From contig CP136065.1 in the NCBI GenBank assembly GCA_032622095.1, positions 240,601,530 to 240,665,529 of the forward strand: a DNA stretch of 64,000 nucleotides, written 5' to 3'. Of the stretch, positions 1 through 64,000 are shown piece by piece (the first letter of the stretch is position 1; each line of letters begins with the position of its first letter). The notes beneath the pieces are model-generated. The model did no database searches. It saw nothing but the letters and a program-made list of their open reading frames with translations, and had not been told where the DNA came from. This stretch comes from Siphonodentalium dalli. Lineage: Eukaryota > Mollusca > Scaphopoda > Gadilida > Siphonodentaliidae. A program made the translations under genes and the position numbers.

Positions 1-212
1 GCAGAGAATGATTTCAATGGTAACTTCATGATGAGCCCCCCCCCCCCCCTCAACACTGCCTAAGAATAATTCAGATGAGACGAATTATTCTTGATTTAAG
101 TTTCCCGTCAGGGATCTCCATAAATGAAAACATCTCAAAAGATTGTTATTTGGGCAAAAACAAATAGATATTTGCTATCCTAATGTTGATAGCTTGGTTG
201 AATTGATCAAAA

Positions 213-592
213 TTAACCCTTTACCCAACAAACCGGCAAAATAAAGCTTCAACAGCCTAAAATATCTTCGGTCTGTCTCAATAGAACCATACAAATATGG
301 ATATCATTGGAACCGGCTCCTTGACCACATTGTGATAGTTACAGTTATGCTCTGTGCCAATGCATTCTCTTATATATGCGAGTCGACCATAGGTCGCCTC
401 GCATATATAAGAGAATGCATTAGCCTAAAAAAAATATTTTTTTAACATTTTTTCTTACATTCTTTAACAATTTTATAATTTTTAATGTGTTAAGCCAATG
501 CATTCTCTTATATATGCGAGGCGACCTATGGTCGACTCGCATATATAAGAGAATGCATTGGCACAGGGCCCTTCTGATGGGTAAAGGGTTAA
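213..592. mobile_element. TTAA-flanked nested-hairpin MITE (family A), copy 1
   Basis: Non-autonomous element of 372 bp (217-588), flanked on both sides by TTAA (213-216, 589-592). It has terminal inverted repeats CCCTTTACCC / GGGTAAAGGG. Inside are two ~68-bp near-perfect hairpins at 357-422 and 494-562, built on ATTCTCTTATATATGCGAG. The second is the reverse complement of the first, so the element is a palindrome made of palindromes. TTAA targets and CCC-starting TIRs are known for piggyBac-like elements; that class is my inference. It sits in the DIRS reverse transcriptase, and removing it with one TTAA rejoins the RT motifs on either side. Confidence 0.85.
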
Positions 593-1516
593 ACAACAAG
601 CATGTATGTTTTATAAATCCGACCTTCGCAGAGCATATAGGCAATTGTATATTGACCCCCCCCCCCCAGGGCACACGAATTTCGTGGCATATACAATTGA
701 TGGATAAATGTATGTGACCGGGTGCTCAGTATGGGTTTACGATCAGCAGCATATATATGTGAACGGGTAACTAATGCAGTGGGCTATACTCTCAGACAAG
801 CAGATGATTGTGCTGTGATACATTATTTGGATGATCTAGCTGGGGCTGAATTTGAGGATAAGGCTGTGCTTGCCTTCAGCAACTTGGCTAGTATTCTTGG
901 GAAGTGGGGTTTGGTAGAGGTCGAAGTCCTGTAGTCCCATGTACTAGAATGGTATTCCTAGGAGTGTTATTGACACAGTTAAGCTCACCCTTAAGATAAC
1001 TGATAGCAGATTGAGTGAAATAAGGGAATTTGTCAGAGGCTGGTTGAATAAGAAACATGACATTTTGAGGGAGGTTCAGTTACTTCTAGGAAAACTCCAT
1101 TTATTGCTAGTTATGTCCAACCTGGATGAATTTTTGTTTCCAGGATTTTGAGCCGATAAATTGAAAGGTAAAAGATTATTTTTCAAGTGTGATAATTCCA
1201 CTTCAGCGTCTGTCATTAACACAGGCTCTTCAATAAATGTTTTCTTGCAGTCCTGTCTCAGAGAATTTGTTATCTGGCCGCAGTCTATCAATTTGAAATT
1301 CGCACACTTCATGTTATGGGCAGTGATAATAGGCTATCAGATAATCTCTCCATGTGGGAAGAAGTTCATTGCACCGAATATAGTTCAATGAGGCCACCAA
1401 AGGCAAGAAAAGGACTGGTGAAACTTAGTTGACGCTCATTTCCAGTTTTTGCATGATTTCCTTTTTAGGGCTAGAGTTCAAACAGCTGATGAAGGTTACA
1501 CATAATTCGATAGTAC

Positions 1517-2475
1517 ATGCTTTTGCGGAAGGCACGAATAAGAATAACCAAATTTAATGGAAATCATACCTTGTTTTGTGACTATTTCTCCATTGAAACG
1601 TTTCCGGCCAAGAAAACTACCCGACAATATTATATGCAATTCCTCAGTAGATTCGTTGTATCAGCAGATTCCATTCGCAATTATTTGAGTGGTGTGAAAG
1701 TTTTGCATATCAGACTGGGCCTTTCATGTGAAGGCTTTGAGGCACCGGAGATTAAACTTACGCTCAATTGGATAGCCCGACACAATCCTCATTGTGTAAA
1801 ACAATCAGTCGGCCATATTATTTGAAATAGAAAAGCACCTTCACCTCAGTAAACCTTTGGAAGCAACATTCTGGGCAATGTTTTTGCTGGCCTTTTTTAT
1901 GTTGCTAAAATCAAATTTAGCACCAGATTCAGCGAGCAAATTCTATGATTCGCACCACATCACAAGAGGAGATATTTTACAGTCTGATAATGTTCTTCTA
2001 GTAATTATCAAATGGTCCAAAAATATTCGATTTGGACAAAAACATTTGCGAATGCCGTTTTATTCATACCTGAATCTAGAATATGTTCAGTGACCGCTTA
2101 TAAGAATATGTTAAAGTTAGTTCAGGGGAAACTCACCAATCCAGTATTTATGCATATTACAGGCCAGTCAATCACCTATCAGCATATAACAGGCCAGCCA
2201 ATCACCCATCATCATATAACAGGCCAGTCAATCACCTATCAGTAGTTTCAGTCTTTCCTCGCAAAATTGGTAGGAATCCATTGCTTTATTCATCTCATGG
2301 TTTCAGAAGAGGCGGTGCTACTTGGACGTTTCATGCACAAGCACCAGGAGAACTGATTCAGCTGATGGGTGATTGGGCCAGTGACTCATATAAACGCTAT
2401 TTGCATTATTCACTAGAGGATAAATTCTTGATAGCGAGACAAATGCGTGATCACATTATGCACAACACACAATGA
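1517..2475 (+). pseudogene. Tyrosine recombinase domain of the DIRS element
   Basis: Integrase part of the DIRS remnant, in three frames. The N-terminal half (1517-1825) has FLSRFVVSADSIRNYLSGVK, the core-binding part. The middle (1857-2093) has ATFWAMFLLAFF and TRGDI. The catalytic C-terminus (2281-2475) has SSHGFRRGGATW, then GELIQLMGDWASDSYKRYLHY, giving the H-x2-R pair, a downstream W and the probable nucleophilic tyrosine. A frame change near 1825 and another near 2090 separate the pieces. A 30-bp tandem expansion sits in the third piece upstream of HGFRR. Inactive. Confidence 0.85.
2151..2252 (+). repeat. 30-bp x3 tandem repeat inside the recombinase relic
   Basis: Three copies of a 30-bp unit (core ACAGGCCAGTCAATCACC), translating as HITGQSITYQ repeats. 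The unit length is a multiple of three, so the expansion itself keeps frame. A TAG follows it. Confidence 0.85.
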
Positions 2476-3639
2476 ATTTGTGGTAATAGTATTATTTCCC
2501 TATTCAGTGGAAATATTGAGTGGAGTTAAGGCTCTTTTGGCAACAGACTCAATACGCAAGTATGTCACTGATGTGAGTCTCTCGATGTCATGCCATTCAG
2601 AGGAAACAACATCAGGCGGCTGACAGCTTTGGTATGTTCGGGGAAATTATATGGTAAATCATTGGCTGGTTATTCACAAAGGAGAACCCAAACTTAAATT
2701 ATATGCTGATGACAAGTTACATTTAAACTATGAAGAGACTAGTATAATAATATCCTTTTTGATTCAAGTGGTGAATAGGCTCAAATAGCTGTTTCGAGGA
2801 GAAATTTTTACTATGGAGGACATGGCTTGAACATTGGCACTGCGAATGTTGGCTATTTGAAGAGAGAGGAGTCTTACTTGCTCCCTACTTTAACTTGAGT
2901 TCCATTGTTTTATTTCTTTGCAGGGAAGTTGAGAATCTCAACCTTATTTCGATTGTCGCTGAAATTAGACATCATATTTGCTGTTCTTTCAATGAAACAC
3001 ACGATTTGTATGGATGCACCGCGTCCATAGGTCAGCTGAAGAAAGAGTTGATTGTTCAAGTCAGTTCAGCTTAATTGATGTCTTTCTCTTTTTGGTGGCC
3101 TTCGTCTTGGCTGTTTTATTAAGCTTTAATAGAGCTAATCTAGTAATATTTGGTTTTGAGTGTCATTAAGGTGGCTAGAAATGGAATTTACATGCTAATT
3201 AGACTCTTTCATAATATTCATTAAACTGTTGGAGGCTTGGCCTCCCTTCTAATTAAACAGTTACTTAATCTTCCATCGTTTGAGTAGAAGTACAATTTTA
3301 CACTTGAGTCTGCATCGATCTAATTATTGGTTTGATTTGTTTGTGTTGTCTGCATGTGTATCCATGTGATTGTTTACATCTGTCTTTGTAATGAGTTCAT
3401 CCTATTGTGTTTGATGTCATGCTAGACTCCCAGGAGAAGGGAATGATTGCTCTCGCACCCGTTCGCACTCGTACGCACTCGTAATTTTCAATTCACGGGT
3501 GCTAAATTTCGCACCCGTCCCTCTTCGCAAAATACTAATGGAGACTGTAACTGTTGGTTCAATATTGAACTATTTTAAGGTTTATTTAGATCCTTTACCA
3601 TCTCAGTTCGACTATGGCATATTAAAGTGTAACTAGACA
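2476..3639. other. No gene recognised; weak DIRS-like tail
   Basis: AT-rich, with many stops in all frames. Near 2535-2575 a short stretch reads ATDSIRKYVTDV, resembling the recombinase motif SADSIRNYLSGV seen upstream, so a second DIRS fragment may lie here. A small hairpin (GGAGGC/GCCTCC) lies near 3230-3255. Nothing else was recognised. Confidence 0.4.
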
Positions 3640-4330
3640 TAGGTATATTCCACAATGACTTTGTATACGCCCTTTTTGAAAAAAGGTATGTAATCAGTCT
3701 GTCATGACGTCCGTCTGTTAACATTTTTGGTTTCCGATCGATAACTCCAGTTTGGATTATTTGATCTGAACCAAAGTTGGTATGTGTATTTCCCAGCTAA
3801 AGATACAGGCCAGTTCGAATATGGGTTCCGTCCAATTATGTTACATGAGTTACGGCCCTTTTTCGACGTAGAATTTGACCGTCTGTTAATACTTTTGGTT
3901 TCCGACCGATAACTCCAGTTCGGATTATTTGATCTGAACCAACGTTGGTATGTGTAATTCCCAGCTAAAACTACAGGCCAAGTTCGAATATGGGTTCCGT
4001 CCAATTATTTTTACATGAGTTACGGCCCTTTTTCGACTTATAATTTGACCATCTGTTAATATTTCTGCTAACGATACAGGCCAAGTTCGAGTATGGGTTC
4101 CGTCCAGTTATTTTAGTGTGAGTTACAGCCCTTTTTCGACTTAGAATTTGACCAATTTCATAACATTTCGGTTTCCGACCGATAACTCCAGTTTTGATTA
4201 TTTATACCAAAGTTGGTATGTGCATTTCCCAGCTAAAGATACAGGCCAAGTTCGAATATAGGTTCTGTCTAATTATTTTCACATGAGTTGCAGCCATTTT
4301 TCGACTTAGAATTTGACCGCATTTTGGCAT
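3640..4330. repeat. ~168-bp tandem repeat
   Basis: About four units. Marker CGATAACTCCAGTT recurs near 3739, 3907 and 4181. Marker GAGTTACGGCCCTTTTTCG recurs near 3849, 4017 and, altered, near 4121 and 4286. The spacing is ~168 bp, with one unit shortened to ~105 bp. Open frames here exist only because the repeat is open; no protein is proposed. Confidence 0.8.
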
Positions 4331-5701
4331 TGAAATTAGGGGTATATCAGATATTCTTCAAATGTGAGCCCAAAGTATTATTTTATTTTGCGGTAGTACA
4401 ATTCGAAATAGCTAAAGGGCGTATTTTGCCACGCCCTAGCGATGCTCTTGTTATTTTGAGCAAAAACCCAACTTACAATTATAGTATGGGTGCCATATTT
4501 CACCCGCCTTTTGCATTACGGGAGCAAATAAATGCTCTCGCTGTGTTGTCCTCATGGGACTGTATGTGTGTCTCTTTGCATGCTTACAAGTCAATCAGCA
4601 GAAATAAATCATTAAGTGTCATTTTTGTTTCCCTGAAACAAATTCTTGAATTGGAACATTGAATCTGCAAACACAGTCGACCAATCTCTGTATATTTACC
4701 GGGTGTTCTCTATATCTCGTATATTTGCAAATTGCAATGCCCTAATTTAAGGGGAAACACATTGACGACCTTTGGAACACATGTTAGATTTTGTTTGGCA
4801 TATGGCATGCCAGTAGATGTATCGTATGCTAAAATACACCATATACAGGACATACTTGATCCAAATTTGGGCTAAATCTGGTGTGTGGGTAAAAATCGCA
4901 CAACAGTTACAAAAGGCAGACGTGATTCAAGATTCAATTAAATTTATTTGGTATTCAATATTTTACAGGACCCCCACAAAAAGTAACTTGTAAGGGTAAG
5001 GATGCACAATAATGTTTACGTATAATTGAGTGTGTATTGTGCGTATTTACAATGTGGGTAGGTTCGAATATAGATGGACAATGAGGGTGGAGCATGGGGT
5101 GTGGTCGAGGTGCGAGATGGAGATTGTAGTCAATACTTGTATATTTTTCAAGATCGTGAGGAATACTAGTATGTTATAAACAATAATTTGGAAATTGACA
5201 CTATTTTAGGTGGTCAAAGAAATATCGGGTGTGGAACTGCTTATTTGGTTGAGGAATAAGTTATGGTCATAATTAAGATGTTTAAATGTGCATTGTTGTT
5301 CAGAGGTACATGTACATGAGTGACAAATAGTGACATATGAATGAGATGTGGCATAAGTTTGTTGGCCTCTTCCTCGACAGGAGAGCTGACCAAGAGAGGG
5401 AGGATTATACTATGAGAATTAAAAGTAGATTCATTTTTGTCCCCTCTTCTGGATAGTCTGCTGCCAGGAACTGCTGGCTAGCATTGCCTTAAACCCCTGT
5501 CACACTCAGGCCGGCGCTTGCACTGCGCTGCAAAAGTACCAAAATATGAGTAACACGCAGGAGGAGCTCCGAAATTCTAAAACTTTTAAAACAAAGTATG
5601 CTCTTATTGCGTTCCAACTTTGTCAAGTCTCACGCTCTTATTGCGTTCAAGTCGCTGTCATTGTGATGCTAGTACGTTCTCAATACGTTTGCAAAACGCT
5701 C
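4331..5701. other. No gene recognised
   Basis: No coding similarity recognised. Near 4928-4975 a stretch rich in AATTAAATTTATTTGG looks like the 3' end of a retroposon. The block near 5490-5660 has repeated CTCTTATTGCGTTC motifs just outside the palindrome. Confidence 0.35.
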
Positions 5702-5850
5702 CCCAGTTAGCCACGGTCCCAGTTAGCCTAAGGTCCCAGTTAGCCAAGGTCCCAGTTAGCTGGCATTCTTTTTCAACATGGGCGCCGCCATCTTGAATTT
5801 GAGGCGCCGCCACCCTGAATTTGAGGCGCCGCCATTTTTGAAACGTCATT
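5702..5850. repeat. 15-bp minisatellite and GGCGCCGCC repeats at left palindrome edge
   Basis: Four units of about 15 bp with core GGTCCCAGTTAGCCA (5702-5763), followed by three GAATTTGAGGCGCCGCC units at about 5780-5840. The 15-bp repeat also occurs at 22620-22745 (inverted) and at 27317-27364 (same orientation). Confidence 0.85.
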
Positions 5851-5917
5851 GCAATTAAATTAAAACTACAAAATGTTACTTTTCATATAGCAGTAACATA
5901 ACAGTACTCATTGTGTG

Positions 5918-7607
5918 CAGGCTTGGGGCAATTACTTGTGAATGTAATTAATTACAATTACAATTACTTCAACATTTTTCAATTACAATTCCCATTACAT
6001 CTATTTCACAATGTAATTAATTACAATTACAATTACTTTGAAATGTAATTCAATTACAATTACAATTACATTTCAGCACATAATTGATGTAGGAACACTT
6101 TTTATTTATATAAACTTTATTTGATAACAAAACATAAATTTAATACAAGCAAGATGAAATACATGGTGAAGCACACTTGGTACAGAGCAGCCAATGTACT
6201 GAGTCCAGTATAGGTTTTCGTAGAACTGAGGGAATCATGATTTATAGCTGGCAATTCCAGCGTGTTGCATTGGCAGCTTGTAGTCGGTGTTGATCTTCTA
6301 AAAATTGGAATGATATAAGACATTTATGAACTTTGCTAACTATCTTCAATGCTTTCCGCATTCTTGACCGATGTTTTTGCATACTGATAGATCCTAGTAG
6401 GTTGTTGATCACTTGCTGATGGTGCCTGGGTGACTGTTGATTCATAGACATCTTGATGCTTTCGCTATAAAATGAAAATAATAGAGTATTTTAGTAACAC
6501 ACATGTATCCATCATTTAATTATTAAGGGAATAAGACTATCTCAGTAAGCCAGACACACAGTCAGGCCAATTGTAAAGGACAATGAGATAATCAACACTC
6601 TGATTGTTAATTAGAGTCATAATCTTAATTAGCATTTGTAGCCACCAGCTTATTGGTAACACAATGTCTCCAATAGACAGTGCTAATTGGGGGATTACTG
6701 AAGCAGATATGTGTCCCCTCTTTGTCATTCAGTTGCAAATTAGAAGGCACAAGAAACAATGCATATACCAAATCAAATCAAATCAAATCAAATTGTTTAT
6801 TCACATAAACCACAATCGTGGTACAAATGGTGAAAAAGAATTACAAAAGTAAATTAAATTACCAATACCACCATATGACGGAAGTTATATGTCAATGGAA
6901 TTAAACAAAGCTAATACATAGAAATGGAAACTTACCTTCAGATGTGTCACAAACTTGGAGGTAACTTTTTTGGAACTGGATATTGTAATTGGGCAAAGTT
7001 TGCACGTCGCTTTCATAGGACACGATGTGTCTTTCTGCAAATTAAAATGATGCCAGATTTTTTGTAAACATGCTCATAGCATTAGCAATGGTTGGTATGA
7101 ATTTCTACCATAGCATATATACCATATCAGATGGAGATAATGAAACATTATCATAAGAATGATATATTATAGAGATATATTGTCTATTATTTTAAGTTGG
7201 TTTCTCATTGTATTTATCAAAACAAGCCTACTAAAAGGTTAACCAATGCTTAAGCAAACAAACAGGAGGTGTCAACAGAATTCACCATTGAGACACAGTG
7301 GATAAAAACTCAGTGTTGTGACAACATAGTGATAGCCAGTCACCAGTCTTACACTTTGAAATTTTGGAAAAAAACCATTTGAAGAAACCATTGGGTGAAT
7401 CATGAAAGAGAACTTTGAGAAGAAACAAGTACCTGTGATTTTGAAGTAATTGAAATTAAACCCTAATTACAATTACAATTACATCCTAACCAATTACAAT
7501 TACATGTAATTGAGAATAAACTCAATTACCAATTACATGCAATTACTTGAAAAAATGTAATTAATTACAATCAATTACAATTACAAATTACAATTACCCC
7601 ATCCCTG
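5918..7607 (-). mobile_element. hAT element, internally deleted, with 8-bp target duplication (left arm)
   Basis: A 1690-bp element with termini CAGGCTTGGGGCAATTAC and, inverted, CAGGGATGGGGTAATTG, flanked by identical 8-bp ATTGTGTG (5910-5917 and 7608-7615). Both ends carry many AATTAC/GTAATT repeats. On the minus strand a spliceable exon (7034-6936, ending at a GTAAG donor) plus one starting at 6464 encode a BED zinc finger: C-x2-C in TCKLC and H-x4-H in THLKRKH. The reading then breaks, and 6451-6242 encodes ANATRWNCQL, the TRWN motif of hAT transposases. The catalytic regions are mostly gone. An AATAAA lies near 6118 on the minus strand. Class is firm from TSD length, CAGG ends and motifs; it needs transposase in trans. 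Confidence 0.9.
6765..6885. mobile_element. Short retroposon 3' end with (AAATC)n tail (left arm)
   Basis: A pentanucleotide run of AAATC at about 6767-6800, joined to TTATTCACATAAACCACAATC. It resembles the 3' end of a truncated LINE or SINE with a simple-repeat tail and lies between the two hAT exons. A mirror copy is near 21515-21635. Confidence 0.5.
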
Positions 7608-7615
7608 ATTGTGTG

Positions 7616-9149
7616 AAGACATCAAATAATTTATACTTTAAACAATAATCATTACTTAAATAATAAATATTGCCGACCTGACTCGGGTTGCTATGCCATT
7701 AGGAAAATGACGGAAATTACATAAAACTGCACACTTCCGTTAGCAACATCGCGAAAACAACATCTTGTAAATGTCTGACATGTTTTTCATATCACCAAAT
7801 AAACTTTTCTTTAGTTTAGTAAATTAGTAAAAGCACGTTCACGTAAACTTTTAGATGACGGCATATGTTGTATCCAAAGTGACGTCATAGGGCCTATTAC
7901 CACGCGCATTCCCCCCGCGAAAGTTATTGAATTTGCCAGGAAAATGCATGTTTGTTATAGACTCGAAAACTGCTGGATCGATCCCACTCAAATGTGGTAT
8001 GTAGGCCTACTGTGATCCGGGGAACAATATGGGCGGGTCCAATTTCACGTGCGACCGTGCCCTTGACCTCGCTCATAGAGGCATGTTTCTGTACCTCGAC
8101 CGATCCGACTCAAATGTGGCATGTAGGCCTACAATCTCTACCAGAGCGCACCAGTCATACTTCCTTTCTGACTCTGTCACTAGCTGGGTACCAGTCTGCC
8201 TTTTCTATATTTAGCGCGGGGTTTTCCAAACAAAATGGCGAAAACCGATCGCCCCAAAGTCAAATTTCCTATGTGCTTTGAGAACAATTCCCGCACTAAA
8301 AACTTAATGACAGAATGGAGGATCAGAGCGGTAAATTTGTTGACAATTTGCGCAAACAACTCGTCAAAATGAGAGCAAATTAGAACTCTTGTGTCTGACT
8401 TGCCATGCGTGTTGCCGGGACATTGTCGTCCATGTGCGTTCAGACTTTTGTGTTGATGAAATAATCGGAGAACCAAATCACACCGTTTTTTAAATATAGT
8501 TCTTTGATTCTAGTGGGACATTCCAAACTTACGGTACGAAACCACACACATTTTGCGTGCTTAGTAAGGGCAGCATTTTGCACTGCTTGCTTAGTATATA
8601 TTTTAATATCGCGGAAGTCCACCAAATGTGGGTAAAATGTCGCCGATAGCAGCGGTTTTATACAGAGTCACCGAGGGAGGTAAACCTTGCATGGAGTTTG
8701 GTAGGCCCCGGGAACAATATGGGCGGGTCAAATTTCACGCGCGACCCTGTCCTTGACCTCGCTCATAATATACGCTCACATACCGGTATGCACGTTTCTG
8801 GACCGATCAGACTCACATTTGTTATGTTAGCCTACTTTGATCCCGGGAAAAATATATATGGGTGGGTCCAATTTCACGGGCGACCGTGTCCTTGACCTTG
8901 ACCTCGCTTATACGGAGGCGATTTCAAAGAAATTCCTAAATAGCACGAACGAAGTCGGGCACATCGGCTAATAATACATATACAGTTAATTAAATATTGA
9001 CGTTCACATATAAGTCAACACATAGAGTTCTGAGTAATGCAGGTCGTGACTGTATGGTGACTACTATGGTTGTCCCTTTTACACGGATTCCAATACCATA
9101 ATTTCTTGTTAATCCTGAGGATAAACCGATTAATGTTTTGCTGTGACAT
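7616..9149. other. Unassigned sequence with a thrice-repeated motif (left arm)
   Basis: No protein recognised. A ~45-bp motif containing GGAACAATATGGGCGGGTC and, after a short gap, TTGACCTCGCTCATA occurs near 8020-8080, 8708-8768 and (diverged) 8842-8912. The region is less AT-rich than its surroundings and contains GTGACGTCATAGG near 7879. Mirror: 19248-20780. Confidence 0.4.
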
Positions 9150-9505
9150 TCGGGCTATCAAAGTAGGTTGAAAAGGCATCGTGTACTAACACACGGGGAT
9201 CATAGTAAATGCCGTAAATCACACATCCTTCATGCCCGGTTAAGACTGAACTGTAGCCACCTGAATGGAGACCTGAAAATCATGTTAAAAATTTCCCCTT
9301 TTGTCTATGTGGGGAATTTGAGACAACTTACCACTATCTCTTTGAATGTACACTTTATCAAGAGCCCAGAAGAGAACTATATGACTCCCTACCCAATGTT
9401 GCCCTATCTGAAAATACTCTACTGCGGGGATCAAGGGAGCTTAGCCTTCGCGAAAACAAAGAAATATTGAATGCAGTTCAGACATATATCATGAGAACAA
9501 AATGA
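9150..9505 (+). pseudogene. LINE reverse-transcriptase C-terminal tail (left arm)
   Basis: Relic of a non-LTR retrotransposon C-terminus. Visible residues include ILHARLRLNCSHLNGDL, then, in a shifted frame, FCLCGEFETTYHYLFEC. The pattern ARLR...S.LN.DL followed by C-x-CG-x-x-ETTxHYLFxC is common at the ends of LINE proteins. Downstream (about 9510-9990) is likely its 3' region, including AATAAAAGCCCTTGGGC. No polymerase core is left. Confidence 0.75.
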
Positions 9506-9744
9506 TTCCCATGATTCTATCACCTGTACGGACAGCGAATTGCTTTGGATTCTGGTCGAGTTATGCGACATCATGATATTCCCCACTGCTTATGCCTAAT
9601 TACAAATTGACAAATGCAACCAATTAATATCTGGGCTTGACCCCCTCCCATGGCGCCTGACGCACGAAGAATACTATAGACGAGCATCATTACTAATACG
9701 CAATAAATCAACTCAACTATTGAAAACTACCCCCTCTCCCAGCA

Positions 9745-9835
9745 TCTCATCCCTTGTATCTCTCTCTATCTCTCCCTCTCTTTCTCTCTCTCGTCCTCTG
9801 TATCTTTCTCGTTCACAATCTCTCTCCCTGCTTCT
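9745..9835. repeat. CT-rich low-complexity tract (left arm)
   Basis: Imperfect TCTC/TCCC run of about 90 bp. A mirror GA-rich tract lies at about 18560-18650. Confidence 0.85.
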
Positions 9836-10033
9836 AACGACATCATCATTACTATAATTATGATATTTTCATTCCTTCCCGTCCGACCCCCTCTCTACAC
9901 TTAATGAAGAGCGGGCACGGAACAAAAGGAGAACAAACTTAATAAAAGCCCTTGGGCTTGTTGTTTAATCCCCTTTCCAATCAATCGAATTTATATTATT
10001 CTATACTCCTGCAAAATGTCTGTTAAATGTTTA

Positions 10034-10624
10034 GGCCAAAAAAAAAAAGCTTTTGGTTCTCAGGCCCCGCCGCATTTTTTTTATATAACCATGTCCATAG
10101 CAGATATGTGTTGAATGAATATTAGTGTGCATTGAGCTCTAACATGTAATGTGTTAAAAGTGACTTGCAGGCTTACAACATGAAGTAGACGACTACAATT
10201 AAGAAAATGATTAGCTGATCCTCATGCCCTTCTTACAATTAGTCATTGTGAACTAACTTACACTAATTGTAACTTTATACAATTGAAAGGCACAGTACTA
10301 AATTCAGGATCACATATTGGAATGGAGAGGTATTAGTTTTTAGACAACAATAACAGTAGTTAATGTCAGGGGGATTATATAATGTTAGGTAATCCCAGTC
10401 ATACACTGGTAGTACAATGTCATTTTTATGTAAGACTAAATGAGTTTATATGCATAACAGTTCCCTCTACCTTTCTGGTTATTACTAGACAGAGGAAGGT
10501 ATCTTTGTCCATGCTTACTATGCATGCGCAGAAAAAAATAAAAAAATAAAATAAAACCCTCCCTCCCTCATTGATTTGAAGAAAAAAAATTGCCCGAGAA
10601 CCAAAACACTTTTTTTTTGTGGCC
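10034..10624. mobile_element. MITE with ~50-bp imperfect TIRs (left arm)
   Basis: Starts GGCC then an A-run, then TTTTGGTTCTC. It ends with the inverse (GAGAACCAAAAC, T-run, GGCC). The ~590-bp interior has no coding sense. A target duplication is not clear, so the superfamily is left open. Confidence 0.65.
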
Positions 10625-10892
10625 TTATATATGTTATTATTTTGATTGGAATAAAATATGTTTACACTAACACACGGGGAATTGTTTTGTATGCCTTACT
10701 CGTATTTCAATTCGCGCAGTTAGCTTAAGTACTATTTTTCGCGCAAAATCAAATTGGTCATAATCAGGTTAGAAATATTGACTGAGAGATAGCGTTTTAT
10801 CTGATAAAAAACAGGCCGCTAAATATATCTCAGAATTGTTTTTTTCTGCTTTAATTGTACAACGCAGCTGCCACTACCTGTACTAGACATAT

Positions 10893-11111
10893 ATGAAATA
10901 CAACAAACCAAGGGCAATCATCGTTAGATTTGTTAGACATGACACAAAACATGAAATGTTTATGACAAAAAGAGCACTAAAAAATTGCAAGCTCTATGGC
11001 GACAATACTAAGCTCGCAATAACAGAAAGCGTCACACAAAGGAACATGAAACTCTTGAAAGATGTTAACTCTCATCCTAGTTTTAAAAAACTCATGCACA
11101 CTCAATGGTAA
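10893..11111 (+). pseudogene. LINE ORF1-like C-terminal fragment (left arm)
   Basis: A 72-residue open stretch with PRAIIVRFVRHDTKHEMF, then ALKNCKLYG and LAITESVTQRN. This pattern (PR.IIVRF, a +..L row, then an I.ITE.-T core) resembles the C-terminal domain of LINE ORF1 RNA-binding proteins. After a shift, LWTLNGKI-like codons follow. It is short and isolated, so it is a relic at best. It may or may not belong to the PHD-endonuclease LINE downstream. Confidence 0.55.
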
Positions 11112-11239
11112 AATAATTGGTCTACTGAATAACGGCGAAAAAAAATCCTAGTAAAGATGAGCTAGAATGTGTGGACGATTAAACATAGCATCATGTCCAG
11201 ACTACAATGCATATACATCGTCATTCATTCTGCATGAAT

Positions 11240-11470
11240 CATCATCATTCATGTCTGTGTCTTGTGGTATATTCTCTGGACACCAATGTTCTGTCTCGTG
11301 ATTGTCCATGGATGCATGTTTCATCATAAGTGTGAATGATAAAGTCTCTGGACAGCATGTTCTTACGATCATCATGACGGTGTATAATCTCTGAACAGCA
11401 TATTCTCTTCATCATAGTGACTGTGTATCGTGACATTGACTCTGGACAGCAGACTTCCATCTCATGTTGA
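11240..11470. repeat. Imperfect short tandem repeats around CTCTGGACA (left arm)
   Basis: CTCTGGACA or CTCTGAACA recurs about every 50-70 bp with CATGTTCT and ATCATGA words between. Degenerate minisatellite. The minus-strand open frame here is only a by-product. Confidence 0.5.
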
Positions 11471-12609
11471 TCCTTGGACTGGCATGCCTCTGTTCTTGTG
11501 TGTCCTTGTTATATCTATATGTATTTTATAGTTTTTTTGCGATATACGTATAAAAAGCTCATCTCTTGCCGCAAGCTATAATTTATAAGTATACGTGTAT
11601 AACTCCTGAAACTATAATTGTATGCACGAATGATAGGTATATGTATACTTCCTGAGTTTTGTCAAGCATGTGAATGTAAAACATCATATATCCAACCATC
11701 CATTACGTAACACACATTCTCTTTTGACGCATTCCGTTCTATTACCTCAACTAAGCTGAATAAGTCATCACAACCCCCAGTTCATCTAAAATAGGCAAAC
11801 CACCTGTGTGTGTTCGGGAAGGTTGTACCTGATCCACTATCTGGTGGTATGTTTGGAAGCGCATGCGTTCACAACCAAAATTTTCATCGAAATACAAGCA
11901 CATTGCGATTCTTCTTAACAAGACAACATACCCAAACAATAGTATATGTCGTCAGTGCCTATATATATACATACGACCAAGAGCTGGATCACGCCTTGTT
12001 CACGTGCTCGTCACTTCCGATCCTGTTACTGAGAAAGTTTCTGGGAATGGGTCATCGATTGCTGTGGCATCGAACTATATCTCTATATTTCCGGTCTAGT
12101 GAAGGACGACTTGTTTTCCCTAATCTTGGGAAGTGAACACCCGTCATTCTTGGACGACGCTGTTGGTCACTGTCGGGACTCACTTATCGATATTGCCGCT
12201 TCTTTCCTGTTTGTTATGTGTTCCCTAATTAGGGCAAATTTACAGCCCACTCACATGTGACTTAGCAGAATTCATCGCTGCTCGGTATTCTGTACAGTAT
12301 AACCAATAACATATATCTAGTGCTGAATGTCCATACATGCAGGGATATATACGAGTGATATTCTCACAGGACACAAATTGTTGAATGCGGATTTAAATAC
12401 TAAGATGTAAATACTATAACATTTTCGCTCACGTACATACGGACACTCGTTAACCGACCTTATGTAAGTAAAATTGATATAAATTGAATGTCACTATTGT
12501 ATTTATAAACATGTATATACTTGTACACATATCTCTCCTTCAAGGAGGCAATAAAGATATCTCTATATTTGGACAAAAAACTTCAAAAAGTTCACCACTC
12601 GCAAACACC
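11471..12609. other. No gene recognised, probable LINE 5' region (left arm)
   Basis: AT-rich. Several open frames of 60-108 codons are present but none shows a recognisable domain. It directly precedes the PHD-coding part of a LINE and may be its 5' untranslated region. Confidence 0.3.
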
Positions 12610-14170
12610 CCCGCCCAACACTCTCCCATCACTATGCCTCTAAAATACCCATGCTCAACATGCAATAAATCAGTGAGAACACAATCAAGATACTTTATGC
12701 TGTGACCTGTGTGATCAATGGATTCACCTGATCTAAATTGATAAAAAAAATAAACAGATTGCATAAAGCTTACTAATGATGATAGCCCATGGGTTTTGCT
12801 ACCACTGTAGCGAGACGTTGTTTCCATTTAATCACATGGAGGAAGGGGCACTGTTTCTACTGGCATTATTTGACATGAAGCAATAATATGTGCACAAAAA
12901 GTACGCTTCAACTAAATCACTTATAATGAACCCATTCACTCTAAATGATAATTTCCCAGAAAAATATCAAATGGATGACGATGACTACAACTTAAACCCA
13001 GTAAATCCTGAAAACTCCTTTAATTATACCATCCTTGAGGAATTTAATGATAAATTGAAACTATTAAACCAAAATGTGTCATCATCAAAGATACACTTTA
13101 ACATACGTTCACTACTAAAAAATATGGATAAGTTATCCCCTTTCATGTATACATGTAGACACAGATTTGATATAATAGGCGATACTAAAACTTGGCTTAC
13201 CGATGAATCTCCTGTGGATCTTACCAAAATGGGAAGCTATAGCTTATATGAAAATCACAGGAGTGATAGAGGTGGGGTGGTGTTGGACTTTATGTACATG
13301 AAAACCTTGAAGCACAGGTATAATCAACATTCCTGACAAAAAAACAAGAACCAAATAGTAGGCTGTATATAGCGAAGCCCAAATTCTAGCGTTGATGACT
13401 TTCTTGAAAAAACTTGAAACAGTATTAACCCAGAAACATAAAGAGAAAAAAGGATTGTTTCCTAATAGGAGAATATAAACATAATTGCTAATAACACCAG
13501 TGGAAACAACTTCATTAACTTACTAAAGTCATTTATGTTCCTGCCATCAATAACGAAACCCACTATAATAACTGAGTTCAGTGCAACCCTTATTGCCAAC
13601 ATTCCCTAACTGTCACCTCTCCTCATCTATCAATGCTGGTATATCCATGGAAGACATAACGAACCACTTGCCTATCTATCTCCTTTTGAATAATGGAACT
13701 AAAATAGTGACTAAGAAAGACATGTTTGTATGGCAAAGAGGCTATTCAAAAAGAAACAAAAACAATGTTATAACCAGAATTTACTGGATTATGGTGTTAA
13801 ACAATCAGGATTGCAACAAAGTCTACAATTCTGACCTTGAAATATTAACAACCATTTATAATAATAATTTTTCCAAAAATCAGAAAGAAAATCAAACATT
13901 CTAAGCATTGCAATCGATGGATAACAGCAGCTATACTGAATTCAATTAGAAGAAAGAATTAGCTATATAAAATATTCACAAAGAACAGAACATACTATAA
14001 TAATGATCGATACAAGAAGTATAGGAATAGATTAAATTCAATAATCCGCTAAACAGCACTGTTATCGTGTGAAATTCCAACAATATGAAGGTAATATCAA
14101 TGGCCCATGGAAACTGATCAAAAACATTCTCAACAAGAAAAAGGGAAGCAAAAACATAACAGAGTTCTTT
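12610..14170 (+). pseudogene. LINE with PHD finger and endonuclease, cut at palindrome centre (left arm)
   Basis: 5' half of a CR1/L2-like non-LTR retrotransposon. From about 12640: a PHD-type zinc finger, YPCSTCNKSVR, then after a frameshift CDLCDQWIH, then FCYHCSETLFPFNH. From 12890: an endonuclease/exonuclease/phosphatase domain with IHFNIRSLLKNMDKL, FDIIGDTKTWL and RGGVVL. Its C-terminal part, INAGISMEDITNHLPIY, is at 13630-13690. The linker before the polymerase reaches KGSKNITEFF at 14170, where the palindrome turns round. The reverse transcriptase is absent. The ETWL glutamate expected for metal binding is K here (E in the right arm). Several frameshifts; inactive. Confidence 0.85.
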
Positions 14171-14226
14171 AATTAATTGAATTTGGTAGCAATTTCCTTT
14201 TTATTATTAATATATTTATTTTCATA
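14171..14226. other. 56-bp asymmetric palindrome spacer
   Basis: Single-copy centre between the arms, AT-rich and not self-complementary. Read on the minus strand it continues the LINE protein out of the right arm as YENKYINNKKEIATKFN before meeting the left arm. It looks like ordinary LINE sequence lying in a fold-back loop, not an adapter. Confidence 0.85.
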
Positions 14227-15790
14227 AAAGAACTCTGTTATGTTTTTGCTTCCCTTTTTCTTGTTGAGAATGTTTTTGATCAGTTTCCATGGGCCATTGA
14301 TATTACCTTCATATTGTTGGAATTTCACACGATAACAGTGCTGTTTAGCGGATTATTGAATTTAATCTATTCCTATACTTCTTGTATCGATCATTATTAT
14401 AGTATGTTCTGTTCTTTGTGAATATTTTATATAGCTAATTCTTTCTTCTAATTGAATTCAGTATAGCTGCTGTTATCCATCGATTGCAATGCTTAGAATG
14501 TTTGATTTTCTTTCTGATTTTTGGAAAAATTATTATTATAAATGGTTGTTAATATTTCAAGGTCAGAATTGTAGACTTTGTTGCAATCCTGATTGTTTAA
14601 CACCATAATCCAGTAAATTCTGGTTATAACATTGTTTTTGTTTCTTTTTGAATAGCCTCTTTGCCATACAAACATGTCTTTCTTAGTCACTATTTTAGTT
14701 CCATTATTCAAAAGGAGATAGATAGGCAAGTGGTTCGTTATGTCTTCCATGGATATACCAGCATTGATAGATGAGGAGAGGTGACAGTTAGGGAATGTTG
14801 GCAATAAGGGTTGCACTGAACTCAGTTATTATAGTGGGTTTCGTTATTGATGGCAGGAACATAAATGACTTTAGTAAGTTAATGAAGTTGTTTCCACTGG
14901 TGTTATTAGCAATTATGTTTATATTCTCCTATTAGGAAACAATCCTTTTTTCTCTTTATGTTTCTGGGTTAATACTGTTTCAAGTTTTTTCAAGAAAGTC
15001 ATCAACGCTAGAATTTGGGCTTCGCTATATACAGCCTACTATTTGGTTCTTGTTTTTTTGTCAGGAATGTTGATTATACCTGTGCTTCAAGGTTTTCATG
15101 TACATAAAGTCCAACACCACCCCACCTCTATCACTCCTGTGATTTTCATATAAGCTATAGCTTCCCATTTTGGTAAGATCCACAGGAGATTCATCGGTAA
15201 GCCAAGTTTCAGTATCGCCTATTATATCAAATCTGTGTCTACATGTATACATGAAAGGGGATAACTTATCCATATTTTTTAGTAGTGAACGTATGTTAAA
15301 GTGTATCTTTGATGATGACACATTTTGGTTTAATAGTTTCAATTTATCATTAAATTCCTCAAGGATGGTATAATTAAAGGAGTTTTCAGGATTTACTGGG
15401 TTTAAGTTGTAGTCATCGTCATCCATTTGATATTTTTCTGGGAAATTATCATTTAGAGTGAATGGGTTCATTATAAGTGATTTAGTTGAAGCGTACTTTT
15501 TGTGCACATATTATTGCTTCATGTCAAATAATGCCAGTAGAAACAGTGCCCCTTCCTCCATGTGATTAAATGGAAACAACGTCTCGCTACAGTGGTAGCA
15601 AAACCCATGGGCTATCATCATTAGTAAGCTTTATGCAATCTGTTTATTTTTTTTATCAATTTAGATCAGGTGAATCCATTGATCACACAGGTCACAGCAT
15701 AAAGTATCTTGATTTTGTTCTCACTGATTTATTGCATGTTGAGCATGGGTATTTTAGAGGCATAGTGATGGGAGAGTGTTGGGCGGGGGT
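14227..15790 (-). pseudogene. LINE with PHD finger and endonuclease (right arm copy)
   Basis: Mirror of 12610-14170 on the minus strand. The endonuclease keeps DTETWL (near 15210), with the expected catalytic glutamate. The coding sense continues past the arm into the 56-bp spacer. The same frameshifts in the PHD region and between domains are present, so the element was already dead before the inversion. Confidence 0.85.
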
Positions 15791-16930
15791 GTTTGCGAGT
15801 GGTGAACTTTTTGAAGTTTTTTGTCCAAATATAGAGATATCTTTATTGCCTCCTTGAAGGAGAGATATGTGTACAAGTATATACATGTTTATAAATACAA
15901 TAGTGACATTCAATTTATATCAATTTTACTTACATAAGGTCGGTTAACGAGTGTCCGTATGTACGTGAGCGAAAATGTTATAGTATTTACATCTTAGTAT
16001 TTAAATCCGCATTCAACAATTTGTGTCCTGTGAGAATATCACTCGTATATATCCCTGCATGTATGGACATTCAGCACTAGATATATGTTATTGGTTATAC
16101 TGTACAGAATACCGAGCAGCGATGAATTCTGCTAAGTCACATGTGAGTGGGCTGTAAATTTGCCCTAATTAGGGAACACATAACAAACAGGAAAGAAGCG
16201 GCAATATCGATAAGTGAGTCCCGACAGTGACCAACAGCGTCGTCCAAGAATGACGGGTGTTCACTTCCCAAGATTAGGGAAAACAAGTCGTCCTTCACTA
16301 GACCGGAAATATAGAGATATAGTTCGATGCCACAGCAATCGATGACCCATTCCCAGAAACTTTCTCAGTAACAGGATCGGAAGTGACGAGCACGTGAACA
16401 AGGCGTGATCCAGCTCTTGGTCGTATGTATATATATAGGCACTGACGACATATACTATTGTTTGGGTATGTTGTCTTGTTAAGAAGAATCGCAATGTGCT
16501 TGTATTTCGATGAAAATTTTGGTTGTGAACGCATGCGCTTCCAAACATACCACCAGATAGTGGATCAGGTACAACCTTCCCGAACACACACAGGTGGTTT
16601 GCCTATTTTAGATGAACTGGGGGTTGTGATGACTTATTCAGCTTAGTTGAGGTAATAGAACGGAATGCGTCAAAAGAGAATGTGTGTTACGTAATGGATG
16701 GTTGGATATATGATGTTTTACATTCACATGCTTGACAAAACTCAGGAAGTATACATATACCTATCATTCGTGCATACAATTATAGTTTCAGGAGTTATAC
16801 ACGTATACTTATAAATTATAGCTTGCGGCAAGAGATGAGCTTTTTATACGTATATCGCAAAAAAACTATAAAATACATATAGATATAACAAGGACACACA
16901 AGAACAGAGGCATGCCAGTCCAAGGATCAA
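15791..16930. other. Right-arm mirror of unassigned LINE 5' region
   Basis: Inverted copy of 11471-12609. No gene recognised. Confidence 0.3.
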
Positions 16931-17157
16931 CATGAGATGGAAGTCTGCTGTCCAGAGTCAATGTCACGATACACAGTCACTATGATGAAGAGAATATGCT
17001 GTTCAGAGATTATACACCGTCATGATGATCGTAAGAACATGCTGTCCAGAGACTTTATCATTCACACTTATGATGAAACATGCATCCATGGACAATCACG
17101 AGACAGAACATTGGTGTCCAGAGAATATACCACAAGACACAGACATGAATGATGATG
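16930..17157. repeat. Right-arm mirror of CTCTGGACA minisatellite
   Basis: Inverted copy of 11240-11470. Confidence 0.5.
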
Positions 17158-17285
17158 ATTCATGCAGAATGAATGACGATGTATATGCATTGTAGTCTGG
17201 ACATGATGCTATGTTTAATCGTCCACACATTCTAGCTCATCTTTACTAGGATTTTTTTTCGCCGTTATTCAGTAGACCAATTATT

Positions 17286-17504
17286 TTACCATTGAGTGTG
17301 CATGAGTTTTTTAAAACTAGGATGAGAGTTAACATCTTTCAAGAGTTTCATGTTCCTTTGTGTGACGCTTTCTGTTATTGCGAGCTTAGTATTGTCGCCA
17401 TAGAGCTTGCAATTTTTTAGTGCTCTTTTTGTCATAAACATTTCATGTTTTGTGTCATGTCTAACAAATCTAACGATGATTGCCCTTGGTTTGTTGTATT
17501 TCAT
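17286..17504 (-). pseudogene. LINE ORF1-like fragment (right arm)
   Basis: Inverted copy of 10893-11111 with identical translation. Confidence 0.55.
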
Positions 17505-17772
17505 ATATGTCTAGTATAGGTAGTGGCAGCTGCGTTGTACAATTAAAGCAGAAAAAAACAATTCTGAGATATATTTAGCGGCCTGTTTTTTATCAGATAA
17601 AACGCTATCTCTCAGTCAATATTTCTAACCTGATTATGACCAATTTGATTTTGCGCGAAAAATAGTACTTAAGCTAACTGCGCGAATTGAAATACGAGTA
17701 AGGCATACAAAACAATTCCCCGTGTGTTAGTGTAAACATATTTTATTCCAATCAAAATAATAACATATATAA

Positions 17773-18362
17773 GGCCACAAAAAAAAAGTGTTTTGGTTCT
17801 CGGGCAATTTTTTTTCTTCAAATCAATGAGGGAGGGAGGGTTTTATTTTATTTTTTAATTTTTTTCTGCGCATGCATAGTAAGCATGGACAAAGATACCT
17901 TCCTCTGTCTAGTAATAACCAGAAAGGTAGAGGGAACTGTTATGCATATAAACTCATTTAGTCTTACATAAAAATGACATTGTACTACCAGTGTATGACT
18001 GGGATTACCTAACATTATATAATCCCCCTGACATTAACTACTGTTATTGTTGTCTAAAAACTAATACCTCTCCATTCCAATATGTGATCCTGAATTTAGT
18101 ACTGTGCCTTTCAATTGTATAAAGTTACAATTAGTGTAAGTTAGTTCACAATGACTAATTGTAAGAAGGGCATGAGGATCAGCTAATCATTTTCTTAATT
18201 GTAGTCGTCTACTTCATGTTGTAAGCCTGCAAGTCACTTTTAACACATTACATGTTAGAGCTCAATGCACACTAATATTCATTCAACACATATCTGCTAT
18301 GGACATGGTTATAAAAAAAAAATGCGGCGGGGCCTGAGAACCAAAAGCTTTTTTTTTTGGCC
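17773..18362. mobile_element. MITE with ~50-bp TIRs (right arm)
   Basis: Inverted copy of 10034-10624. It is one base shorter in a homopolymer run, and a T/A difference lies near 18313. Confidence 0.65.
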
Positions 18363-18559
18363 TAAACATTTAACAGACATTTTGCAGGAGTATAGAATAA
18401 TATAAATTCGATTGATTGGAAAGGGGATTAAACAACAAGCCCAAGGGCTTTTATTAAGTTTGTTCTCCTTTTGTTCCGTGCCCGCTCTTCATTAAGTGTA
18501 GAGAGGGGGTCGGACGGGAAGGAATGAAAATATCATAATTATAGTAATGATGATGTCGT

Positions 18560-18650
18560 TAGAAGCAGGGAGAGAGATTGTGAACGAGAAAGATACAGAG
18601 GACGAGAGAGAGAAAGAGAGGGAGAGATAGAGAGAGATACAAGGGATGAG
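18560..18650. repeat. GA-rich tract (right arm)
   Basis: Inverted copy of the CT-rich tract at 9745-9835. Confidence 0.85.
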
Positions 18651-18890
18651 ATGCTGGGAGAGGGGGTAGTTTTCAATAGTTGAGTTGATTTATTGCGTAT
18701 TAGTAATGATGCTCGTCTATAGTATTCTTCGTGCGTCAGGCGCCATGGGAGGGGGTCAAGCCCAGATATTAATTGGTTGCATTTGTCAATTTGTAATTAG
18801 GCATAAGCAGTGGGGAATATCATGATGTCGCATAACTCGACCAGAATCCAAAGCAATTCGCTGTCCGTACAGGTGATAGAATCATGGGAA

Positions 18891-19247
18891 TCATTTTGTT
18901 CTCATGATATATGTCTGAACTGCATTCAATATTTCTTTGTTTTCGCGAAGGCTAAGCTCCCTTGATCCCCGCAGTAGAGTATTTTCAGATAGGGCAACAT
19001 TGGGTAGGGAGTCATATAGTTCTCTTCTGGGCTCTTGATAAAGTGTACATTCAAAGAGATAGTGGTAAGTTGTCTCAAATTCCCCACATAGACAAAAGGG
19101 GAAATTTTTAACATGATTTTCAGGTCTCCATTCAGGTGGCTACAGTTCAGTCTTAACCGGGCATGAAGGATGTGTGATTTACGGCATTTACTATGATCCC
19201 CGTGTGTTAGTACACGATGCCTTTTCAACCTACTTTGATAGCCCGAA
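18891..19247 (-). pseudogene. LINE reverse-transcriptase C-terminal tail (right arm)
   Basis: Inverted copy of 9150-9505, with the same ARLR...LN.DL and CxCG...ETTxH features and the same frame break. Confidence 0.75.
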
Positions 19248-20780
19248 TGTCACAGCAAAACATTAATCGGTTTATCCTCAGGATTAACAAGAAATTATGG
19301 TATTGGAATCCGTGTAAAAGGGACAACCATAGTAGTCACCATACAGTCACGACCTGCATTACTCAGAACTCTATGTGTTGACTTATATGTGAACGTCAAT
19401 ATTTAATTAACTGTATATGTATTATTAGCCGATGTGCCCGACTTCGTTCGTGCTATTTAGGAATTTCTTTGAAATCGCCTCCGTATAAGCGAGGTCAAGG
19501 TCAAGGACACGGTCGCCCGTGAAATTGGACCCACCCATATATATTTTTCCCGGGATCAAAGTAGGCTAACATAACAAATGTGAGTCTGATCGGTCCAGAA
19601 ACGTGCATACCGGTATGTGAGCGTATATTATGAGCGAGGTCAAGGACAGGGTCGCGCGTGAAATTTGACCCGCCCATATTGTTCCCGGGGCCTACCAAAC
19701 TCCATGCAAGGTTTACCTCCCTCGGTGACTCTGTATAAAACCGCTGCTATCGGCGACATTTTACCCACATTTGGTGGACTTCCGCGATATTAAAATATAT
19801 ACTAAGCAAGCAGTGCAAAATGCTGCCCTTACTAAGCACGCAAAATGTGTGTGGTTTCGTACCGTAAGTTTGGAATGTCCCACTAGAATCAAAGAACTAT
19901 ATTTAAAAAACGGTGTGATTTGGTTCTCCGATTATTTCATCAACACAAAAGTCTGAACGCACATGGACGACAATGTCCCGGCAACACGCATGGCAAGTCA
20001 GACACAAGAGTTCTAATTTGCTCTCATTTTGACGAGTTGTTTGCGCAAATTGTCAACAAATTTACCGCTCTGATCCTCCATTCTGTCATTAAGTTTTTAG
20101 TGCGGGAATTGTTCTCAAAGCACATAGGAAATTTGACTTTGGGGCGATCGGTTTTCGCCATTTTGTTTGGAAAACCCCGCGCTAAATATAGAAAAGGCAG
20201 ACTGGTACCCAGCTAGTGACAGAGTCAGAAAGGAAGTATGACTGGTGCGCTCTGGTAGAGATTGTAGGCCTACATGCCACATTTGAGTCGGATCGGTCGA
20301 GGTACAGAAACATGCCTCTATGAGCGAGGTCAAGGGCACGGTCGCACGTGAAATTGGACCCGCCCATATTGTTCCCCGGATCACAGTAGGCCTACATACC
20401 ACATTTGAGTGGGATCGATCCAGCAGTTTTCGAGTCTATAACAAACATGCATTTTCCTGGCAAATTCAATAACTTTCGCGGGGGGAATGCGCGTGGTAAT
20501 AGGCCCTATGACGTCACTTTGGATACAACATATGCCGTCATCTAAAAGTTTACGTGAACGTGCTTTTACTAATTTACTAAACTAAAGAAAAGTTTATTTG
20601 GTGATATGAAAAACATGTCAGACATTTACAAGATGTTGTTTTCGCGATGTTGCTAACGGAAGTGTGCAGTTTTATGTAATTTCCGTCATTTTCCTAATGG
20701 CATAGCAACCCGAGTCAGGTCGGCAATATTTATTATTTAAGTAATGATTATTGTTTAAAGTATAAATTATTTGATGTCTT
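19248..20780. other. Right-arm mirror of unassigned sequence with repeated motif
   Basis: Inverted copy of 7616-9149. No gene recognised. Confidence 0.4.
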
Positions 20781-20788
20781 CACACAAT

Positions 20789-22478
20789 CAGGGATGGGGT
20801 AATTGTAATTTGTAATTGTAATTGATTGTAATTAATTACATTTTTTCAAGTAATTGCATGTAATTGGTAATTGAGTTTATTCTCAATTACATGTAATTGT
20901 AATTGGTTAGGATGTAATTGTAATTGTAATTAGGGTTTAATTTCAATTACTTCAAAATCACAGGTACTTGTTTCTTCTCAAAGTTCTCTTTCATGATTCA
21001 CCCAATGGTTTCTTCAAATGGTTTTTTTCCAAAATTTCAAAGTGTAAGACTGGTGACTGGCTATCACTATGTTGTCACAACACTGAGTTTTTATCCACTG
21101 TGTCTCAATGGTGAATTCTGTTGACACCTCCTGTTTGTTTGCTTAAGCATTGGTTAACCTTTTAGTAGGCTTGTTTTGATAAATACAATGAGAAACCAAC
21201 TTAAAATAATAGACAATATATCTCTATAATATATCATTCTTATGATAATGTTTCATTATCTCCATCTGATATGGTATATATGCTATGGTAGAAATTCATA
21301 CCAACCATTGCTAATGCTATGAGCATGTTTACAAAAAATCTGGCATCATTTTAATTTGCAGAAAGACACATCGTGTCCTATGAAAGCGACGTGCAAACTT
21401 TGCCCAATTACAATATCCAGTTCCAAAAAAGTTACCTCCAAGTTTGTGACACATCTGAAGGTAAGTTTCCATTTCTATGTATTAGCTTTGTTTAATTCCA
21501 TTGACATATAACTTCCGTCATATGGTGGTATTGGTAATTTAATTTACTTTTGTAATTCTTTTTCACCATTTGTACCACGATTGTGGTTTATGTGAATAAA
21601 CAATTTGATTTGATTTGATTTGATTTGGTATATGCATTGTTTCTTGTGCCTTCTAATTTGCAACTGAATGACAAAGAGGGGACACATATCTGCTTCAGTA
21701 ATCCCCCAATTAGCACTGTCTATTGGAGACATTGTGTTACCAATAAGCTGGTGGCTACAAATGCTAATTAAGATTATGACTCTAATTAACAATCAGAGTG
21801 TTGATTATCTCATTGTCCTTTACAATTGGCCTGACTGTGTGTCTGGCTTACTGAGATAGTCTTATTCCCTTAATAATTAAATGATGGATACATGTGTGTT
21901 ACTAAAATACTCTATTATTTTCATTTTATAGCGAAAGCATCAAGATGTCTATGAATCAACAGTCACCCAGGCACCATCAGCAAGTGATCAACAACCTACT
22001 AGGATCTATCAGTATGCAAAAACATCGGTCAAGAATGCGGAAAGCATTGAAGATAGTTAGCAAAGTTCATAAATGTCTTATATCATTCCAATTTTTAGAA
22101 GATCAACACCGACTACAAGCTGCCAATGCAACACGCTGGAATTGCCAGCTATAAATCATGATTCCCTCAGTTCTACGAACACCTATACTGGACTCAGTAC
22201 ATTGGCTGCTCTGTACCAAGTGTGCTTCACCATGTATTTCATCTTGCTTGTATTAAATTTATGTTTTGTTATCAAATAAAGTTTATATAAATAAAAAGTG
22301 TTCCTACATCAATTATGTGCTGAAATGTAATTGTAATTGTAATTGAATTACATTTCAAAGTAATTGTAATTGTAATTAATTACATTGTGAAATAGATGTA
22401 ATGGGAATTGTAATTGAAAAATGTTGAAGTAATTGTAATTGTAATTAATTACATTCACAAGTAATTGCCCCAAGCCTG
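20789..22478 (+). mobile_element. hAT element, internally deleted (right arm)
   Basis: Inverted copy of 5918-7607, flanked by CACACAAT at 20781-20788 and 22479-22486. The BED exon is at 21362-21460 with acceptor TTTGCAG and donor GTAAGT. The next exon starts at 21932 after TTTTATAG. The TRWN fragment is at 21945-22154. AATAAA lies near 22275. One substitution in the tail changes a K to N in a shadow frame compared with the left arm. Confidence 0.9.
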
Positions 22479-22546
22479 CACACAATGAGTACTGTTATGT
22501 TACTGCTATATGAAAAGTAACATTTTGTAGTTTTAATTTAATTGCA

Positions 22547-22745
22547 ATGACGTTTCAAAAATGGCGGCGCCTCAAATTCAGGGTGGCGGCGCCTCAAATT
22601 CAAGATGGCGGCGCCCATGTTGAAAAAGAATGCCAGCTAACTGGGACCTTGGCTAACTGGGACCTTAGGCTAACTGGGACCGTGGCTAACTGGGACAATG
22701 ACCAACTGGGACCTTGGCTAACTGGGACCTTTGGCTAACTGGGAA
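22547..22745. repeat. GGCGCCGCC repeats and 15-bp minisatellite at right palindrome edge
   Basis: Inverse of 5702-5850, extended by extra TGGCTAACTGGGACC units to about 22745. Exact pairing with the left arm stops at 22694. Confidence 0.85.
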
Positions 22746-23019
22746 CTTGGTTATATTTATTACATATATTAGTAGAATAGAACGTTAAATTCATTGTTAT
22801 TGTTAGTTTTATTTCTGTTATTGCTTCAAATTGTTTTAGATTTGTTTTAGCCTAACTTAATAAAAAATATTTTTTACAAAATTATTTTGTCAATCTTATA
22901 TAACTTCTATAAAACTGAAGGTCACAGTTATTTTTATTTCTTATTTTTACCCACTTATATATTTCTATGAACATTTATTGTTTATAAAGTCAATAAAGTG
23001 ATGGTTATTGTGTGCATTC
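22746..23019. other. No gene; AT-rich gap between palindrome and LINE
   Basis: AT-rich, without recognisable coding sequence. It includes AATAAAGTG copies near 22990-23040 that, read on the minus strand, look like the tail of the adjoining LINE. Confidence 0.35.
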
Positions 23020-23421
23020 ACAGTTAAGATACAATAAAGTGATTCTGTATCTGTATATGTTTCAGCGCTGAAGCCTCTCGACTGTGTTTGCGCTGTGGGG
23101 GGACTATGATGTTGTGTCCGTTGTTACTTCGCATGTGCTCTCATCCAGGCTGTTCCACTCCTCGATAGCGCGAACAAAGAACGAGTTTCTGAATTGTGCC
23201 GTTTTTGCTCGTATCCTTTCGATGCTTTTCGACGAGGTTTGATGTTACAAAGCCTGGGTACTTTTTCGTCTTTATTTTCCTTCCTTTCTTTTTTGGTATA
23301 AGTATGTCGTTTGATAGAATAGCCGGCACCAGCCCATCCACTACTCTGCCGAACAGATTCATTCTCATCGTGTTTCTTCTTTGATGAAGTGGCTCCATGA
23401 ATTGTTCATTTAGCATTTCGG

Positions 23422-24622
23422 TTACAGCCCCTTTTGTTCTTGTGTGGTATTATTTTCGATGAAACGCACCCCCCTTTTGTTGATTCTTTCTATTGCGTTG
23501 ATTTCTTTTTGCTGGTATGGATCCCAAACTTCAGCTGCATATTCAAGGGTGGATCTTACTGTGGATTCATAGGCCATTTTTTTGGTGTTTTTTGTCCGCT
23601 CTCCTGAGGTTTCGACGGAGGAATCCAAGGGTGCTGCCTGCTTTTCTTACTATCTTGGATATGTGTGATGACCAAGTGAGGGTGGTGGTGATGGTTAGCC
23701 CTAGATATTGTGTTTCTTCAACTGTTTGGAGTATTTGGTTATCCAGTTGGTACATGTGCGTCGTCGTGGGTTTTATTGACAGGATGTTACATTTCTTCGC
23801 ATTGAACAGCATGCCCCAAACTGCTGCCCATTGTTCTAATGACTTCAGGTCTTCTTGAAGAGCAATATGGTCTTGTTGGTTCTTTATTTGGCGGTAAAGG
23901 AGACAATCATCGGCGAAGAGTTTGACTTGAGATGTGACTGCTTGTGGTAAGTCCTTTATGTGACACAGGAAGAGGAAAGGGCCGAGTACACTATCCTGGG
24001 GTACGCCGGACTCCACTGCTACATGTTTCGAGAATTCCCCTTCCACTGCTACTCTCATCTGTCGTTTTGTTAGGAAGGTGTCTATCCACTTGAGAGTTTG
24101 ATTTGTAACACCATAGCTGTTAAGTTTGTGTAGTAGGCTTCGGTGAGGTACTGTGTCGAATGCCTTTGAAAAATCCAATACTGATATGTCTGTCTGGATA
24201 TCGTTATCGTAATTCTCCATCAGTTCATGTGTTACATTGATCAGCTGTGTCACGCAGGAGTGTCCAGAGCGGAATCCATGGTTTCTGTCGGTAAGGATGT
24301 CGTATTTCTCAAGGTGGTCTCTGATGTGACGGCATAGTATGTGCTCAAGGATTTTGCAGGCCACCGATGTTAGTGATACGGGCCTGTAGTTTTCTGGCAG
24401 GTGGACGTCGCCCTTTTTGAATATTGGTGTGGTGTTAGCCTCGAGCCAGTCAGTTGGTAATTTACCTGTGTCAAGCGATCGTTGGAATATCGCTGTGAGT
24501 GATGTTGCTGCTTGCTCGGCACAGATCTTCAGGATCTTGTTTGGGATGCCATCTGGGCCAGGTGCTTTGGATGTTTTTATGTCTGATAGTAGTTTTACTA
24601 CCCCTGGTTTGTCGATTTCCAC
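23422..24622 (-). pseudogene. LINE reverse transcriptase
   Basis: A 351-codon open stretch (24622-23567), continued by 23628-23422 in another frame. It has the standard RT motif series: KAPGPDGIPNKILK, PIFKKGD followed by ENYRPVSLTS, LEHILCRHI, DRNHGFRSGHSC, DFSKAFDTVPH, SGVPQDSVLGPFLF (the usual QGS is QDS), and the catalytic LFADDCLLY. The thumb region is recognisable by YLGLTI. The continuation has STVRSTLEYAAEVWDPY. The polymerase core looks intact over its length, but the flanking ORF is broken and the element is inactive as a unit. Confidence 0.93.
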
Positions 24623-25189
24623 ATTCTCTATATCCAGTGCCTTTTTGGTAGGTCTGGTAGATCGTGACCTAGATCTTTGGTGAAGACTGACCGGAACTGG
24701 TTGATGAGTAATTCAGACTTCTCTATGCTGTTGGTGGTTAGTGTTGTTCCTTTCTTGAGTGGAGGTACACCGATGTTATCTTGTTTTTTAGCTTTCATGA
24801 ATCGCCAGAAGGGTTTTGTGGTCTTCTTTTCTTTTCCTTCTTCAATGATTTTGTTGATGTAGTCACCCTCCGCTCCTCTGAGTTCTCTTCTACATAATCT
24901 TTGTTGGTGTCTGTATTTATCCCATGTCTCTGTTTTCTTAGCTGTCTTGTAAAGTTTTCTCCTTTTTCCTAATTTGATGTAACCGTTTTTTATTCATCCA
25001 TGGTAGCTTTCCTCTCTTTCTTTTTGCCAGTGTTGGGACCCTATTTTTCACTATTTCTGAGACTCCTCCTTTAAATTTCTCCCATATGATGTTTATGTCT
25101 GTATCTGGTGGTAATGTCGTAATCTCTTCGCCTAGTTTGTTCATGTCTGCTGCGACTTCTGTCCAGTTTGCTTTATTGAAAAGGTAAAC

Positions 25190-25654
25190 TTACTTCGCTC
25201 CTTTTGATTGGTACTTTGGCGATGGTATGCAGTCTGTAACAATCGTGGCATGGTCAGATATACCTGGGACATTGTTTGATGTTTTTATTAGTGATGGATT
25301 ATTTGTTAGTATTATGTCCAGTAAGTTATCTTCTCTCGTTGGTTCCTCGTGCATCTGTGTCATTCCATTTCCAATGCAAACATCCAACAGCGCCTGTTGG
25401 ATTTCTTTATCAGGTGTTCCTTCCCGTATTGTCAGTTTCTCCCAATTGATGTCCGGGCAATTAAAGTCGCCTCCTATTATGTACGTATTGGTTTTATCTG
25501 CAGTGTACTTCTTCATTGATTCTTTTAGTTGTTTAACTGTTTCCATGTTCCTTTTTGGCATGTAGAAACTGGCGACATACAGATCTCTCCCCTTTTGGAT
25601 AGTTATTTTTGCCCATTCAATCTCGCAATTGGTGACATATTCTGGTTTCTTCAC
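25190..25654 (-). pseudogene. LINE endonuclease (C-terminal part)
   Basis: AP-endonuclease-like domain piece of the LINE. Visible: ASFYMPKRN, IIGGDFNCPDINWE (metal and catalytic D and N), NLLDIILTNNPSLI, and PGISDHATI with the terminal D-H pair. The N-terminal metal-binding half is not present upstream. Confidence 0.88.
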
Positions 25655-25746
25655 TGCTATAATGTCTTCATGGTATGCAATGAAGACTCCGCCCCCCTAC
25701 TCCAGTTCTGTCGTTTCGAAAGGCACAGTACTGTTCTGGGAAAACC

Positions 25747-26505
25747 TCAGCTGATTTTATTGCCTGTGGTGTTGGTGGGTTTCCCGGGGTTATGCCTTTT
25801 AGTTATACCGTCAGCGTACAGGTGGTAGTTGTACTTCTTATACAGAGTTGGTGTTCTGTGTCTACCTCTTTTTTGACATTTACTTGTTAAGAGGTCGGAA
25901 CTGAATTCTGGTGAATTTCTGTGGTATCGATGGTTCAGTTCTTTCACTTGTATGTTTAGTTGTCTTATCTGGTCAGTAAGTTGTTGTTGTTGGTTGTCCA
26001 AGTATGGTTGACTGGGTACCAGTTCGTATTTCCGAGGATTTTTTCGGTGTTTCTTCTGGTGTTTCAGATATGTCGTGGTGTTCCAATCCTCAATTGAGTA
26101 TGCTGGTGTTTCTAGTATCGTTACTCTGCAATCTTGGTATCTTCTTATTTCATGAATTATCCTTTTATACCCTTTAATGATGTCATCCACTGTGTGTCTG
26201 CCTCTGAGCTGTGAGTAACCATTTTCGTCAAGGTCACAGGTACCAAGCCAGATGTAGAAGTGAATGCGGCCGTAAAGATTTTTCAGTCTTCTGATGTTTT
26301 TGTTGATGAAGATGGTTCTGTCACTCAGTCGTGCGCCTCCTTTTGGCCAGTATAGTATTGCATCTTCAATTTTGTCATGTGCGTCTATGTTTTCGGATAT
26401 TTTTCCTTTGCTGTCAGATATGATTATCGGTTGGTATGTCGGTTTATTTCTTGAATGGGTTTCTTTCTCTTTCTTCAGGAATTTCTTCAGTCTTGCCAGT
26501 GACAT
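25747..26505 (-). pseudogene. SGNH-hydrolase-like ORF1 of the LINE
   Basis: A 252-residue open stretch. IIISDSKGK (block I serine in GDS-like context), YWPKGGARLSD (glycine block), FYIWLGTCDLDE (usual GTND, here GTCD) and a C-terminal YADGITKRH resembling the D-x2-H block support an SGNH/esterase fold. Some CR1-group LINEs carry such an ORF1. A basic, glutamine-rich coiled segment (QQQLTDQIRQLNIQVKELN) lies before the last block. It reads straight into remnant endonuclease sequence. Confidence 0.75.
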
Positions 26506-26587
26506 AACGATGCATGGATCTAGAGCAGTCTGCAGAGTAGTTTTGGGCGGTGCGGTACTGGTGTTTATTCAGACATATATACAATAG

Positions 26588-27316
26588 AAGGGTTAATAGT
26601 TATTAAATTGTTCATAATGGTTGTATAATAGGCGAAATAATAATGAACTGTCAAATTGTCAATTGTTCTTTCCACTAGACTCAAACAACGTGGTGACTAA
26701 AAGTTTATGAAAACAGTTCACGATGGCGCAAGCATGAAGTTGTCATTTCGTCGTTATCACAGAATGTCAGGTTTAATAAAACGGCACAGTTTGACAAACA
26801 AGTCACATATATTTGATGCGACAGTGATTTCCATCAATAGAGTTAATTTAACGCAGTTTATTTGATGAAGATAGCGAGATTTCTCGAAGAGAATTTTCCA
26901 AAGCCGCCATCTTGCGCATGCGCTGTCCTCCCCTGAGAGATTGTTACTCATGGCATTCACAGTGAAGGTGTGAGTTTGTTTTGAAAGCAATTAATGTGTG
27001 ATAACTGATGTTGTTTTAATCAGTTGGTCCATTTGATCTTGTGATCTAATCATTGGCAGCCAGGGACAACCTGACACCCCTAATGTCGGAAAATTTCTAA
27101 CTGATGGCCATTTCAGTCCAAATTTTTTACAAAAAGAAGGAAATGCAAATATTGTCCAAAAACAATAAATTCCCCCACCAAATTGTTTGAAAATCAAACT
27201 ACAAGAACATTTTCAACTTATTGTTGGTGTGAAATTTCCAACTAATGTTGTGTCAGGTATGGAATTTCCAACCGTTGAAAATTTTGACCAAAGTTGGGGT
27301 GAGACACAATAAATCT
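26588..27316. other. No gene recognised; CpG-promoter-like patch inside
   Basis: No coding similarity. A patch at 26903-26923 is described separately. Near 27215-27270, AAATTTCCAACTAATGTTG and GAATTTCCAACCGTTG words repeat. Confidence 0.35.
26903..26923 (-). promoter_or_regulatory. YY1-like plus NRF1-like motif pair
   Basis: On the minus strand GCGCATGCGC (NRF1-type palindrome) is followed directly by AAGATGGCGGC (YY1-type). The ATG opens a 20-codon frame beginning MAALENSLREISL before a stop. Such pairs sit at the start of housekeeping genes. No downstream exon was recognised, since the LINE lies 300 bp away, so this may be an orphaned promoter or part of a divergent arrangement with XPA. 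Confidence 0.4.
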
Positions 27317-27364
27317 GAAGGTCCCAGTTAGCCACGGTCCCAGTCAGCCAAGGTCCCAGTTAGC
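27317..27364. repeat. 15-bp minisatellite shared with the palindrome edges
   Basis: Three units of GGTCCCAGTTAGCCA type followed by GTTAGCTGG, matching the left palindrome edge in order and orientation, then diverging. Confidence 0.8.
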
Positions 27365-27393
27365 TGGATACCGTTGAAAGGCGAACTTAGTAT

Positions 27394-27462
27394 AAGGACG
27401 ACCAGCGCAAGCGGTGCTACGCATCACACGCACGGCTGGGCTGTGCCCAGCTGGTCGTCCTT
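27394..27462. repeat. Hairpin upstream of XPA
   Basis: Inverted 13-bp arms AAGGACGACCAGC / GCTGGTCGTCCTT around a 43-bp GC-rich loop. It could be a small MITE or a structured upstream element. Confidence 0.6.
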
Positions 27463-27479
27463 AAAAAATTATGTGAACC

Positions 27480-27629
27480 TTTTTAAATATATTCCGGTTT
27501 CATGTTTGAACCCGATCCGTTCACGCTGTTCCTTTTTCTAATCCAAACTTTTATTTAATCAAACCATTTCTACTTCCGGTGTAAGAATGTTTTAATTTTC
27601 TGGAAAACAAAATATACAATTATTTTGCA
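27480..27629 (+). promoter_or_regulatory. Probable XPA promoter / 5' UTR
   Basis: Sequence just upstream of the XPA start codon. TACTTCCGGTG at 27571-27581 is an ETS-type site, and ATTCCGGTTTC lies near 27490. There is no TATA box in a convincing position. Assigned by position and motif only. Confidence 0.45.
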
Positions 27630-27675
27630 ATGGACGAAGAACAGCACACTGAACTCTCGCAGACCAAAGAAGAAG
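27630..27675 (+). CDS. XPA: XPA exon 1
   Basis: ATG followed by an acidic MDEEQHTELSQTKEE, ending in phase 1 at donor GTATAC. Chosen because its phase (g|ac = D) fits exon 2 exactly and because it is short, polar and preceded by an ETS-type site. N-termini are poorly conserved in this family, so this is the least certain exon. Confidence 0.75.
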
Positions 27676-30600
27676 GTATACACAAGACTATCCTAACGAG
27701 TTTGATTAATCTAATAATAATTTCAAGCATTTTTTTCTGTTTGAACGTCGGTGTTGCATATTTTCGTTTTATAAGTTTCTTACCTCTTACGCAAGTTACG
27801 GTCCTACTAAACAACGAACACAAACGAACATAAACGAACACAGGTCTAAAAAGCGGAATAGAAGGGTGAAATTTGGTTTGTGTGTGCGTGTGGGTCCATT
27901 ATGTGTGTATGTGGTGTTATTTCCAACTTTGATGACTTATTTTTCGAGTTATAAGCATTATTTGAATGCAAAGCTACTAAACAACGAACACAAACGAACA
28001 TGAGATTAGCCGTATTGCAAAGGTGTTAATAAAGGTGTTAATTAACTACCGCCTTCTCTATGGCTTATATCTACTCTGTCTCTTTGTCACTGAGTTGTTT
28101 TGACTTTGTTAATTTGTCTTATTATGACTTCGTTTAACTTTCCTGTCATCACACTGCTCTTTCAGTAGAGCTTCAGGTACTAGAATCAAAGTTTGTTTTA
28201 TATACAATCGAATATTTATATGTTATTTTATCACATGATTACCACTATTTTCCTATGTAATATTCGGGCGTAATAGACACGTGTAATATCGTCGCGTGCA
28301 ATGACGTCACGCTGCTCTTTGGGACAAAGTTCTCTGCCTGTTAATTATTGTTGTTTTCGATAAAATTTAAGCGATTATATGACCATGTGATAAAAAGTAT
28401 CTCAAACTCGTTCTATTTTATACGTAATTTATCAACCTCGTCCACTAAATTCTATTTTGTAAACCTCGGCTCAAATCGAATTTAGTGAACTCGGTTGATA
28501 AATTCCGTATAAAATAGAAACTCATGTGAGATCCTCTATGTATATTTGCATACTATATGCTAACTTTCTGTCGTTTATTGGTGATCGTCTTGGTTTTTGA
28601 TGCCTTCACTCTTTCACTTTCACTTTTTTTTGTCCAGGTTTTTTTGCGAGAGCGGTAGTTTTGGGCATAGTTAATTGTCGTCAGTTGAAGTTTGGAATTT
28701 GGAATTGTCACTAACAAAATTAAGAAGTCTTCGCATTAGTCTGTCTCGTTGTTCGACCGTCATATTTGTTCAAATTTCGTATCTCACTTCCAAAGATGAT
28801 GTAATGCCTGATAATGTAAAATCCCCTCCACTCGAATGTCACGCAGTTGTCAGTCACTGTTTCATTTAAATTGTCTGTAAACTCAGTAAAAAAAATTGTT
28901 AATTATATTATTAAAGGCACGGGAGGCCTTAGTTGTCGAAAATATTCATATTTGTTCCAATCACCGTAAACAGAAAAACACTAAAACGCATACAGTTTCG
29001 TTCATCGTGTAAACAGCATGCTATCATAAAGACCTACTATATTTTACCTAAGCAAGAGCCTGATTGTGTTACAGAAGACAGCACAGTATACGTGTTACTG
29101 GCTAATCACACACAAATGATATAAACGCTCTTTATTAGTTCCATATCAGGAATTCAGCAACAAAGAACGCTCTTTATGTTTACCATCATAATATAAACAA
29201 ACACCAGGAAAGTAACTTTTTATGCTTTTGTTTATACAATGGTCAAACATATGACAATAACATACTGTTTATGCGATATTTCTTATTTGAATACGGACAA
29301 AGTCTGTCTAAGACTGTCTACATTTTCTTTTTGTGTCGGTTTTTTACCGTTGGAAATATTTTCACAGCATATATACCCACTGTCAAGGACTCCCACACCT
29401 TTAATGCTTTCATAATCGTTATTTGTCCATTTCTGAATTGTTGAAATTTGTTTTCTAGCATTGAAAACTTTCGTCTTTAGTCTTTCCATAAATGTAAGGT
29501 ATCGTCTGTTGTCACAAATATTTGTCAATTATGTCTGTCTGTATTTCGTCATAAATGATTTTGTTTTCTATTGTTTCCAAGCCGCTCTCGCTATTGAATA
29601 CTTTCCCATCTTATTGACTCAAATGTTTTGTTAGCTATGCATTAAAACGCCGACCTCTGATGTTTCCCCGTGTTTTTATTGCCATCAGTGATAAAATTGA
29701 CAATCATCTTGCAGTAAAAACAAGGAGACAGAGTAAGCCGTAGTTAATTAACACCTGCATGGTAGCCTCTGCACTGCCGCTAATCTTATGTTCGTTTGTG
29801 TTCGTTGTTTAGTAGTTTTGTATTAAAATAATGCTAATAACTAAAAAAATAAGTCATCAAAGTTGGAAATAACACCACATACACATAGAATGGACCCACG
29901 CGCACCCACAAACCAAATTTCACCCTTCTACTCCGCTTTTTGGACCTGTGTTCGTTTGTGTTCGTTTGTGTTCGTTGTTTAGTAGGACCCGTTTCTTACA
30001 GTTACACTAGTACTAGTAGTAGTACTGTGACTGCAGTAAACACCATGTTGATGTTTCCGCCAGGTCTGAAAATGTGACAAATTCAGATACACTACAATAG
30101 GTGAAAGTTTACAGGACGAAACGCTTTTGATTTGAATGCCCGTTATTGTCGTAAAAGAACGAGAGAGAATTATGTGCGGGAGTCACACCGAAAGTTGGCA
30201 GCACCACGAATCCCCTGCCGGTCACCCATCGAAGGAGTAACCAAGTTTGATGTTGCTTAACCCTTTACCCAACAGAAGGGCCCTGTGCCAATGCATTCTC
30301 TTATATATGCGAGTCGACCATAGGTCGCCTCGCATATATAAGAGAATGCATTGGCTTAACACATTAAAAATTATAAAATTGTTAAAGAATGTAAGAAAAA
30401 ATGGTAAAAAGTGTTAAAAAAAGATTTTTTTTAGGCCAATGCATTCTCTTATATATGCGAGGCGACCTATGGTCGACTCGCATATATAAGAGAATGCATT
30501 GGCACAGGGCATAACTGTAACTATCACAATGTGGTCAAGAAGCCGGTTCCAATGATACCCATATTTGTATGGTTCTATTGAGACAGACCGAAGATATTTT

Positions 30601-33600
30601 AGGCTGTTGAAGCTTTATTTGGCCGGTTTTGGCCGGTTTGTTGGGTAAAGGGTTAACTTCTATGATTTATACACAAAGTTTCTAACGACTGACCAAGAGA
30701 TCTAGACCTCTCGTTATGTGAGTAAAGGGGGGATGCCCTATAGCAGAAGAGTCCACAATTAGAGGTACCATGTCTTACCCACCGGAAGCTGACATAAGCT
30801 AATGATAGGTAGAGCACTCTGCTGTATAGGCAGTTTCTGATATAGTCATAAAGAGTGGCCTTCTATATTTACACCGTGACTGCTACTATAGTCTACTCCC
30901 CTGTTCATCATGATCATGGCACATTATCTTATACCGGTTTGATGTTATACTGTGTATTAAATTTTAGCTATATCTTACATATGTGTATTATACTCCCAAG
31001 AAAGGACTATGTGCAACGTGATCTTTCACCTCATGACGTTGCTGCCATGGCGACGTACGGTATCAACAAAAACTCTCGCCTCGAAATTGTGTCACATCTA
31101 CTTTAGCGTTTCGGATGGTTTAAACAAATAAATTAATGCATACAAGTGGAATAAAATAGTAATGTAGCTACATATTCGATGAAAATTGATTACATGTCCA
31201 TAATAGGACTAAATTTTAGCTTTCACTATTCTGTTCCCGTCATTTTGGAAACGGGCCCACTCGCCCCAGGGCCCACTCACCCCAGTCGACCTGGGCCAGC
31301 TCGCCCCGGGCCAGCTCGTCCCGGGCCAGCTCGCCCCAAGGGATAATGTCTTATTTAAGTTGGTTTTCTTTTGGTTAATTATAGATTGTTTAATTTAATG
31401 TTTGTCACTGAATGTTGTTGAATATCATTAAATATACATGTTGAATTAAATATACACACCTTCGAGATCATTATTTGTCCGCAAGTTATGCCGAAAGATA
31501 CTCCATTCCTCGATCGAAAATGTGCTAGAGTCGAGCCACTGCCGTTGAACAGAGTCGCAGAGGCTGCGAAGACTGGACCCTTCGTCGGTTTTCTGGCTCA
31601 ATGCATCGAAGGTTATCTGCCGAACAAAGTCTGTAAGCGGCCCTCCCGCTCGGTAAGATGTCTGAAGTCGCCCACCTTCCTCAGAACAGCCTGGGACCAG
31701 TGGAAACAGCAACCTTTGATGGCAACTCCTGGGACAACCTCGCGAATTGACTGCCACAGCGCTGTTTCGAAGTCGAGCACTGCAGGATGGTCTAATCTGG
31801 TCATGACTTCTTTGAACACCTTCACGTAGTCGGAACGTGTCCGTCTTGACATAAAGACGAACACCAATGGAAACTGTTTCCTTTTTCCATCCTTCTGGAC
31901 AAACGCATGGATGGACAGAAGTTGACTCGATCTCATGCTGAAAGGGGCTCCAAGAATCTGAAATGATAATAGTTTCAAAGAATAAATAAATAAAAATAAA
32001 AAATTTGAATTAAATTTTTTTTTTAAATTTGAATAAAATGTTTAATGAATTAAAATAATTTTGTTTTTAATTTGTAACAAATCTTTCCACGAAATCTTTA
32101 TACATTTTATAATATAAATTGAGGATGGTGGTGGGTCATCATTGTTATTTATGAATTCGCTGGTTCGTCGTTCAGACCAACTAGTGTGATATAGGATCAT
32201 ATAGGCCTACTGGCTATTAACTTGCCTAAAGTAATATAAATGTCGAAATTGATGAACATAACTCTGAAATATATCATAATATGAACTTAAAAAATTAATA
32301 TATCAATATGAATTAACTTATTTACAACTTTAATACAAATGTAATACCCGGGCCGACTCGCCCCGGAAAACTGCCTGGGGCGAGCTGGCCCTGGGGCGAG
32401 TGGGCCCGGATCCGTCATTTTAGACAGCTTGCACCGCACAAAATTTGCAAAATGTACGATGTACACTTTTCTCAGAACTTGCATGGTTATTTTCAATCTA
32501 GCGAATTCTGAACTATTAACAGTTTGTTTGTTTGAGAACATTGATATTTTATTGAAAGAATTTCACAATTCTAATTTTTGGAGCATGGTACATGTAGCCC
32601 GTTCATTTGTATATTTCTTGCAGAACAAGGAAAAATGTTCTTCATTTTCTAATACTGAACATATTCTTTTATCTATACCGGTATCATTTTTTGGACATTT
32701 GTATCTATCCATCTCAATAGCTAATTTATGTGCAGTTATTCGCATCACACTTAAAGGTACGGTTGGCCTTGGCGGTGGGTATCCTGCGAAAATATTTCCA
32801 CCCGTCAAAAACCGCCACAAACAGAAAGAACATCAAAATGTAGACAGACTTTGTCCGTATACAAAAAAGAAATATCGCATAAACAGTATGTTATTGTCAA
32901 ATGTTTGACCATTGTTATGTAAACAAAAGCATAAAAAGTTACTTTTCTGGTGTTTGTTTATATTATGATAGTAAACATAAAGAGCGTTCTTTGTTGGTGA
33001 ATTCCTGATATGGAACTAATAAAGAGCGTTTATGCCATTTGTGTGTGATTAGCCAGTAGCATTGTGCTGTCTTCTGTAACACAATCAGGCTCTTGCTTAG
33101 GTAAAATATAGTAGGTCTTTGTGATAACATGCTGTTTACGTGATGATCATGGTATATATGAACGACACTGTATGCGTTTTAATGTTTTTCTGTTTACGGT
33201 GATTAGAACAAATATGAATATTTTCGACAACTAAGGCCTCACGTGCCTTTAAATGTCTCGTTAATTTTGGTAAACCTACTATTACTAGTACTAACACTGA
33301 AGGGGTCATTGTTGCCATATTTGGTGTGTTTGGTACCCAGCTTTGTGAAAATGTGAACCAGGTACTTAGCTTGAACTTTTTCAGCACATACATGTATTGG
33401 ATACAACTATTCTTGTAACCAATCTCATGGGAGATGGGGTAGTAAATTAGTAATCTTTAAATTTGTCATTTCTGCCTCCTGCGACATAACATTAAGAAAG
33501 GTGATAATATCTATAACGTAAACCCACAAAGGTCAAGCTGGGTTGGTTATTCAAAAGACCAATTCCAAAAGTTGGGTACCCAACACACCAATATGCTCGA

Positions 33601-36600
33601 CAATGACTACTTGAGCCTTACTAACTTTTAAACTGAAAGCCATTATAGAATAACGTACATGAATTTTTTTTTAGTTTCAGTTATAGCGTTGACTAGTCAT
33701 CTCTGTGAAGTAACTTTATTGAGTCATATTGACCAGTATGTGAATAACAGAAAAGCAGAGAATTTCTCTTTTCTTTAATTTTCAGTTGGGATTATGTACA
33801 CCCTCAATTAGACTTGACTATTGGAGGTAACAAAAATATAGAAGATAAGGGTAGGGTTGGATTGGAATTTTACCCTGTGCCAATGCATTCTCTTATATAT
33901 GCGAGTCGACCATAGGTCGCCTCGCATATATAAGAGTATGCATTGGCCTAACAATTTTTTACAATTTTAATAATTTTTTCTTGTATTCTTTAACAATTTT
34001 ATAATTTCACCCATACAGAGCCCCAGACAAACATGAGCAGACGACACTCTTCTATATGCTTCTATATATGTGTGGGGCTCCCTGCAGGGTAATGGATGTT
34101 TTTTTATTTTATGTCCTAAAAATTGTAAGAAACATTTATTTAAAAAAAATGATAAAAAATTGTTAGGCCAATGCATTCTCTTATATATGCGAGGCGACCT
34201 ATGGTTGACTCGCATATATAAGAGAATACATTGGCACAGGGTAACAAAAATATAGAAGATAAGAGCTACATTTCCAATTGGTGTCTGTCTAATCTATGTG
34301 AAATTCTCCAACATAAATTTGCCCCTGAAATTTTCTCCTTCTATGCAATGAAATCTGGAAATACATGTATAATTTGTAGACCAAGTAAAGTTAACAGATA
34401 AACAAAAAGCAAGAATAGAGAGAAATCGACAGAAAGCATTGTTACTGAGGCAATCCAGACTTGCGGAAGCTTCTCTTCATGCTATCAGAGGCAGGTAGGT
34501 GCTCAATTCTGGGTTTTCTTATGATCATGCTGTCCAACCAATTTGCGACCTCTCAGTGGTTTGCTGCATGCCTCTCAGTGCAATTTGGATTTTTTGACGA
34601 TAATCAATAACATCAATAGGTCCATACATTTGCTGAGTGGGTCATTGTCACCACATTTTGGTGTGTTGGGTAACCAGCTTTACGAAAAGATGTTTTGGGT
34701 ACTCAGCTTGACCTTTGTTGTGTTTTCGTGCCGATAAAAAGCAAATATGAGACAGGATTGCCAGGAATAATAGTCATTAAAACTGTTATTCTTGCCTCGT
34801 ATTTGCTTTTTATTGGCGACGTAATGCTAAGAAAGGTGATGATTTCAATAACACAAAGGTCAAAGGTGGGTACCCGATGCACCAAACTGTGGCAACAATG
34901 ACCCCTTCAGCCATACAATTTGCAAATAAAAATATCATGGGAAGCAATATACTGATTATATACCATTACTGAATATACTATTATTATCAGAAAATACACT
35001 TCAAATACACTGGTCTGTTTTGAGATATGCATGCTGGAAAATGAAGGAGAAGTCACTTCTCCCCAGGCAAAAATATGTAGAAGTGACACATTTTAGGGAG
35101 ATTCGAGAAGATACTAGTATTACCCATGTCTCACTCCAGTTTTATGTCATGCATATGTATTGAAGTGTTCTTGTTAAAAATTGAAATGTTTTTCTTCCAG
35201 TGGCAATTGTGAGGTGAAACAGAGTGTGGCCATTGATTCCGGTGCTGGGTTTTTCATTGACGATGAAGATGAGATAAAAAGAAAAATTCCTAAAAAGGTA
35301 TCGCATGAACCAGGTGTGTTACTAATTTTCTCTATTAAATTATTGAAGCAGTCACAGATGTGAATGATGCGTGTAGTGTGATGCCAGAAAAATAAAATTA
35401 TTAGAGTTTTTTTTATGGCAGCCTTCTTTATTCAGATTGTTCGGCTTCAGCAATCACTGTGGCAACCCTTTATCATGGCCCAGTTTGCTTCAGCATATGG
35501 CATCGGCATTGCTGATTGCCGCCGTAGCAAATTATTAGGGCTGTTATGGTGTGCAGTGAAAGCTTTCCATGCATTGCATTTTTGCAAAGTGTTAAAAATT
35601 CTGCATTGTGTGTGGTACCTTTACACAACAGTCTCCGGTTTTCACAACGAATACGATGATACTCACTGTTATTTACATGTATTTATTTTGTTTGTATCAA
35701 CTTTATTTAAGATTGAAAAGATTGATCTTGACGATTTTGACACCATATTGTGGTTTGAGTTGTATTGGCCTGTGATAGTGCAATTGTCAACAATATGCTA
35801 CACCATTGAAAGGAATTATTAATCAACAATATGATACACCATTGGAGGGAATTATTAATACAATATGGTACACCATTGGAGGGAATTATTAATACAATAT
35901 GCACTATATGATACAGCATTGGAGGGAATTATTAACTTTCATCTGTTTCGACCTAGTTTTGGCCTTTTTAGCTCAACTTACTTTTGTAAGTTTGAGCTAT
36001 TGCCATGGTTTGGCGTCCGTGTGTCTGTGTGTCCGTGTGTCCGTCAACAATTTCCTTTGGCGCGGGCTACAGGTCGTACCTTTGGTCTGATCTTTATGAA
36101 ATTTGTCATGAATGTTGACATTGACATGTAGATGGGAACGAGTCATTTTGGGGTCATACGGCCAAAAAACATGGCCGCTGGCAGCCATCTTGGATTTCAA
36201 GATTCAATCCATTGGCGCGGGCTACAGGTCGTACTGTTCGTCTGATCATCATGAAATTTGTCATGGATGTTAATAATGACATGTAGATGGGAACGAGTGA
36301 TTTCGGGGTCGTTCGGCCAAAAAACATGGCTGCCAGCAGCCATCTTGGATTTTACTCTTTGCATGACTAAATCCTTTGGCGCGGGCTACAGGTCGTTGCG
36401 TTGGTCGGAAGTTTATGAAATTTGTCATGGATGTTAACATTGACATGTAGATGGGAACGAGTGATTTTGGAGTTGTTCGGCCAAAAAACATGGCCGCCAG
36501 CAGCCATCTTGGATTTTACTCTTTGCATGACTAAATCCTTTGGCGCGGGCTACAGGTTGTACCTTTGGTCTAATCTTTATGAAATTTGTCCTGAATGTTG

Positions 36601-39600
36601 ACATTGACATGTAGATGGGAACGAATCATTGTGGGGTCATTCGGCCAAAAAACATGGCTGCTGGCGGCCATCTTAGATTTCAAAATTCAATCCATTGGCG
36701 CGGGCTACAGGTCGTACTGTTCGTCTGATCATCATGAAATTTGTCATGGATGTTAATATTGACATGTAGATGGGAACGAGTCATTTTGGGGTCGTTCGGC
36801 CAAAAAACATGGCCGCCATCAGCCATCTTTGATTTTACTCTTTGCATGACTAAATCCTTTGGCGCGGGCTACAGGTCGTAGCTTTGATCGGAAGATCATG
36901 AAATTTGTCACGGATGTTAACAATGACATGTAGATGGGAACGAGTGATTTTGGGGTTGTTCGGCCAAAAAACATGGCTGCCAGCAGCCATCTTGGATTTT
37001 ACTCTTTGCATGACTAAATCCTTTGGCGCGGGCTACAGGTCGTTGCGTTGGTCGGAAGTTTATGAAATCTGTCATGGATGTTAACACTGACATGTAGATG
37101 GGAACGAGTGATTTCGGAGTCGTTCGGCCAAAAAACATGGCCGCCAGCAGCCATCTTGGATTTTACTCTTTACATGACTAAATCCTTTGGCGCGGGCTAC
37201 AGGTTGTACCTTTGGTCTAATCTTTATGAAATTTGTCATGAATGTTGACATGTAGATGGGAACGAATCATTGTGGGGTCATTCGGCCAAAAAACATGGCT
37301 GCTGGTGGCCATCTTAGATTTCAAAATTCAATCCATTGGCGCGGGCTACAGGTCGTACTGTTCGTCTGATCATCAAATTTGTCATGGATGTTAATATTGA
37401 CATGTAGATGGGAACGAGTCATTTTTTGGGGTCGTTCGGCCAAAAAATCTTGCCGGCAGCAGCCATCTTTGATTTTACTCTTTGCATGACTAAATCCTTT
37501 GGCGCGGGCTACAGGTCGTAGATTTTATCTGAAGATCATGAAATTTGTCATGGATGTTAACAATGACATGTAGATGGGAACGAGTCATTTTGGGGATCGT
37601 TCGGCTGAAAAACATGGCTGCCAGCAGCCATCTTGGATTTTACTCTTTGCATGACTAAATCCTTTGGCGCGGGCTACAGGTCGTACCTTGGTCTAATCTT
37701 TATGAAATTTGTCATGAATGTTAATATTGACATGTAGATGGGAACGAGTCATTTTTTGGGGTCGTTCGGCCAAAAAACATGGCCGCCAGCAGCCATCTTC
37801 GATTTTACTCTTTGCATGACTAAATCCTTTGGCGCGGGCTACAGGTCGTAGCTTTTATCGGAAGATCATGAAATTTGTCATGGATGTTAACAATGACATG
37901 TAGATGGGAACGAGTCATTTTGGGGTCGTTCGTCCGAAAAACATGGCCGCCAGCAGCCATCTTGGATTTTACTCTTTGCATGACTAAATCCTTTGGTGCT
38001 GGCTACAGGTCGTACCTTGGTCTAATCTTTATGAAATTTGTCATGAATGTTGACATTGACATGTAGATGGGAACGAGTCATTTTGGGGTCATTCGGCCAA
38101 AAAACATGGCCGCTGGCAGCCATCTTGGATTTCAAGATTCAATCCATTGGTGCGGTCTACAGGTCGTACTGTTCGTCTGATCATCATGAAATTTGTCATG
38201 GATGTTAATAATGACATATAGATGGGAATGAGTGATTTTGGGGTCGTTCGGCCAAAAAACATGGCTGCCAGAAGCCATCTTGGATTTTACTCTTTGCATG
38301 ACTAAATCCTTTGGATCGGGCTACAGGTCGTTGCGTTAGTCGGAAGTTTATGAATTTGTCATGGATGTTAACACTGACATGTAGATGGGAACGAGTGATT
38401 TTGGAGTCGTTCGGCCAAAAAACATGGCCGCCAGCAGCCATCTTGGATTTTACTCTTTGCATGACTACATCCTTTGGCGCGGGCTACAGGTTGTACCTTG
38501 GTCTAATCTTTATGAAATTTGTCATGGATGTTAATAATGACATGTAGATGGGAACGAGTGATTTTGGGGTCGTTCGGCCAAAAAACATGGCCGCCAGTAG
38601 CTATCTTGGATTTTACTCTTTGCATGACTAAATCCTTTGGTGCGGGCTACAGGTCGTAGCTTTGGTCAGATGGTCATGAAATTTGTCATGGATGATAACA
38701 ATGACATGTAGATGGGAACGAGTCGTTTTGGGGTCATTCTGTCCAAAAACATGGCCACCAGCAGCCATCTTGGATTTTACTCTTTGCATGACTAAATCCT
38801 TTCGCGCGGGCCATTTTGGATTTCAAAATTCAATCCATTGGCGCGGTCTACAGGTCGTACTGTTCGTCTGATCATCATGAAGTTTGTAGGTCGTAGCTTT
38901 GGTCAGATCTTCATAAAATTTGTCATGGATGTTAACAATGACAAGTAGATGGGAACGAGTCCTTTTGGGGTCAATTGGCCAAAAAACATGGCCGCCAGCA
39001 GCCATCTTGTATTTTACTCTTTGCATCACTAAATCCTTTGGCGCAGGTTAGACATTTCAATTAGCACCTTTCCTATTCCTCCATTTACTGTCAACCATTA
39101 AATTATTCCCCTACCTAAGTTGAGCTACAGTGTCATTGACACTTTCATTAAGAATCATAATGGTTTATTGACAGAAGCACAGTGTTGTATATGTTGAAAT
39201 CAGTAGCATTATATAACGGAGATTATCAGCATGGTATGTAATAAGTTAAGGTGTACATTTTTTGGTGATTTGGTGTATCAAAATTCAATGTTTCCCGAGA
39301 AAATATATTGTAGTACTTCTGTATGGGTTGGAGTGGTCAGGAGAGCTGTCTTCCCGCCAATCCCATGTAGATGATATTTACAATTTATATTCCTCATGGG
39401 GTTGTATTCTACTACGTGTAATATTTCACCATCATAGCAATGAGAGCTAGCCAAAGCAGGTTTTTGTTTGACTCCCTGTAAAGGTCAACCAGAGAATTCA
39501 TTTCTACAAAAAATACTCGCAAGTGAGAATTAGGGCTGATTTTATCATCAGGGATGTTAATACCACCAAAAAAGGCCACACAGGCTTGGTTGAAATTTGT

Positions 39601-42600
39601 TTAGCATTTTGTAGCCCTGGGTAGATTTTGTATAACATTCCCTACCAATACATGTTTTTTCATTGAAAATTGGTTAGCAGAAATTGGAAATTGCTTCGCA
39701 AATTGCAATGCAAATCCAGTTAAATCGAGCCATGGTACCTCTTGTTGATAATTCAAGGAATTTATTTCTTTTCTCTCAATAGCACCAGTTCTAGATCGAG
39801 ACGACTTATTACTATGTGCCGATTGCAGAAAAGAATTCATGGATTCCTACCTCTGCACTAAGTTTGACTTGGCTGTCTGTGATACATGCAGGTTTGTTGG
39901 ATACATTTCAGTTTTAACAGAATACTGTGCGCCCCATCCATGCAGCAGTCCTGGCACATTATGATTACATCAGATTCTAACCAGCAATGCACTGAAATCG
40001 CATGGAGTTATATCAGTCAGCTAGGACAGTTGTACCTAACAGGGTGGTGTGATTATCAGGGTTCGCGCTGCCACTTGCCAAATTTGCCAATGGCAAAAAT
40101 AATAATGGCAAAACATATTTTCATTTGGCAAAAGTTTTGGCAAGTCACTTTTTAATTCCTTCAACAATTTGAAAAAATATTGGTCAATCATTACCATTCA
40201 TTTCAGAAAACTCTTAGAACATAATTATATTAGTGGTGTTTTATAAGGTTTAGGGAAAGTTAACACCTCTATTGAGATGCAGTTAATCTCATAGCATTAG
40301 AACTGATGGTTGGAGGGATTACTAATCCTCCTGTGATGTGCCCTTCTGATGAATTGTATTGTTCGGTGATTGGCTTTTTGTTTTATGATAAACCGCAATA
40401 GCAATGCGAGCATAATTAAGTATTAACTAACTGCTTTGCTATCGATAACAAAGGCTGTTCAACCCGCGTGTGTCGAAACCTAATAATTAAGGTTGCAGAA
40501 AATGATACTTTCAGGGATAGAATTTGGCAAAAGCTAATATAATTTGGCAATAAATATTTTTATTTGGCAAAAGTAAATTTCTGTCCAGCGTGGACCATTG
40601 TGATTATGCGATGTTGGTTCCCATATGATAAATATCAATTTAGGGGATATAGAATCTGAACAGTAAATATTACTAAAACTGTGTTAATTTGAGACAATAG
40701 ATACTTCCCAGAAGATGAGGCCAATGCAGAATGAGTTCCCCAGAGTATGGATTTGGTGATGCTAGCCTGCTATGTGGGATAGCATCATTAAATTCACCCT
40801 CTGGGGACCTCACTCTGCAAATGACAGACACACTATTTCCAGGCTTGATCAATAACCAAGAATTCATAGCTATGAGACGTTCCACGGGAAAGTCTACTGA
40901 AGCTCGTCATCTTGTCAGTCTCGAATGGCCCTTTACCCAACAGAAGGGCCCTGTGCCAATGCATTCTCTTATATATGCGAGTCGACCATAGGTCGCCTCG
41001 CATATATAAGAATGCATTGGCCTAAAAAAAATCTTTTTTTACCATTTTTTCTTACATTCTTTAACAATTTTATAATTTTTAATGTGTTAAGCCAATGCAT
41101 TCTCTTATATATATGCGAGGCGACCTATGGTCGACTCGCATATATAAGAGAATGCATTGGCACAGGGCCTTTCAGTAGTCCCTTTCTGTACTAAATTGAT
41201 TCTCCCAGTTAGTTAAAAAGTGTGCATCGGAATGATCTATTATTGAATTGGAGGATTGTTATGGTGATTAAAGTAGATGACAGATAAAGTGCAGAAGGAG
41301 CCCTATTTATTGAGGGAAATGTTTAGATAATAAGTTCATAACTTATTTTCTTAACATTTCCTATGGGATAACAGCTCATCAATGATGATTTAGCATAGAA
41401 AGAGATATACTATTATCTGAAGATTTCCTATGGGATAACAACTCATCAATGATGCTTTAGCATAGAAAGAGTTAAACTTATTATCTGAACATTTCCCATG
41501 GGATAACAACTCATCAATGATGGTTTAGTATAGAAAGAGTTATACGTATTATCTGAACATTTCCTATGGGATAACAACTCATCAATGATGCTTTAGCATA
41601 GAAAGAGTTAAACTTATTATCTGAAAATTTCCTATGGGATAACAACTCATCAATGATGGTTTAGTATAGAAAGAGTTATACGTATTATCTGAACATTTCC
41701 TATGGGATAACAACTCATCAATGATGCTTTAGCATAGAAAGAGTTAAACTTATTATCTGAACATTTCCTGTGGGATAACAACTCATCAATGATGCTTTAG
41801 TATAGAAAGAGTTAAACTTATTATCTGAACATTTCCTATGGGATAACAACTCATCAATGATGCTTTAGTATAGAAAGAGTTAAACTTATTATCTGAACAT
41901 TTCCTGTGGGATAACAACTCCTCAATGATGCTTTATTATAGAAAGGGTCCCTGTATGAATTATATAATGGGATTTGAATGACACCTGTCAAATATTCCAG
42001 GAAGGAGAACGAAGACAAATATTCTTTGATAACAAGAACAGAAGCAAAGACTAGATTCCTCTTACAAGATGTAGACTTTGATAAGAGGGATCCATGTTTG
42101 AAATTCGTGCTTAAAAAGAATCCACTTAATCCACGCTGGGGTGATATGAAACTCTATCTCGAATCTCAGGTGAGCATAATCCACGCTGGGGCGATATGAA
42201 ACTCTATCTCGAATCTCAGGTGAGTATAATCCACGCTGGGGCGATATGAAACTCTATCTCGAATCTCAGGTGAGCATAATCCACGCTGGGGCGATATGAA
42301 ACTCTATCTCGAATCTCAGGTGAGTATAATCCACGCTGGGGCGATATGAAACTCTATCTCGAATCTCAGGTGAGCATAATCCACGCTGGGGCGATATGAA
42401 ACTCTATCTCCAATCTCAGGTGAGTATAATCCACGCTGGGGCGATATGAAACTCTATCTCGAATCTCAGGTGAGTATAATCCACGCTGGGGCGATATGAA
42501 ACTCTATCTCGAATCTCAGGTGAGCATAATCCACGCTGGGGCGATATGAAACTCTATCTCGAATCTCAGGTGAGCATAATCCACGCTGGGGTGATATGAA

Positions 42601-45600
42601 ACTCTATCTCGAATCTCAGGTGAGCATAATCCACGCTGGGGCGATATGAAACTCTATCTCGAATCTCAGGTGAGCATAATCCATGCTGGGGTGATATGAA
42701 ACTCTATCTCGAATCTCAGGTGAGCATAATCCACGCTGGGGCGATATGAAACTCTATCTCGAATATCAGGTGAGCATAAACCACGCTGGGGTGATATGAA
42801 ACTCTATCTCGAATCTCAGGTGAGCATAATCCACGCTGGGGCGATATGAAACTCTATCTCGAATCTCAGGTGAGCATAATCCACGCTGGGGCGATATGAA
42901 ACTCTATCTCGAATCTCAGGTGAGCATAATCCACGCTGGGGCGATATGAAACTCTTATCTCGAATCTCAGGTGAGTATAATCCACGCTGGGGCGATATGA
43001 AACTCTATCTCGAATCTCAGGTGAGCGTAATCCACGCTGGGGCGATATGAAACTCTATCTCGAATCTCAGGTGAGTATAATCCATGCTGGGGCGATATGA
43101 AACTCTATCTCGAATCTCAGGTGAGCATAATCCACGCTGGGGCGATATGAAACTCTATCTCGAATCTCAGGTGAGCATAATCCATGCTGGGGTAATATGA
43201 AACTCTATCTCGAATCTCAGGTGAGCATAAACCACGCTGGGGCGATATGAAACTCTATCTCGAATCTCAGGTGAGCATAATCCACGCTGGGGCAATATGA
43301 CACTCTATCTCGAATCTCAGGTGAGCAGGCTAAGGGCTCAGGACACATAATCCACGCTGAGGCGATATGAAACTCTATCTCGAATCTCAGGTGAGCATAA
43401 TCCACGCTGGGGCAATATGACACTCTATCTCGAATCTCAGGTGAGCAGGCTAAGGGCTCAGGACACATAATCCACGCTGGGGTGATATGAAACTCTATCT
43501 CGAATCTCAGGTGAGCATAATCCACGCTGGGGCAACATGACACTCTATCTCGAATCTCAGGTGAGCAGGCTAAGGGCTCAGGACACATAATCCACGCTGG
43601 GGCGATATGAAACTCTATCTCGAATCTCAGGTGAGCATAAACCACGCTGGGGCGATATGAAACTCTATCTCGAATCTCAGGTGAGCATAAACCACGCTGG
43701 GGCGATATGAAACTCTATCTCGAATCTCAGGTGAGCATAAACCACGCTGGGGCGATATGAAACTCTATCTCGAATCTCAGGTGAGCAGGCAGTCTCTTTG
43801 AAAAGCCTATGATAATCATTACGGATGTACGTCTCTAGGTGTGTTCATTATATTTCACATCTACACTGACGCGGCATTCCCAACATAATAAACCATTTCC
43901 AAATATGGAGTGCATTTCTGGCGAAGTAAATGTTTGTGAGAATCGTAGTATTTAGAAATATTTACAAATACAACATAATGTGAAAGAATAATTAGTCGCG
44001 AATATCATTGACTGATAACAACTTGAAGATGATATCTCTTATATTACGAGTAAAATTAATTATGGATATATCGCCAATATTCAGTTTTCCAACAATATTT
44101 GAGTTCGACAATGCGTGGGAAACTTGTCAACACGTCATTGACCTCTGTTCTGTGAAGCGATCTGTTATGCCATAAACCAATGAAATCATGTGCGTGCTTC
44201 GTCACTCTCCAATGAAATGGAGGAAATCTTATCAATTCAGTAACTGATTATGAATGAGATATCCAGAGATGTAAATATTGTAAAATTTTCGTCAGGCTTT
44301 TTAAAGAGACTGGTGAGCAGGCTAAGGAAACTACATCGTAATTTGCTAAACCCATTCATGACAGGAGTTGCGCTGGTGCAACATTAAAGATGCTGTGCCA
44401 GTGCATTCTCTTATATATGAGGGTCTCCCATTGGGATACTCGCATATTTAAGAGAATGCACTGGCTTACGAGGTCGTAAATATCATTATTATGGGAAACT
44501 TGCATATGTAAGTGGATACATTGGCACAGTGTTTTCACAAAATTTTAGGAAGCGCCAGTCATGGAAGTGTTAAACTTGGCAGCAACACACAGTTTCAACC
44601 TATGTTTGTTCTATATTTTCAAAAAAATATCATTAAGATGTTAATAGACCGATAGCATAATTCATCTCGAATGCTGGATATCAAAGAGATTTGTTTTTTG
44701 GCGTTTAAATTTCACAACCTCGAAAAATGAAGACCGAAGCCGCTTGAACACTATCTTCTCAACATATGTATACGGGGTGAGGAGCTAGAAGAAATTGATA
44801 CATAGATCATTTGCTATTGGTTGAGTTATTTATATATAGGTGAAGAATATACTCACTTTTTATTAATTTTTTGGTAGGAAATGTTCTGGCAGTTTGTTGA
44901 ACTTATTGTATGAACACTACCCAAGGGAACTACTTGTCAATGAGTATTTAATAAAGAAAGTGTTATAATATATAAAATATAAATATGTTGGTCAATGTAC
45001 ATCTAATAAGTATAAGTTTCTAATATCCATTATTATGTTAATTATTCATAGTTTGTATGAATATCAGAAGTAAACCAGTCATTGAAGTACAGTCTTTGTC
45101 ACTATGAACTAATTTATTTTCTGGTTGACTGTTGACACTTTTCCAGCAAGATCTTCTTGGACTTAGGTAAACAATTGTGTTTTTGTGTTTGGCAGGTAAA
45201 AGAAAGAGCATTAGTGGTTTGGGATAATGAAGAGAGAATAGAAGAAGAAAAAGATGTAAGACAAGAAAAGAAAGACAAAGCCAAGACAAAAAAGTTTGAC
45301 AAGAAAGTAAAAGGTACGCAGGTTCAGAATATGTGTAAACAAATCTGAGAATATAAGGTGCCAGACATTTGCAGAATGAGGTCCGCAGAGGGTGAATTTA
45401 GTTATGCTACCCTGTACAGTGGGCTAGCATCACCAAATTCACTCTCTGGGACCTCATTCTGCGTAGGCCTCATCTTCTCTGGAAACTATCTTTATTATCA
45501 AATTAGGTTCCCAATGGGTGGACATCACAATATTCACCATCTGTGAACATAAATCTGAGTGAGTCTAGGTCTCCTATAGCAGATGAGGCCATGCACAATG

Positions 45601-47606
45601 AGGTCTCCAGATGATGAATTTGGTGATGCTAACACGCTGCATGTGCTGGATAGCTTCACTGAATTCACCCTCTAGGGACCTCATTCTTCACCTTATTATC
45701 AGGCCTGCTTGTAAACATGCTCTCAAAACGAGTTTCATAGAATTTATGTTTTTCTAGTTGATTCTTCGCTTTTCCGATCTACAATCATTGTTTGGTATTG
45801 ATTTTTATATAAATGAAATCTGAAATTCTCATTACGTCATGCGAAGAATTCAGGATCGCCCACGAGTAAACTGTCAGCAAGGGTGGCGCATCAAAGATGG
45901 CTTGGTTGAGTTTTTGTGCCTATAAGAGTGCATCTGTCTGACCGAGAATCACTAAAAATGGACAAACTATTAACAGAACCATAACTCAGAACTAAGGGCC
46001 ATAACTCAGGTAAAAAGATGGCTGCCAGTGGCCATGTTTTTCTTCGAAAATCATTCATATTTGATAGCTCCCATCTACAGGTAATCCTAAACAGGCCTAT
46101 AAAGTTTCAAAAGAATTCTCCAATAAATGTGGCGCTGCAGGGTGTGCTGATGGATTCATATTTGAAATCCCAAGATGGCTGCTGTTGGCCATTTTTTTTT
46201 TATTAAAACATTTCGGAAAAAAGGCAGGCTCTCCTCTAGAGGTCACCCCGAAGATCCATATGAAATTTGGTGACCGTTTGATGAGAAATGTGACATGTGA
46301 CGTGTGCTAAAGGATTTAGTGATACAAAGAGTAAAATCAAAAATGGCCGCTGGCAGACATGTTTTTCATTGAAAATCATTAAAATCCAATAGGTCCCATT
46401 TAGAGGTGATCCTAAGCAAGCCTGTAAAGTTTCAAAACAATTCTCGAATAAATGTGGTGTGTAGGGTGTGCCAAAGGATTTAGTGATGCAAAGAGTAAAA
46501 TCCAAAGATGTCTGCTGGCTGCCATGTTTTTCATCGAAAATCGTTAAAATTTGACAGCTCCAATCCAGAACTGTTCCTAGATTCATATTCGAATATCGCT
46601 GAAATTGGTCAAAGTTTGTATGAGTTAGCGAACGATCAAAATCACTAAAAATAGACAAACTAAGGCCCATAACTCTTGTATAAAAGATTGGACAAACCTG
46701 GTTTTTGAACTCGAGCTAGATATTGTTGCAAAATATCAATTAAAATGGTTGACATTTGTTTGAGTTATCGTGCTAACGGTCTATCGCTCATCTGGACACC
46801 CACCCAAATTTCCCACCTACTGACCACGCCAAAGCATAAGTCAGTTTTTGAAAAAAACTTGACAAAAAATTACCACATAGGTTGTTACTAAAAATACATT
46901 GAATGGAATCAACACACTTAAAGATGGATTACAGTAATGCTCTAATTAATCGACTCCTTAAACACAGCAGAATTATGGGTAACTTTTCAGGATTTAGTCG
47001 GAAATATGGCTTGTTGCCATTCATCGGAAAGCTCTCGGGGAGAGCTTTCCGATGAATGGCAACAAGCCATATTTTCGACTAAATCCTGAAAAGTTACCCA
47101 TAATTCTGCTGTGTTTAAGGAGTCGATTAATTAGATCATTACTGTATCTCTTCATATAACAAATCTGAAATAGTTTCATGGGTATAAAATAATAAATATG
47201 AATGGAAGACACTATCCGGAAATGCTTCTAGAAATTAATATTGATTTTATTTCCAATATTTTCTTATAAAATGCGATGGTCAAAAAGGACATATTATTGC
47301 TACTATTTTTAGAACAGACAATTCAGGCGATATCAGATAGCAATGGAGCTCATTAAAATGCTATATTATATTCTGATTGAAATGATCAGTGTTTAAAAAA
47401 AAAATTAATTCATTAATCATACTATTACATAATAAAGAATCTTACATATTCCAGAGCTACGGTTATCTGTTAGAAGCAGCCTGTTGAAGATAGACAAAGG
47501 TAGCCATGAACATGTATTCGGAGACGAGACATACGATGAAGAAGACGATGAGTTTCATAAAACATGCAAAGAGTGTGGATTCGTTTCATCTTATGAGAAA
47601 ATGTGA
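27630..47606 (+). CDS. XPA: XPA, DNA damage-binding scaffold of nucleotide excision repair (7 coding exons)
   Basis: Nuclear scaffold protein that verifies damage and positions RPA, TFIIH and ERCC1-XPF in nucleotide excision repair. Exons: 27630-27675, 34380-34494, 35201-35313, 39783-39891, 42001-42169, 45196-45313, 47455-47606. All introns are GT-AG and all phases agree. The sum is 822 nt, 273 residues, the length I recall for human XPA. Residues 28-41 are the basic RNRQKALLLRQSRL (NLS/RPA region). Residues 68-74 are GAGFFID, the ERCC1-binding motif, with A for the middle glycine of the usual GGG. C103, C106, C124 and C127 form the C-x2-C-x17-C-x2-C zinc finger. WGDMKLYL (174-181) and KFDKKVK lie in the DNA-binding core. 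C261-x2-C264 is in the TFIIH-binding tail, ending YEKM. The N-terminal part is split over one more exon than I recall for vertebrates. No lesion was found, so it is probably functional. No clear AATAAA was seen close after the stop. Confidence 0.96.
28395..28532. repeat. Imperfect inverted repeat
   Basis: About 45-bp arms around CCTCGGCTC, with CACTAAATTC / GAATTTAGTG and TTATCAAC / GTTGATAA pairing, ending in CTATTTTATAC / GTATAAAATAG. Stem-loop inside the long-TIR element. Confidence 0.6.
28911..29404 (+). mobile_element. TTAA-flanked MITE (family C), copy 1
   Basis: 486 bp (28915-29400) between TTAA (28911-28914, 29401-29404). Ends are AGGCACGGGAGGCCTTAG and, inverted, AGGTGTGGGAGTCCTTG. 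Nested in the long-TIR element. It matches 32751-33252 in inverse orientation over its length. piggyBac- or Kolobok-like by target site (inference). Confidence 0.8.
30197..30667 (-). pseudogene. 5S rRNA-derived pseudogene split by a MITE
   Basis: On the minus strand, 30197-30260 plus 30657-30667 align without gaps to the 3' two-thirds of animal 5S rRNA. CAGCACC, GGTCACCCATC, TAACC and GCTTAACTTC on the + strand are the complements of conserved 5S words. Several differences are C-to-T type. The 5' part is lost or unrecognisable after TGAT. It could be the 5S-derived head of a SINE instead of a gene copy. Confidence 0.65.
30257..30656. mobile_element. TTAA nested-hairpin MITE (family A), copy 2
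   Basis: 392 bp (30261-30652) between TTAA repeats, same TIRs as 213-592 and reversed in orientation. Both internal hairpins are complete (about 30288-30355, 30434-30503). Removing it with one TTAA restores 5S-like GCTTAACTTC, which independently confirms the target duplication. Confidence 0.88.
30670..31238. other. No gene recognised (XPA intron 1)
   Basis: No coding match. A TAGGTAGAGCAC word near 30806 resembles a tRNA A box, but no tRNA fold was found. Confidence 0.3.
31247..32413 (-). mobile_element. Deleted MULE with 8-bp target duplication
   Basis: 1167 bp flanked by GTCATTTT (31239-31246 and 32414-32421). Ends are GGAAACGGGCCCACTCGCCC and, inverted, GGATCCGGGCCCACTCGCCC, with several nearby CCAGCTCGCCCC subterminal repeats. 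One minus-strand exon (about 31960 to 31457) encodes a MULE transposase core: LLSIHAFVQKDGKRKQFPL, VFVFMSRRTRSDY, LDFETALWQSI, GCCFHWSQAVLRK, then, after a frameshift near 31650, WSIFRHNLRTNNDLEG. Acceptor ATTTCAG and donor GTGTGT bound it. FLYWCH-type and other exons are missing. Inactive. Confidence 0.85.
32751..33252 (-). mobile_element. TTAA-flanked MITE (family C), copy 2
   Basis: 494 bp (32755-33248) between TTAA (32751-32754, 33249-33252), inverse to 28911-29404. Both lie in XPA intron 1, 3.8 kb apart, and could form an intronic RNA duplex of about 480 bp. Confidence 0.8.
33297..33616. mobile_element. MITE (family D), copy 1
   Basis: TIR CTGAAGGGGTCATTGTTGCC at the left and a diverged inverse at the right. 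TACTAAC lies outside both ends (33288-33294 and near 33620), a possible target duplication. In XPA intron 1. Confidence 0.55.
33826..34263. mobile_element. Family A MITE variant between 24-bp direct repeats
   Basis: Hairpins at 33880-33946 and 34167-34234 as in family A. The spacer between them is enlarged to ~220 bp and holds GAGCCCC...GGGGCTC. The tips are ACCCTGTGCC / GGCACAGGGT without the CCCTTTACCC ends. An exact 24-bp direct repeat (GGTAACAAAAATATAGAAG plus five bases) lies at 33826-33849 and 34240-34263. Confidence 0.75.
34380..34494 (+). CDS. XPA: XPA exon 2
   Basis: Acceptor TTTGTAG, donor GTAGGT. Encodes QVKLTDKQKARIERNRQKA and LLLRQSRLAEA, matching the conserved IERKRQRALMLRQARL region of XPA that carries the nuclear localisation signal and an RPA32 contact. 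Confidence 0.92.
34632..34911. mobile_element. MITE (family D), copy 2
   Basis: In XPA intron 2. TIRs GCTGAGTGGGTCATTGTCAC and the inverse of GCTGAAGGGGTCATTGTTGC. The flanks CATACATTT and CATACAATT agree at 8 of 9 positions, a probable target duplication. Confidence 0.65.
35201..35313 (+). CDS. XPA: XPA exon 3 (ERCC1-binding motif)
   Basis: Acceptor TTTTTCTTCCAG, donor GTGTGT. Encodes IDSGAGFFIDDEDE, the glycine plus acidic motif that contacts ERCC1, and KKVSHEP leading to the zinc finger. The second glycine of the usual triplet is alanine. Confidence 0.95.
35790..35935. repeat. ~34-bp minisatellite
   Basis: Four copies of CACCATTGGAGGGAATTATT-type units in XPA intron 3, with slight length changes. 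Confidence 0.8.
35966..39151 (+). mobile_element. Helentron-like element with ~163-bp tandem array (XPA intron 3)
   Basis: About nineteen tandem units of ~160-165 bp, marked by GATGGGAACGAGT and CTTTGGCGCGGGCTACAGG. The array starts after TAGCTCAACTTAC (35970) and ends before TAAGTTGAGCTA (39116-39127). An AGTGTCATTGACACT stem-loop (39129-39143) and TTTCATTA follow. Subterminal inverted repeats, a central tandem array and a terminal hairpin are the known plan of Helentron-associated elements such as DINE-1 and bivalve pearl elements; assignment here is by architecture only. No Rep/helicase. Open frames in the array are by-products. Confidence 0.65.
39152..39782. other. No element recognised (end of XPA intron 3)
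   Basis: Ordinary AT-rich intron sequence leading to the exon 4 acceptor. Confidence 0.4.
39783..39891 (+). CDS. XPA: XPA exon 4 (zinc finger)
   Basis: Acceptor TTCTCTCAATAG, donor GTTTGT (weak). Encodes LCADCRKEFMDSYL and FDLAVCDTC, the C4 zinc finger. Confidence 0.97.
40057..40599. mobile_element. hAT-type MITE (CAGGGTTCGCGCT family), copy in XPA intron 4
   Basis: 543 bp between 8-bp GTGATTAT (40049-40056, 40600-40607). The left end is CAGGGTTCGCGCTGCC. The right end is degenerate, CCAGCGTGGACCATT. ATTTGGCAAAA repeats cluster at both ends. Family member at 50152-50728. Confidence 0.85.
40690..40850. mobile_element. Palindromic MITE (family E), copy 1
   Basis: Hairpin core 40727-40818: CAGAATGAG... 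pairs with ...CTCACTCTG, and GGTGATGCTA pairs with TAGCATCATT around a short loop. Flanks GATGAGGCC and ACACACTATTTCCAGGCTTG recur with other copies. Confidence 0.65.
40925..41168. mobile_element. TTAA-type nested-hairpin MITE (family A), copy 3, damaged ends
   Basis: GGCCCTTTACCCAACAGAAGG starts it. Hairpins are at 40956-41020 (2 bp lost) and 41092-41161 (2 bp gained). The right TIR is missing after CACAGGGCC. In XPA intron 4. Confidence 0.8.
41265..41946 (+). repeat. 68-bp minisatellite grown from a TTAA MITE (XPA intron 4)
   Basis: About nine units of 68 bp, GGGATAAC spaced at 41365, 41432, 41500, 41568 and so on to about 41908, ending 55 bp before exon 5. The preceding GACAGATAAAGTGCAGAAGG to GTTTAGATAATAAG matches (inverse) the interior of the TTAA MITE at 62009-62251, so the array probably began inside such an element. 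Confidence 0.88.
42001..42169 (+). CDS. XPA: XPA exon 5 (DNA-binding core), 3' end amplified downstream
   Basis: Acceptor AATATTCCAG, donor GTGAGC. Encodes SLITRTEAKTRFLLQDVDF, RDPCLKFVLKKNP and WGDMKLYLESQ. The last 39 bp and the first 11 bp of the intron form the unit of the minisatellite that follows. Confidence 0.97.
42131..43791 (+). repeat. 50-bp minisatellite of the XPA exon 5 / intron 5 junction, ~32 units
   Basis: Unit is 39 bp of exon end (from CCACGCTGGGG to GAATCTCAG) plus 11 bp of intron (GTGAGCATAAT). The first unit is the functional junction itself. About 31 more follow, nearly identical, each with donor CAG|GTGAGC or CAG|GTGAGT. Three units carry a 20-bp insert (AGGCTAAGGGCTCAGGACAC) after the donor, giving 70-bp units at 43320, 43440 and 43560. 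A related GTGAGCAGGCTAAGG lies at 44311. Because 50 is not a multiple of three, read-through past the first donor gives VSIIHAGAI and then TGA. Confidence 0.97.
43792..44344. other. No element recognised (XPA intron 5)
   Basis: Unique-looking intron sequence. Only a GTGAGCAGGCTAAGG echo of the minisatellite at 44311-44325 is notable. Confidence 0.4.
44345..44571. mobile_element. TTAA-type hairpin MITE (family G), in XPA intron 5
   Basis: Diverged relative of family A. The left tip CCCATTCATGACAGGAGTTG pairs with CCAGTCATGGAAGTG at the right, where TTAA remains at 44568-44571. The hairpin built on GTGCATTCTCTTATATATG and GTCTCCCATTGGGAT is at 44398-44465. Confidence 0.65.
44572..45195. other. 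No gene; fragment of family F MITE (XPA intron 5)
   Basis: AT-rich. The stretch 44875-44965 resembles the TTAA MITE at 62009-62251 (GGAAATGTTC..., GAACTTATTG...). Confidence 0.4.
45196..45313 (+). CDS. XPA: XPA exon 6
   Basis: Acceptor GTGTTTGGCAG, donor GTACGC. Encodes a charged helix, VKERALVVWDNEERIEEE, then KKFDKKVK, conserved at the end of the DNA-binding domain. Confidence 0.97.
45365..45720. mobile_element. Two family E palindromic MITE copies (XPA intron 6)
   Basis: Copy at 45371-45462 (GCAGAATGAGGTC / GACCTCATTCTGC nearly perfect, with GGGCTAGCATCACC in the stem) and a more diverged copy at 45590-45693. Confidence 0.65.
45880..46660 (-). repeat. Old copies of the ~163-bp repeat (XPA intron 6)
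   Basis: Diverged, inverted relatives of the intron 3 array. AAAGGATTTAGTGAT followed by AAAGAGTAAAATC near 46309 and 46474 (165 bp apart), and AGATGGCTGC near 46017 and 46173. Confidence 0.6.
46932..47144. mobile_element. Tc1/mariner-like long-hairpin MITE, copy 1 (XPA intron 6)
   Basis: A 213-bp near-perfect hairpin starting CAGTAATGCTCTAA and ending with a slightly altered inverse, flanked by TA. Arms of ~104 bp meet at CTCTCGGGGAGAG. TA target plus CAGT ends suggests Tc1/mariner mobilisation (inference). Confidence 0.75.
47455..47606 (+). CDS. XPA: XPA exon 7 (TFIIH-binding tail)
   Basis: Acceptor CTTACATATTCCAG, TGA at 47604-47606. Encodes SVRSSLLKIDKGSHEHVFG, then DDEFHKTCKECGFVSSYEKM, the family C-terminus with its CxxC pair. 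Confidence 0.97.
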
Positions 47607-47696
47607 AACAGATTACTCATCATAGGCATACTACACAATAGAGTGCTCCCCTCACTTTGCTCGTTATGTAGTACTTACAGAGGGGCAGTTTGCAGC
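47607..47696 (+). other. XPA 3' UTR region before hAT element
   Basis: 90 bp between the XPA stop and the hAT tip. No AATAAA, so the transcript probably ends inside the hAT element or the duplicated segment. Confidence 0.4.
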
Positions 47697-48512
47697 AGGG
47701 TTGCCAATAGGTACTGGTACCGGTGTAACACGATATCTCCCCCCTGGGTATCTTCCCGGTACCGGAACTGGCGGTAATCAGGAATTAAATCGGTACCGGT
47801 TCTGATGTCTAGTACCGACGGTTCTCGGTACTGATTGTTGATTTCTATTAATATTCCTCTTACCGAATATAAAGGGTTAATTAAGCAGCTCAACATAATG
47901 CCAAACTCAACTGTGATGGGTCAGCACATTCAAACATCAAAGGCACAGTATGCCGCACTATGACAAATTAATTGTCACGAAATTCTAGTCCAAATTTTCA
48001 AACTAGCCAACTACAACTAGCCTTACTGGAAACGACTTTGGTTTCATTGGGTGACATCATTTATGAAATTACAAATTTACAACATTCGAGTAATATGGCC
48101 GATTAGTGAATTCTCTAATTAATTACCACACAAATAATATGGTGTACCGTGACACCGTCACTACCGTGTATCCATAAAAGCCTACAATGTTAGCCGGCCC
48201 AGTAGTCAAACATACATGTCTACATTCGTTCCACTCTGTATTCCGTCTTTTAAAAAATCATCCCTTTGCCACTTGCCGATAACCGCCGCAGACAACAACT
48301 TAATCGTAAATGTCGTTGCGATTTTTATTTTCGTTGTTTGACTAAACCTCGAACTTAACGAATAATTGATGATGGAACCCCACGAAACCAAAGTTATTTG
48401 CAGTATAAAAGTCCACTCAATGATTACTGATACCGACCCGGTTTGCGGTAATGAACATCAGTACGGAACTGGTACCGAAAGTTGTGGTACCGTCAGTACT
48501 TTGGCAACCCTG
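47697..48512. mobile_element. hAT-type element just downstream of XPA
   Basis: 816 bp. Ends (C)AGGGTTGCCAA and TTGGCAACCCTG, with GGTACCG-rich subterminal repeats on both sides. TTTGCAGC duplicated at 47689-47696 and 48513-48520. No transposase. The left breakpoint of the tandem duplication (48008) cuts it, so only its right part recurs at 54452-54956. Confidence 0.82.
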
Positions 48513-48774
48513 TTTGCAGCTTGCATCGCAGGCTGACTCAGGGAGTTCCAGGCAACTCCGGCTTGTTCCGACCAATAGAAATCCATGCTCGTTCTGCAGA
48601 GAGATATCTCGAGGAGTATGTTTGTTTGTGACAATATTCCGTACAGGAGTATGTTTGTGCAGTGATTATATGGCATTGTGTGGAACACTCGCTGAAGTAC
48701 CAGGTATTTAAATGGGAACAGGGATTAATCTGGCTCAAAGTAGTTTTTCCTCATAACTGTTATATCCAGATTGG

Positions 48775-48906
48775 CAGCACACAGCATCATTCTTATATAT
48801 GGATTATATGCAGTGACTCCCAATGGGAGACTCACATATATAAGAGAATGCACTGGCACAGAATCTTTAATGCTGCACAAATGCAGCTCCAGTCATGAAA
48901 GGGTTA
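48775..48906. mobile_element. Family G MITE fragment (copy 1)
   Basis: Hairpin CAGTGACTCCCAATGGGAG with the CTTATATATG/CATATATAAG arm, ending in CATGAAAGGGTTAA. The left half is incomplete. Duplicate at 55219-55350. Confidence 0.6.
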
Positions 48907-50151
48907 ATTGGAATTTGCGGCAATATTAGTTGATTGCCACATTCTTCGAGTTGGTGTAGTGCATGGGTACTTATTCTTCAGGTTGAGATGCCAAGAGGTT
49001 TGCTTACTCAATAATCAACTATTATATTTGAATATATTAACTACATTGTTATGATGTTATGATGGCAACACTGTAATTCGATTGACTGTTGTACATAAAA
49101 TTTCTAGTCACATTAGACATATGCCACCATGCATGGTCTATTTCTGTACAATAGTAACCAAAATGAGCCTCACAAGAAGTTTTCAATCATACTGGCATGC
49201 TCAATGGCTCATAACCATATATGCATTCCTGTTTTATTCACTCACTTTCAGTGCACTTATGCATTCAAAAGACAATTCTTGTTATAAGAAAGCTTAGGTT
49301 GTTTAGTATTGGCATATATCTAATTTATATGTTATTGAGTACATACACCATTTATTTAAAAATCCATTCTTTGTAATATTCATGTTTATTTTTATAACAA
49401 ACTAATAAAACAATAAGAGATCATTCAACATGCTTGTATACTATTACCCAAGATACTCTGGTTGGGTTATTTTGCATACATTTACATGTAATAACACTTT
49501 CTTTACAAAATGGATTCACCTATCAAGTATGAAAGTATATATTTGGAGGGGTGTTCAGAATATATGAGCAGGCGACAGACAGACAGAAGAACTGATACTG
49601 ACCTAGGTAAATGACTCGGCGAACCGGGGTGCCACCACATTTCGGTTTGACTTTAAACATGGATATAAACTGCAAGACAACCAGAGGATTGTGTGGTTAA
49701 AACGCATGTAATCATCAACTGGTATGAAACAGTAACTTCCAGTACAATTGCGGCTCCAACAAATTTATATATGTCACAGAAATGAAACAATCAGCAGTTA
49801 GCTACAGTGTATCGGCAGTCAAGGAATATAACCAGGGTTCGCATTTAATCGCAGTGCCACAGAACCGTTAATTGTTGTGTAGATTTGGTTTGACCGCAGT
49901 TATAAAGGCATAATAACCCCAGTTACTGTGTCAATTACTTAGAAAAGTACATTACAAAGAGTCCTCTTCATTAGTAGGAAATGTTCAGATAATAAGTTCA
50001 ATTCATATTTGGTAAAGAAAGTGTTAAAATAACTTAGTTGGAAATTTTGAACATTGAATAAAAATGACTAATGAATATAGGGCTGATATTGGAGCCTGTA
50101 TCGAGCGACCTTAATTGTTGTATCGGTGTCGATGCTGACTTTACACACCTT
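48907..50151. other. No gene recognised (duplication copy 1)
   Basis: AT-rich. A fragment near 49970-50030 resembles the family F MITE (GGAAATGTTCAGATAATAAG). CAGGGTTCGCATTTAATCG at 49833 resembles one hAT MITE end without a partner. Duplicate at 55351-56595. Confidence 0.4.
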
Positions 50152-50728
50152 CAGGGTTCGCGCTACCATTTGCAAATGCCAAAAATAATTCACATTTGGC
50201 AAAAAATATTTTCAATTGGCAAAAAATTTGGCAAGACAATTTTTATTCCTCAAGAAAGTTTAATAATAATTGTCAATCAATACCAATCATTTCAGGAAAC
50301 TATTTCATTGATAGTGTTATTGTTGGTGATTTATAAGGTTATGAACAGTTAACACCTCTATCAAGATGCAATTAATCTGATATCATTAGTATCGATGGGT
50401 GGAGGGATTACTATTATGTCTGGTGGTGGCATTTACATAGCTAATCCTGTTTCGATGTGCCTTCTGATGAAGAAACCCTTCTACAATTTTATTGTTATGC
50501 TGTTGGTTTATTGTTCTAGTATGATACACCCAAGTATAGAGGCGATAATTATTAATAATGAACTGCTTTCCTATCGATATCAAAGGTCGCTCAAGCAGCG
50601 ATTGTCTTAATAATCAAAATAAAAGACACAATGTTGTAGAAACTGCTAGCATTTGGCAACTTCTAACAGCATTTGGCAAAAATTATTTTCATTTGGCAAA
50701 AGTAAATTTCGGGCCAGCGCGGACCCTG
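50152..50728. mobile_element. hAT-type MITE (CAGGGTTCGCGCT family), complete
   Basis: 577 bp between CACACCTT repeats (50144-50151, 50729-50736). Ends CAGGGTTCGCGCTACC and GGCCAGCGCGGACCCTG. ATTTGGCAAAA clusters inside both ends. The second duplication copy (from 56596) has lost the right end. Confidence 0.9.
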
Positions 50729-50962
50729 CACACCTTTGCATGCCTGGATAAGCGGATTGCTGTTTACCTCAGAAATACTTCGTGTGCGAAGCATTGTTGA
50801 TTGGTGAACCATCTGACATTTCATTTATTATCGTATTGAGCGATGAAAAGCAAAATCGGACCATAAAATTTGACTATAATGTAATCTCGTGCTGGTCCCT
50901 TCACCTACTGTAAAATACATTATTATGGAACGGTAATAAATAAGAGAATGCATCGAAATGTA

Positions 50963-51201
50963 TTAACGCTTTCATGGTGGGAGCTGCATTGGTGCAGCAT
51001 TAACAATCCTGCGCCAGTGCATATGCGAGGGAGCCTCACATATATCAGAGAATACACTGACTTACACAAGGTCCAGGTAAAATATTGTTAGACCAATGCA
51101 TTCTCTTATATATTCGAGTCTCTCTACTCGCATATATTAGAGAATACATTGGCACAGGGTTTTCCCAAAATTTCAGGAAGCTTCAGTCATGGAAGGGTTA
51201 A
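50963..51201. mobile_element. TTAA-flanked hairpin MITE (family G), copy with both ends
   Basis: 231 bp (50967-51197) between TTAA. Tips CGCTTTCATGGTGGGAGCTG and the inverse of CTTCAGTCATGGAAGGG. Two hairpins as in family A but decayed. Duplicate at 57316-57554. Confidence 0.8.
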
Positions 51202-51689
51202 AAAAGAAATATATTACCTATATTTTTGTTTTTATGTTCCACAGTCAGAACTTCAACAAGTTCCCCGGTATTGTATACTGGTGGAATATGATCTTGGTAT
51301 GAGATCAATTGACTGAGACAGGGACAAGATGAGACATCATTTATTTATTCATACTACTTTATTCTTGAAAATATGTATATAGCTAACATGAGAATCAACA
51401 AAATCTCAACATTCTTAAATAGCGACGAGACAACATTTATTCTTATCAGAGATCTTATAATTGAAAGAGCATGTATCACCCTGAACTGACAGGCAGCCCG
51501 CTACTATGATGCAAAGTTCTCCCAATTATTTATACCCCAAAGTCAGGTACTTGATTTTAGTGCTGAAATTGATGGTACGTTGCTGACGATGATACCAACG
51601 GAACTGATGATGATACCAGTGAAATTTAAAATATTTTACCACCTAGTAACAACTTATAACTTACAATTGTACACCTCCATACTCATGTA
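51202..51689. other. No gene recognised
   Basis: AT-rich, nothing identified. Duplicate at 57555-58042. Confidence 0.35.
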
Positions 51690-51903
51690 CAGTAATGCTC
51701 TAAGTAATCGACCCCTTAACCACAGCAGAATTATGGGTAACTTTTCAGGATTTAGTCGGAAATATGGCTTGTTGCCATTCATCGGAAAGCACTTGGGGAG
51801 AGCTTTCCGATGAATGGCAACAAGCCATATTTCCGACTAAATCCTGAAAAATTACCCATAATTCTGATGTGGTTAAGGGGTCGATTACTTGGGAGCATTA
51901 CTG
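51690..51903. mobile_element. Tc1/mariner-like long-hairpin MITE, copy 2
   Basis: A 214-bp hairpin, CAGTAATGCTCTAAGTAATC to its inverse, TA on both sides, loop CACTTGGGGAG. Duplicate at 58043-58256. Confidence 0.78.
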
Positions 51904-53882
51904 TACATCATTCTAAATGAACCCTTCCGAAACCTTGCGGCCAATGCATGTGTCCTGGTTTTCAAAATTGTTAAAACCATACACATGTCATGTACCTGTA
52001 CATGTAGTCTAAATTCTAAATTTCTAAAACACCAGGTATATGCATACTAAACTTCAACTTAGTTGACTTCATAAGTGGCCATTTGGCCCTTCGGAATGTG
52101 AACCTAGGTTTATTTCACACCTTTGTCCATGTTACCCGAGACAGGTTTACCCCTGTATCATGTGGTGTTCCCAGTCCCCCCCCCCCCAATTTGCAGAAGA
52201 TAAATTGCTGACTAGTGGGTGAACATCACCAACTTCAACTGGAGGAACTTCAATTTAATCCTAGGTCTCCGATAGTAGTTGAGGCCTAAGCAGAATGAGG
52301 TTCCCAGAGGGTGAATTTGGTGATTCGTGGTATAGTACCACTAAATTAACCCTCTTGGGACCTCATTCTGAAAATGTAAGACACACTATTTCCAAGCTTG
52401 CCCATACTAAAGATGTTTAGATTGAAAACTTCTAACTGCGCCGGTCAAGAAATATCAGACTATACTACTCGTCATGGTCTGGTGGGAGATCTTGACCAAT
52501 CGTAGAACTATAGCTTATCGATGAACACTGTACAACACTGAGTGCAAATTTTGTGCATGAGTAGCTGCTTATTTGATGCTGTCAACTAACTAAATCACTG
52601 TGTTAATGGTATGTTGTGTGGACTTCGTTTGGAAATAGAACATAGCTGACTGACTTCTGTAGGGCTGGACGATTTAAAAAATGATTTTTGTAAAATAACA
52701 GCTATATACGGTTTTATTGAATAATATTTTTCTTTTGATATACATGTATACAATCACATTTTAAATGAGAAATATAACACTCCAGGTTTTCCTTATAAGG
52801 GATGTAAACCACTATCACCAGGCAGTAAATGGACATGGGCCCATTCTATTAAGATCCTGTGTGTTCACAACAACATTGAGCGAATTACAGGCTTACGATG
52901 TCCTGATTACTTCCTTGTTTACTTATGGAAACCCCAGCACATGGACATTAGCACGTGTTGCATATTCTCGTTATGCCCTAGTAAAGCACATGCTCATAGT
53001 TTTATTGAGGACTTAGTAGAATTGAGCTGAGATGGTTGATTCTGGGCTGTCTGCGGTTTATCACACACAAAAAAATTACTGAACATATTTAATGAACTAT
53101 TGAACTATTAATCATTGAACAATATTGACCATGAGCAGTCAACAATAACCCAGAGTGTTAGTTCTGTAAATAGAATGTCTTCTTGGCTTGCACAATAATA
53201 TTTATTATGTAATGCGTATACCTAGGTACGATGGTCTACATGTATGTGACAGTTTGTGAGTTTATTTGTCTAAATTCAGCCCAAAATACAACTGTCGCTG
53301 TCAATGTGTCTGTCGTCATTGGTAAAATTAGATAAGAGCATGGTACGAGAACCAAATCGGAGTGAACGAGAAAGGCTGCTTTCAATCAGTGGTTCGCTGA
53401 AGAATTCAACTATTTGATTTTAATCGTTTTATGAGATGATAAAATCGCTGTTGCTATCTATTGAATTTTTATTTTACGCACGGTTTCAATAAGGTTTTTC
53501 ATTTCCAAACCGATTATAGTCAATATATTGAAAACTGCCCAGCCCTAGACTACTGGATAACACGTTCCTGCCTCGGGCAACGAGAACTATAGTCTGTTAT
53601 GCTTGACAGCATCGTTAGAAATTTTATCAATCTAAAACTCCCCAATATACAACACTGAGTTAAAAAAAAATCTTCAAATATTTTTGATACATATTTTTAT
53701 AATAGGATGTAATAAAATACATATTCCTGTGTGTTCATGAATGGTAGACCACCAACATGTGATCTTCAGGTTTAGTCTAGATAACCCGCCATTTATGAAT
53801 AATCAAGAACATGGATTCAAATGTTCCATAAATATAATTTCACAGACTACTTGGTAAAAACTCACTTCTGATTGGATATTAA
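51904..53882. other. No gene; one family E MITE and AT-rich sequence
   Basis: Family E hairpin at 52291-52370 with GAGGCCTAAG and ACACACTATTTCCAAGCTTG flanks, preceded by an 11-C run near 52180. The rest (52400-53882) has no recognised gene. TAGGGCTGGACGATTTAAAA near 52661 and CTGCCCAGCCCTA near 53537 form inverted ends of a possible ~890-bp hAT-like element. Duplicate at 58257-60231. Confidence 0.4.
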
Positions 53883-54090
53883 ATCTTTGATGATGGGAGT
53901 TGCGCTGATGCAGTATTAAAGATCCTGTGTCAGTGCATTCTCTTATATATATAAGACATTGCACTGGCTTACAAGGTCAAGGTAAATATTGTTAGGCAAT
54001 TGTATTCTCTTACAAATGTGAGGCTGCCTATGTGAGACTCGCATATATAAGAGAATACATTGGCATTGGTTAGTTATATTCATGGAAGGG
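53883..54090. mobile_element. Family G MITE, decayed
   Basis: Preceded by TTAA (53879-53882), followed by ATAA. Hairpin remnants CATTCTCTTATATATATAAG and CTCGCATATATAAGAGAATAC. Duplicate at about 60233-60440. Confidence 0.6.
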
Positions 54091-54190
54091 ATAATGTAAT
54101 AAACTCACTTCTGATTGGATATTAATGTAATAAACTCACTTCTGATTGGATATTAATGTAATAAACTCACTTCTGATTGGATATTGCACA
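54091..54190. repeat. 31-bp x3 minisatellite
   Basis: Three units of TAATGTAATAAACTCACTTC-type, with a further partial unit before the MITE near 53855-53880. Duplicate at 60441-60540. Confidence 0.85.
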
Positions 54191-54451
54191 AATAACAAAT
54201 GTAATCTATAGAACTCTTAAAGATGTATTGAGCAATCCAGGTCATACACAGAACGACAGGAGTATGTTAATGAGTTTGTTAATATGACACGAGTGCTAGC
54301 GCGGAAAGATAGCAACAAGAGGAGCAGCCTCGAGTTTTATCCTCTGCAATGGCATAAGTGCCATATTGACAAACTCATTAATACATGTGCCATTCTGTGT
54401 TTATTACACACCACCCATCCTAGAATCCGTGAATTTAAAAAAAAAAACTTA
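54191..54451. other. End of duplication copy 1, no gene
   Basis: Short open frame beginning MTRVLARKDSNKRSSLEFY, not recognised. An A-run precedes the duplication junction. Confidence 0.35.
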
Positions 54452-55218
54452 CAACTACAACTAGCCTTACTGGAAACGACTTTGGTTTCATTGGGTGACA
54501 TCATTTATGAAATTACAAATTTACAACATTCGAGTAATATGGCCGATTAGTGAATTCTCTAATTAATTACCACACAAATAATATGGTGTACCGTGACACC
54601 GTCACTACCGTGTATCCATAAAAGCCTACAATGTTAGCCGGCCCAGTAGTCAAACATACATGTCTACATTCGTTCCACTCTGTATTCCGTCTTTTAAAAA
54701 ATCATCCCTTTGCCACTTGCCGATAACCGCCGCAGACAACAACTTAATCGTAAATGTCGTTGCGATTTTTATTTTCGTTGTTTGACTAAACCTCGAACTT
54801 AACGAATAATTGATGATGGAACCCCACGAAACCAGAGTTATTTGCAGTATAAAAGTCCACTCAATGATTACTGATACCGACCCGGTTTGCGGTAATGAAC
54901 ATCAGTACGGAACTGGTACCGAAAGTTGTGGTACCGTCAGTACTTTGGCAACCCTGTTTGCAGCTTGCATCGCAGGCTGACTCAGGGAGTTCCAGGCAAC
55001 TCCGGCTTGTTCCGACCAATAGAAATCCATGCTCGTTCTGCAGAGAGATATCTCGAGGAGTATGTTTGTTTGTGACAATATTCCGTACAGGAGTATGTTT
55101 GTGCAGTGATTATATGGCATTGTGTGGAACACTCGCTGAAGTACCAGGTATTTAAATGGGAACAGGGATTAATCTGGCTCAAAGTAGTTTTTCCTCATAA
55201 CTGTTATATCCAGATTGG

Positions 55219-55350
55219 CAGCACACAGCATCATTCTTATATATGGATTATATGCAGTGACTCCCAATGGGAGACTCACATATATAAGAGAATGCACTGG
55301 CACAGAATCTTTAATGCTGCACAAATGCAGCTCCAGTCATGAAAGGGTTA
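55219..55350. mobile_element. Family G MITE fragment (copy 2)
   Basis: Duplicate of 48775-48906. Confidence 0.6.
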
Positions 55351-56595
55351 ATTGGAATTTGCGGCAATATTAGTTGATTGCCACATTCTTCGAGTTGGTG
55401 TAGTGCATGGGTACTTATTCTTCAGGTTGAGATGCCAAGAGGTTTGCTTACTCAATAATCAACTATTATATTTGAATATATTAACTACATTGTTATGATG
55501 TTATGATGGCAACACTGTAATACGATTGACTGTTGTACATAAAATTTCTAGTCACATTAGACATATGCCACCATGCATGGTCTATTTCTGTACAATAGTA
55601 ACCAAAATGAGCCTCACAAGAAGTTTTCAATCATACTGGCATGCTCAATGGCTCATAACCATATATGCATTCCTGTTTTATTCACTCACTTTCAGTGCAC
55701 TTATGCATTCAAAAGACAATTCTTGTTATAAGAAAGCTTAGGTTGTTTAGTATTGGCATATATCTAATTTATATGTTATTGAGTACATACACCATTTATT
55801 TAAAAATCCATTCTTTGTAATATTCATGTTTATTTTTATAACAAACTAATAAAACAATAAGAGATCATTCAACATGCTTGTATACTATTACCCAAGATAC
55901 TCTGGTTGGGTTATTTTGCATACATTTACATGTAATAACACTTTCTTTACAAAATGGATTCACCTATCAAGTATGAAAGTATATATTTGGAGGGGTGTTC
56001 AGAATATATGAGCAGGCGACAGACAGACAGAAGAACTGATACTGACCTAGGTAAATGACTCGGCGAACCGGGGTGCCACCACATTTCGGTTTGACTTTAA
56101 ACATGGATATAAACTGCAAGACAACCAGAGGATTGTGTGGTTAAAACGCATGTAATCATCAACTGGTATGAAACAGTAACTTCCAGTACAATTGCGGCTC
56201 CAACAAATTTATATATGTCACAGAAATGAAACAATCAGCAGTTAGCTACAGTGTATCGGCAGTCAAGGAATATAACCAGGGTTCGCATTTAATCGCAGTG
56301 CCACAGAACCGTTAATTGTTGTGTAGATTTGGTTTGACCGCAGTTATAAAGGCATAATAACCCCAGTTACTGTGTCAATTACTTAGAAAAGTACATTACA
56401 AAGAGTCCTCTTCATTAGTAGGAAATGTTCAGATAATAAGTTCAATTCATATTTGGTAAAGAAAGTGTTAAAATAACTTAGTTGGAAATTTTGAACATTG
56501 AATAAAAATGACTAATGAATATAGGGCTGATATTGGAGCCTGTATCGAGCGACCTTAATTGTTGTATCGGTGTCGATGCTGACTTTACACACCTT

Positions 56596-57138
56596 CAGGG
56601 TTCGCGCTACCATTTGCAAATGCCAAAAATAATTCACATTTGGCAAAAAATATTTTCAATTGGCAAAAAATTTGGCAAGACAATTTTTATTCCTCAAGAA
56701 AGTTTAATAATAATTGTCAATCAATACCAATCATTTCAGGAAACTATTTCATTGATAGTGTTATTGTTGGTGATTTATAAGGTTATGAACAGTTAACACC
56801 TCTATCAAGATGCAATTAATCTGATATCATTAGTATCGATGGGTGGAGGGATTACTATTATGTCTGGTGGTGGCATTTACATAGCTAATCCTGTTTCGAT
56901 GTGCCTTCTGATGAAGAAACCCTTCTACAATTTTATTGTTATGCTGTTGGTTTATTGTTCTAGTATGATACACCCAAGTATAGAGGCGATAATTATTAAT
57001 AATGAACTGCTTTCCTATCGATATCAAAGGTCGCTCAAGCAGCGATTGTCTTAATAATCAAAATAAAAGACACAATGTTGTAGAAACTGCTAGCATTTGG
57101 CAACTTCTAACAGCATTTGGCAAAAATTATTTTCATTT
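56596..57138. mobile_element. hAT-type MITE, right end deleted
   Basis: Duplicate of 50152-50728. A 91-bp deletion joins ATTTTCATTTG to CGAAGCATTG and removes the right TIR and target repeat. Confidence 0.88.
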
Positions 57139-57315
57139 GCGAAGCATTGTTGATTGGTGAACCATCTGACATTTCATTTATTATCGTATTGAGCGATGAA
57201 AAGCAAAATCGGACCATAAAATTTGACTATAATGTAATCTCGTGCTGGTCCCTTCACCTACTGTAAAATACATTATTATGGAACGGTAATAAATAAGAGA
57301 ATGCATCGAAATGTA

Positions 57316-57554
57316 TTAACGCTTTCATGGTGGGAGCTGCATTGGTGCAGCATTAACAATCCTGCGCCAGTGCATATGCGAGGGAGCCTCACATATATCA
57401 GAGAATACACTGACTTACACAAGGTCCAGGTAAAATATTGTTAGACCAATGCATTCTCTTATATATTCGAGTCTCTCTACTCGCATATATTAGAGAATAC
57501 ATTGGCACAGGGTTTTCCCAAAATTTCAGGAAGCTTCAGTCATGGAAGGGTTAA
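57316..57554. mobile_element. TTAA-flanked hairpin MITE (family G), copy 2
   Basis: Duplicate of 50963-51201. Confidence 0.8.
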
Positions 57555-58042
57555 AAAAGAAATATATTACCTATATTTTTGTTTTTATGTTCCACAGTCA
57601 GAACTTCAACAAGTTCCCCGGTATTGTATACTGGTGGAATATGATCTTGGTATGAGATCAATTGACTGAGACAGGGACAAGATGAGACATCATTTATTTA
57701 TTCATACTACTTTATTCTTGAAAATATGTATATAGCTAACATGAGAATCAACAAAATCTCAACATTCTTAAATAGCGACGAGACAACATTTATTCTTATC
57801 AGAGATCTTATAATTGAAAGAGCATGTATCACCCTGAACTGACAGGCAGCCCGCTACTATGATGCAAAGTTCTCCCAATTATTTATACCCCAAAGTCAGG
57901 TACTTGATTTTAGTGCTGAAATTGATGGTACGTTGCTGACGATGATACCAACGGAACTGATGATGATACCAGTGAAATTTAAAATATTTTACCACCTAGT
58001 AACAACTTATAACTTACAATTGTACACCTCCATACTCATGTA

Positions 58043-58256
58043 CAGTAATGCTCTAAGTAATCGACCCCTTAACCACAGCAGAATTATGGGTAACTTTTCA
58101 GGATTTAGTCGGAAATATGGCTTGTTGCCATTCATCGGAAAGCACTTGGGGAGAGCTTTCCGATGAATGGCAACAAGCCATATTTCCGACTAAATCCTGA
58201 AAAATTACCCATAATTCTGATGTGGTTAAGGGGTCGATTACTTGGGAGCATTACTG
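58043..58256. mobile_element. Tc1/mariner-like long-hairpin MITE, copy 3
   Basis: Duplicate of 51690-51903. Confidence 0.78.
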
Positions 58257-58641
58257 TACATCATTCTAAATGAACCCTTCCGAAACCTTGCGGCCAATGC
58301 ATGTGTCCTGGTTTTCAAAATTGTTAAAACCATACACATGTCATGTACCTGTACATGTAGTCTAAATTCTAAATTTCTAAAACACCAGGTATATGCATAC
58401 TAAACTTCAACTTAGTTGACTTCATAAGTGGCCATTTGGCCCTTCGGAATGTGAACCTAGGTTTATTTCACACCTTTGTCCATGTTACCCGAGACAGGTT
58501 TACCCCTGTATCATGTGGTGTTCCCAGTCCCCCCCCCCAATTTGCAGAAGATAAATTGCTGACTAGTGGGTGAACATCACCAACTTCAACTGGAGGAACT
58601 TCAATTTAATCCTAGGTCTCCGATAGTAGTTGAGGCCTAAG

Positions 58642-58721
58642 CAGAATGAGGTTCCCAGAGGGTGAATTTGGTGATTCGTGGTATAGTACCACTAAATTAA
58701 CCCTCTTGGGACCTCATTCTG
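58642..58721. mobile_element. Family E palindromic MITE (copy 2 of duplication)
   Basis: Duplicate of 52291-52370. Confidence 0.6.
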
Positions 58722-60232
58722 AAAATGTAAGACACACTATTTCCAAGCTTGCCCATACTAAAGATGTTTAGATTGAAAACTTCTAACTGCGCCGGTCAAG
58801 AAATATCAGACTATACTACTCGTCATGGTCTGGTGGGAGATCTTGACCAATCGTAGAACTATAGCTTATCGATGAACACTGTACAACACTGAGTGCAAAT
58901 TTTGTGCATGAGTAGCTGCTTATTTGATGCTGTCAACTAACTAAATCACTGTGTTAATGGTATGTTGTGTGGACTTCGTTTGGAAATAGAACATAGCTGA
59001 CTGACTTCTGTAGGGCTGGACGATTTAAAAAATGATTTTTGTAAAATAACAGCTATATACGGTTTTATTGAATAATATTTTTCTTTTGATATACATGTAT
59101 ACAATCACATTTTAAATGAGAAATATAACACTCCAGGTTTTCCTTATAAGGGATGTAAACCACTATCACCAGGCAGTAAATGGACATGGGCCCATTCTAT
59201 TAAGATCCTGTGTGTTCACAACAACATTGAGCGAATTACAGGCTTACGATGTCCTGATTACTTCTTTGTTTACTTATGGAAACCCCAGCACATGGACATT
59301 AGCACGTGTTGCATATTCTCGTTATGCCCTAGCAAAGCACATGCTCATAGTTTTATTGAGGACTTAGTAGAATTGAGCTGAGATGGTTGATTCTGGGCTG
59401 TCTGCGGTTTATCACACACAAAAAAATTACTGAACATATTTAATGAACTATTGAACTATTAATCATTGAACAATATTGACCATGAGCAGTCAACAATAAC
59501 CCAGAGTGTTAGTTCTGTAAATAGAATGTCTTCTTGGCTTGCACAATAATATTTATTATGTAATGCATATACCTAGGTACGATGGTCTACATGTATGTGA
59601 CAGTTTGTGAGTTTATTTGTCTAAATTCAGCCCAAAATACAACTGTCGCTGTCAATGTGTCTGTCGTCATTGGTAAAATTAGATAAGAGCATGGTACGAG
59701 AACCAAATCGGAGTGAACGAGAAAGGCTGCTTTCAATCAGTGGTTCGCTGAAGAATTCAACTATTTGATTTTAATCTTTTATGAGATGATAAAATCGCTG
59801 TTGCTATCTATTGAATTTTTATTTTACGCACGGTTTCAATGAGGTTTTTCATTTCCAAACCGATTATAGTCAATATATTGAAAACTGCCCAGCCCTAGAC
59901 TACTGGATAACACGTTCCTGCCTCGGGCAACGAGAACTATAGTCTGTTATGCTTGACAGCATCGTTAGAAATTTTATCAATCTAAAACTCCCCAATATAC
60001 AACACTGAGTTAAAAAAAAATCTTCAAATATTTTTGATACATATTTTTATAATAGGATGTAATAAAATACATATTCCTGTGTGTTCATGAATGGTAGACC
60101 ACCAACATGTGATCTTCAGGTTTAGTCTAGATAACCCGCCATTTATGAATAATCAAGAACATGGATTCAAATGTTCCATAAATATAATTTCACAGACTAC
60201 TTGGTAAAAACTCACTTCTGATTGGATATTAA

Positions 60233-60540
60233 ATCTTTGATGATGGGAGTTGCGCTGATGCAGTATTAAAGATCCTGTGTCAGTGCATTCTCTTATATAT
60301 ATAAGACATTGCACTGGCTTACAAGGTCAAGGTAAATATTGTTAGGCAATTGTATTCTCTTACAAATGTGAGGCTGCCTATGTGAGACTCGCATATATAA
60401 GAGAATACATTGGCATTGGTTAGTTATATTCATGGAAGGGATAATGTAATAAACTCACTTCTGATTGGATATTAATGTAATAAACTCACTTCTGATTGGA
60501 TATTAATGTAATAAACTCACTTCTGATTGGATATTGCACA
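60233..60540. mobile_element. Family G MITE and 31-bp repeat (copy 2)
   Basis: Duplicate of 53883-54190. Confidence 0.6.
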
Positions 60541-60804
60541 AATAACAAATGTAATCTATAGAACTCTTAAAGATGTATTGAGCAATCCAGGTCATACACA
60601 GAACGACAGGAGTATGTTAATGAGTTTGTTAATATGACACGAGTGCTAGCGCGGAAAGATAGCAACAAGAGGAGCAGCCTCGAGTTTTATCCTCTGCAAT
60701 GGCATAAGTGCCATATTGACAAACTCATTAATACATGTGCCATTCTGTGTTTATTACACACCACCCATCCTAGAATCCGTGAATTTAAAAAAAAAAACTT
60801 ACAA

Positions 60805-61290
60805 GGTTTATTATTTTGCTCCAGTTCCATGGTGGAGGGGAACGTCATTTATATTGCGACGTCAAAGGGGTGCATATGACATACTGATTTTTAAATACGG
60901 CACAGTGAGAATACTAGAAATCTAGGAACAAGCATGTATTAAACATTTTTATGAGACCTATGCAGGCCTGCAAATTTAAAAATTATGTGTAGCTTATTAT
61001 TCGTTCGCCTGGTTTGTGCTGAGGTACCCCATACCATAGATTAGCAGAATGATTTACACATACTATAATACCTGTTATTATGAAATACAGATGGACAACT
61101 CATTGAACTACCGTAATAATTTTTAATGTCTCATTTTGGAACTTGATTGAGAAATAATTAAGGTGAGAATCAGTTATTGAGAGACCTACATCTACATAAA
61201 ACTTTGGCGCTACCTCTCTTTCGTTCGTGGCATTTTCATTTTAGGTAATCTGCAGGCGTTCACCTCAAATTTGCAGGCCTGCCTATATTA
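60805..61290. other. No gene; possible short palindrome-ended element
   Basis: GCAGGCCTGCAAATTT at 60963 and its inverse AAATTTGCAGGCCTGC near 61267-61282 bound about 320 bp, with CCTAT outside both ends. This could be a small hAT-like MITE. No coding sequence. Confidence 0.4.
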
Positions 61291-61490
61291 CAGTAAAGCT
61301 CTAAATAATCGACTCCTTAACCACAGCAGAATTATGGGTAATTTTTCAGGATTTAGTGCGAAATAAGGCTTGTTGCCATTCATCGGAAAGCTCTCAGTGA
61401 GAGCTTTCCGATGAATGACAACAAGCCATATTTCCGACTAATTCCTGAAAAATTAGGTGGTTAAGGAGTCGATTATTTAGAGCATTACTG
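61291..61490. mobile_element. Tc1/mariner-like long-hairpin MITE, copy 4
   Basis: 200 bp, TA-flanked, with a 14-bp loss in the right arm near 61455. Confidence 0.75.
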
Positions 61491-61685
61491 TACTTCTTTT
61501 TAAGATTTCAGTGAATAAATAACACATTTAGAATGACAGGTGCCACCAGACAGACACTATCTTGACATTTGACATTAAATTTCATCAAGTTATTTCATAT
61601 AGTTTTGATGTTTGAGAGAGACAACAAAAATTATTTTGTTAACTTTTCAATAACAAAATGACATTCTTTGGTGTGTGTGTGTATA

Positions 61686-61898
61686 CAGTAATGCCCTAAG
61701 TAAACGACCCCTTAACCACAGCAGAATTATGGGTAACTTTTCAGGATTTAGTCGGAAATATAGCTTGTTGCCATTCATCGGAAAGCTCTCACTGAGAGCT
61801 TTCCGATGAATGGCAACAAGCCATATTTCTGACTAAATCCTGAAAAATTACCCATAATTCTGATGTGGTTAAGGGGTCGATTACTTAGGGCATTACTG
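61686..61898. mobile_element. Tc1/mariner-like long-hairpin MITE, copy 5
   Basis: 213 bp, TA-flanked, starts CAGTAATGCCCTAAG and ends with its inverse, CTTAGGGCATTACTG. Confidence 0.78.
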
Positions 61899-62004
61899 TA
61901 GGTCTAGTTTATGTGTCACAATTGGTTTCACAAATTTTCAGCGGATCAAAGCAAAAAGCTGTTAGATTAGATTGTAACCAGAGGTCTGAACACAGCATAC
62001 ATCT

Positions 62005-62255
62005 TTAACCCTTTATTTACTAAATACTCATTGCGAGTAGTTCCCATAGGAAATGTTCAGACAATAAGTTCAACAAAAGTTTGTTGAATTTACTATCTGA
62101 ACATTGCCAACCAACAATAGGATTCCTTCTGCACTTGCTTTTATCTGTTTTATTTCTTGAATGTCCCTCCAAATGAATAATAGACCATTCCAATGTATAC
62201 TTTCATAATTCAACAGAATTCAATGGGAACATCCATTTAGTTTTGAAAGGGTTAA
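62005..62255. mobile_element. TTAA-flanked MITE (family F)
   Basis: 243 bp (62009-62251) between TTAA (62005-62008, 62252-62255). Ends CCCTTTATTTACTAAAT and TTTTGAAAGGG. Internal inverted repeat GTTCAGACAATAAGTTC / AATTTACTATCTGAAC. Source family of the 68-bp minisatellite in XPA intron 4. Confidence 0.75.
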
Positions 62256-62985
62256 AGAAGGTATAACTACTTTATATTTTTGTGGGTCACAAAATAATCC
62301 TCAAATCAGTGATTTAAGATCAAGAAACTGAGATACAACTTGATCTGGGCGATCTGATCAATTTCACATCAATTGAACCTCAAAGATGTGGAACAATCGC
62401 ATGACTGCTATGCAGCGTTCTCAGAATCCATACTAACAATCGCATGATGTTATGCAGTGTTCTCAGAATCCATATTTAGATTGTGCATGTTTCTTTGTTT
62501 GACGATTCTGTGCCCATTCATTCTTTAGAGATAACTCCTGTTCCTTTGCCTGAAAATCCAGATTGTTACGTGTGAGTCATTGTACAGAACACATGTTAAG
62601 TTTAGCTGAAAATCCACAGATTGTTAGGTGTAAGTCATCAAAAATACAAGCATTCTCCCTGTATTAGGTAATACCTCAATATTTTGATACATTTTTAAGC
62701 ATGTGTATTCCACCTATGAATCTGAGGTCAAAGACACAAACTCTAAAGAATATTCCATAAATTTTTTGAAATCTTTGCATTTGTTTTCTTTGCTCCAAAT
62801 GTTTGGAACTCACTGAGACACGACACAAGATTTTCAAACTCTGACCGAATTCAAATCTCTGTTAAAGAGTGAATTATTCTGTGGGGAAGTTATCTCAGAT
62901 GTTGTTAACGATTGTTATGTATGTGTTTAGGCGCGCAAATGTTAAGAGTTGAACATAGCGTGATTTGTGCATGATAAACGCTGAT
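62256..62985. other. No gene recognised
   Basis: Two short direct repeats (AATCGCATGA...GCAGTGTTCTCAGAATCCAT-like, near 62395-62470) and GAAAATCCA...GATTGTTA repeats near 62550-62630. No coding match. Confidence 0.4.
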
Positions 62986-62992
62986 AGATATT

Positions 62993-64000
62993 TTAATGAA
63001 AGTGTCAATGACACTGTAGCTCAACTTTGTAAAGAATGTAATTTTTTAGGAGTGTAATAAATGAGCAGTAAAGGATTTAGTCATACACAAAGTAAAATCC
63101 AAGATGGCTGCTGGTGGCTATGTTTTTTGGCCGAATGACCCAAAAATGACTCGTTCCCATCTACATGTCATTGTTAACATCCATGACAAATTTTATGATG
63201 ATCAGACTAAAGGTACGACCTGTAGCCCGTGCTAAAGGATTTAGTCATACAAAGAGTAAAATCTAAGATGGCTGCTGGCGGCCATGTTTTTTACCCGAAT
63301 GACCCAAAAATGACTCGTTCCCATCTACATGTCAATATTAACATCCATGACGAATTTCATGATGATCAGACGAACAATTTGACCTGTGGCCCGTGCTAAT
63401 GGATTGAATTTTGAAAACAAAGATGGCCACTGGCGGCCATGTTTTTTGTCTGCATGACCCCAAAATGACTCGTTCCCATCTGCATTCCAATTTCAACAGC
63501 CATGACAAATTTCATGATGATCAGACTAAAGGTACGACCTGTAGCCCGTGCTAAAGGATTTTGTCATACAAAGAGTAAAATCCAAGATGGCTGCTGGTGG
63601 CCATGTTTTTTGCCCTAATGACCCAAAAATGAATCGTTCCTATCTACATGTCATTGTTAACATCCATGACAAATTTTATGATGATCAGACTAAAGGTACG
63701 ACCTGTAGCCCGTGCTAAATGATTTAGTCATATAAAGAGTAAAATCCAAGATGGCTGCTGGTGGCCATGTTTTTTGCCCGAATGACCCAAAAATGACTCG
63801 TTCCTATCTACATGTCATTGTTAACATCCATGACAAATGTTATGATGATCAGACTAAAGGTACGACCTGTAGCCCGTGCTAAATGATTTAGTCATACAAA
63901 GAGTAAAATCCAAGATGGCTGCTGGCGGCCATGTTTTTGGGCCGAATGAACCCAAAATTACTCGTTCCCATCTACATGTCAATATTAACATCCATGACGA
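62993..64000 (-). mobile_element. Second Helentron-like element with ~165-bp array, running off the window
   Basis: Inverse of the 35966-39151 type. It begins TAATGAAAGTGTCAATGAC, then TGTAGCTCAACTTT, then tandem units with AAGGATTTAGTCATAC at 63070 and 63235 and related words near 63552, 63717 and 63882, about 165 bp apart. The far end lies outside the window. Confidence 0.65.

Follow-up and report, generated by a model that had tools for sequence, protein, structure and literature searches.

We have characterised a minisatellite that was founded on an exon–intron boundary of an XPA gene and that repeats this boundary, splice donor included, in 32 phased copies. The gene around the array is intact, and the explanation that we favour, and regard as reasonably probable, is that XPA carries the array mostly passively and makes its working mRNA from the first donor. 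The stretch analysed, hereafter the window, comprises 64,000 nt (64 kb) in total.

Six coding exons of XPA were located on the plus strand between positions 34380 and 47606, with the reading frame open throughout.

34380–34494, plus strand: first XPA exon found, without an in-frame ATG (joined frame; phmmer match to XPA)
35201–35313, plus strand: second XPA exon found (joined frame)
39783–39891, plus strand: third XPA exon found, the zinc-finger exon (joined frame; Pfam XPA_N)
42001–42169, plus strand: fourth XPA exon found, whose 3' boundary is the founder of the array (Pfam XPA_C, 4.5e-22; joined frame)
45196–45313, plus strand: fifth XPA exon found, start CAG/GTAAAAG (joined frame)
47455–47606, plus strand: last XPA exon, which includes the stop (joined frame)

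Joined by splice phase, the six exons give one open frame of 257 residues, and the exons past the array stay in frame to its end, YEKM-stop. Residues 7–257 match the PDB entry ‘DNA repair protein complementing XP-A cells’ in a phmmer search (E 1.7e-75), which we take to be the human XPA protein, and Pfam assigns XPA_C (1.5e-21) and XPA_N (1.2e-9) domains to the joined protein. These two domains, together with similarity to a known XPA over nearly the full length, identify the gene as XPA. The lack of an in-frame ATG in the first exon found means that the model probably omits an exon further upstream, which makes the exon numbering uncertain. The initial annotation referred to the array-bearing boundary as that of exon 5, which would be correct if there is an extra upstream exon; in our model, however, the boundary follows the fourth exon found, and it presumably corresponds to the end of human exon 4. 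The intron that bears the array is 3026 nt long.

The sequence CAGGTGAG occurs 32 times on the plus strand, at 42167–43778, and nowhere else on either strand of the 64-kb window. The array of about 32 duplicated XPA donors that had first been reported is thus real, and its anatomy can be read directly from the DNA.

42127–43787, plus strand: array of 32 copies (43 exon nt and 7 intron nt each), copy 1 being the real boundary (TRF, site count and alignment)
43321–43347, plus strand: insert of the first 70-nt unit, a 12-nt filler preceded by 15 nt from the original intron (GTGAGCAGGCTAAGG)
43441–43467, plus strand: insert of the second 70-nt unit, with the same two parts
43561–43587, plus strand: insert of the third 70-nt unit, likewise with these two parts

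TRF reports a period of 50 with 24 copies at 42127–43327 (96% match) and more blocks up to 43790; with its 32 copies, the array is a tandem repeat whose unit lies in the 10–100-bp range. The 50-bp unit originally described holds for 27 of the 31 spacings, but three units measure 70 nt and one measures 51 nt. Alignment gives the consensus TAATCCACGCTGGGGCGATATGAAACTCTATCTCGAATCTCAG/GTGAGCA, in which 43 nt of exon end (TAATCC...CAG) are followed by 7 nt of intron start (GTGAGCA), and the array accordingly begins at 42127. The 39 + 11 split proposed earlier is incorrect because the four bases TAAT that it counts as intron sequence belong to the exon itself. CAG/GTGAG is kept in all 32 copies of the array, which lies at the end of an XPA exon. 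At donor position +6, 26 copies have C and six have T, so that every unit does carry CAG/GTGAGC or CAG/GTGAGT, as had been noted.

The units differ from each other at a mean of 1.79 of 50 positions. Eleven of the 50 columns are variable among the 32 units, a count that excludes the one-base insertion of copy 17 (trimmed for alignment) as well as the extra 20 nt in each of the 70-nt units. The pairwise difference is smallest at lag 2, with 1.20 versus 1.71–1.97 for the other seven lags that were tested, a pattern that block duplication would produce. Within the window, the 12-nt filler, GCTCAGGACACA, is found in the three 70-nt units only. RNA folding of the first three units revealed nothing unusual (z 0.19), Rfam at gathering thresholds gave no matches in the window, and the exact array pattern had no occurrence in viral contigs, in line with non-viral DNA.

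XPA lies in repeat-rich DNA that is prone to arrays, one of which happens to span a boundary. Two large arrays are situated in upstream XPA introns, one of 164-bp units at 36053–38811 (TRF) and one of 68-bp units at 41340–41945 that ends 55 nt before the array-founding exon, showing that tandem expansion in this region is not limited to the boundary. Another copy of the 68-bp unit lies at 62004–62066, and 20-nt matches to it lie at 49975–49994 and 56419–56438. As a separate observation, a fragment of a MULE transposase is present at 31613–31978, upstream of the array. The window also contains a near-perfect palindrome of 8.47 kb and a tandem duplication of ~6.4 kb at 99.75–99.93%, either of which is possibly an assembly fault, and the array or its copy number might accordingly be an assembly artefact as well. 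We consider this very unlikely, since the ordered pattern of 11 variable columns, one 51-nt unit and three 70-nt units would hardly be invented by collapse or stutter. Nevertheless, the exact copy number could be wrong in the assembly.

Directly behind the last copy lies an inverted-repeat element, which was observed with both of its flanks.

43781–43789, plus strand: left target-site duplication GTGAGCAGG, the same sequence that copy 32 has at its intron positions +1 to +9
43790–44312, no strand assigned: 523-bp inverted-repeat (MITE-like) element, TIR beginning CAGTCTCTTT, 18/19 matched
44313–44321, plus strand: right target-site duplication GTGAGCAGG, which runs on into CTAAGG, the original intron

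The element thus shows both hallmarks of its MITE-like kind, the TIR (18/19) and the 9-bp target-site duplication; a target duplication of 9 bp fits MULE transposition. A scan for 9-bp direct repeats around inverted ends of at least 16/19, 120–1500 bp apart, returned a single site in the window, whereas 10 single-base shuffles gave no hit. The 64-kb window holds no second copy of the 523-bp element. Since the left duplication represents positions +1 to +9 and the right one runs on as CTAAGG, the original start of the intron must have been GTGAGCAGGCTAAGG. Outside the three 70-nt units, this sequence occurs only once in the window, at 44313, directly behind the transposon.

From this arrangement we infer a probable order of events, the simplest one. 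The founder duplication would have been of the 70-nt form, combining 43 exon nt with some 15 intron nt and the 12-nt filler, and it would have been shortened to the 50-nt unit when 20 nt were lost. Expansion to 32 copies with higher-order blocks of 100–120 nt may then have come about by slippage or unequal exchange, and the short inverted-repeat transposon would have inserted last, at a point 9 nt inside the intron portion of copy 32. In the resulting gene, donor 1 would supply the working XPA mRNA, and leakage to later donors would yield an early-stop mRNA that is presumably degraded.

The coding outcome of each donor follows directly from the computed joins. Of the 32 donors, only donor 1 leaves the frame open. 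Its product is the full XPA protein, in agreement with the normal product that the initial annotation expected from this donor; at 169 nt, the resulting exon is also the shortest of the 32 choices. All 31 later donors lead to ...YLESQVSIIHAGAI followed by a stop; the recomputed joins thus reproduce the VSIIHAGAI-stop that had been read for any later donor. The usual rule for message decay is a stop more than about 50 nt before the last junction. Because the stop from the later donors is situated 138–1699 nt ahead of this junction, the nonsense-mediated decay that had been proposed for these messages is still predicted.

To describe donor strength, we used a simple U1 duplex score in kcal/mol. 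Copies 2, 4, 6, 7, 17 and 19 (GTGAGT) score -14.8 versus -11.1 kcal/mol for donor 1, since their position +6 is T. For the four remaining native donors, the scores are -12.9, -7.7, -7.5 and -5.6, which makes donor 1 the second strongest of the five. By the same score, the array donors occupy ranks 1 to 32 among the 135 GT sites at 42001–45200. Competition between the array copies and donor 1 for U1 is therefore plausible as far as predicted pairing goes. When 5' splice sites are duplicated, the intron-proximal site is often preferred; with six stronger copies in addition, it is unsafe to assume that the array is passive.

If the copies did compete with donor 1 for U1, the length of the array might set the share of early-stop message and thus the level of XPA; the initial annotation similarly suggested that copy number could tune DNA-repair capacity. 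The single early stop shared by all 31 later donors at 138–1699 nt before the last junction, the six copies that pair more strongly than donor 1 and the top ranks held by the array would be consistent with such tuning. We nonetheless regard it as unlikely, since heavy use of the later donors would be costly when only one donor in 32 preserves the frame, and since the donor core is without clear excess invariance over expectation. For 11 distinct variants, the chance of finding no variable column within the 8-nt donor core is P 0.11–0.15. Columns 25–34 (10 columns) are as invariant as columns 40–48, and at least one invariant run of 9 or more columns is expected with P = 0.80. When each run of a variant is taken as its own event (29 events), the P for neutrality drops to 0.006, but this is an overcount due to the block copying indicated by the lag-2 minimum. 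We therefore rejected selection on the donors as unsupported, given the P of 0.11 and the equally invariant 10-column stretch elsewhere in the unit. The invariance of the donor core is no good evidence of selection, although weak constraint is possible (P 0.006 by the other count).

Across the window, 34 of 3774 GT sites on the plus strand score at or below -11.1, and 32 of these lie inside the array; on the minus strand, 2 of 3394 reach this value. Such a concentration would suit an array that acts as a sink for U1, as the initial annotation suggested, or that uses U1 to protect the intron from premature polyadenylation. Both roles appear highly improbable. One locus with 32 sites is not expected to titrate an abundant snRNP, and the host intron is just 3026 nt long.

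The units could also act as acceptors. Each starts with GTGAG and ends with CTCAG or ATCAG, and all 496 of the 496 donor/acceptor pairs re-form CAG/GTGAG after removal of whole units, a result that follows from the repeat structure itself. In the 17 nt that precede the array CAG, the proportion of pyrimidines is 0.59–0.71 across the 32 copies, which falls inside the span seen at the six native acceptors (0.47–0.82), but the tract is broken by CGAA. A pyrimidine proportion of at least 0.65 is found at 31 of the 32 array sites versus 52 of 441 other YAG sites at ~30–48 kb, a comparison of pyrimidine content only from which the array's own 32 sites are excluded. These features would allow the array to be tolerated as a series of scarless GT...AG cassettes: putative stepwise removal or re-splicing, similar to that of zero-length recursive splice points or of an AG/GT-duplication intron, would restore the frame internally whichever donor were used first, the units would represent both recursive points and an intermediate of intron growth, and residual competition would tie XPA dose to copy number. 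Intron gain through AGGT tandem duplication is a known model (available text of PMC4974935). Additional splicing might correct harmful donor choices, in the manner of AGGT-duplication introns or recursive splicing; the cassette reading as a whole, however, seems to us quite improbable. We thus keep to a boundary-founded minisatellite that is mostly passively carried.

The XPA array is a naturally occurring construct that bears on the long-standing question of how a choice is made among many identical 5' splice sites. It offers 32 copies in near-identical exon context, six of which outscore the real donor, and direct splicing yields a working protein from the first donor only. In addition, the array illustrates how an intron can be lengthened from its donor side by a minisatellite, and the intron sequence that preceded the insertion has been preserved through the target duplication of the transposon.

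We found no published donor array in XPA in the available texts of a literature search that lay mostly outside subscription journals. Sparus myostatin-2, where 150-bp repeats lie in an intron at its 5' end, was considered as a precedent and rejected, as a donor array is not described in the part of that paper available to us (PMC3045353). Tandem duplication of AGGT segments as a source of introns is represented by the Rogers 1989 model, ATP2A1, 24-bp duplicates in fission yeast and potato RdRp; in the available sections of the same account, the model includes introns that span several duplicates, and one case of tandem duplication over an intron–exon boundary is known (PMC4974935). The XPA units likewise hold AG/GT (CAG/GTGAG in each) and thus provide paired GT and AG sites, but they are 32 copies of the donor boundary of an existing intron, and a new intron is only hypothetical. 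In recursive splice sites, or ratchet points, acceptor and donor are juxtaposed (accessible text of PMC8605326), just as an acceptor-like CAG stands next to a donor GTGAG in the XPA array. Unlike such sites, the array consists of 32 copies of exon-derived sequence without a long intron, and its use in this manner is hypothetical.

Minisatellites made of a copied exon–intron boundary are rare among repeats and have a known precedent in humans; the initial suggestion that they were undescribed does not hold. Turri, Cuin and Porter reported that a minisatellite provides multiple splice donors in a human transcript induced by interferon (IFI6, 6-16/G1P3; Turri 1995, NAR 23:1854), and two downstream repeat units of the minisatellite serve as donors according to the available text of a later paper (PMC4526556). 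Judged by anatomy, this is the nearest known case: in both genes, minisatellite units supply splice donors, which in the XPA array are predicted ones. The XPA array starts at a real exon–intron boundary and has a donor consensus in each unit, features that it reportedly shares, at least in part, with IFI6. The IFI6 array is said to have a 12-bp unit, to be located at the end of an exon and to give in-frame products, and its copy number reportedly differs between individuals. What sets XPA apart from IFI6 is a unit of 50 nt, longer than that reported for IFI6, of which 43 nt are real coding exon, a stop that is brought in by the later donors and a DNA-repair gene as the host.

The boundary exon, the fourth XPA exon found (42001–42169), whose 3′ end founded the splice-donor array, has a second tandem repeat on its other side. 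This 68-bp minisatellite (8.9 copies, 41340–41945) stops 55 nt upstream of the exon, which is thus sandwiched by two arrays. A further copy of the 68-bp unit, with 79% identity, is situated at 62004–62066.

Two other XPA introns carry repeats of their own. A satellite built of 164-bp units, which also shows higher-order periodicity at 319 and 483, occupies 36053–38811 and is found again, inverted, at the end of the window (63069–63998). The last intron contains an inverted repeat with head-to-head arms, spotted by eye (46930–47151), and relatives are located at 51688, 58041, 61289 and 61684.

Immediately downstream of XPA lies a tandem duplication of approximately 6.4 kb (48008–54400 and 54452–60750). 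With a query that ended at 54400, the aligned pieces are 99.75% (3622 nt) and 99.93% (2688 nt) identical; the duplication could be recent, or could represent two haplotypes assembled in series.

The window also contains a near-perfect palindrome with arms of 8.47 kb (5702–14176 and 14221–22694). Aligned against each other, the arms are 99.917% identical, with six mismatches and one gap across 8469 nt. The 44-nt spacer between them does not appear to match the PacBio hairpin adapter. The palindrome is either a young natural one or a fold-back assembly fault.

Pieces of a non-LTR retrotransposon (23567–25654, minus strand) and a MULE fragment were identified by domain matches:

Transposon remnants in the window
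23567–24622, minus strand, reverse transcriptase domain (non-LTR retrotransposon), domain match
25190–25654, minus strand, endonuclease-type domain (non-LTR retrotransposon), domain match
31613–31978, minus strand, MULE transposase domain fragment, E = 4e-7

The MULE fragment is possibly a relative of whatever mobilised the 523-bp inverted-repeat, MITE-like element behind the array.
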